Below are positions 1 through 64,000 of a stretch of 64,000 bases of DNA, one piece after another. This DNA comes from Ischnura elegans (lineage: Eukaryota > Arthropoda > Insecta > Odonata > Coenagrionidae). How positions within the stretch are numbered: position 1 is the stretch's first letter; the number at the start of each line of letters is the position of its first letter. Under the pieces are notes generated by a model, which did no database searches, was not told where the DNA came from, and worked only from the letters and a program-made list of their open reading frames with translations. A program made the translations under genes and the position numbers. Location of the stretch: contig NC_060257.1 of the NCBI RefSeq assembly GCF_921293095.1, forward strand, positions 60,486,968-60,550,967, read 5' to 3'.

Positions 1-242
1 GCCACCCGTACGTTACGTGTTAATTGCTCGAGCAATCTACGACTTGCACGAAAAGAGACTCCACTAAAGTAGGCCTAAGAACATAGCGGTTAAGCGTTAT
101 ATCTGTCGCCCTTTCGCGCGCATTTTATTCGGCGGTGTCATAAGGCAGCTGCATCTAGTTTGGTGTGACTTTCGTCATAACCGAAGTGGTTTTTCGTGGT
201 TGACAATCGTTTTGCATGCGTTGAATTTATGTGATTACTAAT

Positions 243-402
243 CGTCGAGGGACAAGTGGAAGGCAAGAACGGAAAAGGAAGAACTCGAGTAAAATACATG
301 GAAAAAGTAAAGAAGGATGTGAAAGAGAAGAAATACGTAGGTGTGAAAAGATTATCTGATAGGAGAAATGAGAGGAGAGCTGCGTCTAACCAATCTTAGG
401 AT
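243..402 (+). pseudogene. Non-LTR retrotransposon ORF2 C-terminal fragment
   Basis: The + strand reads EGQVEGKNGKGRTRVKYMEK, followed by a Lys-rich stretch, then RRNERRAASNQS and a stop. This is the usual C-terminal end of a LINE reverse-transcriptase polyprotein. Only the last 50 or so codons remain. Confidence 0.6.
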
Positions 403-1023
403 TGTTGACCAGTGATGATGATGATTTATTGTCTCAGTTATATATTACTGCCGTGCATTTCTTCGTGAAAAGTGGATATAAAAGACTGGTAGTGCCGCGA
501 GAGGCGGTTTGGAAATCTGATTTCAATGCGCGCGGAGCGATAACAATTCTAGCGGCAGACATGAGAACCTTTCAATGTAATATTCGAGCTTGCACGAAGC
601 CTTCGAGTCCCTAGCGATTTCCAGCTTAAATTCGTGAACAAGCTGAGTAAGGCTATCTGTCCGCTCGCACCAGATTTTATCGCATCGCGCAGCTTTCATT
701 CGTATTTTATCAAATTAGCGAATTAAGTGGGATTGGCCAGTGTGCCGCAAAGTCAGATACCTAAGAGGAAGAGCCGCCCAGGGCACAGCTTCGAGTTTAT
801 CACCCTCGAGTTTATCTCCTCTGGCTCTAACAAATGAACAGGAAGTCTCCCATTGAGGAAGGAAGGAGTGGAACTCTCGAAAATTGACCATCGCACTATT
901 TTATAGGAGACTAAGTTATTTTTTCCAACAGAGCCCTCTATCTCTAAACACATTCATCAATTCGACAAAGAAGAAACTATGACAGAAGTGTGACACCCAC
1001 ACATGGTGCAGAAAAATTATGTT

Positions 1024-1361
1024 GCGAAATTTTAACTCCGGCTAGCTAATGCCAGTGGGAAGCAAAATTACTGATGATGTTTAGGCATAAAACGCACCAT
1101 CTTTACAGTACAGAAACTTTGAGTCAAGCGCTCCCGTTGGCAGCGAGTTTACCCCGTTGCCGAATGCTCGGAAGTAAGGCAGAGACCAATGCAGGCAAAC
1201 CATGACTTGTCCAGGGGATCTGGCAACATGGTAAACTCGTGGCCAATCGGAGCGCTTGGCTCAAAGTTTCGGTAGTTTACAAACTGGTGCGTTTTCGACC
1301 TAAATATCATACGTAATTTTGCTTCCTATTAACATCAGCTATACAGGGATAAAACTTCGTA
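1024..1361. repeat. Foldback repeat with about 137-bp arms
   Basis: Arms 1024-1160 and 1207-1361 are diverged inverted copies (AGAAACTTTGAG, AAGCGCTCC and GTTTACC are shared). A third single copy lies at about 11418-11520. Confidence 0.6.
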
Positions 1362-1439
1362 ACACATTTTTTCACCACCCTACATTAGAGATAAACGGAT
1401 ACAGTAGTTAGGACATAAGGAAGCGAATTGCATTAGCAA

Positions 1440-1905
1440 AGGAGGCGTTCATGAACCGGGAGGAGCTTCTGAGAGGATCGTTTAGGGTATAAAGAGCAGG
1501 TTAGGAAGAGTATAAAGAAAAGGTTAGTGAAGAGTGTCATCTGGAGTGTAGCTCTTTACGGTGCGGAAACGTGGACACTACGGAAGCAGGACGATAAAAG
1601 ACCGGAGGCATTCGAGATGTGGGTATGGAGAAGAATGGAGAAGGTGAAATGGACATAGAGGAGGAGAAACGACGAAGTCCTGGACATGGTGGGTGAGGAG
1701 AGGCAACTTTTAGATGAAATACGGAGAAGACAGAAGGTACTGATGGAGCGAGTACTAAGCGGGGAGGGGATGTTGAAAACGGTGTTAGAGGGTAGAATGT
1801 TCGGTGAACGAGGTAGGGGAAAGAAGAAAACAGGATTTTTAGATAGATTGAAAGGGAGTAGGTCTTAAAGTGAATTGAAGAAGGAAGCGCTGGAAGGAAA
1901 GGGAG
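1440..1905 (+). pseudogene. Non-LTR retrotransposon ORF2 C-terminal fragment
   Basis: Frame-broken: SVIWSVALYGAETWTLRKQD, then EMWVWRRMEKVKWT, EERQLLDEIRRRQK, EGRMFGERGRGKKKTGFLD. This is the conserved post-RT region of LINE polyproteins (LYGAETW, WRRM, GRGR). Stops and a frameshift show it is dead. A related fragment in the opposite direction lies at 22775-22955. Confidence 0.7.
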
Positions 1906-2001
1906 GGTCCCAGATTACTTCTTTAGTACTCCACTGTATACCTACCTTTAAATAATATATATTGGGGATATTTTAAATTTATAGTATTGTCACAAGACTC
2001 T

Positions 2002-3045
2002 GGAAAAGGAATATCCTGCCGTTTATCAAACAAAAAGTGTCACACAAGCCAACATTTCTAAAAACATTTACGAATAGTAAGGAAAATTTAAATAAATATA
2101 GGCAACAGAAGATTCTGGAAACTATAATCTCTGTCAACAAAACCATAAACAACCAAAATTTTCTAAAAAATGAAAGCGGTTGAGAAGTGAGGCCCTTAAA
2201 CGTTCCCTCATTTATTACTTTTAATCCAATGTGTGTTACTCTTGACTAGACAAAAGCCTCATTTACACTTAAAATTTAAACGTAGTGGAGGGACTCCGTA
2301 TTGGTAGCTAATAAAATAGAACTTGGTGGCAATACAGGAATCACAAATCTAGTTTAGTAGATACACGTCAACTTACCATAACCGGTAGAACGTTTGTGCA
2401 CGCACGCGGATTTAAAAAATACATCGCTACGTAAATAATCTTTTTCGACTCCCTCCCCCGTAAATACACATCCCAAGGGACTACAGTGAGAAGTGTGATT
2501 CCCATATATAAATACTGAGGTAAAGGAATATTCTGTCATTTATCGAACGAAAAGTGTCATACAAGCCCAAATTTCCAAAAAATTAACGAATAGCTGGAAG
2601 AAATAAATTCATATTGTCAAGACAAGATTGGGATATTAAATTCTCTGTCAATAATTACTAAAATTTTCTGCTAAAAAAACTGTTGAGGAAGATTGAGGCA
2701 CCTCCTTAGGTTCAGTTCTTTATTACTCTTAACCCAAGGTACTGATATTATTAATTATACGAAAACCTCATTTACACTAAAACCTTAAACGTGGTGGATG
2801 GTATCCGTAATGGGAGTTAGTTAAAAAATCTCAATAAATTGTAATTGTTCCCTAGGTCTATTTTTTTATTTCAATTTATTGATTTAAATGACAAAATATA
2901 ACTTGCTGACAATACATGTTACAAATCTATTTTAATGTACCCCGATAAACCTACCTCTAGAATATTTAGCTCATCGCTACAATATTTATACTCACAAATT
3001 TCAAAATTACACACAAACTTGGTCTTTTTCGACTCCACCCCGTAA
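2002..3045 (+). repeat. Tandem direct duplication, unit about 515 bp
   Basis: Copies 2002-2460 and 2517-3045 share long diverged blocks: AAAGTGTCA, CCTCATTTACACT, CTTTTTCGACTCC. Two units only, no coding frame. Confidence 0.6.
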
Positions 3046-3065
3046 TGGTATTATACACAGCACAC

Positions 3066-6000
3066 AATCACGAGAGCAGGAAGCTTTATTTTCACTATCC
3101 TCAAGAGACTGGACTTCCATAAAATTCCCCGAACACATAATGGGATCAAAATGGCGAAATAAAATAATAAAATGGATAAGGGGAGTAGCGATGTAGGATT
3201 CTATCCAGTGGACGCACAGCGGGCCAACGTGCGACGAACGTAGTAGAATGAACTAGGGTACAAAGCGGACTTATCCTCCCATCAAACCTTTATCAGGCTT
3301 CGGGACTTCGCTATTGTCTGCGTAAACCACGAGGTCAGGCTTTTCGAGTTCTGTTGACAACGATTTGCGATGGGCCCGCCCGCTATCGGACGAGAAGCGC
3401 TACATAATACACGGCTGCAAGCGCTATCGAGAAAAACGCATGGGAAAACAAGTAGCAAAATACTCTAAAAAAACGTTTTACACACAAGCAAAACTATGAA
3501 ACATACCACTGGAGTTGCTCAACATTAGTTTCTAACAGTCGATTGCAATAATTTGTGTAAAAATAAAATTTAAAAAAACATAAAACACGCATTTTCCAAA
3601 AACTGTATAAAATGCATTACAAAGTAAAAGAATGATCTTTTCATCCTTCGCAGAATAAATCGTGGGTGCTGATTAGTTATACCATAAATAAGATTAGAAT
3701 AGCCTGGTTAATGTGTAAATATTGGAACGCAATATTATTACCTAAAGCTAATCTGCACCCACGCTTCAATCTCCGAGTGACAAAAAGCTATTTTTTTTAC
3801 TTTTTAGTGCCTTTCGTATTCTTTTTTGGAAAATCATGTTTTTAACGATATTTTTTATTTTATTTTAAACATTTTGGTCATGAATCATATACTCAATTCA
3901 ACAGAATTGTAAAAGAAATTTCTGCAAGAAACTTAATTTTAATTAACGCCACACATTGAGAAAACTTAAACTTTTTTCCACATGGACATTAAGTTGATGA
4001 TTATATAGTAATCGATATAAGTTTAGTATGCTGTTAAAATAATATCAGTGGGCAGTACGATATCTTTGTTTATCAGTAGGTTTTGTAACAAGCACCTATT
4101 TTTTCAAAACTAAGCCCTGCGCCATCATGCATGTGGAATTGTGATAGCTATTAAGTACATGTCGCCGAGGAAAAATACTCACCCCTTGTCATTTTCTCAA
4201 AGGATGACTCGCAGGGAATCATATAGATGTGAATATTCAATTTAAAAATACCCTGACTTTAACCCGAGTTCTTCCAAGATATTTTATGTAGTTTTACCGC
4301 CAATAAATCGCCGAAGTATGACCTATACGTGGTGTGAGAGCATTTAATGTACTCCCACATAACATTTTTAATTCCAATTTCTTAACCGACGAAATATTTG
4401 CGTGTTCCGATATTGATAATTTGTCAAATAGATACTATGCGCAGCCTTATAAATGGCTGTTCTATAAATGGTGCTACTGACTATACGTTAAAACAAAAAA
4501 TAATTTTATTGATACATCAGAGACAATTGCTTACATGGATATAACAGGTTCGTGTTGTCTGTCTTTACGTTAGTAATACAAAACTGTGCAATATCTTCAA
4601 AAATTATAATTTAAAAATGTACATAATTACTTAAAAGCTCAATCACATCAAAGTAACGGTTCCACCTAGTTTTCCCCTTCTTATGGCAGAAATTCTTGAC
4701 ATTTCCTTCAATTTCCAAAAAATTGACAAATCCAGAGAAATTTAACGTTTTTTCCGATTTTCCCTCGCGATCCCTTCCAAGCGAAACTTTTTCATTATTA
4801 CAGACACCTATAGACTTTTGATAACCGTCGATGGCTATAAATTAATATTCCAAAAATGAGAGCTAAATATTAAAATCGATTTCAAAATGTTGTGCCCTTT
4901 ACCGGGCGGCACGACCAAAAATCGCATCAATAAATATACAATATCCCTATTCCTCTTTAGATTGGTTTTTTGAAGATATGCCGAGGAAAAATACATATCC
5001 AAGCAGGGTATTGTCAGCAGTTATCTTAGAAAGTTTTGATAGTAGCTTTATTATGAACGTGAAGAAAAAATAATTTCCAACCGCCACATATATGAACCGC
5101 AAAATATTCCACGAACGAAAATTCATAAGCAATAATTGCGAAAGAACCAATCAATTTACAAATGCCTAGACCAAACAAACATTTAATAGAGAGACAATAA
5201 CCAAGAAAATGTAGTTATTCATAAGAATAATAGAGAGTTTCGTAAATATGCAAAAGAACGTCACTTCTGTCCTTGAAAGATTATGAAACGACGCGATAAT
5301 CGCAGGAATGTCATACGGGCAATTTATCTAAATTCAGGCAGCTAAGTGAATAAACGAGATTCCTATTATAACGAATACATCGCTTAATTACGTACGCAAA
5401 AGAGTTTTTATGGACTTGATTTCATAAAACGTAATTTATTTCAGACAAATCATGTCAGCCAAGGCAATAAAAAGTTAGGAAACACAAGTGGGAAAAACAA
5501 TGAGCTATCGCTTGTTCTCTAAACAGAATATTCCAGTTCATTAAGACTCGTAGTGATCAAAATTCTTGTCACATCAATCGATAAAGTCGCTTAGCCCAAA
5601 GTGGCAACCTCATTTATTCCAACAATTCCGCAAAAAGGCATACGTGGATTTTTAAATACATTAAAAAAGACTATTTGTGGATTAAAATGCATTTTTGTCA
5701 GCCATTTATTGGTTGAACTATAATTACTACAAAATAATCAAATTACAAAAGATTTATGAAAAAATAGGCGCCAAAGGTTATAACGAATAGACTCTGATTT
5801 CATTACGGGTTAGTTCCAGATCTACTCACATATTTAAAACGCATTTTCAGTTACGGCAAAGCTCATTGCGTTAAATATATAAAATTTCCGAAAAATACAC
5901 ATTAAAATAAAAATATTTTACAAAAAATCATATCTTCTAAAGCTCTAACGTTTTTTATCCAAAAAGTAGTTGATAAAGCGATCAAATATAGGTGCAAAAT

Positions 6001-6840
6001 ATATTCCAATATCAGGTCATTTTTATGCAACATTTAACAGAGGAAAATACTAACACATTAAAACAAGTCTTCCCTTTATTTTCCAATTTAAAAGCTGTTA
6101 TACAATAACACTCCGTTATTCATGTATCCCATACATAAATGCATTAAAACTCTCATGCATAAAAACATATTCATTACATTTTCAAGTCCACCTCATAACT
6201 TAAGCCCAGACTTTATAGGACACTGCTTCGGTAGACAACGTCATAAGATAACAAAATGTCGAGCCAATTAGCGTTAGAAAACGATTACTAAAACACAACG
6301 AAAAACAGCTTGTTAATCATCAATTTAACGAGAGAAAAATACTTTTCCAGTCGATATAACCAATAAATTGAAACTCTCCGTTTATAACTGCCTATTTAAA
6401 GGACGAATACTTTCACAAAATATTTTTATTATCCATCCGTTTCGCAATTACCGTATTTCCGGGCCTGTAAGACACACAGTGATTTTTTTCAGGCCTGGTT
6501 TTATTAAAAATGCTTGAATCAGACTAAAAATTGACGAAAAGAGTTCCTTTCAACACATCAATTTCCATAAAGAGTACTGTCTCGCAAGAGAGTTATAATT
6601 GATGACTGCAATAAAGACTATCCTATTCTACGCGGTGCAGATTGCGTTGATTTTGGATGGTTGCGTTGAACGAAGTTATGCTCGACGTCCATTAGACACT
6701 GTGTGATTTCAGGGTGCATTTTCAAGTAAAACGTACCAGGAAATATGATTATTAGCAGCGCAATAAGAAGAGTATAGTTTGCTGGAGAAAAATATCTCCA
6801 TTTACGATCCCTCTTTTAGAACACTTAAGGAAAAACAATC
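3066..6840. other. No gene seen
   Basis: AT-rich sequence dense with stop codons in all frames. No repeat structure stood out by eye. Confidence 0.5.
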
Positions 6841-6854
6841 TATCAATGAACATG

Positions 6855-7090
6855 GATGAAAAGTTCTCGGGCTTTCCACCGGGTAATAAAATCCTTCTCC
6901 GCCGACGTTTCGATGTCCATCAGGGGCATCATCCTCAGGGCAACTGAGTGAAGAGAGAACATCACTTAGTTGCCCTGAGGATGATGCCCCTGATGGACAT
7001 CGAAACGTCGGCGGAGAAGGATTTTATTACCCGGTGGAAAGCCCGCGAACTTTTCATCCAACACCTACGCCGGGAGAACATCCGATTATA
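6855..7090. mobile_element. Snap-back palindromic retro-insertion with 14-bp target-site duplication
   Basis: TATCAATGAACATG flanks it at 6841-6854 and 7091-7104. Arms 6855-6951 and 6962-7058 are inverted copies with very few mismatches around a 10-nt loop (AGAGAGAACA). A single-copy extension of about 30 bp ends GAACATCCGATTATA. The arm includes CGAAACGTCGGCGGAGAAG and TTATTACCCGGTGGAAAGC, which I associate with a common dispersed arthropod repeat. Confidence 0.8.
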
Positions 7091-7599
7091 TATCAATGAA
7101 CATGTTTAACCCTTAGGTCGCGTCATGACTATATGACCCGAGAGGTATTTGTAATGAATAAAAATTACATTCGGTTACCTATTTTAGAAATTTTCGTTCC
7201 ATGTAATCACATAAAGTACTTTGCTCTTTCATTCCACGCCATTTTTGTACCCGGATTTATGCTCTGAGTATCATATTTTAGCGTTTAGAATGGATGCGAG
7301 TTGAAAAAATCCCACTCTACAACTCGTCGCGAGCGTTCGTGATACAATTTTGATCTGCGACGATATTAATTGCGAATTATCAGTGAAACTTTATACATAT
7401 TAGATCACTGATTCTTATGGAAAATCCATAAGAAATGCTTTTTATAGTTTCAGTTTCTCATCACTTAAATCCAGATTTATTTACAATCATGTGACCATTG
7501 TTACTCTATAGGTTTCAATTTTGGGTCAATGTAACCTGATGCGAGTAGAAACGCAACTTAAAGCCATCGATCCATTCGGCTTTCACTCGGTGAAAATTC

Positions 7600-8102
7600 A
7601 TGCATAGAATGAAGATATACAACATTAGTAAAATTTCACAGATTTTTAATGAGGTACCACGCGTTTCGACGCTAAGGCTTGGTGTACTCGAGAAGGACGT
7701 ATCTATTGTATATCTTCAAGCACGATATTTCATCTCACGGGATTTCTTTAGGGTTAATCCCGCGGGGCTCATAGCAATGCCCAGTGCACTCCCCCAAGAA
7801 TCTCGACCAGTATATTTTAGAACGAGGACATTAAAGGTAGAAGCACCAAAGCTCTGCCGTCGGGGTCCGTCGATAAAAGTCGAGATGCCGTGGAAGCAGG
7901 AGGCGCCGGACCAGGTGCCCTCCACTGTTGTCTTCAGCCAACCCCCCAATAGGCCCGGAGCTGCAGCCACACTAAATACTATGCAGGGATCGACTTCACT
8001 CATAAACGGGCCACAAAAGCAGGCAAAACAACATCCAACTGACACATGAGCGTGGAAAAGGTTTGCGAACACATTCAACAGATTTAATAGGTACACATTC
8101 AA
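7600..8102. other. GC-richer block open on both strands, unidentified
   Basis: A 149-codon + frame (7600-8049) and an overlapping - frame (8102-7716) are both open. Neither has a recognisable motif or a supporting splice partner. Probably part of a repeat (7740-8010); I cannot assign a function. Confidence 0.25.
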
Positions 8103-9264
8103 TAGAGGAAAGATAGATGGAGAGGCACACTTTGGAGAAAATTACGCATTCACACATTTTTGACTGCATATCATCCCCATAAAAGTACACGAACAGAAAG
8201 GATAGATACGTACGCCAGGTTAAGTACCCTCGTAGTCAGGACAAAACAATAGGAATCATTCAACTGCGTAAATTAAAAACAGATGAACGGAGTTCGACGA
8301 ACAGAAAATTTGAGCCCTCAAAATGTGCTGAAAAACAGAACAACCAATAGCTATGTCTAATTAATTTATGTACCACGAATCCAAGTTAACAATTGCATGA
8401 CAATCAAACATAATGGAGATCACCTCCGAAGAAAGATAGCAATTAGATAATCAGAAATATCAGTAAGAGCATGCGATAAGGACGTAATCCATTTTGTACT
8501 GATTCGTCAAGCAAAGTTTAATTTTTCACGATTAGCCACACTGAATTAACAGCAGTGATATGCCTTTCAGAAAAGAAGATGGCTCTCAAAGAGAGATAAA
8601 CAAACAGTAGTCTTCCCATACACAGGGTTCCCACTCTAACTACATTATAAAATTCACTGTTTTTTCCAGGTTTTCACGGTTTAAATGTCGTCAAATTTAC
8701 GGTCTGTTGAAAAGCCGTTTTTTACATAAATATTGATCACGCAACAATCACAGGCCCCACGTTAACTAAAAGTTAAAAAAAAAAACGCGACAGCCGCCGT
8801 GAATGCAAAATCAGCACTGAAAGAGTTACCTCTAATGACGTCACCTATCGTTGGCAAAATTCAGGCCCGGCTAAAGGTTAAGAGTGGGAAAATGGAGGGA
8901 GCAGGATGGCAGGGGAGTGAAGAAGTGTCTGATTTTACGCCAAGGTTAATGAACACTTTGGTTACCGGTCTTCAAATTACAGGCTTAAGGTCAATGTATC
9001 GTCATGACACACAGCAATAGGGTAGTTTCCTTCATCAAAGAAAACGAAAGGCATTGATTGCGATTCGTTACCCACCATTAGTGTATTCATAATACACAAA
9101 TTATTTGATTTTTGAAATGCCGGTTTAGACGAATGGCAAGGATCAAATTTTATCCTCATTTGAAAAAGGCCAGATTGGCGCCCATGCGATTCCACTCCAC
9201 GTGACGTCACAGGGACCTAGTTTCTACACGAGAGGATAGGAGTTATACATCGTCTGAGGTTACT

Positions 9265-9687
9265 AATGCATGCATGAGGCACAGAGCTCAGGGAAACATC
9301 TCTCAATAATCACCTATTAAAACTGGCTAAGGTCGGAAAGTTTTCTTCGTTTGATAAGGTATTAATAAACCTTTTTTAAGCCAAGCGCTACCAGCCAGCA
9401 AGGTACTCAGCTACCCGCTAGCATCCTGCGTCCTATCAGCGCTCAGAGCCTCGATCAAGGTCACCTCACAAGGCGGGAGGGGGAACCAGAAATGCGTCGC
9501 ACGGACTTTTTCCCATCATTCCTACTTACGCGTCGCGTTTTCGCGCGCTTGAAAATTTTCACTTTTAATTTAATCACGAAAAATAGGCATCATCGTTTAA
9601 AAATCTAAGAGCGTGAAATGCGTACTCCAGGAGTAATAATCTTTCGATTTAGGCAATAAAAAAATAATAATGGGAAACCACCCTATT
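9265..9687 (+). repeat. Dispersed repeat, copy 1 of 3
   Basis: Shared with 55363-55776 and 58903-59235. Markers are GAGGCACAGAGCTCAGGGAA, TACTCCAGGAGTAATAAT and GGAAACCACCCTATT. No frame and no clear ends. Confidence 0.7.
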
Positions 9688-9846
9688 ACTGCGCTTCGAA
9701 TTCACAAGTGCAGATAAATGGGTGGACAGCGTCCGCACTTGACTCGGCCTTGAATCATGGTCGAAATGTCGATATTTCTTTTGATCGATCAATCGCAGTT
9801 CTACAATCAAATTTGAGGGATTTTTAAGGTTCATCGACGAAATCAT

Positions 9847-10243
9847 GGACGATGGGGAAGAGAGACGGGGTCAGGATTGGGGCGTTTGAGAAGTGGGTTT
9901 GGAAGAAGATGGGAGGGAATATGGTGGACGGATCGAGTTAGGAATGAGCAAGTGTTAAATAGGATAGATGAGAAAAGAACGTTGATGGACAAAATAAATC
10001 AAAGAAAGGGTAACTGGCTGGAACATTTGATGAGAGGGAATGGAATTTTGAAAGTAGCTTTGGAGAGAACGGTGAAAGGGATCAGAAGAAGGGGAAGGAG
10101 AAGGCTGAAGTTTATCGACAGCGTAAAAATTGGAAGATACGGTGACTTCAAGGAGATGGCCGGAGACAGGAGTGAATGGAGACACCACTGTCGCGGGGGA
10201 CCTGCCGACGGGCAGAACACCACAAGGTGGTGGTGATGATGAC
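9847..10243 (+). pseudogene. Non-LTR retrotransposon ORF2 C-terminal fragment
   Basis: 119 codons remain open (9877-10236): FEKWVWKKMGGNMVDG-like in a neighbouring frame, then RNEQVLNRIDEKRTLMDKIN, RKGNWLEHLMRGNG, RRRGRRRLKFIDSVK, RSEWRHHCRGGPADGQ and a stop. It is the terminal part of a LINE polyprotein. Confidence 0.65.
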
Positions 10244-11417
10244 GAAATTCACGGTTTTTCCCAGGTTTTTTCACGGCAGACGAAATTCACGGCTTATTCA
10301 CGGTTTTAAGGTTTTCACGGTTAGGTGGGAACCCTGTATACAAGAATATGGCCTCTATTAACACCATCACCACCCTGCATAACCTATATCTTATTCGCAT
10401 AGCCGGAATATACATACATATGCATGAGGTAACAATAGAGTTGAAATGTCCTCCAGCTTCCCCGAAAAATGTTCATAAATGCACAAGAAACATTGATAAT
10501 TAATTATGTTGTAGCATGAAACTATTAAAATGGAAATAAACAAGATGTTATCGATAGACCCGATCGGTAAATACAATCACTTAATCTCAATTATAATTAA
10601 GTTTTCCTGGATATCACACAATTACTTATACCACTTCTTTTTTACAGAGCGCGACCCGGGTTTCAATGAATTATCATCATCTCCAGGCGCAAATTATGAT
10701 TTTTTTATCTTATTACTATTACCTAGTTACTTGATGAATTTTAAAACGGACGCCAGAATAGGGGAAAAGGATGGGTAGAGATATTCATTTATAAGAGTAC
10801 TGTCCTGATTTTCAATAATTTTTAAAATTTCTAACTGCTCCCTAGAATCCAATTCACGGCGGTCATAGCAAAATTTTAAAATATTCATTTTAAAATCGCT
10901 CCTATGGCAATTGCATATTAACTGTTTAGCAAAATTACTTTTTCATCTTTGTTATTTGAGCACTTAAATGTTCTTTCTTCCTAATTTCAAAGCTTCTTCC
11001 TGTCTGTCCCACATATACACCATTGCAATCGCTGCATTTCAATTAATACACTCCATATCCATTCAATTGGTCTATCTGATCCTTACATTTAACAATCAGT
11101 CACCGCAGAGTGGCATAAGGTTTAAAAGCCATGCGGAATTTGTCCTTGGGCAAATGATGAGCCATTTCCAGAGAAATTGCATCGAGGTACGTCACTGTGC
11201 ACCACTGCTTCTTTTTATCCTCGTCCGCCGAAAACATTTGGTCGATAGCCAATCTTCTCTGTTTTAGAGTTAGTGAATTTCAATTTTAATTACTTCTTTA
11301 AAAACTTCTTTAAAGGACACAACACTCCTATTCAAACAATGGTCTTAAACGATGAATTACTCGTTTGACACAATTTAAACGTTCAAATTCCCGGAATGAA
11401 CAGGGAGGAGAATGCTT

Positions 11418-11520
11418 GTGTCACGAAAATTAAACTCCGGAAAGTTGATGCCAGTATGAGCCAAAATACCAATGATGTTTAGGTCGAAAACGACCCATTT
11501 TAAAACTGCAGAAACTTCAT
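11418..11520. repeat. Single arm of the 1.0-1.4 kb foldback repeat
   Basis: AATTAAACTCCGGAAAGTTG, GATGTTTAGGTCGAAAACG and TGCAGAAACTTCA line up with the left arm at 1024-1120. Confidence 0.5.
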
Positions 11521-11784
11521 TTAAAAAATGACTTACTGAATCTTTACTGTTATTTGTCGTTTTAACTAGATATCGAAATACCTTCTCAAAACCAAGAACA
11601 ATCTTCCTAGACATTTTTTACTTAATTTTTCGCAGTGAATCGAATACTCCTCCTTATACACCAGCGCCGTCATCGGTGATTTGAATCTCGGGTACGTCTT
11701 ACAACGCATCCTGAGCGTCAAAACCAGGAATTTTACAATAGAGGATCCTCAACTCTTTCTCATTATGTTTTGTCGCCCACCGCG

Positions 11785-11850
11785 CATTTAAATGGATTTA
11801 CAGAAATCGCCACTCGCGTCGCTGACGGACAAATTGATCCGAGTCTCTCG
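11785..11850 (-). repeat. Inverted fragment of the 21 kb repeat
   Basis: Complement of the segment near 21598-21655, including GCGACGCGAGTGGCGA and TATTTAAATGCGCGG-like sequence. Confidence 0.55.
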
Positions 11851-12249
11851 GGTAAATAATGCATAATGAGGGCTTTCAAATAGATTTAACCTTCAAGATG
11901 GTGCTATTTATCAAATTAATAACTCTTCAATGCTAATCCTCGCAATTACAAACATTATAATGCCAAATACTGGAGTGTGGATCACATTGCACTCATTACG
12001 CGCTGCGAACATTTTTGAAAACCGATTAAAATACGACCGAAGTTGCAATAGAAATCAACCTTCTATGGGATGGAATTCTCCTCAATGCAGTTCCCTAGGT
12101 CAAAACATACCGAGGGCGAACGGAGGAGAACGGACGAAAAAGGAGGAGCGAACGACGCTAAGACGACCCTTAAAAAGGCGTCACAAAATCCCACAAAGGA
12201 GCGATCTAAGTTCATCCTCCCCTTTCCCAACCCCTCCTCAAACATTTTT

Positions 12250-12660
12250 TTCGTGCTCAGCTGAGAATGCCCGTCACCGACACTCACCCTGCCTCCCACC
12301 AGCACCTCGTCATCCTCCTCCTCGACTTCCGGTCCCGGCGGGGGTGGCGTGGGAGAAGGGGCCACGGGACCATCGCCGCCCCTGGCCCGCCGCCTACGGC
12401 TCCGAGAGGCCAGGGACCCGAACAGGGGCGCCGTAGATGTGGCCTTTGGGGGATCCGGTGGAGTATTCCGGCGATGGCGACTACTGTGCTGGGGCGATAC
12501 GCCCCTCGGGACCACGGGAGGGGGCGTCGAAGACCCTGAGGGCCCGTACACTTCGGTGGGGGAGTTGGAGTCCAAAGGAGACGATGGATTTGTCACTCGG
12601 AAGCAGCTGCAACGCCGGGTCATGGCTGCGATGACGGTCGAAATCCCTCCAAATTGAAAA
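12250..12660. promoter_or_regulatory. CpG-rich island
   Basis: Dense CG dinucleotides and GC-rich sequence contrast sharply with both flanks. It overlaps the putative first exon on the - strand and may be a promoter-proximal region. Judged by eye. Confidence 0.4.
12288..12623 (-). CDS. Putative GC-rich first coding exon, Pro/Arg-rich, unidentified gene
   Basis: A GC- and CpG-rich island in AT-rich sequence. On the - strand an ATG with G at -3 opens 112 codons to a strong donor AGG|GTGAGT at a codon boundary. The peptide starts MTRRCSCFRVTNPSSPLD, then Ser/Pro-rich (SSTPPPVVPRG), a basic block (SRSRRRRARGG), poly-Pro (PTPPPPGP) and an acidic block (EVEEEDDEVL). This looks like a disordered N-terminus of a regulatory protein. 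I do not recognise it, and later exons would lie below 12288, possibly outside the window. Open + strand frames over the same bases (12267-12657) look like shadows of the base composition. Confidence 0.45.
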
Positions 12661-12720
12661 CTACGATTCACTCAAACACAGAATGGACCTGGAACTTACG
12701 GTGCGAGCCCCCCTTCCGAC

Positions 12721-13090
12721 GGTATCCCTGATATCTTCTTCTAAAACCAAGTAAAACTCGCTCAAATCACAGTCATCGAGGTCGCATTATCAGTACGCCA
12801 TATGCGATTCACTAGTGAATAGCAAGAAAGTAAATCATGTAGTTAAGCTCTTCGTTCAAGGTTATCCTCGATATCTTCCAGTAATATAACTCGTTAAATT
12901 CACAGAAATCAGGGTCGGAAAATCAGTAAGACAAATTCGATTAACAGGAGGACAGCAAGAACGTAAATCTTCTCATATGTGCTCCTCGCTCAAGAAATCT
13001 TAGGTTATCCTTGATATCTTCGAGGAGTAATTAACAGAACTCGCTGAAATGACTGGATACAGAGCCGGGTTATCAGTAAGGTAAATAACA
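12721..13090 (+). repeat. Degenerate tandem repeat, about 141-bp period, three units
   Basis: GGTATCCCTGATATCTTC at 12721, GGTTATCCTCGATATCTTC at 12860 and GGTTATCCTTGATATCTTC at 13003, each followed by AACTCG and by CAGTAAG-like words at matching distances. A fourth degraded unit may begin near 13761 (GGAATCCTTGATATTTTCC). Confidence 0.55.
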
Positions 13091-14939
13091 CCGTTGCTTT
13101 CGGGGCACAGAGCTTTAGAGACACGAGAGCCTCAGTATCAACTCAAAGGCATAAGAAGAGAAGGGACCTTTGTTGAGACCCTACTGCTTATAGACCTTCT
13201 ATGGTGTTGATTCGTCACCAGCTGAATTGCACGTTAAAGTATCTTTTTGAGACGGATATATGCCCAATTTCACCCAAAAGCACAGCTATCACCACATATC
13301 ACTTTGGACTGGAGTCGATAGAAAGAAATTTTCTTCAAAAAGCTTCTTTCTTCAAAGATGCCAGTGGTTTCTTTGTTAAATCACCTCTAAAAGCTTTGAG
13401 CACGACACTTGCTCAATAATTACCACGGATTCCAGTGGCTATACTTTGAGCAGTAAAATCGCAAAATCACGGCTTGAAGGCTTTCAAAAATATAATTTGG
13501 TACCACCTTTCTCATCGAGAAAAGAGTGCGGTTTTAGAGAAGCACAGAAAAAACTCCAAATTACAACTCCAATTCACTCAGGCACAGTAAGAACATTGAC
13601 AACAATTCTTCAAGCAGGCCATCTTTCAAATCTTCGTCGAAGCACCAAAGCTATAAACACGGCTGAGGTGATATTCAAGGCGTATTTTAGTTCCAAATAG
13701 TATCCAATTTACCAAACGGCACAGAGAGTTGAACGATGTACCTACACCACTCCGTGAAAAGGAATCCTTGATATTTTCCTAAGAACAAAAACTCCCTAAT
13801 GTCACCGATGTACACGCTCAGATATCTGTTTGGGGCAATAATACATCCAAGTTCACCTAGCAGCACTATTATTTCCACAAAACACTGGATCAGCACAGAT
13901 GGAAACAAATCCAAGTTTCGTTCTTCAAAGATTGAAAAATATATCCTATCACTAACACCTGATAGTTCTCATTGAGCGGAACTTGATTAGCAATCTTTTA
14001 GAATCTAAGTTGTTTCTAGTTTTCCGGGTTAAAAACTGCTTAATCGGGCCTCGGGACTTTCAAGGCTAATGATGATCCCGCTGTCCAAAGAAGTAAAAGC
14101 TCGACGCGTATGTAAAGTCGCCTTTGGTTATCACACTTCCGAGTCTAAATCTGAACGATGTCTAGCAAAATTTGTAGCCAATAACCTTATAAAATCTATT
14201 TCCACAGTAGCGATTTCCACGTTCTTCCTCAAGCCTTGAAAACCTCATATGTTTTGGCGTGAAGGACAAAGCTGTCCTTTCATGAAATTTGAAAAAAAAA
14301 TCCTATCTCTCTATGTGCCAACGACCCTTCGCATGCCCGATAGCTATGAGATCATTAGCAGCGAAGTATTCCCAATTCACAGTACACGCGATAGAAGAAA
14401 CCTTACTGATACGTGCTGTGGTAGGGCACGCAAGCCAAATGTATTTGGAGAGACAAAACGTTTAATACCACAAGTGAATAAAAACTCTCTCAGTATTCCT
14501 GACCAATACGAATACCCTAAAGTACCTTCATACAATGCTGAACTATTTTTATTTAAAACCAGGATGCGACGATGGAATTCCGAATACGATCCCTTCAGTA
14601 ATAGGAGAGATTCACTTCTTTCTTAATACTTTACAATGATGAGAATTCTGAAATGAACGAAGAAAGACTACTACCACCTCTTGCTTTGATACGGGAGGCT
14701 GACTGGATAAGAGCGTAAAACCAAAGATATCACGCAGGAAAATTATTACGAATTCCGAAAAACGTGATGTATCGAGATGAATCTAAATTGCCTCTTTCTG
14801 TACTAATGAATAGCTTGAAAAACTATCTGGACGCGACCTTCAGATTTAATACCTCGAGCTATCAATGGAAAATGTAAACAACACTTCGTGAAAGACGATG
14901 CGGCGGAAACTCATTCTAAAATAAAAAGCGTAACACCTC
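13091..14939. other. No gene seen
   Basis: Possible fourth degraded tandem unit near 13761. A 125-codon + frame (14249-14626) has no recognisable motif and is not called. Confidence 0.4.
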
Positions 14940-15640
14940 CAGGTGGGTTGGGGGAGAAGAAGACTATAATCTTCCGGGTGTGGGGAACGACGTTCAACTG
15001 TCTTGAAAGTCTCCAACGCTCCAGGGAGCCGAATCAGCAGCCGGTAGAGCAGGTAGAGATCCCTCTTGAGGAAGCTAACGCGATATCAACGCGAACGAGA
15101 ACGATTATCGGGATATAAATTCGCGAACGCGTCTGACCGAAGGGGGCAGAAGTTTACGAGAAGTTTTGGGCTGTCCCGTGTAGCGCGGCCGGCGCCGTCA
15201 TTTGGACTGAAAACTGCAGGGCGTGAAAAATACGAAAGAGGCTGTCACGGGGGGCCCCACACATACGGTCGGATAGAGAAAAGAAAAGCGGCAAAGGGCT
15301 TCCTTCTGGATAATCGGATTGCTGGATGGTAAAGGGGGTGGGTGGAGTCACGCGCTACCGTCATATACTGTCGGTTGCCGTGGGTCGGTGGAGAGGGGAG
15401 GAGAGAGTATAGACCAGGGATGACGGCGAGCCACCCTTAAAGCAGTCAGCATGGGAGACGATGCGGGATTCTGATCGAAAATCCACTTAACACAAACCCC
15501 ATTCTTCAGAATGGTTGCGCAGCGTATTTTTTTAACGTTCGTAAAAAAGGGCCCGAGCGAAAATTTTCCGCGGCTTCCCTCCCTCCCCCGTCACAACACC
15601 AATTTGCCTACGCGAAACGAAACGCATGCATTCCTTGTGA
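14940..15640. other. GC/CpG-rich unannotated segment
   Basis: Rich in CG dinucleotides compared with both sides, with overlapping open frames on both strands (15066-15332 +, 15154-15351 -) that show no recognised motif. It could be a promoter region or a GC-rich repeat. It lies upstream of the putative - strand exon at 12.3-12.6 kb. Confidence 0.3.
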
Positions 15641-15762
15641 CGCAGGAATGAATTCGAATCAGACATATTACGTGCCGGAAGTCAAGCAAGTGGCTTCTGG
15701 AGGCACGAGACATATTCATTCATAAAGTAAGGGCCACAGGAAAAATTATACTCAGATGAAAC

Positions 15763-16410
15763 GTTTTATTGGCACTTTTAGTTGGCTACAATCCTACTTC
15801 ACTTATCTACATTATCGTTGTTCACTTCTAAGCATTTTTCGTAACGCTGCACCACCTTCTTTAACCCCTCTGCATAGAAGCTCGCCCCCAGAAGGTATAA
15901 CCACTTGACAACGCCGTTGATTTCCTCTTCCGTTACGAAATGTTGTCCATCAAGCCACTGTTTCTGGTACCAGAAGAGGAAGTAGTCGCTAGGTGCAAGG
16001 TAAGGATTGCAAGTTCCCAGCAAAACTCTAGATTTTTTATAGAAGCTCACCGCCTGATAGTTGAACCAATTGAACAAAGCCACCGGCTCACATTACTGAG
16101 ACCAATAAGAAAATTCAAGATTTTCGCTGGGAACTCTTTGGCCATCAACTGTACAGTCCTTACCTTGCACCTAGCGCTTACTTCCCTTCCTTGCACTAGA
16201 AACAGCGGCTCGGTGGACAACATTTCGAAACAGAAGAGGAACTCAACGGCGTTGGTACAACTCTCAGGCGGCGAGCTTCTATGCAGAGGGGTCAAAGAAG
16301 CTGGTGCAAAGGTACGAAAATTACAAATTTGTAGAAGTGAACGGATATTATGTAGAGAATTGAAGTGGGTTTGTAGCCAACTAAAAGTGCCAATAAAAAT
16401 GTGCCTCGCA
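15763..16410. mobile_element. Palindromic mariner transposase remnant
   Basis: The - strand (16000-15799) encodes a mariner C-terminal end: LAPSDYFLF with the third catalytic Asp, then QWLDGQHFVTEEEIN, SFYAEGLKKVVQRYEK and a terminal VDK. The + strand 16140-16400 encodes a second, more broken copy of the same end (QRYEN, VEVNGYYVEN) in inverted orientation. The two copies converge near 16090-16130. Frames are interrupted, and the N-terminal helix-turn-helix half and the other catalytic residues are absent. Confidence 0.8.
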
Positions 16411-16419
16411 CATTTTTAG

Positions 16420-17139
16420 CTTTTTCCAAATTTATTTCCATTGAATTTGAGCGTTTGCAAATACCTATCCGTATCCAACCGATTGAGGAGGTAGGTTCAG
16501 GAGCCAAAGTAAACATTTCTCGTTTATTTTTTCCTGTGACCAAGCGGCCCTTGCATTATTAATATGCCTCATATCTCATGCGGCGTGCGTCCACATCGAT
16601 GGTCCCTCTGATGAGAGTTGGACACTAACGACTATTCATGAGTTCCAATTATTAAGGAGTGCAAGAAGAGAAAGTTCCACCAAAGAAATGGTCTACTCAC
16701 AGCTAAAAATTTAATATACATGGTGCGTCAGGACGAATTTGCAACACTTTAGAAGGTCACAACAAACAATAAATCTTTGAACTTAATTAAACGAGAGCTT
16801 TGAGCGGGAATCGGCAATACTATAGCGCAATGTCACCCATTTTAAGATTAATTGTTTCACATAATTATACTTGCTCATTTTTGCCCAACATTAATTATTT
16901 GATTTCCATAAAATCTAGAGTATCAAATAAAATATGGAGAAGATTGAATACCCAAGAAATACATTTTTCGCAGTAACTGCAAAGAGCATACAAAAATTGT
17001 TCGCGTTGCCATGCGACACCATGTTTGTACGAAAAAAAATGCATAAAACTGTCTCAAACAAACACCTCCTGACGTATTGCAGATTCCTCCTGAAACACGC
17101 TGCATAAGTAAGGAAACAATTTATTAGAACCTACACTTG
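16420..17139. other. No gene seen
   Basis: Between the mariner remnant and a LINE fragment; nothing recognised. Confidence 0.5.
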
Positions 17140-17410
17140 AACTATGCCTCTTTATGGAAGTGAGGCGTTGACAATGACAGAAGCGGAGAAATCAAGGGTA
17201 GAGGCCTTCGAAATGTGGTGCTACAGAAGAATGATGAGGATCAATTGGATCGATCGAGTGAGTAGTAAGAAGTCTTGGCAGGAGTAGGAGAGAAGAGAAG
17301 CCTCATGAAAACCTTGATAAGAAGACGGAATAACCTTGCAGGCCATCTCTTGAGACATCATGGTCTGATGAACAAAAAAGTCGAGGGACAAGTGGATGAT
17401 AAGAACGGAT
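17140..17410 (+). pseudogene. Non-LTR retrotransposon ORF2 C-terminal fragment
   Basis: Frame-broken: PLYGSEALTMTEAEKSRVEA, FEMWCYRRMMRINWIDRVS, then EKRSLMKTLIRRRNNLAGHL and EGQVDDKNG. Same domain as 1440-1905. The last piece resembles 243-402. Confidence 0.65.
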
Positions 17411-18227
17411 AATATTCAAATAAAATAAAAAGCTATAATCAAATAAAAAACTATGTTTAAAAATTGAGAATAAATCTGAGTGTATTCTGGGAGATTGGCA
17501 ACGAAACAATTATATCGGTACAAGCTATTTTCGAAATCGTTAAATAAAATGCACGATTCCATGATTTTCGGGAGACAGCGGCGGACTAGTAAAGAGAGTA
17601 AGTATACAGGGTCACACGCAGAAGCACATGAAAAGCGAATATTCCTTAGAGGAAATACTTTTCTTTTCCCTCGAAAAGAAATCAAGATTTAATACAATTA
17701 GTTGATTTATATAATTTCTTTGGAGACTTCTTTCTATCAAATGACGCTGAAATAAGGGTTGTTACTTACTAATCGGACGCAGCCGGATTCAAAATAAATT
17801 TCTTTGGCGCAATGAAAAAATGAAAAGAACTGAGTGCGAGAAAATAATTGACAATATTCGTTGAAGTAAATTGCGGAAGCGACCGCCAAAATACATACCT
17901 AATTCCTTCGTTGTCTGTAAGTGACTGAACAGGCGAAACACTTTAAGACCACATCTACTCGTGGTTCAAAAATCCCGAAAGGCAAAAATCTTGAGCGTTG
18001 ACCGACTCATTTTATTATTTGGTAAATAATTATGCGGATTATTCGTAAAAAATTAATACCAAAATGATATTATGGCTATTATCAGGGGCGAGAAGTATTT
18101 CAAATACAGATTTTAGGTATTTTCCCATTCTAAAATAAAAATATACATTTGTTAAATACTTCTGAAGTACCTCTCATTACACATCTGTAACATTACGCTA
18201 AAGAGATTACTCCGTTTTAGTTAGAAT

Positions 18228-18545
18228 CGGTATGGTACAGCATTTGGAGGAGGCGACCGTCAGCGTAGGTCATTTGCTCCATGAGGGAATTGTAGGTAAG
18301 GAAAGGTCAAGAGAAACCCGGCGTCGGCATTAGCCTGCTCTTAACGAAAGGCGCCAAGGGAACCACGGCTTAACGTCCCATCCGGCGGACGGAGTGTTGC
18401 GCTTCAAATGTCCTCCACACGACATTGAAGCAGGAATCTGAAGTAGAGTCTCTGAAAAATTCTCTGCCACCGCCGGGAATCGATCCCAAGCCCACGGGGT
18501 GGGAAGCCAACACTATAGCCACCTCACCAACCCTATCCAGATCGG
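18228..18545 (-). mobile_element. Second tRNA-derived SINE family, copy 1
   Basis: About 310 bp shared with 56985-57290. The - strand head has a tRNA-like region with GGTTGGTGAGGTGGCTA (A box) and GGGATCGATTCCC (B box), followed by a body containing GGGACGTTAAGCCGTGG. Both copies are in - orientation. Confidence 0.65.
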
Positions 18546-20570
18546 AAACTATCCATTATGTGCCAAGGTAGGTTATATATTTTATTAATCTCTTAGTTTT
18601 CATACAAATGTATTTTTTCTCTACCAAAGTTATTAAAAATGCTACTTTTTAGTTTGTTTTTAAAATACCCAAGTATAAAATATTTTGTATTTCAAATACT
18701 CCTCGGCCTGCATTTTACTCAGCCCTTGCAATTATTCCACATTTACAATTGTTACACAGCTGATTGGACAAGCAATGCCAAGTACCTTTATCAACGTTTA
18801 TTTGTGCACTCAGATTTTTGAGCACGGGTTTAATCTAGATAGAATTTGGCATCGCAATCGAAAATATCAAATTCCTGATTTATAAAGTTTTTTTTGTAAT
18901 TTTTCGATCCCTTTCCTCGTCGCTTATATGACCAATGTTTCTCACAGAGGTGCTAGGGTGTCGACACTGGTAGAAGTCAATTAAAATGTAGAAAATACAA
19001 AGGTTGTGTCTTACTTAACACTGGTTCAAAGAAATTACTAGCTCATACTTACAAGGCGCCTTAAGATTTTCATGCATTAATCAAAATTCAAACGTACCGT
19101 AAAAGATGCTAGGTTCAGATTAACTACACGAACGACGACTCCACGCCAACATCAATCTGGATAGGAAATAAACCTCGGATTAGGAATTATCGCAGAGGCT
19201 TGAAAGGGGGTGATAACTCGTACGGACCTCCGTCGATCTGGAGATAGAACCTCAAAGACTTTCAGCTTTCTGAGCATGCCAGACGCCAAACACCATTCCT
19301 TCGGTTTAAAATCCAAAGAAGCCCATTTGGTGAAAGCGTTAAAAATCCTCTGTAGGCCTCCAGAGTGAGAGAAGCATGGAACAATCGGCTGGCCAGCATC
19401 GGTGGACGGGGCCCAACATTTATTTTACGGGTTTCCGACCATCCGAAGCTTCAGTTTCGCTGTAAATCAACTGCCGGCCCCAAAAAACCATTGCGTCAGA
19501 TTTCACGGCGGAATTGATGGCTTCCTCCTCCGAGAGTTATTTCGAGTGATTTTGAAGCGAAGGAACATCCGACTTCAAAAGCATTGCCTCATCAACGCCA
19601 GATTCAAGGTCCTTCCGTGAAGGAAATCAAAAGACGTACGTATCGTCCATTTAACTATTAAAAGACGGCTGTGCGCGATAAAATCAATTCATTGACTTAT
19701 TTTAAAGTCTGCTTCAATGAAATTTATCCTCAACGGGCTCACCTAGTGGAATTTTCCCGTGGTTTGGAGTACTTGGTACTTTATTACGAAGTATTTTTTT
19801 TTAGTTTTCTACCAGTTTCAACAAAATAGCGTCATTCTCAAGAGGGTAAGAGATTGTTCACAGACGTTTTTACCCTGAACCAGAGAAGTCAAGGTCCTAC
19901 GAAAGATATTTGGGAGGCAAATAAGGTGAATACTAGGAGATTTACAGGGAAAAAGCTTCTGCATCAATGAACTTCATCCTATACGGGCCTACCTTGAGGA
20001 ATTTTTCCGTGGTTTGGAATACAATAAGTTAGCGCTTAATCCCGCGGTTAAAAAAATAGTTTTCTACCGGTGTCAACGTAATAGAGTATTCTTCAAGGGG
20101 TTAGTAGATTGATAAATCAGTTACTTGGAATGAAAGTCTTGCGTTGAAAAATAGGAATGCAATTTTTTCCAGCGCTTCAGCGTATTCGTAAATCTATATC
20201 AGGGCTTGAAATAAAATTGATTTAATTTTGAGATATAAACTAAACATAGGGTTATAGCAATTTTTTACAATAATTCTTAGAATAATCAAAAAAAAACAGG
20301 AACAAACTCTGAGGTAAATTTACAAAAAAGAAACTAGACTCTTCACATAAGAGATTATTCTCACACAGTTGCACCCTGAACCAAAAAAGGCAAGGCATTG
20401 AGGAAGGGAAAGGGGAGGCAAGTGAGGTGAACGTTTGGAAAGATGCAGGGTCAGTGCCTTGAAAACATAATTCGGTAGGATGAGGAGGGGGAACTCGGGC
20501 AAAAATAAGAGAATTCGTCGGGAGAACTTAACCATCTTCCCCTTGAGCAATCTCTCGACGCCCTTATTTC
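18546..20570. other. No gene seen
   Basis: Two diverged copies of a TTTTCCGTGGTTTGGA-containing block (about 19690-19870 and 19960-20130) suggest an old tandem duplication. No gene. Confidence 0.45.
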
Positions 20571-20880
20571 AAATTTTAACAAAATCTAATTTAGCACCAC
20601 AGACCCCAAAACGTAACACCTAAAGATTAAAATTAGAAGCATGATCATTATCCATTAAGTGTTTTGTGAACATAGATTCACAACGTAGAATGGTCAATGA
20701 ATCTTTGTTTTTTAATTCGAACTTTAAATCTTCTGTTGGTTCCTAAAAAAAACAAATGGGTCTGCTACAATGTAGCATACAAGATGATACCACAATGGCC
20801 CATAATATTAAAACAATCTTTCGAATGGAAAAGCAGCTTACCCATAGCCCGATGACAATATAAACATAATTTTACATATC
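20571..20880 (+). repeat. Repeat, paired with 22327-22632
   Basis: ACAACGTAGAATGGTCAATG, AACAATCTTTCGA and TAGTCCGATGACA-like blocks are collinear in both copies, about 300 bp each. Confidence 0.65.
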
Positions 20881-21334
20881 CTTTAGGGGAAAATCGTATA
20901 GCTTTATTAGCCATCTGGGATTCAAAGTGAATTTTGTCCCACTTAACATTGGGACGAGGACTTCTCTCCTTAACATCCCTCCTGATCCATTTTCTCCCAA
21001 GGGTCTGGGTAAATATGTTTGAGACTGGTGGCTTAGGTGTATTGAACCCAATGTAAAATTAAATTATCGCGCAGAAACCGATAGAGGAAGATAAAATCAA
21101 TATCTCTAGAAAGCAAAAAGATGATACCTACTGTTTCGAACAAGTTATCAATCAGGAAATCAGGAAAAATACGCAAATTATGCGTTCTTTTACAAAAAAA
21201 GTCTTACTATTATCGAATAGCGCTCAACCTCCAGGGATAATAACAATATTTTTAATCTTACGACGAACGTCGCTAAACTACGGAAGTGGTATTTTCTCAG
21301 CGTAAAGCGCGTAGTTGTTTCCAAGGGGACTGCA

Positions 21335-21720
21335 CAGATGACGCCCAATTGCATTCCATTGAAGGCTGATATCTGTTGCCACTTCGGTCGCATTTTAATC
21401 GGCTTTCAAAAATATCCGCGGCGCGGTGATAAGTGCAATGCGATCCACTTTTTTCCTTATATTCTGCAGTATAATGTTTGTCATTGCGAGGAATAGCATT
21501 GAAAAGTTATGAATTTGATAGATCACATCTTCATACATTTATATTTCGCATAATACCCCTAATTATGCCATATTTTCCCGTGAAACTCGGATCAACTTGT
21601 CCGTCAGCGACGCGAGTGGCGACTTTTGTAAGCCTATTTAAATGCGCGGCGGGTGACAACAATTTTAGAGGCCAAATTGAGGCTCCTCTATTGTAATATT
21701 CGTGTTTTTTTTTTCAAATC
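21335..21720 (+). repeat. Repeat, paired with 21970-22320
   Basis: CTGTTGCCACTTCG, GCAATGCGATCCACTTTTT and the GCGACGCGAGTGG region recur in both copies. An inverted fragment with CACTCGCGTCGCTGACGGAC lies at 11785-11850. Confidence 0.65.
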
Positions 21721-21969
21721 AAATCTGCTTCCATAAAATGGAAAGGGATTTCCGTCTGATAAATACGACGCATCAATCCCCCTCAACCGATCCGATTTCC
21801 TTAAGTTATCACGCTTTTATGAAGTCACTTTCTTGCCTATCTGTTCGTCCTTCCGGGTTAATTTATGCAACTCAAATTTAGCCCACTTCCGGATTAGCTA
21901 TCAACTTGAAATTTTCCGTGCCGATCGTAAACAGATGGCAATGCATTCTTTACCCTATTTCTAGGTCTT

Positions 21970-22320
21970 CAGCGAGGGGACTGTATAAAGGAGGCCCAAT
22001 TCCAACCCACGGAAGGTTGATTTCTGTTGCCACTTCGATCGCATATTAATTGGCCTTCAAAAATGTCCGCAGTGCAGTGATGGCTGCAATGCGATCCACT
22101 TTTTCTACATTTACGATACAATGTTTGCTATGGCGAGGAATAACATTAATGAGTCATGAATTTGATAAATTAAAATCATCATAAAATTATATTTCGGTTG
22201 ACTGTCCTTATTACACCTCATTTTTCCGCGAAACTTCTCAATGTGTCCGTCAACGACGCGAGTGGTGACTTCTGTAAACCCATTTATATACGCGGTGGTC
22301 GACAACACATTATGATGAGC
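21970..22320 (+). repeat. Repeat, second copy of 21335-21720
   Basis: Collinear with 21335-21720. A 112-codon - strand open frame across it (22449-22111) is not shared as protein and is treated as chance. Confidence 0.6.
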
Positions 22321-22326
22321 CCTTAT

Positions 22327-22632
22327 ACCAAAATTTAACAAAAATCTAATATAGCACCTACGACCCCAAAACGTAAGAACTATAGATAAAATAAGAAGCA
22401 TTACCATTAAGTGTTTTAAAAACATAGATTCACAACGTAGAATGGTCAATGAATCTTACAGTTTTTTAATTCGGACATTAAATCTTCCGTTGGTTCTTAA
22501 AAAAACTGTTGGGCCTATTACATTGTAGCATATAGGATGACACCACAATGGACCATAACATTAAAACAATCTTTCGAGTGAAAAAGCAGGTAACCCATAG
22601 TCCGATGACAATATAAACATAATTTTACAATT
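22327..22632 (+). repeat. Repeat, second copy of 20571-20880
   Basis: Collinear with 20571-20880 with small indels. It directly follows the second copy of the neighbouring repeat (21970-22320). Confidence 0.65.
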
Positions 22633-22774
22633 TTTTTCGACCTGAGGTTCCTCTATCGCAATATTCGTGGTCTTCAAAGGCAGCACGAGCCTCCATACTA
22701 GACGGTTAACATTTGTGTTAATAACTCAGCTGCAGAATAAAGACTAAAGACTTAATTCTTCCCATCTACATAAG

Positions 22775-22955
22775 GTGCTCTGAAGCGCTCCCTTTCATCT
22801 TGTCTAAAAATCCTATTCTTTTCCTTCCTCTCCCTCGTTTACCTAACGTTCTACCCGCTCACACTGTTTTCAACATCCCCTCCCCGCTTAGTACTCGCTC
22901 CATCCATACCTTCTGTCTCCTCCGTATCTCATCCAAAAGCTGCCGCTCCTTTAAA
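22775..22955 (-). pseudogene. Non-LTR retrotransposon C-terminal fragment
   Basis: The - strand bases closely match 1695-1870 (CGAGTACTAAGCGGGGAGGG shared) and encode LLDEIRRRQK, GRGRKRIGFLDKMKGS with a stop between. Copy of the same LINE family. Confidence 0.7.
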
Positions 22956-22959
22956 AAAT

Positions 22960-24764
22960 ACAATATAAATGCGCCCTAAAAAAATCGAATACATTGTATC
23001 ATACTGATCACAGATAGAATAGTCGCACCCGTGATTTCTGATAAGACTTCAACTGATAGATTCAGCCTGAATCACAAGATTATTCTTTCTGTCCCATCTG
23101 AGCGATAGCTCAAGCGAAAAATAACTGTTTCACGCGATGATTTTCCGCTTGGTTCGAGGGAGATTATATCCCATCCCTTTTATTCCGTCACTGAAACCTT
23201 CGCTGGTACAGCCTTTCAGCCAATCAGAACGTACGGCCGCTTACAGCGATTATATCGTCACGCTTGGCTTTTAATTAAACGACAACGTACTTTATATTTC
23301 GAAATTATACCACATGTTCTTAAGTAAGTAGTATATCATTTTAATAATTTGAAAAAATGAAAAAAAACACTTTGTTATTCGATATAGAACAGAAAATAAA
23401 ACACCCTGCCGTGGCCCTCGGCACGACGTTTAAATTTTACACATAATTGACTAAGTGTTCATAACCAAAACGGTACGAATTCGCTTTACATTTGATACTG
23501 GTATGACATAAATTCATCACCATATAGGCAACTGAGAAAACACTAAAGTGACGGAATAAGCGATGGAAAAAGGGACGATGGAAATTATCGTGTGATTCAG
23601 TAAATGATGGCTCCAGCGATCACTCTTTTGGTCCCTGAAAACCTATCCCTTGAGCTATCATTCTGAGGGACGGAAAAAATTATCGTGTGATTCAGGTTAT
23701 TGAGAAAGAGAAGTAGTAATGTCATAATTGCGGAATCATTACGAAAACATCACCTTCGATCAGTTGGTTCGCTGAAAACGACACCTTGATGAAAATATTG
23801 GGATCCCAAATCCGTCTAGTAGTAATAGTAAATCTCAATATAATTAAAAGTTACGAACAAAATTATCAACATAACGAAATTCGCAAAACGTATGTTCTTA
23901 ATCCATTATATAAATCGCAATATTTCAAATAATTTGGATACTTCCGGATTCACTTGTCACCAAAATGACAAATCATAATATTCAATTCTTACGACGTTAT
24001 CGTCCAGAGCCAAGAAGTTTTCGCGAAGCTATTCTTTCTTAGGTTTATATTAAAGCTCAATAGTATTAAAAGCTAAACACAAAATTATTTTCTGCACGAA
24101 TCCGCGAAAACTCTGCTTCCAATTGATTGTATTAATCGCGATATTCCAAATAATTTGTAAACACTTCAGGATGCACGGAAAATTCGCGACTTCATCCATG
24201 AATCTTCAAAAAATAAAAATAAAAGTCCTCGAAAAAGCGACTGCTATTCACGGGCGCGCAGACGATCCGGGAGGAAATATAAATTGTCTATTTCCGCGAT
24301 CAATCGGTCTGCCTCCCTCGAAAACATGTGGTAACCAGATCAACCAGTTAACACAACTTCGGAGATTGCACATTTCTTCTACAAAGATATGGATTATGCC
24401 ATCGCAAGGGGGGCGTAACCACGTGAGAGTCGCCAATCCCGCGAAAGAAGGTAAACAAGACGTCCGTCGTCAAGGCCAGGGATCTCGACAGCGAGACCTT
24501 GGGAGAGGAGAAAAAAGGTGAGGAGCGTGAGAGACCATTGGACGAGAAACAAGAGGTGCGAACGTAAACAAGATGAGTAACCGCTCTAAAGCACATTAAA
24601 CGTGGGTTTTTTTCTAGGCGGCATGATGCTATACCACAAACTCTTAGATTTGGGGCGTGGCAAAACTATAGTCTGTCCAACACCGGAAGGAGGGTAAGAG
24701 ATTAAGGTACCGCATAGAGAGGTCATATTATTATCCACAGTTATTACTTAGAAAACAAAACAGG
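22960..24764. other. No gene seen
   Basis: The 132-codon + frame at 24123-24521 and its - strand overlap lack motifs and splice support. ATTATCGTGTGATTCAG recurs twice near 23585 and 23675. Confidence 0.4.
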
Positions 24765-25175
24765 AAAATCAGGGACCTTTTCGACTCGCCAGACATAGTA
24801 GCTGAAGCGAAGAGCCGCAGATTGCGTTGGGAAAGGCACATAATACGAAGAGAGCAAGAGACCGCAGTAAAACAAGTCTAGGCAGAAAAATATTTAAGTA
24901 AACCGGGACTAGCCACGGTGATGACTTTTACGGAGCCACCCGCAATGCACAAATTGTGCGAAAAATCCACATGGGAAAACTCATTTGTCTCGACCGGATC
25001 CCTCGAGGCAGAAAACCCTGATGGAAGACGACCTCCAGGAAGAGCGAGAAAAAGATGGAAGGATAAAGTGCTGATTGTTAGGGAGGATATGGGAGTCAGC
25101 GAGGCGAATGCAGAAGTTAGAAAGAGTTGGAGGCAGACAGTTGACGAGGCTAAATACCATTTAGGGTATAAATGA
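24765..25175 (+). pseudogene. Non-LTR retrotransposon C-terminal fragment split by a SINE
   Basis: Left part 24765-24889: RKIRDLFDSPDIVAEAKSRR then LRWERHIIRREQETAVKQV. Right part 25016-25175: GRRPPGRARKRWKDKV, then SWRQTVDEAKYHLGYK and a stop. The SINE copy at 24890-25006 lies between the parts. A different LINE lineage from the other fragments, judging by RPPGRARKRW and AKYHLG. Confidence 0.7.
24890..25006 (-). mobile_element. 5'-truncated tRNA-core SINE copy inside a LINE fragment
   Basis: It is flanked by a 9-10 bp direct repeat (GGCAGAAAA) at 24881-24889 and 25007-25015. The family tail is at the left and the sequence breaks off inside the tRNA-like core at the right, so it is 5'-truncated in - orientation. 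The LINE reading frame resumes directly after it, which defines the insertion cleanly. Confidence 0.75.
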
Positions 25176-25181
25176 CCATTG

Positions 25182-25198
25182 GAGTGAGTGAGTGAGTG
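25182..25198 (+). repeat. Short (GAGT)n microsatellite
   Basis: GAGTGAGTGAGTGAGTG directly after a LINE stop codon. It may be the LINE 3' tail. Confidence 0.6.
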
Positions 25199-26111
25199 AA
25201 TTACTTGATAAATACAATAACGATTGCTTTAAACGAAAAGGAAAGTCAGAAACATGTAATTAAAGGGAGTTGGATGAAAGTTAACCCAATACCTTAATAA
25301 CGCTTCGAACATTGAGACAATGCATCAGCACCCACGTGACAATGGCATAAGAACTGAGGGCTAGACAGAATACTTTCCACGACGAACTCAAATATTAATT
25401 TTTATAATGAAGATAGATAAATAAGGCTAAAAAGACCTTGAAAAAAGCACACACTTGATATCTGAACTAACAATTAATTAATAATACGCTAACAAAATTA
25501 AGAAAAAATCATGTAAAGCCTTTGACTAAAAATGAAAGCAACATAACGAATGACTGTGGCTGAAGAATATTTCTACGGAAATATTCAGGTTACTCACGCC
25601 GACTATTCTATTTATTTATGGGACTAAGGAAAACCTTCCAATTAAAAAAATATGATTCCAATGCATTAAAATACAGAAAACGACTTGTTTTTACTTTTTA
25701 GAAGACACCATTATCATACGTTATCGACAAACAATTCTTACAAAAGTTAATTTAAATCCAATCTGTAGCAAATAATGAAAACAAGTGGAAAAGGTGATTG
25801 GAGATTCATTTCACATTCGAAAACTCATATCAACCTAAATCACATTTCTCAAAAAACCCCAAGGTGGTGCCATATCAGCAGAATGACATAAGTCTCGGCA
25901 GAAAGAAAATAAAGATGAGATAATGGATCATATCCATTTAACGTGTTAATGGAAGACAAATCAAAACATGGGAAAAATCGACAGCACTCATGGATTTCCG
26001 GAATATCAAGTGTTTTAAAAATTTAAATCCATTTCACTTAAGCACAAGGTGATATGGCAGTATTTTTTATTCTTAACATCCTCCATCACCCTGGCCATAC
26101 AAAAACATGGG

Positions 26112-26580
26112 GAACTAAAAGTACCATTATCAAGCAAAGAATACATAAAGGTTTCCTAACAACAAACGCGTGGAGAGGTGATACACTATCATCTGGTTAC
26201 GAACTTAAAAAAAAATAAAATTAAATACTTCGAACGTAAATTAAGGTCGTCTCATTTTCAAAATCATATAGTACTAAAACTTATCATAATCAAGCAAAGA
26301 ACACATTAAGGTTTCCTAACAACAAACGCGTGGAGAGGTGATACTACACCTCCTGGTTACAATTAAAAAAAATCAATCAATTATTTCTAATGCATTATGG
26401 CCGTCTCATTTTCAAAAAACATTTAGTACTAAAAGTATAATAACCAAGCAAAGAAAACATTAAGGTTTCCTAGCAACAGAGGCGTGGAGAGGTAATCACC
26501 CTCACCTGGTTACGGATTTAAGAAAAAAATTAATATTTCGAAGGCATTATGTACGCCTCACTGTTTAAAAACAAGTTGCA
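26112..26580 (+). repeat. Tandem repeat, about 155-160 bp period, three units
   Basis: CAAGCAAAGA begins units at 26131, 26291 and 26445. Each continues with AGGTTTCCTA, GCGTGGAGAGGT, CTGGTTAC and a tail with GTCTCATTTTCAAA. Units are well matched, with indels mostly in A tracts. No open frame. Confidence 0.75.
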
Positions 26581-29261
26581 AGGGTAATTAGTACCTACAT
26601 GGGAAGCGTAAAGACTAATTTAAAGAAATACCATGGCTCGAGGAAGAATAATAGACAGCTTTAAAGCGCACGCAGTAAGGAGCAGCAAGATGACTTAAAG
26701 GCGATGGGATAATTTGATTTAATACGAGATTAATGCGGTATCTAGAATGGGAATTATTAACACACACCTACGAACGAAAATTGGCCTTTGAAGTAAGTTT
26801 CTAGCCCATCTATTAAACGAAGATGCCATAAATACATTCCAAGGAGACGCGAACCGAAGCAGTGAATAGCTTCCATGGCGGCACAGAGAATATGGATTAC
26901 CTTACAACGAAGCGGGGACTCCGGAGGATATTCCTCGGAGAATTAAAGACATGTATGTTCAAAACGCATAAGCACAGTATAATAAATCGGTGAAATATAA
27001 ACTAGCTCAGAACTACGATAATAATTACCGATTTTACTTCTTTCACCTTAAATTACTGATCGCTTCACAAGACACAACAACCTTTGCATTAAATATCATA
27101 TATGAACTTAGTTCGGTATATTTACGAGAACACCACACTTATATATCAGTACCTCGGAGGTAAGGAACAATATTTCCGTTTTCCTAATTTTTCAGGAGAG
27201 CAGTGTTAAGATTTTTTTATGCAACCAGTAATTACTACAAGGTTAGGTAACAAGTTTACAACAGTTTTATATCGCGATGTTATTGGTATAATAACCTAAC
27301 CTCCTAGTAATAACTAGTTTATTTTTTAACCTAAAAATGCTATCCTGAAAAATTACGAAAACGGGCATAGTGTCCTTTACCTCCGAGGTACAGATATAAA
27401 ACTGGAATAATCCGCTCCAAGGTACTTTCAACATATTCCGCACGATCAAAACAGCAGTTACAGAATTTTGATGATTATTCGTTCCAAAAATAAATTCTTG
27501 GCCACATAAAAAGCGAGAAAATAATGGACATGGAAATGGTAAGGTGGACGATTAAGTCACCTTTTGAAAAGTTATATTGCTTTGACTATTGGCATTTGGA
27601 ACGTGACCTCTTGACATCTATAGCTCCCTCTCTCTTTGCTAAATAATTTCTTTAATGAGCACTCTTGTGCCAAGCAAAAGTTAAGATAATTAATGCTGAA
27701 TAATAGAATATTATTATCAAGAGAGAAAGGTACTTTTATTTATTCTGAGAAACGAAGGAAATAAATAACAGAGCGATTTCTTCTCATTAACATTACGCAT
27801 ATAAATTTTAAATTCGAATGGAATAAAATTATTCCTGATGCCCTCGAGACATAAGAAGTTTGATTAACTACGACACCCAAAGGCGAACTTCCTTTTCTTA
27901 GAAGCAAAAGAAAAATATTTACGAGTTATCACCAAGATATCAGTGACATAGAAACAAACTGTGTCGTAGAAAACAGTTTAGACCGAAGTAGTTACCGAGG
28001 TGCTTCCATTATCGATGCAGCCTTACTAAGCACACCAAACGTTGCTTCGCCATCGTACGAAAGCGAATACCTTAAAGGTGGCTCTACTGTTACCGCACAA
28101 ATACAAAAAAACACTCCCATTATTCCTAATATTATTTCCAACTGTTGCAAACATTGAAAAAAAAACTTTATTTCATACACGACGTGGATGCCTACAAAAA
28201 TTATGAAATAAAGGATATCCCGAAAAATATGGCACAATTATATCTTACAACTGACGCTTTATCGTGCATTTTATGCGTACTGACATTTGGTAAACTCCAA
28301 TGATAGCATTCCTTATCTAATAACTTGGAAAGTAGCACGTTGAAGAGACAGCGATTCATTTGTATCGTATTTCCTGCGTCATAACGCATGCTACTTACAT
28401 CACTTTGTTGTAGTAAATAAATCAATAAATCGACAACAACCATACAATGGGATAGCTCAAATTCAACCGATGAATTACGGGCAGTTAAGACTGTCATTTC
28501 CTGCAGTATTATCTCCCACTGGCCGATACATACCTTTGATTCCGTCTCAGGACCTCTGAGATCGCTAATACGTGTTTGTTGACCATGGGAACTCGATTTT
28601 CTTCAACTACGAAGGCGAGGTATGTTTTGAACGAAAGGGAATGCACAAGCGTACATTTTTACCATGGAATATGTGAACTATTAACAGGGCATTCGACAAC
28701 TGCTTGTCATTAATAAAACGTAACTGTTATGGAGATCAAATGATACCTTGAAAACCCGCTTCACTCAACTGGTCGGTAATAACGATCAAAGCGTTTTAAG
28801 TTAAGAGAAACGAAAAGATATTCAAGTGACCGGGATATTCAGTTTTAGGCCTCTTTTGAATCTTTCCCTACCATATTTGTATGGTGATGATGATTTGTGA
28901 TAAAATGATGTCTAGAGGTGTGAGAAAAAATATTGGTAGTGTAAGGACTATGTATGATACTCGGCGGAGATTTAACCATCAGACAGAGCCTTATTTTAAG
29001 TAAAACTTTAAATCCTTCTTTTAAACTTTTCCAAGTACTAATCCTTACCTAAAGTAGATTTATTCTCTCTCTTTGTGCGTAAAAAAATCATTTATAATAT
29101 TGATATCGAAATACAACGCTGAGCCCTATATTCCGAAAAGGCGTTACTCTTTTCTAAAAGGATCAATTAGGATAATTTCAAGACCACTTGATTTTCTACT
29201 TCATTTTGTGAATTAAGAGGCCGTAGAGTTTAAATTCCCACCAGTATTACAAAATGCAGAC
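26581..29261. other. No certain gene
   Basis: A possible decayed coding stretch on the - strand at 28640-28200 is discussed among the rejected items. The rest is AT-rich with no feature recognised. Confidence 0.4.
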
Positions 29262-29330
29262 GACAGGATCGAACCCAAAACCTTGAGCGTGAAGGCCAAA
29301 CAACACAACACACCACGGAAGCAAATCAGA
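29262..29330 (-). repeat. Degraded tRNA-like SINE head
   Basis: The - strand reads CGTGGTGTGTTGTGTTGTTT, then GGGTTCGATCCTGTCG in tRNA-like spacing. It is only a partial cloverleaf. Confidence 0.3.
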
Positions 29331-29601
29331 GGACCTTAGGCTCAGTCGTGTGGATGCCATTAGGGCGACTACATGAAAAGGATCGAAAAGTGATTCTCAA
29401 CAGGTTGCAGGCACACTGTCATTGGGGGGGCATCCTCAGCTAGGGATATTCACCGGCACATAACGTTGGGAGGGGTTTTAAAGACATAGCCACTCACACT
29501 CCACTGACACAATTTGAAATTATTGACACACAAATCATGGGAAAAAATGCGATAGGTACAAACCTTTTTTCGATGTCTGAATTAATTGAGAAATTAGGTA
29601 A

Positions 29602-29755
29602 CTGATTTGTGAATGAAAAACTTCGAAGTTTCGATAAACTGTATCATATTCATAGGACTGGCTGGTCCTATGAATATGATACAGTGTATCGAAAGTAGTT
29701 AGGAAAATAAAGTTCCAAATTGTAGAAACAGCAAAGTTTTTCATTCACAAATCAG
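29602..29755. repeat. Inverted repeat with a 28-bp near-perfect core
   Basis: Inner arms (29631-29658, 29665-29692) differ at one base around a 6-nt loop. Outer arms (29602-29623, 29734-29755) share CTGATTTGTGAATGAAAAAC. The right side has about 40 extra bases. Confidence 0.75.
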
Positions 29756-30698
29756 TAAGATGGATTTCTACAACGTGAACGCCTCTACTATTCAGTGCAT
29801 ATTAGGTAACTTCTTAACAATGCATTAACTGGCACTGACATATTGTCTAAATCTAATCCCAAAAAAAAACTAGGTCGGTGTAGCTATGAAATTAATGTGG
29901 ATTTTAAAAAATTAGGTTTTAGTTTGTTTTTAAAGCACATATGTAAACTCCATGCCCGTTTTAATGTTGACAGGCCAGGGTCTCGTCTGCTCAATGCCAT
30001 TTTATAGTCCTATGACTATTATTATTAGGACAAGGATTAGGCCTAATCTTTCCTTTCTGCATCTCAATGCAATTTCCTAGGTCTAGAACCGAGGTCGGTT
30101 AAGATTAAAATGGAAATGGATTTCACATTTGTCAAATACTAGAGATCAACAACTTCCATAAAGGCTGAGGCGATTTCTAGTATTTAATGTTGTAGTGATA
30201 AAATACAAGTAAACCAAGCATATTCAGAAATGATTATTAAAAATATTCCATTTGTGGCAATAAATTCGATTTCCCTCATTTAATCTAAAAATTTAAGGAC
30301 GAAGTAGATCTTCCAGTAGGCATAGACGATAGTTTTTTTTCAAATCCTATGATAAAATCAACAATTTTACGTGCGTAAGAACACAGGTATAAGAAATAGA
30401 AAAGACGTTGGGATGAGTGAATTGTTAATTGATCCCCTATCACAAGCCAGTCGCGGATAACTTTCGAGGATTATGCTCTGGGCAGTGATTGGCTGAAAAA
30501 ATCCATGCCGAATACGGATGGATGACGACATTAATGACTATTCTCTATAAAATTGGAAAAAATTAAACTTAACCTTTCTATTAATCATTCCAACTCAATA
30601 GTACCGCGAAGCGTGAAAGGTCCTGCTGAGCGTTCTCCATTCATCAGTACTAAAATAATCTTTACCTCCTAAATGGACGTCTGGACCATAGACACACG

Positions 30699-30772
30699 TA
30701 TGCCTAAAAATGTTAAAATTTTAAAATATTCTGTGTACAGAATATTTTAAAATTTTAACATTTTTAGGCATA
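30699..30772. repeat. Perfect 74-bp palindrome
   Basis: TATGCCTAAAAATGTTAAAA and onward is mirrored exactly, with a central GT as the only unpaired bases (36-bp arms). AT-rich. Confidence 0.85.
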
Positions 30773-31522
30773 GAGGTTCCCGTTTCCTGAAACTTACGCT
30801 TTCGTCTTGAAAATTTCTGGAAATTGTAATTAAAGAAACTTTTTTTTTCTAAATAGTACTCACACTCTCGCTTTGCCAGCCCTGTTTTTTCCTTTAATTA
30901 TTATTTGCTTGAAACTTAACGATACCACCTTGAAAAGTTCATAAAATTTTAAGGAAATCTTTTTCAACATTGAGCTGTACTTCGAATTATAAAATATCAA
31001 ATCTGGGTAAACACTGAGGTAAAATTTTCAAATAGGAGAGACAAGAATGGCTGGCTAGGGCCTATTCTATTTCTCTGAAAAATTGAACATGATAATGACG
31101 TATTTAGCCAAGAAAACACCGGTCGAGAGAAGTGATGCATCCTCTAACAAATAAAACTCCTCTCACTGACGTATTTCCAAAGAAATTTCGCGATGGCAAT
31201 TTCTCTTCGTAAGTTTCGCTTTATAAAAAAACTCAATTTCTTCGCTTATCACGCACGATTGATCATAACGAGCATAGGGAGGCAAGGGCTAAAATTTTTA
31301 ATAGAGGGCGAAAAAGGAATGAAAAGGGAAAAATGTATTATCATTCTCTATTGAGTGACCTTCCCGGTAGAGGCGTGCAATATAAGAGGTGACATCATAG
31401 ATCTTTTATACAGATGAAAGATCTATGGGTGACATAGCGTATACAAAAGGTGGACGACAGAAATGTCCCAGTCCATTACGTATTACGGCACCGCAATCGG
31501 TCAAGAAATACGGTAAGGCTGA

Positions 31523-31739
31523 AGGCCTGTTTACACGATGAATTAACACAAGCGAGTTAAGATGTGAATGCATAAACGATTTTGGTGGAGCGGAACGGAA
31601 CATGTACGAAAGCATGAACCAAGTTACAACAGGTTCTATTTTCTGTTTATACATTATTCGCACAAGTCGAGTGGTTTTCCTTATTTCACGCGTTCATACA
31701 TTTAGACATTGCGGGATAATGTACCGTGTAAACAGGCCT
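31523..31739. mobile_element. MITE with GGCCTGTTTACACG termini
   Basis: AGGCCTGTTTACACG at left and CGTGTAAACAGGCCT at right are perfect inverted repeats about 215 bp apart. No long frame inside. The target duplication is unclear, so the superfamily is left open. Confidence 0.65.
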
Positions 31740-34382
31740 CAGCAGACTGAAATAAATGCGTATCAAAACGTTCACATGACGTCGAGTGACGACATGATCA
31801 TTTCCTAGCGGTAGATGGGCACCGTAGAGACAACCCAGTAATTAATTATCACCTTATGAGAAGAAAGTTCACAGGGAGGGAACGAAATAAAGATTTCGCG
31901 CAAATCGGACACAAAATCACAATTCCAACACACGCCCAAGCTTGGCTTGCCTCCACTGGATAATACGCAGAAGTCATAGAGGAATATTAAAAGCATCGCA
32001 TGGGCGTGGAAGGTCGATACGTACTCTTCAAAGCCAACATTGCATTCCGCCTTCGCGATTATTTTTTGTCATCGTTGCCTAGCAAAACAAACCGAGATTC
32101 ACCAAGTCGCAATCCCCTCGCAGCTTTAATTGCTCGATTCCCCTTTAACATAGCATCTATTTCTGTCAGCCATACTTGCTCAATTAAAAACAAAGAAGGT
32201 TTGGAAGGAATTAGCAAGTCACTCCACGGAGAGGTGGGCGAATAATATACAGATGTCTTCGTGAGGGAATACAGGTCGCGTTGGGTCGAATGGAAAATCA
32301 ATTTTTTTATTATTTAAAACCAGGATATTTGGTACCATACAATTCACTCAGGGGTGATAAGGATAAGGGTATATTTCACCATAACATCAAGGAAACACTT
32401 CCAATTCTCGAGACAATAATTCTGCTTCCAGAAAAATAAAAAAGGATCCGGAAGTCGTCCAGAACAAGGCCACTTTGACGGTTCACAGTGTAACTACCTA
32501 AGTAGTATCATAGGGGAACGTTGAGCTAGAACTATTCGATTTGCAGCAGCACATAAGTACACCACCAACTTTGCACACTCAACCACAACACCATTTGGGG
32601 AAATTAACACCGAGGCAGGCGTTTCAAGATATACTTAATTGACAAAAAAAAATTACAGAGGAAATTCTCCAACTCCGGCACAGAACCGCAAAGCGCTAGT
32701 AACACCTTATCAGAAAAGGGGTTTGAACGCAAAAAGAGGAAGTTGCCTCACTCAAGAAACCACAACGCTGTCACGCTTACGAGAGAAGTTTTCTTGGTGA
32801 AATTTTTCATGGATGATCTTATCCCTGCGGAAAAATATTCTACACGACCGAGGAAGGCTCCAAAAATGTTGACTGCAGCGATGCGCATCACATATGCTAC
32901 CTATTATCACTCGGAAGTAACGATAAAATTGATTGCAAGAACTAGGAATAAGACAAAATAGAACGACTCCTTCAGATTGAAAAACAAAACATTCGAAAGA
33001 GAGAATGAGGATAGGAACACTGATTTCAGATAAGAGTAAATATTCAAAATGTGCATTAGAAATGACAATGCCAACCCAAAATTTCATTCGGAGGAGAATA
33101 AAGTCAAACATCACTCCCAGATGAAGTGTTAGTACCATCGCAGAATCACAAACAGGTACAATGAGCTCAAAAATGCTTTCGGATGCATGTAACTTATCTT
33201 AAGATCCTCAGTATGAGTCTCAGATACTGTTACGAGGAAACATTCTTTCAGTACAGAGGTATAGATTATATAGTTGCATGCAGCAGAAGAAACCTTCAAC
33301 ATCCAAGCCACTCAGCTAACTAACTACCCACACGTTCAAAAACGATATATAAAAGGGAATAAAAGTGGTGGTGGTAGGCATTTGGAAACTCAAGTGAGCT
33401 AGATGGATATATCAAGCTTAAAAGTGTTAAGGATCAATTGCAAAGCCCTTTAGAGTCTACAAGATAGGTAGTCTACAGCCAATAGAGGACTGAAAAAAAG
33501 TGTGCGACACGAAAAAGTGGGGGCAACACTTCACAATATCTATCTGCCAGGAAATGAAATTAGCAATTTATGCCGGTAAAAACACAAATAAATATACCTT
33601 CATGCATGGTCTATCGAAACAAAAAAAATGCCAGCAAATGAAGAGGTACCCCCACATGTACAAAAATGTATCTGGGCCTATGTATACCTACAGAGTATAT
33701 CCTCAGTCCAGATATGGACCTGGACACTCCATTGGCTGAAATTAAAGGAAGAAAAATATAATTTAGGATTTCCAGACGGTGACAGACTATGGTTGAGTTC
33801 CAATTAAGGCTTCCAAGCACTATATTATTGGATGCAGTCATTAATGATTGCCTAAGTACTACTCACGTATCATTAAGAAGCAACCGATCGAAATAAAAAG
33901 TAATTCCCATTCAATATGAATCAAAAGAAAAATAAACTAAATATCCTATGCATCCCTAAGAACATTGATTAGCTATCGTTTGACTCCACGGAAGCGCGAA
34001 TTCTTTCAAAAAACACGACACCAGCATTCAGATAAATTTAATTGGCCAATTTACCTGTGGCACAACATAGCAAATTTCTAAACTATTCATCACTAGTAGA
34101 GATCGAAAACAGATAGCAGAAAACGCTTGATCACAAGTTGACCAATATTAAGGCCTTGCACAGCAAAATAAACACTGGCATAACCCTTAAAGTATCTTTA
34201 TTAAATGTCATTACCAATTTTGCGAGTACAAAAGTAATATTGACCATAAATAGGATATGCAAACACATGAGCCCCAAAAAATTCTGCTCACGGATGGGTC
34301 CTTTATTCCCTGAATCAACACAGGTTACCGTACACCTAACACCTGTAAAACATTAACGCTACGTAAAAGTATAAATTCTTAC
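31740..34382. other. No gene recognised
   Basis: Downstream exons of the putative divergent gene could lie here, but I found none. The - strand 128-codon frame at 33138-32752 is hydrophobic and shows no motif. Confidence 0.4.
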
Positions 34383-34442
34383 CTCGACTTCTTCTTTGAC
34401 TGGAACACGTTGCCATGGGTCTGCCAAAAGGGCCAGCGGCAT
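34383..34442 (-). CDS. Putative first coding exon of an unidentified gene divergent from PSMG1
   Basis: On the - strand an ATG with G at -3 (34442-34440) opens 20 codons, MPLALLADPWQRVPVKEEVE, to a strong donor GAG|GTAAGA at a codon boundary. The frame is also open for about 24 codons upstream, to a TGA, so the true start could be different or the exon could be internal. The residues look protein-like, and VKEEVE resembles a sumoylation-type motif. I do not recognise the protein and found no further exon; downstream exons would lie below 34383. The head-to-head position beside PSMG1 supports a real transcription unit, but the exon is short and unproven. Confidence 0.35.
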
Positions 34443-34752
34443 ATCTGTTATAATTTTACACTTATGTTCCTTGATCCACTCCACGACATACACATCCGTC
34501 TTAGCCGGATATCCAGTTCAAAATGGCGAGCGGATTGCGCATTACGTTATTATTACGGTGACATCTGAGGGTGAAAAAAATAATCACGTAACACCTGTTG
34601 CGGCTTTTTATTGTATTTGGTGGTAGGCATTTCATAAGTATTCTTGTGTTGAAGCTTTCTCGTGCTCAGGATACTATCTGGATGTTCCCTAATGTCATAT
34701 TGATAATTTGTTTATATCGAATAATCTTCTAATGTGGCAGCCCTGAGTAAAC
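34443..34752. promoter_or_regulatory. Candidate bidirectional promoter between PSMG1 and a divergent exon
   Basis: This 310-bp interval separates the PSMG1 ATG (+) from a putative divergent ATG (-, 34442). It is unique-looking sequence without the repeats that crowd the flanks. No TATA box is obvious. That it drives both genes is inferred from head-to-head spacing alone. Confidence 0.4.
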
Positions 34753-34847
34753 ATGGCCTCCTATTTTGGTGAAGTATTGGAAACGTCTTCGAGAGCTTAC
34801 GATGGGGATTCTGATGATGACACAGAGCTGAATGATGCCCTGAAAAG
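34753..34847 (+). CDS. PSMG1: PSMG1 coding exon 1
   Basis: It runs from ATG to donor AG|GTAAGT and ends in phase 2. It encodes the FGEV start and the acidic segment ending DALK. Confidence 0.88.
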
Positions 34848-37800
34848 GTAAGTGTTGTGTTCTGGTATTGTTTTTGGATGGAGATAATCATTCTAAATTG
34901 AAATTGTGTATTCCAGGGATTATGAAATTTCATGGATTACCGGTGATCGTCCTCAAGACGTCCAATTATTTTTGATTGCCGTAGGAAAATGCTGTTGTGG
35001 TAGGTGACAGTGCACTTATTATTCTACATAAATACCCCTCTTGTCTCTGTTATACTGTACTGACCTTAATATTTTGGTTTTGTAGCATATTCTGCCTTAC
35101 TTCGCCAGAAGTCATCACCTGAACTGATAGCCAAAATAGTCCAAGTTCGCCCAGAAGATGCCAAGGAAGAAACTACCTCTCGATTTAGGAAAGAAGAGCC
35201 TTCTTGTATATATAGGTTGAAAGGTGGAATTCTCTTATGTGAAGTCAGCCCCGATGTGCAAGTCATTCATGCTAACCGCTTTACATCCAAGGTAAAATAA
35301 ATTCTGAAGCTTGGTTTTTCTGTGGTACAATCATGTACGGATTGCAGGCGAAGTTAGCTTGCTTATTTATTTTTTTCACGATCAAGTACTTCTGCGTTAA
35401 TATCCTTCTGAGACTAAAATACCCTTCAAATAATGTTGTGTCCATAACAGTGTACTATGTTTGAGCGCTTTTGTGTTCTGAGATAAACAACTCGTCATAA
35501 TGGCCTATTTCAGATTCATGAATTGCTGCTAGCTTCAAAGGAAGTAATTTTATTAACTTCCTTAACTTCCAATCGGTATGCATCATGGAAAGCTCTGAGT
35601 CCGCCATTTATCAAAGCATTACCTAACAGCACTCACACTATTAGAAAAAAAGAAGTATTGGCACCTCTGCTGGAGGCTCCAAATATTGTCACGGGAGTGG
35701 CAGCTTCAGGTGATGTATTATTGTCGCATGGTGTAATTTCCAATTCTCTTTTTGTTAAACTCTATCGTCTTAAAGCATGAACGGTTTCATCTCGTTTATC
35801 TTTTCATGCTGTTATAATTTGTGCTAATATTCTTTATGCATCCAATGATTGTTTGGTAATGAAGTGGTATTTATGTTAACCTCACATTCATCTTTCTTGC
35901 CATTAGTGTTCACGCACTTTATTTTACCCTAACCCTATTGGAAAAAATCAATGGGAAAAAATTCAATTGAAATGTTCCATTGAAAAGTGACAAATTTCAA
36001 TGGAACAGTTCAATTGAAAAAATTACAAATACAATAAGGCATCCAATATGGTAAACTTATTATTAGGTAGAATATACTTAACATCTAAATTTCACGAATC
36101 CCGAATTCTGAATAAATAAAACATGTGAACAAAAATTAAAGTTGAAATATTTTTAGAAGCAGTGTCATGAAAACTTTAATTGGGCTTTTCCACATCTTAC
36201 ATCACTTCTCACAATCATGAATAGTTATCGAAAATCTGTATAGTTTTGCCATGATTATCAGAACAACAACTATACCATGAGAGCCACATCTTTTACCAGT
36301 TCAAACAACGTTGAATAGTTGTCGAAAAGAAGACGTTTTTCCGCGATTAGCGATAACAACTTCACCAACAAATATCTCACACGTCTTTATCTAAGAAAGG
36401 CTTCTTTAAAATACTGATAAATATACTTCTGGTTTGACATGAAGCCAACATAACGTGTTTTTCACAACAGAAACATGTCACTCATGTTTATACAAGAACA
36501 CGGGAATTTCACTTCACACAAACAAACCTGCGTGATACACACTATTCCGACAATGCTAGTAGTTTTTTGTCGGCGACGTAACGCATGTACGCATAATTAA
36601 GTTATATAAATATGCTTACATTTTAAACACAAACGTTAGTATTACCAGTCAAAAAACTGAAGGCAAACGATACATTACTAAATGAACACACTATAGCACA
36701 ACAATCACATCAAGACTTCCACTATATCGCGGAAGAAACACACGGATGACCTAAAACAACGCTGTGGGGATCAAGCACAGGTTAAATAACAACAATACTA
36801 AATAGTCTTTTCTCCACAAGCAAAAAATTAACCACAACTGACCACAACAACCATGTGCACGTAAACATATGAATAACGGTATAACGGTATTTTTGATTTC
36901 AATTGAGCATTTGAGATTTCAATGGAGTATTTGAGATTTCAATAGGATATTTGGGAATTCCATTGAAAATTTGAGAATCCAATGGAATACTTGAAAATTC
37001 AATTGTATCTTTTCTTCGAATTCCATTGAATTTCCTAATATTCAATGGAATATTCGTATTTTCATTTGTAAATTTGAAAATCCAATGGAATTTTTGGATA
37101 TTCCATTGAAAACAAGGAAATTCCATTGAAAATTGGCATTTTCAATTGATTTCAATTGGAATTTTCAATGGAATCGGCTGATTTTTTCCAATAGGGAATA
37201 TAATTCTCCCTTGACTCTGCATTAAATTCAATAGTCAATAACGTTGACTAAGGTGTGCTAGGTCCTCCACTCAATTTTCCTATCAGCTTGTACTCCTCCC
37301 ATACATTGATACAAACATTTTGTCTCTACAGTCTGAATATCTCTCTATAATTTTTAACCTGGTACTGAATATCTGCCTAATTATTTTTACCCTCTCAATT
37401 AATAGCTAATACTTTGCATGTTGGAAATTTTAGGGAGTGATTAGTTTTCCTTGAGGTAATTTATTAATTCCTTCCTCTTTTGAAGATCTCAAGGAATTTA
37501 GTAAACCTTATTTTATTTTTAACCCTGCCTAAAGCTATCCTGTCATCTTAGGAAGAATAGGGATTTGAAAACAATTTTTTACCACCAGTAGAATTATTTA
37601 ATATTAATAAATTCAGTGTTAGATAATTAGTGTGCTTAATATATATCTACTTCTTTCTTCTAATGCTAGTAATCGATTTTCCTATTGGAGGAGTTCAGTG
37701 TCATTACTGAGAATTGTTAGGTTCAACATTAATAATGTAAACATTCTCATGAGATAAATTTTCTGCATATACCTGCAGCATATTTTGTGGTAAATATGGT

Positions 37801-38187
37801 GTTCAATGGTTTCAAGGTTTTCAGAAGTGAAAAATTGCCTATGAAAATATCCTGTTCTTTGTCGATATGGTAGAAGTGATGGTTTTAGCTTTAAAAAATG
37901 GGTGGGCTAACATGTGATCTAAGAAACTTTATCAGTTTAATCGTGTTTACATTGCTAATGTTCTGAAATTTGTCTTTACAGTGCATATCTTTTGTGAAAT
38001 AAAGAAAATCTCTGGTTGCCTCTACATTTGTTACACGCCTAAAGAAGATATTGATTCAGCCATCTTCTCATCAATTCAAAAGCTATTTATTCAAGTTCAA
38101 AGTATTAAGAGCTCTGTTGTTAACCTCACGTATGAAAGTAAAGATGTTGAATGTTTTACCCAAAGAGCTGGTAATTTATACTTATAG
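34753..38187 (+). CDS. PSMG1: Proteasome assembly chaperone 1 (PSMG1/PAC1), complete, five coding exons
   Basis: Family knowledge: PSMG1 pairs with PSMG2 in cytosol and nucleus and scaffolds assembly of the 20S proteasome alpha ring; it is not part of the finished enzyme. Coding exons are 34753-34847, 34917-34999, 35086-35291, 35514-35709 and 37982-38187. All introns are GT-AG and every phase joins, giving 786 nt (261 aa; human PSMG1 is 288 aa, so slightly short). The N-terminus MASYFGEVLETSSRAY matches the family's short FGEV start, followed by an acidic DSDDDTE stretch. Other family-like segments are FLIAVGKCC (exon 2), EAPNIVTGVAA (exon 4) and IKKISGCLYICYT (exon 5). The ATG is the first in frame, with A at -3. 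Intron 4 (2.27 kb) carries a 1.26 kb TIR element. A putative divergent first exon begins 311 bp upstream. Identification is from remembered family sequence, not a search. Confidence 0.9.
34917..34999 (+). CDS. PSMG1: PSMG1 coding exon 2
   Basis: The acceptor is TTCCAG and the donor GTAGGT. It encodes RDYEISWITGDRPQD then a hydrophobic strand FLIAVGKCC. The first codon is completed across the intron (AG|G). Confidence 0.88.
35086..35291 (+). CDS. PSMG1: PSMG1 coding exon 3
   Basis: The acceptor is TTGTAG and the donor AAG|GTAAAA. It encodes AYSALLRQKSSPELIAK through HANRFTSK. The exon ends on a codon boundary. Confidence 0.88.
35514..35709 (+). CDS. PSMG1: PSMG1 coding exon 4
   Basis: The acceptor is TTTCAG and the donor G|GTGATG. 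It encodes IHELLLASKEVILLTSL through EAPNIVTGVAAS, the most family-like part. The reading frame stays open past the donor, so the 3' boundary rests on the good join to exon 5 (G|TG, Val). Confidence 0.85.
35933..37196. mobile_element. Non-autonomous TIR element in PSMG1 intron 4
   Basis: Perfect 18-bp terminal inverted repeats: CCCTATTGGAAAAAATCA at 35933-35950 and its complement at 37179-37196. The subterminal regions, especially 36895-37170, are packed with variants of ATTCCATTGAA in both orientations, probably binding sites for a transposase. No long open frame lies inside and no clear target duplication is seen, so the superfamily is undetermined. Confidence 0.75.
37982..38187 (+). CDS. 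PSMG1: PSMG1 coding exon 5 with stop
   Basis: The acceptor is CTTTACAG. It encodes HIFCEIKKISGCLYICYT, ends in AGNLYL and stops at TAG (38185-38187). An AATAAA lies 120 bp downstream. Confidence 0.88.
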
Positions 38188-38306
38188 CATAGCCTAAGGT
38201 CATGTGATCAAAGTTTAAAAAGTCTTTCTCATATTAAATGTATGGTCTTCTGTTGATTTTTGGACGGTGCTTGTGGTGTTTTAATCAAATATTGAATTAA
38301 GGAGCC

Positions 38307-38312
38307 AATAAA
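38307..38312 (+). promoter_or_regulatory. PSMG1: Probable PSMG1 polyadenylation signal AATAAA
   Basis: A canonical hexamer 120 bp after the PSMG1 stop codon, followed by a TG/T-rich stretch. Positional inference only. Confidence 0.6.
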
Positions 38313-38511
38313 AGTTCCTCAAGTGGAGATGTGCGTTGTCTTTTATTTGACACATTTACTTGCCATTGTTCTCTGTTAATTTCCTGTTGTATTCAATGAA
38401 ATAGATGAGATCGCACAAATGCTAAATGAAGCTCACACACACTCCAGTGAGCTTAGCAAGGGTCATTGATTGGATTTGATGCTTGAAGCGGATTGTTTGA
38501 GTAGCTTGAAC

Positions 38512-38814
38512 CAGTGGCGCAGCGAGGGGGGAGTTTTGGGGGATAAACCCCCCCCCCCCCCAGAGCTCAGAGAAATTTTAAGTTTAATCCATTTTACTTA
38601 ATTATATTGATATTACTTATAGAATAGCGTAAGGATTAATAAAATTTCCCTCAGAAAGCCGTAAAACTCGCCATTTTGAACCATATATATTATAATTCTG
38701 CAATTTACTAATCTCGCACCTACCCCTTATCCTGGTGGGTATACCTAACCCCCACAAACCCGGTATTAGTTGCACCTAAACCTCCCCCAGCCTTAATTCC
38801 TGGCTACGCCCCTG
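38512..38814. mobile_element. hAT-like MITE
   Basis: Ends CAGTGGCGCAGC and GGCTACGCCCCTG are imperfect inverted repeats. A perfect 8-bp target duplication GCTTGAAC (38504-38511, 38815-38822) is typical of hAT. Related to 56113-56378. It contains a long C tract. Confidence 0.8.
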
Positions 38815-39587
38815 GCTTGAACCCCCATGGCACAATCTCCAAAAGTTCGGTTCATTAACCCTTTTAGTGCCAGCCGGCCGATCTATTGGCCCGAGGGGTA
38901 TGTACGAAGAATGCCACGGGCCGATCTATCGGGCGGGTGTATTTAAATTGATTTAAAAATGAAATATTTTCCCAAGTTTTACAGAAGAGATAACAACATA
39001 GGTGAACTTTTTAATCGATTACATAAGTATTAGAAGTTTAAATAAATAAAAAAACGGGGCTGTTGTGGGACTGGCCGACAGAAGTGAAAACTGAAATAAT
39101 TATTATCCATTTATTTTTTAAATAGATTTAATATTATTAAAGAACTAATTTTTCCAGTAATACTCATTTTTCAACAAAAATTGAAATTATTTTTTTCAGC
39201 AAACTATTATTAAATATATATTAAAAATACGATTTGTATGAATAGAAAGTAACATCATTTATGTATTAAAATATAATATGCTTTTATTTATTTTATTTAA
39301 TATGCTTTAAACATATAATTGTTCACTATGCACATAAAAGAAACTGCCTTAAATTGTACTGACCTGTATTTTTATAGCATTTACACTCTCCTGCACGATC
39401 ATGCACGAGCTCTTTATATTTAATGAACTTATACAATATACACTATACATTTTTATTTTCAATTTTAATATTTTTAAAACAAAAAGACTTTAACAGTCTA
39501 TATATTAACAAAGTTTATTTACTACACCTAGTCAGCCTGCGTAGTTGAAATATCCATTGTAAATTTTTTAAATTGTATGAGATTGAG

Positions 39588-39594
39588 AAAAAAA
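39588..39594 (-). terminator. Pol III terminator of tRNA-Asp
   Basis: A run of seven T on the - strand begins 2 nt after the mature tRNA 3' end, as expected for RNA polymerase III. Confidence 0.7.
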
Positions 39595-39596
39595 TC

Positions 39597-39668
39597 CTCC
39601 CCGGCAGGGAATCGAACCCTGGTCTACCGCGTGACAGGCGGGGATACTGACCACTACACTACCAAGGA
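39597..39668 (-). tRNA. tRNA-Asp (anticodon GUC)
   Basis: A 72-nt cloverleaf on the - strand. The acceptor stem TCCTTGG pairs with CCGGGGA, allowing G-U pairs. The A box TAGTGTAGTGG and B box GGTTCGATTCC are both intact. The anticodon loop CTGTCAC gives GUC. The T stem is perfect (CAGGG/CCCTG). The discriminator is G. The anticodon stem has one C-U mismatch at 27-43, where insect tRNA-Asp normally has C-G, so slight decay is possible. A T7 run lies 2 nt past the 3' end. The gene sits inside a TTAA-flanked transposon-like element. Confidence 0.8.
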
Positions 39669-40154
39669 TGAGATATCAAGAGATGAATTTTAAGATGCAA
39701 ATGTAGTACTCGCTGTAGCGATCGCGGTGTCGGGTCGGTCACTCTCACGTGAATTCTATGCTTTTTCCCCATCCCGCAAAAGTGCTTAACGCCGCTAAAG
39801 AAGTTTTCACTTCAAAAATTAGCTTCAACACATTCATATTAGAATTTTTATAAAATTTTAAGTAAAATGGTGCTAATTCATCAAAAAAGCCCTGGCATTC
39901 TTCGCTTATACCAGGTAAAAAAGGCTGGAACTAAAAGGGTTAACTCATTCAGAGGGAAGCTATTATTGAGGAGAAGAATCATAAGAGTGAAAACAGCTAT
40001 GGATCAAGGGAGACCCATAAATTAGTCGAAAAAATGACCTGATTGGCATGAGGACTGCGTGAAACAAGTGAGTTTGAACGCAGTCACACACACGGGTGCA
40101 AAGTTATACACACCAAGGATGAAGTTGGATCTAAGATTTCAGCAGCGTTCTCCA

Positions 40155-40355
40155 TATGAGTCATGGCTTTTGGGCATTCCTCCACGTAGTGTCGTCCATA
40201 TGTGACGACAGTTTCTCCTGCCATCCTGCTGGCATCTACAGGTCAGAAGTGTCTTCTGAAGAAGATCTTCTGACCTGTGGATGCCAGCTGGATGGCTGGA
40301 GAAAATGTCATCCCCTATGGACAACATAATGCGGAGGAACACCCAAAAACCATGA
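40155..40355. repeat. Inverted repeat, about 90-bp diverged arms
   Basis: Arms 40155-40249 and 40267-40355 pair through CTTTTGGGCATTCCTCC, GTCCATA, TTTCTCC and GGCATCTACAGGTCAGAAG. It directly precedes the tRNA-core element at 40361, which shares the flanking CACCAAAGATGAAGTT. Confidence 0.6.
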
Positions 40356-40360
40356 CTTGT

Positions 40361-40557
40361 ACACCAAAGATGAAGTTTGCCATGAAAAAATATTTAGCAT
40401 AGCCTTGTTCAGTGAAACCCATCCTGAAGTTCCCTCTGAGAAGTTGGATTGGTGGTGTTATTGGTTAACTCGCATGACCGACAGTCGGGAGATATGGGTT
40501 TGTATCCCGATTAAACCAAATATTTTTTCACAACAAACTTCATCGTTGGTCATTGGC
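40361..40557 (+). mobile_element. Fourth tRNA-core element with inverted flanks
   Basis: CACCAAAGATGAAGTTTG and the following ATGAAAAAATATTT recur inverted as AAATATTTTTTCA and CAAACTTCATCGTTGGT. Between them on the + strand is a degraded tRNA-like core (about 40437-40510) with ATTGGTTAACTCGC and GGGTTTGTATCCC. Confidence 0.45.
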
Positions 40558-40559
40558 AT

Positions 40560-42120
40560 AAGTTTGTGACATCACCAGTTGAATAGCAAAAGATTTAAGG
40601 CTGTTGATATTTTTCTCTGTAAATATCGAAAAGTAGGGAAAGGGTCGATAAATGGGAAAATATGGGTCTCCATATTGTGAAAACTCTCATCACAGTCAAC
40701 AATAAAGTAGATAACAAGTGAAAAAGAGAGATGGTGGATTGCATAGAGAAATATTGAGAAGACAGAGGGTGTAGATGGAGGGTGAACTTAGGGTAAATAG
40801 AAAACAAGATCATTATAGGAGCAGGGGTGATATTCAACATCAAGTTTGGAGGGGGGATCATGACCTGGATCTGAGGAGTATGGAATACCCTCCGGAAAGA
40901 GCAGTGCTTTTTCATTATTAAATCTATCATGCATGAATTTCTCTTAGCTAATGACCAAAGGTATTGCAGTGCTCAAAATCAATGTTACTTATGCACACAG
41001 GACTGTTATCTCATTTTATACTTGAGTGGAAACAGGAAATACATAGTTTCTTGTTTCTCCAAGTTGAGCATTGCAATTCAGCCATTATTCCTTTCCTCGA
41101 GAAGCCTTTTCCTCTCATGAGGTGTCTATATTATCATCAGTGAATGTTTAGTCTTTTCTATTGTGCTCTTGAGTTTTGCAAGTTCAAGCCTCATTGCCAT
41201 CTCATTCCAACCAAGGACATTGTGCCAAATACCACTACTTTAGAAAAGGGTTTATGTGGGTATAAAATATGGGACAGTGCCAGCAAGCCAACTGAATTTG
41301 CACTCTATAGTCATTCTTAATCCCTTCCACCTACTACATTTCTCCTCACTCTCTTTTTTTCATTTACCCTTTCCTGCTGAAGCTTACAATTGGAAAACGT
41401 TTTCCTTGCTATGAGTAGCATGAGAATATTTTAAACCTCTCTGTATGGAGCTTTTTTTTGGGGTAGAATTACCCTAATATTTTCGTCCCTCAGATTTGGG
41501 ACCCAAATCAAGCCTTCCCTTACCCCGGCGCTAGTCTAGACCCTCTGAGGCTTTCTTCGCACGAATACACAGTCATTTATTTCATTACCTGTGTTTTTTC
41601 AATCGTATATTGCATTTGATTTTCATTAACTTACTCTTATAAAAGGATTACAAATATTTTTTAAGTATTATGGAATTTTAAACAGATTTCTAGCGTTAAT
41701 AATGACTAAGTTAGTGAACATAAGGTACTAAAATTATAAGTCAAGAAGTCCGTTATTTTTAATGCTAAAATTTCGTTTAAAAATTGCCTACGTACTGAAC
41801 AAAACAAAGAATTTATTTCAAAGAATAAAAATATGTAGTAGGCAACAAAATATATCATTGAAAAAACTATTGACAATACAACCTCTTCGCAACAGGATCC
41901 TATGGTGTGGATGATCATAAATGAGTGGAACGGTCGTGCTTAATTACTGAGGAGTGGCCCCAAGGACTCGCTAAGCTGGGCCTCAATGCATCAGACAATT
42001 GCTATCTCAGCAGTCACTTTCCTTCCCTCATATCGGCCAGAGCTGACGTCAGGTTGTTTACGTTGAAAAATCTACGGCAGCTTTGTTTTCTTTTTGTCCT
42101 ACACCCAGCGAGAATGGATG
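40560..42120. other. No gene seen
   Basis: A 111-codon - strand frame (40930-40595) is of low complexity and has no motif. No repeats identified. Confidence 0.4.
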
Positions 42121-42127
42121 TAGTGCT

Positions 42128-42775
42128 CAAAGCATTATCTAACGATTTGATCGTTGGATTATTCTTCCTCATAGGATAATCCTCAAAAGTTGTTAGAATC
42201 GCAATGGCTGATGCCTGGTTTCGCTGATGGTGCTCACCTCTGTGACGTTGCGGGATTCCTCGTCCCTTACCTTCCTCCCCTATCCTGTCCCAGGAGGCGT
42301 CGTCGAGGTCCTATCGCGGCGGTGCCTCCTTCCTTTCTCCTTCCTGTCCCCCTTCTGGGTGCGGAGGTGAAAAGCTAGTGCTTACAGACCCTGCCCCAGG
42401 AGTGTATCCTTGCGAGCCTGCCCTAGGAGTCTCGTTTCCACTGTTCAAAGCATTATCTAACGATTTGATCGTTGCATTATTCTTCCTCATAGGATAATCC
42501 TCAAAAGTTGTTAGAATCGCAATAGCTGATGCCTGGTTTCGCTGATGGTAGGACCCGCCCACCTTTGTGACGGTTCGGGATTCCTCGTCCCTTCCCATCC
42601 TCCCCTATCCTGTCCCAGGAGGCGCCGTCGGGCTCCTATCGTGGTGGCGCCTCCTTCCCTTCTCCTTCCTGTCCTCCCCCTTCTGGGTGCAGAGGTAAAA
42701 ACCTCGCACTTATAGACCCTGCCCCTTGCGAGCCCGCCCTAAGTTTTCGTTCCATTTGTTCAAAGCATTGCACAC
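42128..42775 (+). repeat. Tandem duplication, about 316-bp period, two units and a stub
   Basis: CAAAGCATTATCTAACGATT starts units at 42128 and 42446; a stub CAAAGCATTG starts at 42761. Units share CCTATCCTGTCCCAGGAGGC and other GC-rich words. Open frames here do not persist across units. Confidence 0.75.
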
Positions 42776-43071
42776 TACCACAGTCTGGAGGGAGACAGGT
42801 GGCAGACCCTTGACACCGGTAGGGTAATGGGACCCCAGGGATTTGGTGACCTTACCCAGCAAGTTACGTCCTTGAGTGCTCGAGAGGAAGATCTGCCAGC
42901 CCACACTCGAAGGTGGCATTGAATCCGCGGCCATCGGCTATTAAGCATATATTCTGAGTGCAACAAGCTAGTATTTGTCCCCTAAATAAACGGTTACGTT
43001 GTTATATAGGGTGCAGTTATTTCACTCGACATGAGCCTCGATAACCCTCAAAGGTCCTAAAATGGACTTCC

Positions 43072-43112
43072 AATGCTAAGATGTCATTCCTCGAGAATGA
43101 CGCCTTAGCATT
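43072..43112. repeat. Short hairpin
   Basis: AATGCTAAG and GTCATTC pair with GAATGAC and CTTAGCATT across CTCGA, with one 2-nt mismatch. Confidence 0.6.
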
Positions 43113-43535
43113 GAAATGTGTCATACAAAAAAAAAATTCTCTGAAAATTTACAAAGGTTGTTTGTCTTCATTCAGCATGAATTTTCATCAAGTGAAAGCA
43201 GAATCGATCGATTTCACAGGGTAACTTTACCTAGACTCAACCCTTTGAACCGACTATACTCGAGAATTATAGCATGTTATACCCTTTTTCGGAATTGTTG
43301 GCGGCTGGGCGGTGGAGAGCTAGTTGCTAATCAGAAGTGCTGCCCCTTCCACCTCACCGTTCCCCTCCAACCCCTTCCCTTTTCCCCTGCCCTCCATCCG
43401 GGCGACCAGCATTGCCATTCTGTGGAAATAACTGTATGTGAGGCAGTACGAGCACTATCTCCACAGATTAAGTTTGGCAGCACCGCAAGCTGGAAAGCGA
43501 TGTTCACTGCATGAAAGTCTGAGAGAGACTGCAAC

Positions 43536-43770
43536 CAGTGGCACTGACTCCATGGGGCCTGAGGGGGCCCAACCCCCCTCAAAAATTCATTATGGGTGTG
43601 AGGGGAAAGTGTGTCAGGCTTGTCGATTTTCCCTGGAGATATCCCCAGATATTCCCCAGATATCGAGATTCGAGTCATCAGGGTTCTAATGTTATTCATG
43701 TGACTTTTCTAAAATGCTTAAAAAATTTTAAACTCACTACTTATAAAATTTCCTGGGGAAAGATCCCCGG
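43536..43770. mobile_element. hAT-like MITE, right end lost
   Basis: Starts CAGTGGCACTGACTCCATGG and matches 63221-63400 and 63573-63620. The right terminus is missing where the tRNA-core element at 43771 begins. It supplies the unfilled site for the nested MITE at 63401. Confidence 0.7.
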
Positions 43771-43965
43771 GATATACAATAAATTCCATGAGAAAAAATT
43801 CCCCAAGACCAGGAATCGAACCATGGACCTATAGCTTTCCTGGCCACTGCGCAGACCACTACGCTATCCAGATTCTTTACCTAGTACCATGAGCCTCAGT
43901 ATAATTGCTATGAGATTCCCAGTCCAGGGGAATTTTTTCTCATGGTAATTCTTGTATATCTCACT
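43771..43965 (-). mobile_element. Third tRNA-core element with inverted tails
   Basis: Left end GATATACAATAAATTCCAT and the following GAGAAAAAATTCCCC recur inverted at the right end. Between them on the - strand is a tRNA-like core (about 43804-43875) with GTAGTGGTCTGCGC (A box) and GGTTCGATTCC (B box). It is unrelated in sequence to the 51 kb family but has the same architecture. Confidence 0.55.
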
Positions 43966-44049
43966 GCCATTCACGTGGCAGGATTAGAAATATTACATAG
44001 TCTATTGGGGTCTACTGGCAGCCAGACTCTCAAATTGAAATAAAAGGTT

Positions 44050-44165
44050 CTTATTGTGAATTGGAGAGGGAAGTGCATGATGGAATGGGAGGCTCCCAGA
44101 ACTCTTCCAAAGCACTCCATAGAAACCTACCTTAATCGGTGGAAGTCTTTAATAATAATTACAAA
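44050..44165 (+). repeat. Possible LINE 3' end
   Basis: AGGCTCCCAGAACTCTTCC and CCATAGAAACCTACCTTAA resemble the 3' end of the fragment at 1905-1955, where the order is similar. Short and weak. Confidence 0.3.
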
Positions 44166-44169
44166 AAAG

Positions 44170-45250
44170 GACAGCTACCTCTTATTTGTTGAACTTGCAC
44201 CACATCACACCTGAATTGGTTGAACTTATTCAGATTCTCAAACCTGCAAAATACTTCAATGCAAGGGCCTCCAAGGAGGTTTACATGAATTGCTATTGTA
44301 TTCTTCTTTCTCAGAAGCATAAACTGGATAATCATTAGCTTGAATGCATAATAAATGTTTTACTGAAATCATCTATACTGTATTAGCCAAGTGATAAGGT
44401 TATGGTTCTAATTCTAAGTGAGCCCATCAGTGAAGGTAGTTGCTACACTAAGCCACCATGGACACAGCATCCACTACCATTATCAAGGTCAGGATTTAAA
44501 GTGCATGTTAGTTCAGGTCCTCGATAATAGCACTTGGAGCTGAAATGATAATAGGAAGGGTAAATGTTCAGCATGGTAAGATATCAGGGTTTATACTTTT
44601 TGACTGGAGGGCTGGAAGTTCCCTACACTCCTCCCAACCCTGCTCAAGAGCCAAACTAAGAATAATAACAATCTTATTAGCCATTGTAACTTAGAGAAAA
44701 GCCATCATAGTGACTCCAACATGCTTAGAAGTAAATGCTAACATGAGCATTTGTGGAAAAATTAGAAATATATTTCCTCATTTGAAATCTCAGAGCATTC
44801 TTAAATTACAAGTCAGATCAATAACAAATCATTTAAAATTTGAAACAAATAAATAAAAAAATTTTTTCAAACACCACTAATATTCCATCTACAATATGAG
44901 TTTTTGGCAATAACAGTTTAGGTAGAGTTACTTTAAGGAATGATGATCAATGTCAAACCTTCCTCAGATTGAAAACCACTTCAGTTAGAAAATATATGTG
45001 CACCAATGTTGAATGTTAGGTTGCAACAACATTTGCCTGAAGAGAAGTATACATATAAATATTTTTCAAACAGTAATCCAGTGGCCTTTGACAAGGCTGT
45101 TTAACATCACAACATTTCATTTTCGTCATACATTAAAACATATTCAGAGTTGATGAAGTTTGTGATCACAGTTTGTTTAAACTAATATCATGGTAAAAAA
45201 CATTCATGAACATGAAATACAAGCATAAAAATAGCTCTCTCTGAATTTAC
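44170..45250. other. No gene recognised
   Basis: Further exons of the putative signal-peptide gene (45364-45251, -) would fall here or to the left, but none is visible. Confidence 0.4.
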
Positions 45251-45364
45251 CTGAAGCAATTTGTCACCAGCAAATGCTACAGGCCGGAAACTTGCCCAAA
45301 GGTCACTACTAACAATGAGGCCTCCCTTGGCAAGCAATGCTAAAACAAGCAGAAACTTCTCCAT
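45251..45364 (-). CDS. Putative first exon with signal peptide, unidentified gene
   Basis: On the - strand ATGGAG (G at -3 and +4) opens 38 codons to a donor CAG|GTAAAT at a codon boundary. The start MEKFLLVLALLAKGG is a basic residue followed by a hydrophobic run, as in a secretory signal peptide or TM anchor. It continues LIVSSDLWASFRPVAFAGDK. It begins about 350 bp past the SLC22 stop on the same strand, so a separate gene in tandem is possible. I do not recognise the protein, and no second exon is visible down to 44 kb. It could be chance or a gene remnant. Confidence 0.4.
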
Positions 45365-45711
45365 CACCTCTTTTGCCGAGGAAATCTTTCAGTGGTATGT
45401 GAAAGACAGCTGCAAAATTTGTTATAAAATACTGATACTCTCTTAAATATGAGGTGAGGTGACTGGTAACATGCTCAAAAGTTGCTCACCTTTAATCATA
45501 TGGAATCAAACACAATGATATCCATATTTTAATCATTAAGAACTTTGTATCTCAAGAGGCATCTATCGCTTAGGACAGGAGTAAGTTCGACAAATGGTAG
45601 AAGACTGAACAATAGCATACTTATTCACTGCCCTGTTGACAGAAATTCCTCAGTCTGCCTCAATAGGCAACTCTGAGTAAAACAGCCGCAACTCATCAAT
45701 GATATGTTTTC

Positions 45712-46005
45712 TTAAGAAATGTCATAGCTTTTCCTTCCACGCAATGAATCTTTAGAGTCATCCTTAATCACATTTGCCAATGGCATTTGGTTTTCTTCCC
45801 TGAAATTGATTTCTTTATCACAGCTTTCACCCTTTCGTCCAAAGCACGAACTGCAAGCTGTGTCCCCAGCACCGAATTTCTCTCCTTCCTCAATAGTTTG
45901 TGGCATAGGCTGGTTCAGAGTCTCTGGCAGGAGCAAAGACAGCAGTCCAGATGCAATGGATATTATTGCAAAAATTGTCGTCGGAAGCCTAGTGTCAACT
46001 GAATC
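45712..46005 (-). CDS. SLC22 last coding exon: TM12 and cytoplasmic tail
   Basis: The acceptor is TTAACAG. It encodes DSVDTRLPTTIFAIIS, a TM12, SLLLPETLNQPMPQTIEEGE, then a hydrophilic tail with ACSSCFGRKGESCDK, ending KSYDIS and TAA (45714-45712). A possible ATTAAA poly(A) signal lies at 45496-45491 on the - strand. Confidence 0.9.
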   Translation of the reverse strand, partial: DSVDTRLPTTIFAIISIASGLLSLLLPETLNQPMPQTIEEGEKFGAGDTACSSCFGRKGESCDKEINFREENQMPLANVIKDDSKDSLRGRKSYDIS

Positions 46006-49000
46006 CTGTTAATGAAACAGCAATGCATAAGCATCAACCTCAAGAAAAATTACTGCAAAATTATTCAATTTTCAATAGGAAATCGAGAGGGTGAAAATAT
46101 GCTACTGTTCCTTATAAACCTAGGGCAAGTTCAGGCAAGAAGAATTACCGTTAGCATATTGCTTCCTCATAAGATAAAACATAATGACATTCAAGGGTGA
46201 ACCCAGGATCCTAGGGGAGGGAAGCCATAGTCTGAGGGGTCAAGACAAGTTGTGACATTTTAGCATGAAAAAGGTGAATGAAACCAAAATTTTAATAAAA
46301 TTATAACAGCGCTTTTTTAGTTTATGAGATTATTTCCTCGAAAAAATAGTTTGATTATAGTTTCATATCTCATACTAATACATATCATTTTTCACAGGTT
46401 TAAAGAAAATTTGTTGAATACTTTCGTTTCAATTCAGTACTGATTTTGCTTAAAGACTTTTGCGATTTTTGCTTCTAGGGGGGGGCAGCTGCCCTCCCTC
46501 ACTGGGTACACCCATGATGACATTAGCTCTTCCAATATATAAGAAAAAATTGCTATCCATAACCCTGCCAAAATGACCAGGGGGAGCCAATCTGGTTTTA
46601 ACATTTCACCCACATCTCAAAACTATACATATTTCTTACTCATAGATAGGATATTGATGTATTTTAAACATTGTTCATCAGAAGCATTGGCGTAAATATG
46701 GGGGGGATGAGGAGGATAGATCCCCCCCGAAGCCTCAGAGAAATAAAAAAATATTCAAAACCATTGTCTACTTTTGACTTATAATAACTGCACCTGCTAA
46801 AAGTTAATTTTTTTAGTGCCAAAATTATGTAAAATGTATTTCCTGGCATGTCATTTTCCCAAACCCCCAAGGGGAGAAGGGGGAGTCACCACCCCAGATC
46901 ATCACATCCCCCCCAAAGCAATTCCTAGTTATGCCACTGATCAGAAGTACTTAAAGATATCTTGGACTTACTTCTATATTTCCTAAAACGTAAATTTTTA
47001 TAGGAACCATAATTGAAAAAGAGAATTAACCATACATGTGCCATCATTCTCACACAGAATCACTACAATTCAAGAACTTAATTTTCAAAAATTGAAAAAA
47101 ATGTTACAGGAAAGCAAGCTAGCCATTGAATACATGCAGACACCAGCTAATTTCCCTAAGTTACGGAGAAATCAAGAAATAAGTCAGAAAAAGGTTAAAC
47201 TTGGGCACCATTTATTCATATATAATCCTATGATAGTGACGTAGTAGGTCTACAGAAAGCATATGATGGCAATTGTAGGGGGATAGGTTGCAGAGCCTTA
47301 TGTGTCTAGGAGCAGCTAGTGGTGCAAATTAAATGGCTCTAAATTATTCACAGCAATGCTGGCACAAGATAAGGTCCTCTTATACTTATGCTTTTAGTTG
47401 CTTATAATTTTCTGATGGGGTGCAGCTTAATAAAAAGGGTGTCACTGTATTTTATGCATTTAAGATTTTCCCTGTTTGAGGCCAGAAAAAAATAGTGTGC
47501 AGCTTATACTTGGTGAAATGTGGTATAAATCAGATTAACATTATATCACTGACAAGGGGAGACCCTGAAACTTGCTCTGCCTTTTTCAATGCCGTATTTT
47601 TTATGGCCTTTGGAATGGTGAACACATCCCTGAACTAGTAGTGATTCCATTGAATGGGACTTAGTTTGGCTGTGTATCTTCGTATCTACGTATCTCCGTG
47701 TTTGAAATGACACTGCTTAAATACCTAAACGGCATTATGATGATAAAAAAATAGTCTCATATACATGCTCATGTATATCACAATGAAGGCAACAAAATAT
47801 ACAGCCATCACTGAGCCCCGAACCCTGGTCCCCTGGGTGGTAGCCGTAAACGCTTCCACTACCCCATCAGACCCGCCTGCTGAGTGGTGTGATATCATGG
47901 AATTATACGCGGCTTGTGAAAAGTACTGCACGAAAATTAATTAATTACAGCCAAACTAAGGCCCATTCAAAGGAACCACTACTTCTTCAGGGATGTGTTC
48001 ACCATTCCGAAGGCCATAAAAAATACGGCATTGAAAAAGGCGGAGCAAGTTTCGTGGTCTCCCCTTGTGAGTGAATTACCATCAAGAAGTGTCTTCTAAT
48101 TTTTTCGTAAGTTCTACTAGCTAAAAGGCTAACAGAGTAATGTAGAATATACTTACTAATAGGGATATCAATGGTGTCAATGCTCCGCTCAGACGAGCAA
48201 ACATACTGCCAACACCAAGGGCTGTATTCCTCACAACAGTAGGGAAAAGCTCAGCAGTGTAATTATATATAATTGCAAATGATCCTGCTATCATAAACTT
48301 CCCAATCATCACAATAGTGATAGCAGATACACTACCAGCCGAGGTGTCTGTAATAATGATGAATATTACATGGTAATTAATACCAGAGGAAAAGAAATTT
48401 ATACAGTGCACATACACACATTATTCTAGGTATGCTGAATTTTCCAAAAATTCAAATTTATAATTCTAAATTACCAGGTTAACACACAGATATAAACTGA
48501 AAATTCCCTGACTTTATAAACTAATTCCAAATTTTTCCAGAAATTTCCAGTTTGAAAGCCCCCTGAAAGAGATTTTTTTATGTGACCAAAGTGGATAACC
48601 AATTACTGTGGGTCAGCTGAGTTAACAGTAATGAAAGTTCTCAATGCATGATTTTCATCCGACAAAAATCATCTGATTGGGGTCCCAGATGACAAGCATA
48701 CATTCAAACCAATGAGCAGGCCACTATACAAGCAGTAACTCTGTACATGGCAAGGATAGTTAGATTTCTGCCATAGATGAATGTTTGTTCTTGATGCAAT
48801 GCTTTGAAAAAGAGGTGCTATTATTCGCTCGGATATAATGTTAAAAGTGAAATAAAATGTACCTACATAGGTATGAAACAGGTCAATGGTCGACAATGTG
48901 ACTTGGTGGAAATTAATCTTATAATATTAAGAGAGACAACAAAGAATTTTCCTCATTTTTTTTTTTTTAATTCAGCCGGTTCCAACATGCCTACTGTAAT

Positions 49001-52000
49001 TTTCAGGAGTTGTCTTTTAATAATGACAGCTCTTAAAAACGAAGTGAGGTACGACAAACTGGTTGATTTTTAATAATTATGATAATAATAATTTTATTGG
49101 ACACTAAATAAATTGAATTTGCAACAGTCTTTGTCATAAAATGCATCATTATACATTTGGAGAATAACAAAGGTAATGGGCAATGAAAAATAGACTACAG
49201 CATACCCTCGATTATCCGGCTGCGGTTTATCCGGGATGCGGATCATCCGTGCATGATTTTTACCCTCGCTCAATTTTTTTATGCGATCTTTATAAAAAAA
49301 ATAAAATCGGGCCCAAAATCATCGAAATTACTGCATTAATTCTAGGATAAACCGGGCTTATTATTTCCGTTAGAATCCCCTTCATAAAACCGAAGCGATC
49401 GCACGCTAGCTGCATTCACGGGAGCACCGTGTTTCTGTTTTCCAAGCCTCGCAGTTCGTGACCACGCTCCGCTAAAAAGATCGCAAACTGGCGAAGAAAG
49501 CTCTCATTGAGTCTGGGAAGCACTCTAAAATAACAGAATAACTGCATAAATAATAATACTTAGTTTATTTTAGGTAAATTATGTGCATTGCAAGACATTT
49601 AAGTGAAAGTTTGGGTCGTCCGTGTTTTCTAATTATTTGTGCCGTCTCTCCCCATCATTAGCATCGGGATAATCAAGAGTGTACTGTAGTTATAGACTAT
49701 GGAAAAAACATAAGTTATACACAATTATTCAGAAACAGATCAAATACATAATAATTACACAATAAGACAATATTAAATAACACCTTAGGACACCACAACG
49801 CTATCACATTCAAGAAATTCATGTGAAGAGAATATAGCTTTTTGAATAAGCCAGGAATGTACAAATGATTTAAATGTAGACACACATCCATAGCCTCTGG
49901 TGACATATCGACGAGATGACTTTTTGAAATATAAAAGAATAAATGTATTTTGCAATCTAAAGTAAGTTACATCAAGGGCATACCTATTCCTGGTATAATG
50001 TGTGATAAAAAGTGCGTAGCAATTTCCAAATTGGTAAAAAAGTATTGTAAGAGTAACTGTGTATCCTAATGTTGACAGTTACAACAGAGGGAATTTTGGC
50101 TGAGAGTGAGATAACGTCTTAGTGGGTACCTACCTATGCATTGATTCAGCAAAAAAGTTTGTCTCAGGCAAAGTACCCCTCGGAAATACATATTGCCAGT
50201 TTATGGGCTATTCTAAATTACGTAATTTCATATTTCGGGTACTTAATTCTAAAATTTCCCTGCGTTCACAGGAAATAAAGCTTACCTGACTATTCCTGAT
50301 CTTTAGAATTTTTTTTTAATTAGGAAAAAAAGAAAAATTTTTTTATAAATTTTAGATTTTATATAGAACCATTTTCCAATGATAATACATTATAACAGAA
50401 TAAAAGTGGCAAAAAATATAGTTATAGGCTGATTATATTAGGATTGAGAACAGAGACGGATTGAGATCATAGTTTTTAGGGGGTTAATAATTTTCTGCTG
50501 CCTTTTGGTGGTTTTCAATACCTCTTCGCAATTATACATCTGAGGTCTACTATGCATGGACAAGTGATGATTGTATTTGTTAAGTAATTTTAAACATTGA
50601 TTGATATGCTGTTGAAATATCTCATTTTAGAGCCACCTTAATGATTATCATTGTAGAGACAGAATGTGTAGCATTTATATAATGCGCTCTACTGTCAAAA
50701 GGCAGCACCGCCTTGAGGACCCTTGGCACCTTAAAATAATGGGACCAAGGCGCCAAAATTTGGCGCCCTTAGCCTAGCAGAAGCATCCCCGCATTGGGTG
50801 GAGAAGGACCCTTATTGCTTGTGCACGAAGATGTCTAAAATCCACGGCCATTGTGGAGTTTATTTAGTTTCTCAAGTTCTACGCTGGCTGTTGTTTAACA
50901 CTTAAAAAACTTGTTGTATTCAGAGTTCTGTTTATTTGGTTTAAGCTAGCATTCATAAACCCATTGACGAAAAATCCACAGAGGAAAAATCATTCGCCTT
51001 GACCGGGATTCGAACCCGGACCCCTCGATTTCCGGCCGAGTGCTTTAGCCAGTTAAGCTACTGAGGCGTCATTCTCCCCTGTGGAAATTTGTGGACTATA
51101 CCGGACAAGGTGGTATGGACTGCTGAGCATATTATGCGACTAGCAGTCCAGGTGGTGCGCATGGCACCACAGCCAGAGAGCAAAGCCCGAACTTTGAACA
51201 CGAGAGGTGTTCGCTCAAGACTTATTTAAGTATACCGGGACTAGCCACGGTGATAACTTTTACGGAATCACCCGCAATGCACAAATTGTGTGAAAAATCC
51301 AGTAAAGTCCACAATTTTCCACAGGGGAGAATGACGCCTCGGTAGCTTAACTGGCTAAAGCACTCGGCCGGAAATTGAGGGATCAGGGTTCGAATCCCGG
51401 TCAAGGCGAATTTGATTTTTCCCCTGTGGATTTTTCGCACAATGGAAATGAGGGTTATTATCTGTAATGATTTTCAAATTATTTTGCAGCAATGGAGCTA
51501 GTTGGGCCATCCATATGTGGCATAGGACCATATGTGGCATATCACTAGAGGACCATATGTGGCATATCATTTCAAGCAGTGTTTGCAGTTGGTGTGATGC
51601 TGGTTGCTTTTTGGGGATTCCTTATTCCTGACCGTCAGCTACTACAGGTTGTGTATGGACTCCACAGCCTGATTCTCATTGGCCATTGGTGGTAAGTGTA
51701 CTTTAACACTAGAACCGCTGAACTTTCCAACCCCACCAAAACCCCGGCATTGGACTTTTTTGTCCCATTGACAAAATACGTTGATCCTGCCATGTTTAAG
51801 TATAATTGACGGTTTTTTTGTGGTTTGTGTGAACAAAACACGTGTTTAGGTAATGTTTAAAACGTTTTATTAAGTATAACTAGGAATACAGTAAACTTAT
51901 TTTGACATGTTGGTTGCAAGCTCTGGGTTAGAATCCCGGTCAAGGCGAATGATTTTTCCTCTGTGGATTTTTCGCACAATTCGAGCGTTGTGAACTCGGG

Positions 52001-55000
52001 TGACTCCGTAAAAGTTATCACCGTGGCTAGTCCCGGTATACTTAAATAAACCCATTGACACTAAAATCACCTTTTCAATTTTTCCTTAACCCTCAAGCAC
52101 CTGATATTTTTACACGACTGGGTGCGTGGCATTCTTTGTCCATGATATACATATGCATTTATGATATAAATATATGCATTTATTTGATAACACTCGAATT
52201 TTGTTAAAATTTATCTGTATTTCTAAAAATTAGTTCAAGCTAATACATTAACACATTCAGTGCTAAGCACGTCAATTGACAAAGTGCCGTCCAAGCTGAG
52301 ATACGGAGAGTCGGTCGGGTCGGGAGCCCTTTCTCCGCCTCCGTACGTGACTGATGTCCACTTCCGTGTCTTCGGTTTGCATGTATGGCCTTCAGCAAGC
52401 TTTACTCTTTCGAAGTGTGTGCGCCATTCGTAAAAAGCAATATTTGAACGGAAGTTACAGCGCAAAAACCACTCTATTTTTCTTTCTTATTTTAACGGCC
52501 GATTTTGACTACTTTAATGAAAATCGGGCCCGCATTGAATATGTTAATAGGCAATACAGATATTAAGGTACACAGGAGGTATACGGCCGGTTGTGCTGCG
52601 TAATTTATAAATTACGGGTGTCTGGCTCCTCTTGGCGATCTAAAAACATTTTGCAGCAATGCTTTGCACTTTAAAAAACTCATGCTATCAACCGCCAAAA
52701 TGACATAGTGAGAATACAAAAGGCCATTCAAGAAAAGCATAGCACAAGGTACAGGGCCGGTCTTGAGGCGTACTTTGTACGCCACAGTTGTCGGTTCCTC
52801 TTGCCAGTCTAAAAATAAATTAGCTACAATATTTCGAGCTTTAAAAAGTCGCACTATAGACAATCAAAGTCCAATTTAAGAATACACAAGGCCATTCTAG
52901 ACCAGAACGTACGTAAAATGTTGAAATCCTTGGTTTTTTAAGATTGGCATATTTTATGCGCCAGCATGCCTGCTTGAGGGTTAACTAATGGGAAAAGGGT
53001 GGTCACCAATCACCCTTAATTCCCTATTGATCAAGAATCCACTTCTCAAGGATTGGAATGAGTGTCAATAAATTTTGCTACTGATCCATCATTAACCTAA
53101 GTACATAAAAACAATAGGTTGTCCAGAATTGGGGTTCATACCTTGCGGAATGTAGGCAGCAACTATGCAAGATAAACCACCAAGAACCATTAAGGTACTT
53201 ATTAGAGGACGTCTTCCAGTTCGATCCATCAGGTACACAGTCGTGGCATAGCTGGGCCACTCAACCAGCCCAACAAGGAAGAGGAGAAGAAATGGATTGC
53301 CAAAGAGTTTTCCTGTGTTCAATGATAGACCATAGTACACTATGCTGTTGGCAAACCTATGGAGTAACAAAGAAAAAGATTGGTCAATATGTGAGATAGG
53401 AATGTGAATCAATTTAATTCTCATTCATAGATTCTAAGTTTATTTAAGTTAGTTTAAGTTAAAAATATTTTATTTTATTTTCACACGTGCCTAATTTTCC
53501 CTCCCGTATCCAGAGATGTGTAAATTTCCTGCACACATGATGATGTGTTTAGCAAAGAGGGTGGTAGCTACCCACCCTCTACTCAGCCTTTCTCCAAGGT
53601 GTACACATTTCCACAGCAAACTGGGTTAAATAAATATGATATATACTCCTTTTAAAAAACTCTCTTTTACCATTGTCATATTCAATATTTAGTACCACTA
53701 TCTCTTTCACTTATTAATTCAACCTGGAGACTGGTGTAGCAATAGAACAAGTAGCATTTACTTGATGCATGCTATAGGTATGAAGTGAAACACTTTGCAA
53801 TTTCCACATAAAAATTTATTAAACTACAGTCGACATGTTTTGCTGCACTGCAGCATTATCAAGACTCTCGAAACATGTTGACTGTAGTTTAATAAAATTT
53901 TTATGTGGAAAGTGCAAAGTGCTTCACTTCATATCTCATAATGGATCTCCACAAAATACCTGCCTCATCCATCCAATTCAATGCATGCTAATGCAGAAAG
54001 GCCGCACTGCCCTCAGGAAGACAAATGTACTTGGTGCCTTAACATAACGGGACCAAGGATTTGGCACCCTTGGCCGAGGAGTAGTGTAACCTAATCAGTT
54101 GAAGAAATGGTACCTTATCACTTTTGAGAGACGACCACCAAAACTCGTGCCCATTGTGGAGTTTATTTAGGTTTTATTCAAGTTCTACACTAGCTGTAGC
54201 TTAACAACAATCAAACATTGTTAATTAAATATTATAATTCAGTTTATTTGCTCAACATGAGCATGCATAAATCCATAAGACTCTAAAGCTGGTCTGTGTA
54301 GTTGAGTATAGGATATACTCCGGTCTAAGCTACAGAAAAGTATATTTTATATATTCAGGGTAGGAGAGCCAGTTCTATTACCTGAACCAGCCCCTTACTT
54401 CAAGGACTATTGTTTGGGGTTTGCAGAGACTTCACCGAGGATTTTAACCATGGATCCTATGGTCAACAGCCTCGTGTTAAATTCACTGGGCTATCACCCT
54501 CCAAATCAGTTTCTTGGGATCATTATTACATGCATTACCAAGAGTATCCTCTCATTTCGAACAATTGACAGAGTAATCTATAGTAAAAATATTGGTGGAC
54601 AGGAACATGTATCAGCACAGAAATTTGATCCATTGAAAAAAACATGAAGCACAAGAATTCTTCACACATCGTAAAGGGATGCATAGCTCATGTGTACCAA
54701 CAGTCTAATTTATTGAAGTTTTCGCGGGCCATTGATTATGAATAAACTCCGTTTTTGGATTTTTTCTGCATATTTCTGTATCACTTCCACTGATGCCCCC
54801 CTTGCATTCTGGAGGCTTCCAAAAGGCATAATGGTGATATGATTGTTGTGGTTACGGGGGATGATTCTGCTACGGTTTACATGTTAAATCAAGGGTCTCC
54901 ATGTTTTGCAGCGCATTAGCCCCTGTGGCGGAGCTCTGAGTTTCGAGCACCACCACAAAGGACAGCCCCCTGGCTGAGGTAGTTGCCCTGGGACCCTGAG

Positions 55001-58000
55001 GTCCCTGCCAATGCCACCAGGGTACGAAGAGACACTCACAGAAAGTCAACGGAGAAGGACTTCTGTGCACAAGAGATGATAGTACACATCTGAATCGTTT
55101 GCCATCTGAATAAACGTGGTCGAAATTATTTCCATTTACATTATTGAAGTGAGGTTCATTATGGACATATTCCAACCCCTTCATTCCCTAATCTCAAGCC
55201 TGAATCAGACAATCATTTTTTCTATCCCTCAGAATTGTAGCTCCAGCAATAGGGACCAAAATGTGATCAATTGGCCCATCAATTTCTGAATCACATGATA
55301 ACTCCAACCATCCCATTTCTTATTCTGTTTGAAGGGGTTTGAGGATAGTTCTGTAATTGACCTGAGGCACAGAGCTCAGGGAAACATCTCTTAATAATCA
55401 CTTATTAAAACTGCCTGTGGTCGGAAAGTTTCCTTCGTTTTATAGGGTATTAATAATCCTCATTTCAGCCAAGCACTATCTGCTAGCAGAGTACTCTGCT
55501 AGCTGCTAGCAGCCTGCATCATGACGGCTCTCATAGCCTTGCACCAAGGTGGCCTCACACAGCAGCAGCCTGAACCAGAATGATGTCACATGGGCTTTTC
55601 CCTGCATTTATACTTAGCCGTATCATTTTTGTGCCCTTGAAAATTTTCACTTTTCATTTTATCGCAAAAAAAAAGATATCATCATTTAAAAATCTAAAAG
55701 CGTAAAATATGTACTCCAGGAGTAATAATAACCTTTCGATTTATGCAATAAAAAAATAATAGGACACCACCCTATTGTTAGTTGTATGATATTAGAATTA
55801 ATGTATTTAAGTATACTGGGACTAGCCACAGTGACTTTTTCGAAGTCACCCGCAATGCAAAAATTGTGGGGAAAATCTACACAAAAAAAATCATTCGCCT
55901 TGACCGGGATTCAAATCTGGATCTCACGATTTCCGGTTGAGTGCTTTAGCCAGTTAAGCTACCGAGGCATCATTCTCCCCTGTGGAACTTTGAGGACTAT
56001 ACCAGACAAGGTGGTTTTTGCACAATTTGTGTATAGCCGATGACTAACGTATAAGTTATCACTGTGGCTAGTCCCGGTATACTTAAATTGGTCTGGAGCA
56101 AACACTCTAGTCCAGTGGCACAGCCTGGGGGTATTTTGGGGGGTAAAACCCCCCCAGACCTCAGAGAAATTTGAAAATTTAATCCATAGTAATTAATTGG
56201 ATAAATATTACTTATAGAAAAGTGTAAGAATTAGTAAAATATCCCACTGAAAGCAGTAAAGCTCATATCTTATCTTAAAAATTTTCTGGGGGAGGGCTAC
56301 TGCACCTCCCGTATTCTATACCCCCAGTACTAGTTGCTCCCAGATCTCCCCCAGCCTTAATTCCCAGCTGCACACCTGCTCTAGCCTTTCAACGTCGTCT
56401 AGCCTTTTCTGTTTCTTACTTAGTTATTAGATAGAGAGATTTTATATTCATGTGTGAAAATATATAATGCTGCCAAAAGGCAATAGCCTACTTTCAGCAA
56501 TATGTAATAATAATTATAGTTGATTTGATGATCCGTACCAGTTAAGGGACACATTCAAGGTCTTCTTGCAGAGGTTTGGTGTTTTGAAGAGATCAAGGAT
56601 TCCACTCCCAGAGTTGGATCCCACTGGCCCCCCATTGCTCATGCTCCTTTCGTCCATCACCCTGCCCTTTGAGACGTAACGAGTAACATCGAGAGGGGCT
56701 TCGTCCGACTCCCTTTTCTTCTGATTAATGAGTAATGCCTTCTTCACCACTGCTACGGCTTCCTTCGTGCGACCCTGGCTCCACAGCCAACGAGGAGACT
56801 CATCTATCAGCCTGAAAAGTCAATCGAATATCAGGAGACCATCTTTTAAAGTAGACCATGGGCTTTTAAAGAGGTGAAATTAAGGGCATGGCAAATCATT
56901 CGAGCCAATCAAATAAGTTACTATCACATATCTATTTTCAGAATGGGGCAGTATCAAAAATAGGTACTAGTACGATAGTAGTAAATAGAGGTATGGTATT
57001 TGGAGGAGGGGACCGACAGCTGAGGTCATATGCGCCATGAGGGAAGGGTGTGGAAGGAAGGGTGGCGAGAAATCCAGCGTCGGCATTAGCCTCCTCTTAA
57101 CGAAAGGTGCCAAGGGGACCACGGCTTAACGTCCCATCCAACGGACGGAGTGTTGCGCTTGAAATGTCCTCCACACAACATTCAAGCAGGGATCGGGCAA
57201 TCTCTGAAAATTCTCTGCCACTGCCGGGATTTGAACCCGAGCCCACCGGGTGGGAAGCCAACACTCTAGCCACCACACCAACCCGATCCCCATAGATAGA
57301 GTATATAAGAAATATACTCTATTAAAACTTTTAAAATAGTGCATTTTGCATAAGAAATATGCACACTTTCTGGAAGAATTTCCCATACAACTAAACCAGT
57401 TTCTACTAAGCCAACAAGGGGACTCATCTATCAGCCTGAAATGTCAATTGAATATCAGGAGACCATCTTTTAAAGTAGTCCATGAGCTTTCAAAGAAGTG
57501 TATTCAATTGGAAATTTCAATTGAATTCAATAGAAAGCGCCAATATTCAATCAAATTTCCTCATATCTCTAACTTTGTCACTTTTCAATCGAATGCAATT
57601 GAATAATTCCAATAGGGATGGCAAATCATTGGAGCCACTCAAAGAAGTTACTATTATCTATTTTCAGAGAGGGGCAGTATCAAAAATAGGTACCTACTTG
57701 TGAGCAAAAGAAATATATAGGTACTCTATCAAAACTTTTAAAATATGTATTTTGTATTAGAAATGTGTACACTTTATGGAAGTATTTTCCTTATAACTAA
57801 ACCCATTTCATGATTACACTAAGCTAACTATGTAAATATTTAGTAATTCCAAATGTATTTAAATGAAAATACATAAAAATAAAACCTCTATAAAACAGCC
57901 AATTCCTGGGGAAAATGGCTGTTTGGAGGGGTGGCCATTTAATGGAAATTTTCAGAGTAAATTACAAAATACTAATGAGCATTTACAAAATATGATTGAG

Positions 58001-61000
58001 AAAGTGAAGAGGCATGTTCAGCAGAAAATGAAATATTGTTTCAGTTTTGGACAACTATATGTAAATGTCTAAAATATATACATAATCTTTAAGCTTAATT
58101 AAACGATGGATTTGAGGAAGTACATACAGCAATACGATTGTGCAATCACACCAATTTTGAGATTCATTGTTTCACATTGTTTCAAGACAAATTTCTGTTT
58201 TGACCTATGTCTAAGCATTTACAAAATATTGTCTGTTGTAATGCATCCATCCCCAAGGGCCCTACCCTGCACTACAATGCCACTGAGGTACGGCCCACAC
58301 TGTTAGCCAGGGACTTACCCTCCACCCTCTTCCCGCACTTACACGTAGATAGTACTTTTTCTACCCCTAAAAACTTAATTGAGGGTCCTCAGTACTTAGG
58401 GCCCTTGGGGCATAGGTTCCTGTTTCCTTAAAGTAACCAAATTTTATTCCGTGAAGATTAACCTATTTGGAACATTATGAGACTAGGAAAAAGTAAGTTT
58501 TCTCAATTCAGAAAAAATAAAGGCCGGCCTACTGTCCATTCGTCCAGTAGCTTAGGAGTCATCCAGTAACTAAGTATCCATCTCAGTAACTAAGGAGCGG
58601 TAACCCCTTGTTTATGGGCATAAAAAATGCTTAAATTTGTCTCCCCTACCACCTCCTGAAGTACTGCAGATTCTTCCTGAAACACCGTGTATAATCAAGG
58701 GAATACCCCAGATCGAAATAGTCGGGAGTAGAGAAAAGAGGGAGGAGGTTGGCAAGCCATGGTCATTCAGGTTGTGATATTTTGGCTGGGAAAAGGCGAA
58801 TATAGCCACAATTCTAAAAAATATTATGCAAAATTTTATCAGTGCTTTATTAGTTGTTACAATAATTTTCTTGAAAAAATATTTTTATTCTATATATTCA
58901 TCTGAGATTAACAATGCATGCATGTGGCACAGAGCTCAGGGAAAGATCTCTTAATAATCACTTATTATAATTGCCTATGGTTGGAAGGTTTCCTTCGTTT
59001 AATAGGGTATTCATAATCCTTATTTAATCCAAGTGTTACCTGCTATCATAGGTAGATTCATACTTATATGTCACATTTTCGCGCCCTTAAAAATTTTCAC
59101 TTTTCATTTGATTGTGAAAAATAGATATTGTCATTTCAAAATCTAAAAGTGTGAAATACTTACTCCAGGAGTAAAGGAGGCATACTCTTTCCATTTAGGC
59201 AATTAAAAAAAAAATAGGAAACCACCCTATTGTAGATGCCAGCAGGAAAGGGTTAAAACTTTTTTTTTAAGGGGGCTAGCTGTTCCCTTCCCAACCCCTT
59301 GCTGGGTACAGCCATTAATATATCAATGAATTATCCACAGGCATGGCAATGTTTGCAAGGTTTTGCCAATGTAATATAACACTAGAACCGCGGACAGGAC
59401 TTTTTAGTCCCATCGCCCTTTGCAAATGTTTGCCATTCATGTACTAGTGGTATGATCTCTTTGAAATTTACTGACTTTTACTCATTTTTTATGCTCTTTC
59501 GAATGGTTACATTGAAATTTTTTTATGATGTTTGGTTCGCGAGAAAAACGACGATTTACCTGGAACTGCGGGATGGGACTTTTTTGTCCCATATGGGGAA
59601 AACATACAATTTGTTTTTTTTTGAACACTTATTTTGTATTTAGCATAATAACAGTTTATTACACAGGGGATCGATGCACAGATACCGTTATTCTGCCAGT
59701 TAGAAGCGCAGAAGGGAATAGGTAATCTGTACACTGCGCCGGCCACCGACTCACGCAGCGCCGGCCGCGTCACCTCTGCCCGGCGCGTCTGCAGGTCTGA
59801 GGTTGCAACCAACACGTCAAAATAAGTTTACTGTATTCCTAGTTATACTTAATGAACGTTTTAAACATTACCTAAACACGTGTTCTGTGCACACAAACCA
59901 CAAAAAAACCTTCAATTATACTTAAACATGACAGGATCAATGTATTTTGTCAATGGGACAAAAAAGTCCCATGCCGCGGTTTTGGTGGGGTTGGAAAGTT
60001 CAGCGGTTCTAGTGTTAAAGTACACTTACCACCAATGGCCAATGAGAATCAGGCTGTGGAGTCCATACACAACCTGTAGTAGCTGACGGTCAGGAATAAG
60101 GAATCCCCAAAAGGCAACCAGCATCACACCAACTGCAAACGCTGCTTGAAATGATATGCCACATATTGTCCTCTTGGATGGCCCAACTAGCTCCATTGCT
60201 GAAAAATAATTTTAAAATCATGACAGTTTATGACTCTCATTTCCATTGTGCAAAAAATCCACAGAGGAAAAATCAAATTCGCCTTGAGCGGGATTCGAAC
60301 CCGGATCCCTCGATTTTCAGCAGAGTGCTTTAGCCAGTTAAGCTACCGAGGCATCATTCTCCCCTGTGGAAATTTGTGGACTATACCGGACATGGTGGTA
60401 TGGACTGCCGAGCATATTATGTGACTAGCATTCCAGGTGGTGTGCATGGCGCCACAGCCGGAGAGCAAAGCCCGAACTTTGAACATGAAGAGGTGTTCGC
60501 TCTAGACTTATTAAGTATACCGGGACGAGCCGCGGTGACTCCGTAAAAGTTATCACCACGGCTAGTCCTGGTATACTTAAATCTCATTTCCATGTTTCAA
60601 ACTCATCTTTATTTTTAAGCTGAAGGTATATGGACCTATTAGGCGGAAACGAGGAAATTTTTTTGTGTTTCAGCTGCCCACAGCCCACCACTAAGAGCTA
60701 TCATGCGATTGAAAATACTATTTGTCCAGTATTCAATTATTTGAATCGTGGAGTCTAGTTATTCACTTGTTTTCATCTGCTAGCAACCATGCTGGCATAG
60801 GCCCCAGGGTTGAGGTGCTTCAGTCATACTGCCTTGTGTTCGACACCTGACCAAGGAGTTAGTTGTGCTCTGCAATGGCGTAACTAGGAATATGCTTTGG
60901 GGGGGATGAGGGGGCATGGGAGGGGGACACCCCCCCCTAGGCAACTTCTGGGAAAATAAGAAAAAATGACTTGCCAGGAAATACATTTTACATCACTTTG

Positions 61001-63913
61001 GTTCTAAAAATTTAACTTTAAGCAGATGCAGTTATTATATGTAAAAATAGGCAATAGTTTTAAAATACTTTTTATCCATCTGAGGCTTGGGGGGGAATCT
61101 ATCTTCCCATCCCCCCATAGTTACGCCACTGGTGCTTTGATGTCTCATTGATACACTCATCTCAAAGTGGACAACTATCGTGTTGTTTTTTAATTTGTTC
61201 TTTGAGTTAATCCCGCCAAAACTATTTATTATGTCTTTTGTTTGTTTTATATGAACGTTATTTGAAATGTGGGTAAAGAATAAAAAACTACACTTCCTGT
61301 GCGTTTTTCAAGATGTCGAGATGATTCTTTAGTGTGGTGATAAATATCGCTCAGCAACCTTTTAATCTTAACATAACGTTGACTTTGCTTCTAGTAACCA
61401 CTCCACTCATATTACAGCCACATGTAAGCTCCTATACCACCACCCCTACGGAAAGGCTGTATCCGGCTGCTACCAGCCCCAACGAGAATCTATGGTAAAG
61501 TGCTCTGAGTTTCTCTATTGTTGTATTGTGATATTACCCTCTATTAAATGCGGTATTATAATGCACTACATACAGACCACTTAATTCTCTGAACCCCACG
61601 CTATATATGTAGTATTTCCAATTTCTCTGCTATTATGTACAATCACACCTTCTAAATGTTTTTCAATTCTACTTTTTTATTATTGTACTGAAAACTAATT
61701 TTATTTTTAACATAAGGTATCATGATATGACCTCATTAAAAATTACTTATCCCAGCCCTGAAATTACCTTGCTTACTCTCCCCAAGAAATATAATCAATA
61801 CATGCAACTGCAATGAATAAATATGGTACATTTTTCATTAACCCTTTCACTGCTGTGAACGTAGTACCTGGTATGTTCGCACGGCAGGCTGCTGTGAACG
61901 TACCTTTTCTTCCTCCCTGCTATGCACTAAGCACTTTTGCTGAAGCACTCTGAAGGGTCGCTAATCCTGAACCCTTTCCTCGACGAGCTCACCCTCGCTG
62001 GCCCCTCTCTTTGACCCTCCGAGTGGGGCCTCCCTCCCGAAAAGTGACCGCTCTGACTGCATTTTGAAAATCTATCAATTAAATCGATCATCAAAAAATG
62101 ATTGTTTGCATCACACTCCTGCCAATTAAGCTCGTCATAACCAATCAAGTACATCTTTTAACTGTGTTTCTGCGATGAAAAATAACAATTTTGTTAAATT
62201 TGCTAAAAACGTAGCTGCAGACCAACACAAAATGGCCATTTTAGCAAAGTTAACAAAATCCTTACTTTTCATCGCAGAAACACGGTTCAAAGACGTACTT
62301 GATTGCTTGATTGGCAGGAGTGCAATGCAAACAATCATTTTTGATGATCGGATTGATTGATAGATTTTCAAAATGCAGTCAGAGCGGTCACTTTTGGGGA
62401 GGGGAGGTCCCCCGCTCGGAGGGTCGAAAAGAGGGGCCAACGAGCTCCTCGAGGAAAGGGTCTTGGATTTGTGACCCTTCGGAGGGTGTACTACGCCCAT
62501 CCTGGAAGTAACTGCTCCATGGCTCCAATAAACGCATTTTAACCTTTTTGCTGTATGTGAGGAGAAGGTTTTCGGAGATTAAACAGCAGTGAAAGGGTTA
62601 AGTGAGCATAGTAAACCAGTGGCTAGAGCACTTGTCAGCTTATCAAGGGGTCCCAGGTTCAAATCCTAGGTGAAACCCTGGGATGACCCTAAACAAAATC
62701 CTCTCAATACAAAGTGGCCCAGGGAAATTAACTGGCCCTCCTGCCCTGGATGTATGAAATTCACACCAGTGGCTTAGTATGGGGTGAGCTCGACCATCAC
62801 CTATCCCAGTGGTTCCCAACCTTTTCTCCTCCCTTACCCCTCTATATGCATGTAACTAATGTTGTACCCCCAAAAATATAACATGCACAATTTATTACAT
62901 AATTTCATTACAGGTGGGTGACACTTTTAGTTATAAATAATTGTATAAATAGAAACTTTGATTTAAATACCCCAAATAATATGTGCACATACTTCCTGGT
63001 TAAGATTTATGGCACACCACTACTGCCAGACTACAATGATAGGCCATTAAGGAATGCAGCGTCAGCCATAACCAATTATTTTCGGCACACCACTGATCAT
63101 TTCATCGCGTATCCCTAAGGAATTTGCGTACCACCACTTGGGCACCACTGACCTACCCAAACCAACCCTCGGGTTGAATAATTGAAGTGATCAAGTGATT
63201 TTTCACTAAGCATACATCATCAGTGGCGCCGACTCCATGGGGCTTGAGGGGGCTCAAGCCCCCTAAAATATTCATTATGGGTGTGAGGAAAAAATGTGTC
63301 AGGCTTGTCAATTATCCCTGGAGTGTCCAGATATTGAGATTCGAGTTATCAGGGTTGTAATGTTGATCATATGACTCTTCTAAAATGCTTAAAAAACTTA
63401 CCGTATTTCTCCTAATATAGTCCCCCTCTGAATATAGTACCCCCCTCCCTAATTTTGAGGCTTGAGTTTCAGGAAAAAATTAAAAAAATGGGTTTGAATA
63501 CAGCCCTCCCCTTTACTTTTATCATGGACATTTTTGGAAAAAAAAGGGGGGACTATATTCAGACAAATACGGTAAAACTCACTACATATAAAATTTCCCG
63601 GGGCAAGATCCCCGGTTTGGGCCCCCCAATATTTTTCGCAAGTCGGCACCCCTGTACATCACACTTATTACAAATCCTGTAATGCATTAGCGGGCTGAAT
63701 CAAATATTGTATAAGGTGAGTGGTTTTTCATTTAACTCACGTCATACTTACTTATCACAAATCCGGTAATGTATGAGCCAGCCGATCCAAATATTCCAAA
63801 GAGGTATCGGATGAATAGGAAGGAGTAATATTCAGGAATAAAAGCAACTCCCACACCCAACAGGAGTTGCAACACAGCCGAGATATAAAATATATTTTTT
63901 CTCCCAAATCTGT
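45712..63913 (-). CDS. SLC22-family organic cation/anion transporter (MFS), 3' six exons; 5' end outside window
   Basis: Family knowledge: SLC22 proteins are 12-TM plasma-membrane transporters of organic cations, anions or carnitine. Exons in gene order: 63913/63909-63752, 60198-60030, 56811-56539, 53356-53142, 48347-48157 and 46005-45712. All have GT donors and AG acceptors and every phase joins, giving about 433 residues to TAA. Visible in order: the loop 2-3 motif DRFGRK; TM3-TM4 with FGSAGSYITGF; the signature MELVGPSKRT; TM5-TM6; DESPRWLWSQGR; the cytoplasmic loop 6-7; TM7-TM9 with DRTGRRP; TM10-TM11 with YNYTAELFPTVVRNT; TM12; then LPETLNQPMPQT and a Cys/Lys-rich tail. TM1-TM2 and the large first extracellular loop are missing to the right. 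Substrate cannot be told. Introns are full of transposons, and a broken inverted copy of the second exon lies in an intron at 51.5 kb. Confidence 0.9.
46685..46939. mobile_element. hAT-like MITE in SLC22 downstream/last-intron region
   Basis: 8-bp duplication ATCAGAAG (46677-46684, 46940-46947). Ends CATTGGCGTAAATATGG and CCTAGTTATGCCACTG. Same family as 60873-61131, in opposite orientation. Confidence 0.8.
47546..48074. mobile_element. Foldback element with 127-bp inverted arms and tRNA-like centre
   Basis: Left arm 47546-47672 and right arm 47948-48074 are inverted copies with scattered mismatches. The centre carries a - strand tRNA-like stretch with GGGGTAGTGGAAGCG and CCAGGGTTCGGGG (about 47810-47875). 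It lies about 80 bp beyond the SLC22 TM10-TM11 exon donor. Confidence 0.6.
48157..48347 (-). CDS. SLC22 exon: TM10-TM11
   Basis: The acceptor is ATTACAG and the donor TTA|GTAAGT. It encodes DTSAGSVSAITIVMIGKF, YNYTAELFPTVVRNTALG and ARLSGALTPLISLL. A 530-bp inverted-repeat element ends about 80 bp past its donor. Confidence 0.9.
49198..49686. mobile_element. pogo/Tigger-like MITE in SLC22 intron
   Basis: Ends CAGCATACCCTCGATTATCC and the inverted counterpart ATAATCAAGAGTGTACTG, flanked by TA (49196-49197, 49687-49688). The CTCGATTATCC terminus is characteristic of pogo-type elements. No transposase frame is visible. Confidence 0.8.
50690..50954 (+). repeat. Dispersed repeat, host of the chimeric insertion
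   Basis: Shares GGGACCAAGG, CCATTGTGGAGTTTATTTAG and CAAGTTCTAC with 53994-54262. It ends at the target site of the 50969 insertion and resumes at 52046. A weaker relative lies near 42795-42900. Confidence 0.6.
50996..51067 (-). other. tRNA-like SINE core
   Basis: 72 nt with near-complete cloverleaf pairing and box B GGGTTCGAATCCC. The anticodon loop reads CCGGAAA, with C where U33 belongs. It is repeated in several SINE copies with the same flanks, so it is a SINE promoter, not a tRNA gene. Confidence 0.65.
51336..51407 (+). other. tRNA-like SINE core (second copy, + strand)
   Basis: Starts GCCTCGGTAGC and ends TCAAGGC. Same family as the core at 50996-51067 and inverted relative to it. 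It was carried along with SLC22 intron sequence in the chimeric insertion. Confidence 0.65.
51495..51692 (+). pseudogene. Inverted, broken copy of the SLC22 TM5-TM6 exon
   Basis: Starts CAATGGAGCTAGTTGGGCC after an intact acceptor TTTTGCAG and ends at an intact donor TGGTG|GTAAGT. It is nearly identical to the real exon at 60198-60030 but on the opposite strand. A segment around ATATGTGGCATA is present three times, and the expansion brings an in-frame TAG (VAYH then stop). Lying antisense inside the SLC22 transcription unit it cannot contribute to that mRNA; the pre-mRNA could, however, form a long hairpin between the two copies. Confidence 0.85.
52090..52980. mobile_element. piggyBac-like (TTAA) non-autonomous element in SLC22 intron
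   Basis: TTAA at 52086-52089 and 52981-52984. Termini CCCTCAAGCA and TGCTTGAGGG. It contains two related internal blocks (about 52560-52720 and 52745-52880). No transposase frame. It begins 30 bp past the chimeric retro-insertion. Confidence 0.7.
53142..53356 (-). CDS. SLC22 exon: TM7-TM9
   Basis: The acceptor is CCATAG and the donor CAAG|GTATGA. It encodes FANSIVYYGLSLNTGK, then FLVGLVEWPSYATT, VYLMDRTGRRPLIST and LSCIVAAYIPQ. The open frame continues past the donor into intron sequence, but the join to the next exon (PQ-DTSAG) is phase-correct. Confidence 0.9.
53779..53933. repeat. Inverted repeat, about 62-bp arms
   Basis: Arms 53779-53840 and 53871-53933 share TAAACTACAGTCGACATG-like sequence and ATGAAGTGAA. 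The loop of about 30 nt includes GCTGCACTGCAGC. It resembles a single-sided repeat that folded back. Confidence 0.7.
53994..54262 (+). repeat. Dispersed repeat related to 50690-50954
   Basis: Collinear with 50690-50954. Near 54262-54290 it retains the uninterrupted version of the insertion site. Confidence 0.6.
54300..55360. other. SLC22 intron, unidentified sequence
   Basis: Short frames at 54414-54647 (+) and 55184-54870 (-) show no family motif and are not supported by splice joins. Probably repeat-derived. Confidence 0.4.
55363..55776 (+). repeat. Dispersed repeat, copy 2 of 3
   Basis: Same family and orientation as 9265-9687, nearly full length and collinear. Lies in an SLC22 intron. 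Confidence 0.7.
55799..56092 (-). mobile_element. tRNA-core SINE-like element with inverted tails at both ends
   Basis: Both ends carry the family tail in opposite orientation (TATTTAAGTATACTGGGAC at left, GTCCCGGTATACTTAAAT at right). The tRNA-like core lies between on the - strand (about 55890-55975). No convincing target-site duplication is seen, so it may be older or mobilised differently from the copy at 60 kb. Confidence 0.6.
56113..56378. mobile_element. hAT-like MITE in SLC22 intron
   Basis: 8-bp duplication CTCTAGTC/CTCTAGCC with one mismatch (56105-56112, 56379-56386). Starts CAGTGGCACAGCC. The body matches 38512-38814 throughout. Confidence 0.75.
56539..56811 (-). CDS. SLC22 exon: cytoplasmic loop 6-7
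   Basis: The acceptor is TTTTCAG and the donor AACTG|GTACGG. It starts LIDESPRWLWSQGRTKEA, then a Lys-rich helix KKALLINQKKRES, a Gly/Ser linker and LFKTPNLCKKTLNVSLNW. The frame stays open 5 codons past the donor, but joining to TTTGCC of the next exon restores the family WF sequence. The first bases and the acceptor are repeated in a tandem duplication near 57.4 kb. Confidence 0.88.
56985..57290 (-). mobile_element. Second tRNA-derived SINE family, copy 2 (in SLC22 intron)
   Basis: Same family as 18228-18545. The tRNA-like head at its right end has B box GGGTTCAAATCCC. It interrupts the first copy of a tandem duplication that includes an SLC22 splice acceptor. A short direct repeat ATAGAG lies at both sides. 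Confidence 0.65.
57497..57617. mobile_element. Short insertion related to the 36 kb TIR element
   Basis: The right end AATTCCAATAGGG matches the 36 kb element terminus and the body contains the same CAATTGAA motifs. The sister copy of the tandem duplication (near 56865) lacks it, showing the unfilled site. The left end is diverged or rearranged. Confidence 0.5.
57831..58902. other. SLC22 intron, nothing recognised
   Basis: AT-rich. The 58245-58430 part is GC-richer, without a motif. Confidence 0.4.
58903..59235 (+). repeat. Dispersed repeat, copy 3 of 3, internally deleted
   Basis: Same family as 9265-9687, missing about 80-100 bp in the middle. SLC22 intron. Confidence 0.65.
59380..60014. 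mobile_element. piggyBac-like (TTAA) element adjoining an SLC22 splice donor
   Basis: Termini CACTAGAACCGC and GCGGTTCTAGTG, with ATAA at left (59376-59379, presumably a mutated TTAA) and TTAA at right (60015-60018). Internal hairpins repeat GGACTTTTTAGTCCCAT-like units. Its right end is about 10 bp past the donor of the TM5-TM6 exon. Part of it was carried to 51.7-51.9 kb in the chimeric copy. Confidence 0.7.
60030..60198 (-). CDS. SLC22 exon: TM5-TM6 with MELVGPS signature
   Basis: The acceptor is TTTTTCAG and the donor TG|GTAAGT. It encodes (T)MELVGPSKRTICGISFQA through LILIGHWW. It is tightly boxed in: a TTAA element starts about 10 bp past the donor and a SINE-like insertion lies about 50 bp before the acceptor. 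It is the source of the inverted pseudo-exon at 51495-51692. Confidence 0.9.
60247..60581 (+). mobile_element. tRNA-core SINE-like insertion with inverted 5' part
   Basis: A 12-bp target-site duplication, TCTCATTTCCAT, flanks it at 60235-60246 and 60582-60593. A tRNA-like core lies on the - strand (about 60281-60352) with box B GGGTTCGAATCCC. The + strand right end is the sense tail ending GGTATACTTAAA. The inverted 5' block joined to a sense 3' block is what LINE twin priming produces. It lies in the intron just upstream of the SLC22 TM5-TM6 exon and predates the chimeric copy at 51 kb. Confidence 0.7.
60873..61131. mobile_element. hAT-like MITE in SLC22 intron
   Basis: 8-bp duplication GTGCTCTG/GTGCTTTG with one mismatch (60865-60872, 61132-61139). 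Ends CAATGGCGTAACTAGG and ATAGTTACGCCACTG. Same family as 46685-46939. Confidence 0.8.
61842..62597. mobile_element. Foldback piggyBac-like (TTAA) element with arms over 200 bp
   Basis: TTAA at 61838-61841 and 62598-62601. Termini CCCTTTCACTGCTGTGAACG and CAGCAGTGAAAGGG. Almost all the interior is one diverged inverted repeat: arms about 61935-62205 and 62235-62500, centred near 62220. The open frames here (for example 62135-62500) are mirror images of the arms, not genes. Confidence 0.75.
62612..62690 (+). repeat. tRNA-like SINE head
   Basis: CCAGTGGCTAGAGCACTTG (A-box-like) and CCAGGTTCAAATCC (B-box-like) in tRNA spacing on the + strand. It follows directly after the TTAA element. The body downstream to about 62800 may belong to it. 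Confidence 0.45.
63221..63654. mobile_element. hAT-like MITE hosting a nested MITE
   Basis: 8-bp duplication TACATCAT/TACATCAC (63213-63220, 63655-63662). Ends CAGTGGCGCCGACTCC and GTCGGCACCCCTG. A TA-flanked MITE sits inside it (63401-63572). A sister copy at 43536-43770 lacks that inner element. Confidence 0.8.
63401..63572. mobile_element. Tc1/mariner-type MITE (TA target) nested in a hAT-like MITE
   Basis: Ends CCGTATTTCTCCTAATATAG and the inverted counterpart ending CAGACAAATACGG, with TA on both sides (63399-63400, 63573-63574). The paralogous unfilled site near 43727 has a single TA. Confidence 0.8.
63752..63913 (-). CDS. SLC22 exon: loop 2-3, TM3 and TM4
   Basis: It encodes DRFGRKNIFYIS, a hydrophobic TM3, then FIRYLFGIFGSAGSYITGF. 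The donor is A|GTAAGT. The acceptor is ambiguous between TTTGAG (start 63913) and GACAG (start 63909), because the two differ by 4 nt and the preceding exon is off the window. Confidence 0.85.
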
Positions 63914-64000
63914 CTCAAAGAAAAAGAATGAAAAAGTAAGTTCATTGCCTAAATTCTTACAAACCACAAAAGTTTAAATAGAATACCATGATGAACTTGA

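What the first reader, a model, noticed from the sequence alone, without database searches (positions are those of the whole stretch)
50969..52045. An SLC22 exon was captured in a chimeric, template-switched retro-insertion and placed inverted in the same gene
Seen: a 14-bp direct repeat (ATAAACCCATTGAC) bounds about 1.08 kb containing inverted SINE blocks, a copy of the SLC22 TM5-TM6 exon with both splice sites and flanking intron, and a SINE 3' end. The copy includes the junction with the SINE at 60247-60581 (with its ATGGAAATGAG duplication), so it was made after that SINE inserted. The source is unspliced. Inference: LINE reverse transcriptase started on the SINE tail, jumped to SLC22 pre-mRNA, then produced an inverted 5' part (twin priming). 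Pol III read-through is less likely because T5-T6 runs follow the tRNA core. The copy is recent: apart from a triplicated segment I count about two exon differences.
Basis: partly seen in the sequence, partly recalled or inferred. Interest (0 to 1): 0.85.

Follow-up and report, generated by a model that had tools for sequence, protein, structure and literature searches.

The report
Locally captured exon in inverted retroelement
A small jumping element that usually lands as a back-to-back inverted pair copied a now broken exon from a nearby part of the same transporter gene while inserting, and three other insertions of this element also hold sequence copied from close by, suggesting a route by which genomes duplicate short local pieces.

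Summary
A 14-bp duplication bounds 1,077 bp with an SLC22 exon and flanking intron, copied from 60,246–59,801 of the same gene and placed inverted. A two-base insertion in the source element's tail occurs in the genome only in source and copy, so source and direction are firm. The exon copy has an in-frame stop.

The reading needs changing. The inverted 'SINE' blocks are not an event-specific twin-priming accident: 33 of 40 sampled family copies are antisense arm | sense arm, one outer end at a fixed site (E1), the other ~66 nt further on (E2), mostly inside ~12–13-bp duplications. That is the anatomy of Penelope-like elements (tail on one inverted end, two internal RT starts), which this genome carries. 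LINEs were not searched.

Capture is mostly local: of five family insertions with foreign interior over 100 bp, four hold copies of sequence 0.34, 0.63, 1.0 and 7.8 kb (SLC22) away; the fifth is a dispersed repeat, perhaps a later insertion. Likely mechanism: Penelope-type dual-primed insertion whose middle gap was filled from neighbouring DNA or nascent RNA. The enzyme, and DNA versus RNA, are unproven.

The parts
50955..50968 (.). left copy of 14-bp target-site duplication ATAAACCCATTGAC
50969..51301 (-). antisense arm of the element, outer end E1 (unit ~321), through tRNA-like, body and tail to unit ~311 of the next unit
   Evidence: win50; tRNA-like 50994-51068 minus
51298..51301 (.). turnaround between arms, microhomology about TCC(A)
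   Evidence: overlap of the two blocks; sequence
51298..51441 (+). sense element part with tRNA-like (51335-51409) and E1 tail, carrying the private TT insertion (21-mer at 51402-51422) shared only with the source element
51442..51452 (+). ATGGAAATGAG, one copy of the source element's own target-site duplication, captured with it
51453..51489 (+). captured 3' end of SLC22 intron with AG (7 of 37 bases differ from the source)
51490..51691 (+). captured SLC22 TM5-TM6 exon copy; 33-bp internal repeat at about 51514-51546 with in-frame TAG; opposite strand to the gene
51692..51922 (+). captured 5' splice site, about 10 bp of intron and about 220 bp of a TTAA-bounded MITE that lies there in the source
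51922..52045 (+). sense arm: from the T-arm of the tRNA-like (unit ~269) through the tail to outer end E2 (CGGTATACTTAAAT)
   Evidence: win50
52046..52059 (.). right copy of 14-bp target-site duplication
59801..60246 (-). source of the capture in the same gene (exon 60030-60198, introns, MITE from TTAA at 60015-60018)
60247..60582 (-). source-side element, itself an inverted E1/E2 copy with its turnaround in the 'hairpin'; TSD copies at 60236-60246 and 60583-60593
   Evidence: win60
55807..56105 (.). another, more diverged inverted copy of the family in this gene (both outer ends called E2 by the script, no TSD found)
24891..24997 (-). single-arm E2 fragment of the family
45712..63914 (-). SLC22 gene: exon-like frames at 63732-63914, 60030-60198, and within 56514-56819, 53092-53424, 48121-48420 and 45712-46008
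   Evidence: reading frames; TIGR00898 3e-77 for the joined translation

Best explanation
The insert is one member of a non-autonomous family with a tRNA-like core (probably Pol III transcribed) that integrates by Penelope-type dual priming: both target strands are cut, each 3' end starts reverse transcription on a sense family RNA, one at internal site E1 and the other about 66 nt further at E2, giving an antisense arm and a sense arm that are joined in the middle (architecture shown; enzyme and reaction inferred). In this event the E2-started arm stopped at the tRNA-like T-arm (unit ~269), and the middle gap was filled by copying about 445 bp or more of the same SLC22 gene, whose near edge lies 7.8 kb away, running from a MITE back through exon and intron into the neighbouring element's tail, before joining the other arm by microhomology (order of pieces shown; order of synthesis inferred). 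Filling from the close chromosomal neighbourhood recurs in this family (4 of 5 foreign interiors examined). Template: local DNA used during repair of the gap (my choice, about 0.5) or nascent unspliced SLC22 RNA (about 0.4). The copied exon is not usable as it stands (wrong strand, in-frame stop).
For: TSD and ends. Private TT mark in only 2 places of 1.72 Gb against 1,077 exact unmarked 32-mers, absent from 96 family segments and from the insert's other two element pieces. Family architecture: one E1 and one E2 outer end in 33 of 40 positional-sample copies, none of the 40 with two alike, 28 of these 33 with an exact TSD of 8-16 bp; 16 of 20 in an E2-chosen sample, 9 of these 16 with TSD of 8 bp or more. 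Tandem arrays of the 324-325-bp unit inside arms. Penelope-like elements in the same genome: RVT_1 + GIY-YIG in one frame; three fetched copies are palindromes with roughly 30 bp extra on one side only and 13-17-bp exact repeats at their edges. Published match: two adjacent internal RT starts that correspond to the 'tail', both strands cut and extended (PMC11167929, parts 1-2 of 4); host DNA and intron-containing genes framed by Penelope repeats (PMC3846280). Local capture besides SLC22: C1, 113 bp 100% identical, 0.63 kb from the element's edge; C6, 116 bp 98%, 1.0 kb, no other genomic match; C8, 167 bp 90%, 0.34 kb; each in a 12-13-bp TSD. Background: 44 of 990 random 120-mers of the window have such a match within 10 kb, 27 of the 44 lying in the insert, its source or the source element.
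Against: No sequence similarity between the family's ends and the two Penelope-like families examined and no hammerhead match in the unit, so the driving enzyme is not identified. A fifth foreign interior, L066 (531 bp inside an 8-bp TSD), is a dispersed repeat (84% to part of L106) ending in a TTA run with no second copy in the 2.8 kb fetched; it may be a later insertion or a non-local capture. The C1 capture also has a 95% match 0.6 Mb away. Two copies outside the 40 were called E1/E1 (L032) and E2/E2 (window 55807-56105) by the script. Left-intron divergence (7 of 37) exceeds the other non-coding parts and is unexplained. One base upstream of the tRNA-like (A in the copy and in 17 of 96 family segments, T in the source) hints that the start of the sense part may come from a family RNA rather than from the source element.
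Confidence: 0.6

Rival explanations
1. One reading: a LINE reverse transcriptase started on the SINE tail, jumped to SLC22 pre-mRNA, and twin priming inverted the 5' part.
For: Variable-length TSDs and an unspliced gene-sense copy fit; chimeras of LINE-1 with other RNAs are published (PMC13174262, outline and abstract only).
Against: Outer ends are paired, one E1 and one E2, in 33 of 40 copies, while twin priming as I know it gives one fixed and one variable end. In copies such as L062, L070 and L073 both arms cover the same unit region, which one single-unit template cannot give. No poly-A or simple-repeat tail at the ends printed. No LINE was searched for.
Confidence: 0.16
2. A plain element inserted first; later a break in its T-arm was repaired by invading the inverted copy about 8 kb away (element-element homology), copying the exon and returning by end joining.
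For: The sense element part meets the source exactly through element homology, and the right piece restarts at the T-arm; the distance is short.
Against: No element match was found at the C1, C6 and C8 sources, so element homology is not needed for local capture.
Confidence: 0.08
3. The template was the nascent SLC22 pre-mRNA tethered near the insertion site rather than DNA (a variant of the best explanation).
For: The source lies upstream of the insertion in gene direction and is unspliced; the copy is gene-sense on the strand expected if the E2-started cDNA copied sense RNA; Penelope elements are reported to move intron-containing genes (PMC3846280).
Against: Only one strand relation could be judged; of four local captures two are direct (C1, C8) and two inverted (SLC22, C6) relative to their sources; transcription of the other three sources is unknown.
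Confidence: 0.35
4. Assembly artefact or inverted haplotype join.
For: None found; no reads were available.
Against: Exact TSD, private changes on both sides (copy-private 4, source-private 7, shared 0 in the MITE part), and the same anatomy in dozens of other loci.
Confidence: 0.02

Closest known systems
Penelope-like elements (EN+ PLE, Penelope/Poseidon type)
   Same: Inverted terminal arrangement, tandem copies, a tail on one of the two inverted ends, short TSDs, both strands cut and extended with two internal RT starts, capture of host DNA and unspliced genes (PMC3846280 abstract, passages and discussion; PMC11167929 parts 1-2 of 4).
   Different: No ORF, tRNA-like core, tail about 66 nt instead of about 30-40, no hammerhead match, no shared end sequence with the two PLE families examined here.
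tRNA-derived SINEs mobilised by LINEs
   Same: Short, non-coding, tRNA-like core, over 2,500 exact E2 24-mers in the genome, short TSDs.
   Different: The tRNA-like lies inside a tandem unit; most copies have two inverted arms with two fixed outer sites; no LINE-type tail seen.
LINE-1 chimeric insertions, transductions and twin priming
   Same: Single-event chimeras of element and other RNA (PMC13174262, outline and abstract only).
   Different: Inversion is the usual form here, and four of five foreign pieces come from within 10 kb of the target.
Templated insertions at DNA breaks
   Same: Filler copied with microhomology, also in inverted orientation (PMC11724301, abstract only: local foldback insertions mostly about 5-34 bp).
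   Different: Here 113 to about 445 bp and placed between two cDNA arms.
Retrozymes (PMC4918200, search listing only)
   Same: Non-autonomous retroelements.
   Different: Those bear hammerhead ribozymes; no ribozyme match in this unit; arms inverted.

Membership tests
Penelope-like element (as non-autonomous member) | Inverted terminal parts with a tail on one side only | tested here: met
   33 of 40, none of the 40 with equal ends; 16 of 20; outside these, L032 and window 55807-56105 were called with equal ends
Penelope-like element (as non-autonomous member) | Tandem or partial-tandem copies | tested here: met
   324-325-bp unit arrays, e.g. L019-L023 and L027
Penelope-like element (as non-autonomous member) | Short TSD | tested here: met
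   28 of 33 with exact TSD of 8-16 bp; 9 of 16 in the E2 sample
Penelope-like element (as non-autonomous member) | Own ORF with RT and GIY-YIG | tested here: not met
   the unit is 324 bp; autonomous families elsewhere in the genome have both domains
Penelope-like element (as non-autonomous member) | End sequence shared with an autonomous PLE | tested here: inconclusive
   no similarity to the two PLE families examined, scores within shuffles; other PLE families not tested
Penelope-like element (as non-autonomous member) | Hammerhead ribozyme in the pLTR (common, not universal) | tested here: not met
   no hammerhead match up to E 5 in L023 and L027; only tRNA reached its gathering score
Penelope-like element (as non-autonomous member) | RT starts at two internal RNA sites | not testable with these tools
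   inferred from the two fixed outer ends
LINE-mobilised tRNA SINE | tRNA-like promoter region | tested here: met
   Rfam tRNA up to 55 bits, ARAGORN; promoter activity not tested
LINE-mobilised tRNA SINE | One RNA 3' end at one side of the insertion and a variable end at the other | tested here: not met
   37 arms start at E1 and 36 at E2 of 75 arms in the positional sample
LINE-mobilised tRNA SINE | 3' end shared with a LINE | not tested
   no LINE search was made
Twin-primed LINE insertion | Inverted part is an upstream RNA segment not covered by the sense part | tested here: not met
   arms cover the same unit region in, e.g., L062, L070, L073; a multi-unit RNA could mimic this

The most novel reading that the evidence does not exclude
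A tRNA-headed, Pol III type SINE family is mobilised by a Penelope-type enzyme instead of a LINE, landing as a rule as two head-to-head cDNA arms, and when the arms fail to meet the gap is bridged by copying sequence from within a few kilobases of the target, which makes this element a generator of short local duplications, exons included. The recurrent arm stop one base 3' of T-loop A58 (unit 280) would further mean that its RNA carries the tRNA methylation at that site.
Probability: 0.47. Interest if true: 0.78.

Novelty: new variant of a known kind. Interest (0 to 1): 0.62.

Why it matters
If right, it breaks the rule of thumb that SINEs depend on LINEs, gives over a thousand natural products of the poorly understood Penelope integration reaction (two starts, both strands), and shows a mechanism that duplicates nearby exons and other sequence in either orientation. 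Because captures are mostly local, the same genome can decide whether the gap is filled from nascent RNA or DNA. I found no paper on Penelope-mobilised SINEs in the listings, which cover only an open-licence library.

Tried and rejected
Foldback or TIR DNA transposon: rejected because arms are of unequal length, turnarounds vary, the two ends differ (E1 versus E2) and TSD length varies. The 'hairpin' of the source element is that copy's turnaround. Circular-RNA retrozyme: no ribozyme match. Rfam hits to miRNA families in L108 coincide with its palindrome centre. Comparison of the family's ends with PLE families A and B gave scores within shuffles. The exon alone gave no Pfam hit. Short fillers of L098 and L068 had no second match in their own loci. 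The interior of L127 looks like degenerate unit sequence by eye. Not followed: a filler of about 18 nt at C19:89211520 and single-arm loci of the samples.

Rows dropped or handled apart: only the first two blocks of L035 and L066 and the last two of L088 were used. L066 was looked at again: its third block makes it an E2/E1 copy (so 34 of 40 with it) with a 531-bp foreign interior that I had first left out; it is now counted as the fifth, not local, case, and I lowered two odds slightly for it. L111 and L113 share a TSD and may be one duplicated locus. Foreign interiors in the lists were judged by eye from the first 80 letters of each side.
Full report
Setting. The window is G000:C12:60486968-60550967 of an unnamed 1.72-Gb genome. 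On its minus strand lie reading frames of an SLC22-type transporter gene at 63732-63914, 60030-60198, and within 56514-56819, 53092-53424, 48121-48420 and 45712-46008. Their joined translation matches TIGR00898 (cation transport protein) at 3e-77, 260.5 bits, under that model's curated cut-off; the 60.1-kb exon alone matches SLC22A3 (7zh0_A) weakly and gave no Pfam hit.

Observation. The 14-mer ATAAACCCATTGAC occurs twice in the window, at 50955 and 52046, and bounds 1,077 bp. Copy 51298-51922 aligns to the complement of 60390-59800 with 559 identities, 32 mismatches, a 33-bp and a 1-bp gap. It holds the element tail, the element's own target-site copy ATGGAAATGAG, 37 bp of intron, the exon, the 5' splice site and about 220 bp of a TTAA-bounded MITE that sits there in the source. 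The exon copy is on the plus strand, opposite to the gene, with three substitutions and a 33-bp repeat that brings an in-frame TAG.

Source and order. The source element's tail has a two-base insertion. The 21-mer carrying it occurs twice in the genome, in source and copy, against 1,077 exact copies of the unmarked 32-mer; it is absent from 96 family segments and from the insert's own left arm and right piece. In the MITE part the copy has 4 changes and the source 7 (one a deletion) against the consensus of 28 other MITE copies, none shared. So the copy was made from this locus after the element and the MITE were in place, and soon after. Divergence between source and copy: 12 of 144 in the element part, 10 of 230 plus one gap in the right intron and MITE, 7 of 37 in the left intron; the last is high and unexplained.

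What the 'SINE' is. The family has a 324-325-bp unit with a tRNA-like core (unit 222-295; up to 55 bits in Rfam). Taking 40 clusters in order along contig C1 from the first 100 of 1,077 places listed (three clusters already held were left out), 33 of 40 have an antisense left arm and a sense right arm, with one outer end at E1 (unit ~324) and the other at E2 (unit ~66, about 66 nt further along the RNA); none of the 40 has two alike; 7 of 40 were single-armed or unclear to the script, one of which (L066) is a clear E1/E2 copy on a second look. Of the 33, 28 have an exact duplication of 8-16 bp, most often 12-13. Of 20 loci chosen by the E2 sequence alone, 16 show the same, 9 of them with a TSD of 8 bp or more. 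Of the 20 loci, picked from search hits, 17 do; L020 and L037 had one outer end unclassed and L032 was called E1/E1. The diverged copy at window 55807-56105 was called E2/E2. Long copies contain arrays of the unit in the arms, about 13 units in all in L019. The source element at 60247-60582 is one of these inverted copies: its 'hairpin' is its turnaround.

Inner ends. In the positional sample inner ends cluster at unit 196-213 (14 of 73 classed arms), 254-267 (12), 278-283 (11) and 291-301 (8); no formal test was made. The first is about 20 nt before the tRNA-like, where a Pol III transcript would start (recalled). The third is at T-loop A58 (unit 279), the usual site of m1A in tRNAs (recalled); the other two clusters are not explained by this. 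Of 36 E2-started arms 31 are long enough to cross both T-runs, so these runs do not prevent RNA from reaching E2.

Why Penelope-like. Penelope elements are bounded by inverted pLTRs with a 31-bp tail optionally on one of them, with TSDs of 8-10 bp in the examples I read, and carry captured host DNA and intron-containing genes (PMC3846280: abstract, passages, discussion). A purified Penelope protein cuts and extends both strands and starts at two adjacent internal RNA sites, which accounts for the tail (PMC11167929: parts 1 and 2 of 4). That matches the E1/E2 rule. The same genome holds such elements: 149 GIY-YIG matches of the 150 scored candidates, among which I count by eye 16 minus-then-plus pairs within 5 kb and saw no plus-then-minus pair; an L104 frame has RVT_1 and GIY-YIG; three fetched copies (L108-L110) are palindromes of about 1.45-2.1 kb with roughly 30 bp extra on one side and 13-17-bp exact repeats at the edges. 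Against: no end similarity between the tRNA-like family and the two Penelope families examined and no hammerhead match. I therefore say it works like a Penelope insertion; membership is not shown.

Local capture. Besides SLC22 I met four insertions with foreign interior over 100 bp. C1:9695288 (L115, one of the 20 E2-chosen loci; seen again) carries 113 bp identical to C1:9696184-9696296, 0.63 kb from the element's edge, same strand; a 95% match lies 0.6 Mb off. C6:93146248 (from 50 listed of 99 elements with 150-180 nt between anchors) carries 116 bp, 98% identical to C6:93145009-93145124, 1.0 kb away, inverted, with no other genomic match. C8:50520460 (from 40 elements with 225-255 nt) carries 167 bp, 90% identical to C8:50519923-50520089, 0.34 kb away, same strand; I had predicted a local source before fetching it, but only 3.8 kb were searched. 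These three lie inside exact duplications of 12-13 bp. The fourth, L066, has a 531-bp interior within an 8-bp TSD; 472 bp of it match a dispersed repeat also in L106 (84%), it ends in a TTA run, and no second copy lies in the 2.8 kb fetched: a non-local capture or a later insertion. With SLC22 (7.8 kb to the near edge of the source, inverted) that is 4 local of 5. Of 990 random 120-mers of the window 44 have a match of at least 90 bp and 88% within 10 kb, 27 of these in the insert, its source or the source element. No element match was found at the C1, C6 and C8 sources, so element homology does not select them. Captures are not frequent: one in the 20, and in the 40 of the C1 sample only L066 has an interior over 27 bp among the classified copies.

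Mechanism. I propose: Penelope-type cutting of both strands; antisense arm from E1; sense arm from E2 stopping at the T-arm; failure of the arms to meet; synthesis across the gap on a nearby template (SLC22 locus from the MITE back through the exon into the neighbouring element, with a slippage making the 33-bp repeat); joining at TCC. Shown: order of pieces, ends, TSD, source, distance. Inferred: enzyme, RNA start, direction, DNA or RNA template. The mixed orientation and short distances lean to DNA; the unspliced gene-sense strand fits RNA too.

Verdict. The single chimera is a curiosity; the family rule and the local captures are the interesting part.

Noticed in passing
L108 (C2:47392500-47395900), 634-2759: Penelope-like copy that is a 2,126-bp palindrome at 99.9% identity with about 34 bp extra on one side; L109 and L110 are similar.
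   Followed up: partly
L019 (C2:43031600-43036600), L020, L021, L022: Inverted arrays of the 324-325-bp unit, about six units in each arm in L019, which has an 11-bp TSD.
   Followed up: partly
family unit position 278-283: Arms of independent copies stop repeatedly next to T-loop A58 (11 of 73 arms), a possible genomic trace of m1A58 blocking reverse transcription; other clusters exist.
   Followed up: partly
L066 (C1:21852800-21855600), 1281-1811: 531-bp dispersed repeat with a TTA run inside an E2/E1 copy, joined at unit 265/269 without a visible duplication of unit sequence.
   Followed up: partly
window 51453-51489 versus the intron piece next to 60198: 7 of 37 bases differ in the short intron piece next to the exon, above the other non-coding parts.
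   Followed up: no
window 51702-51922 and 60018-59801: TTAA-bounded MITE family; 38 further copies scored at 94-98% of 548 first-look candidates.
   Followed up: partly
window 39597-39668 (minus) and 43801-43873 (minus): A tRNA-Asp gene and another tRNA match (31 bits) not examined further.
   Followed up: no
L035 (C7:102336000-102344000): The same inverted element three times at 3.4-kb spacing, so probably a tandem block.
   Followed up: no
L111 and L113 (C1:1.96 Mb and C1:2.33 Mb): Same element blocks and TSD in opposite orientation about 0.37 Mb apart, so probably a duplication.
   Followed up: no
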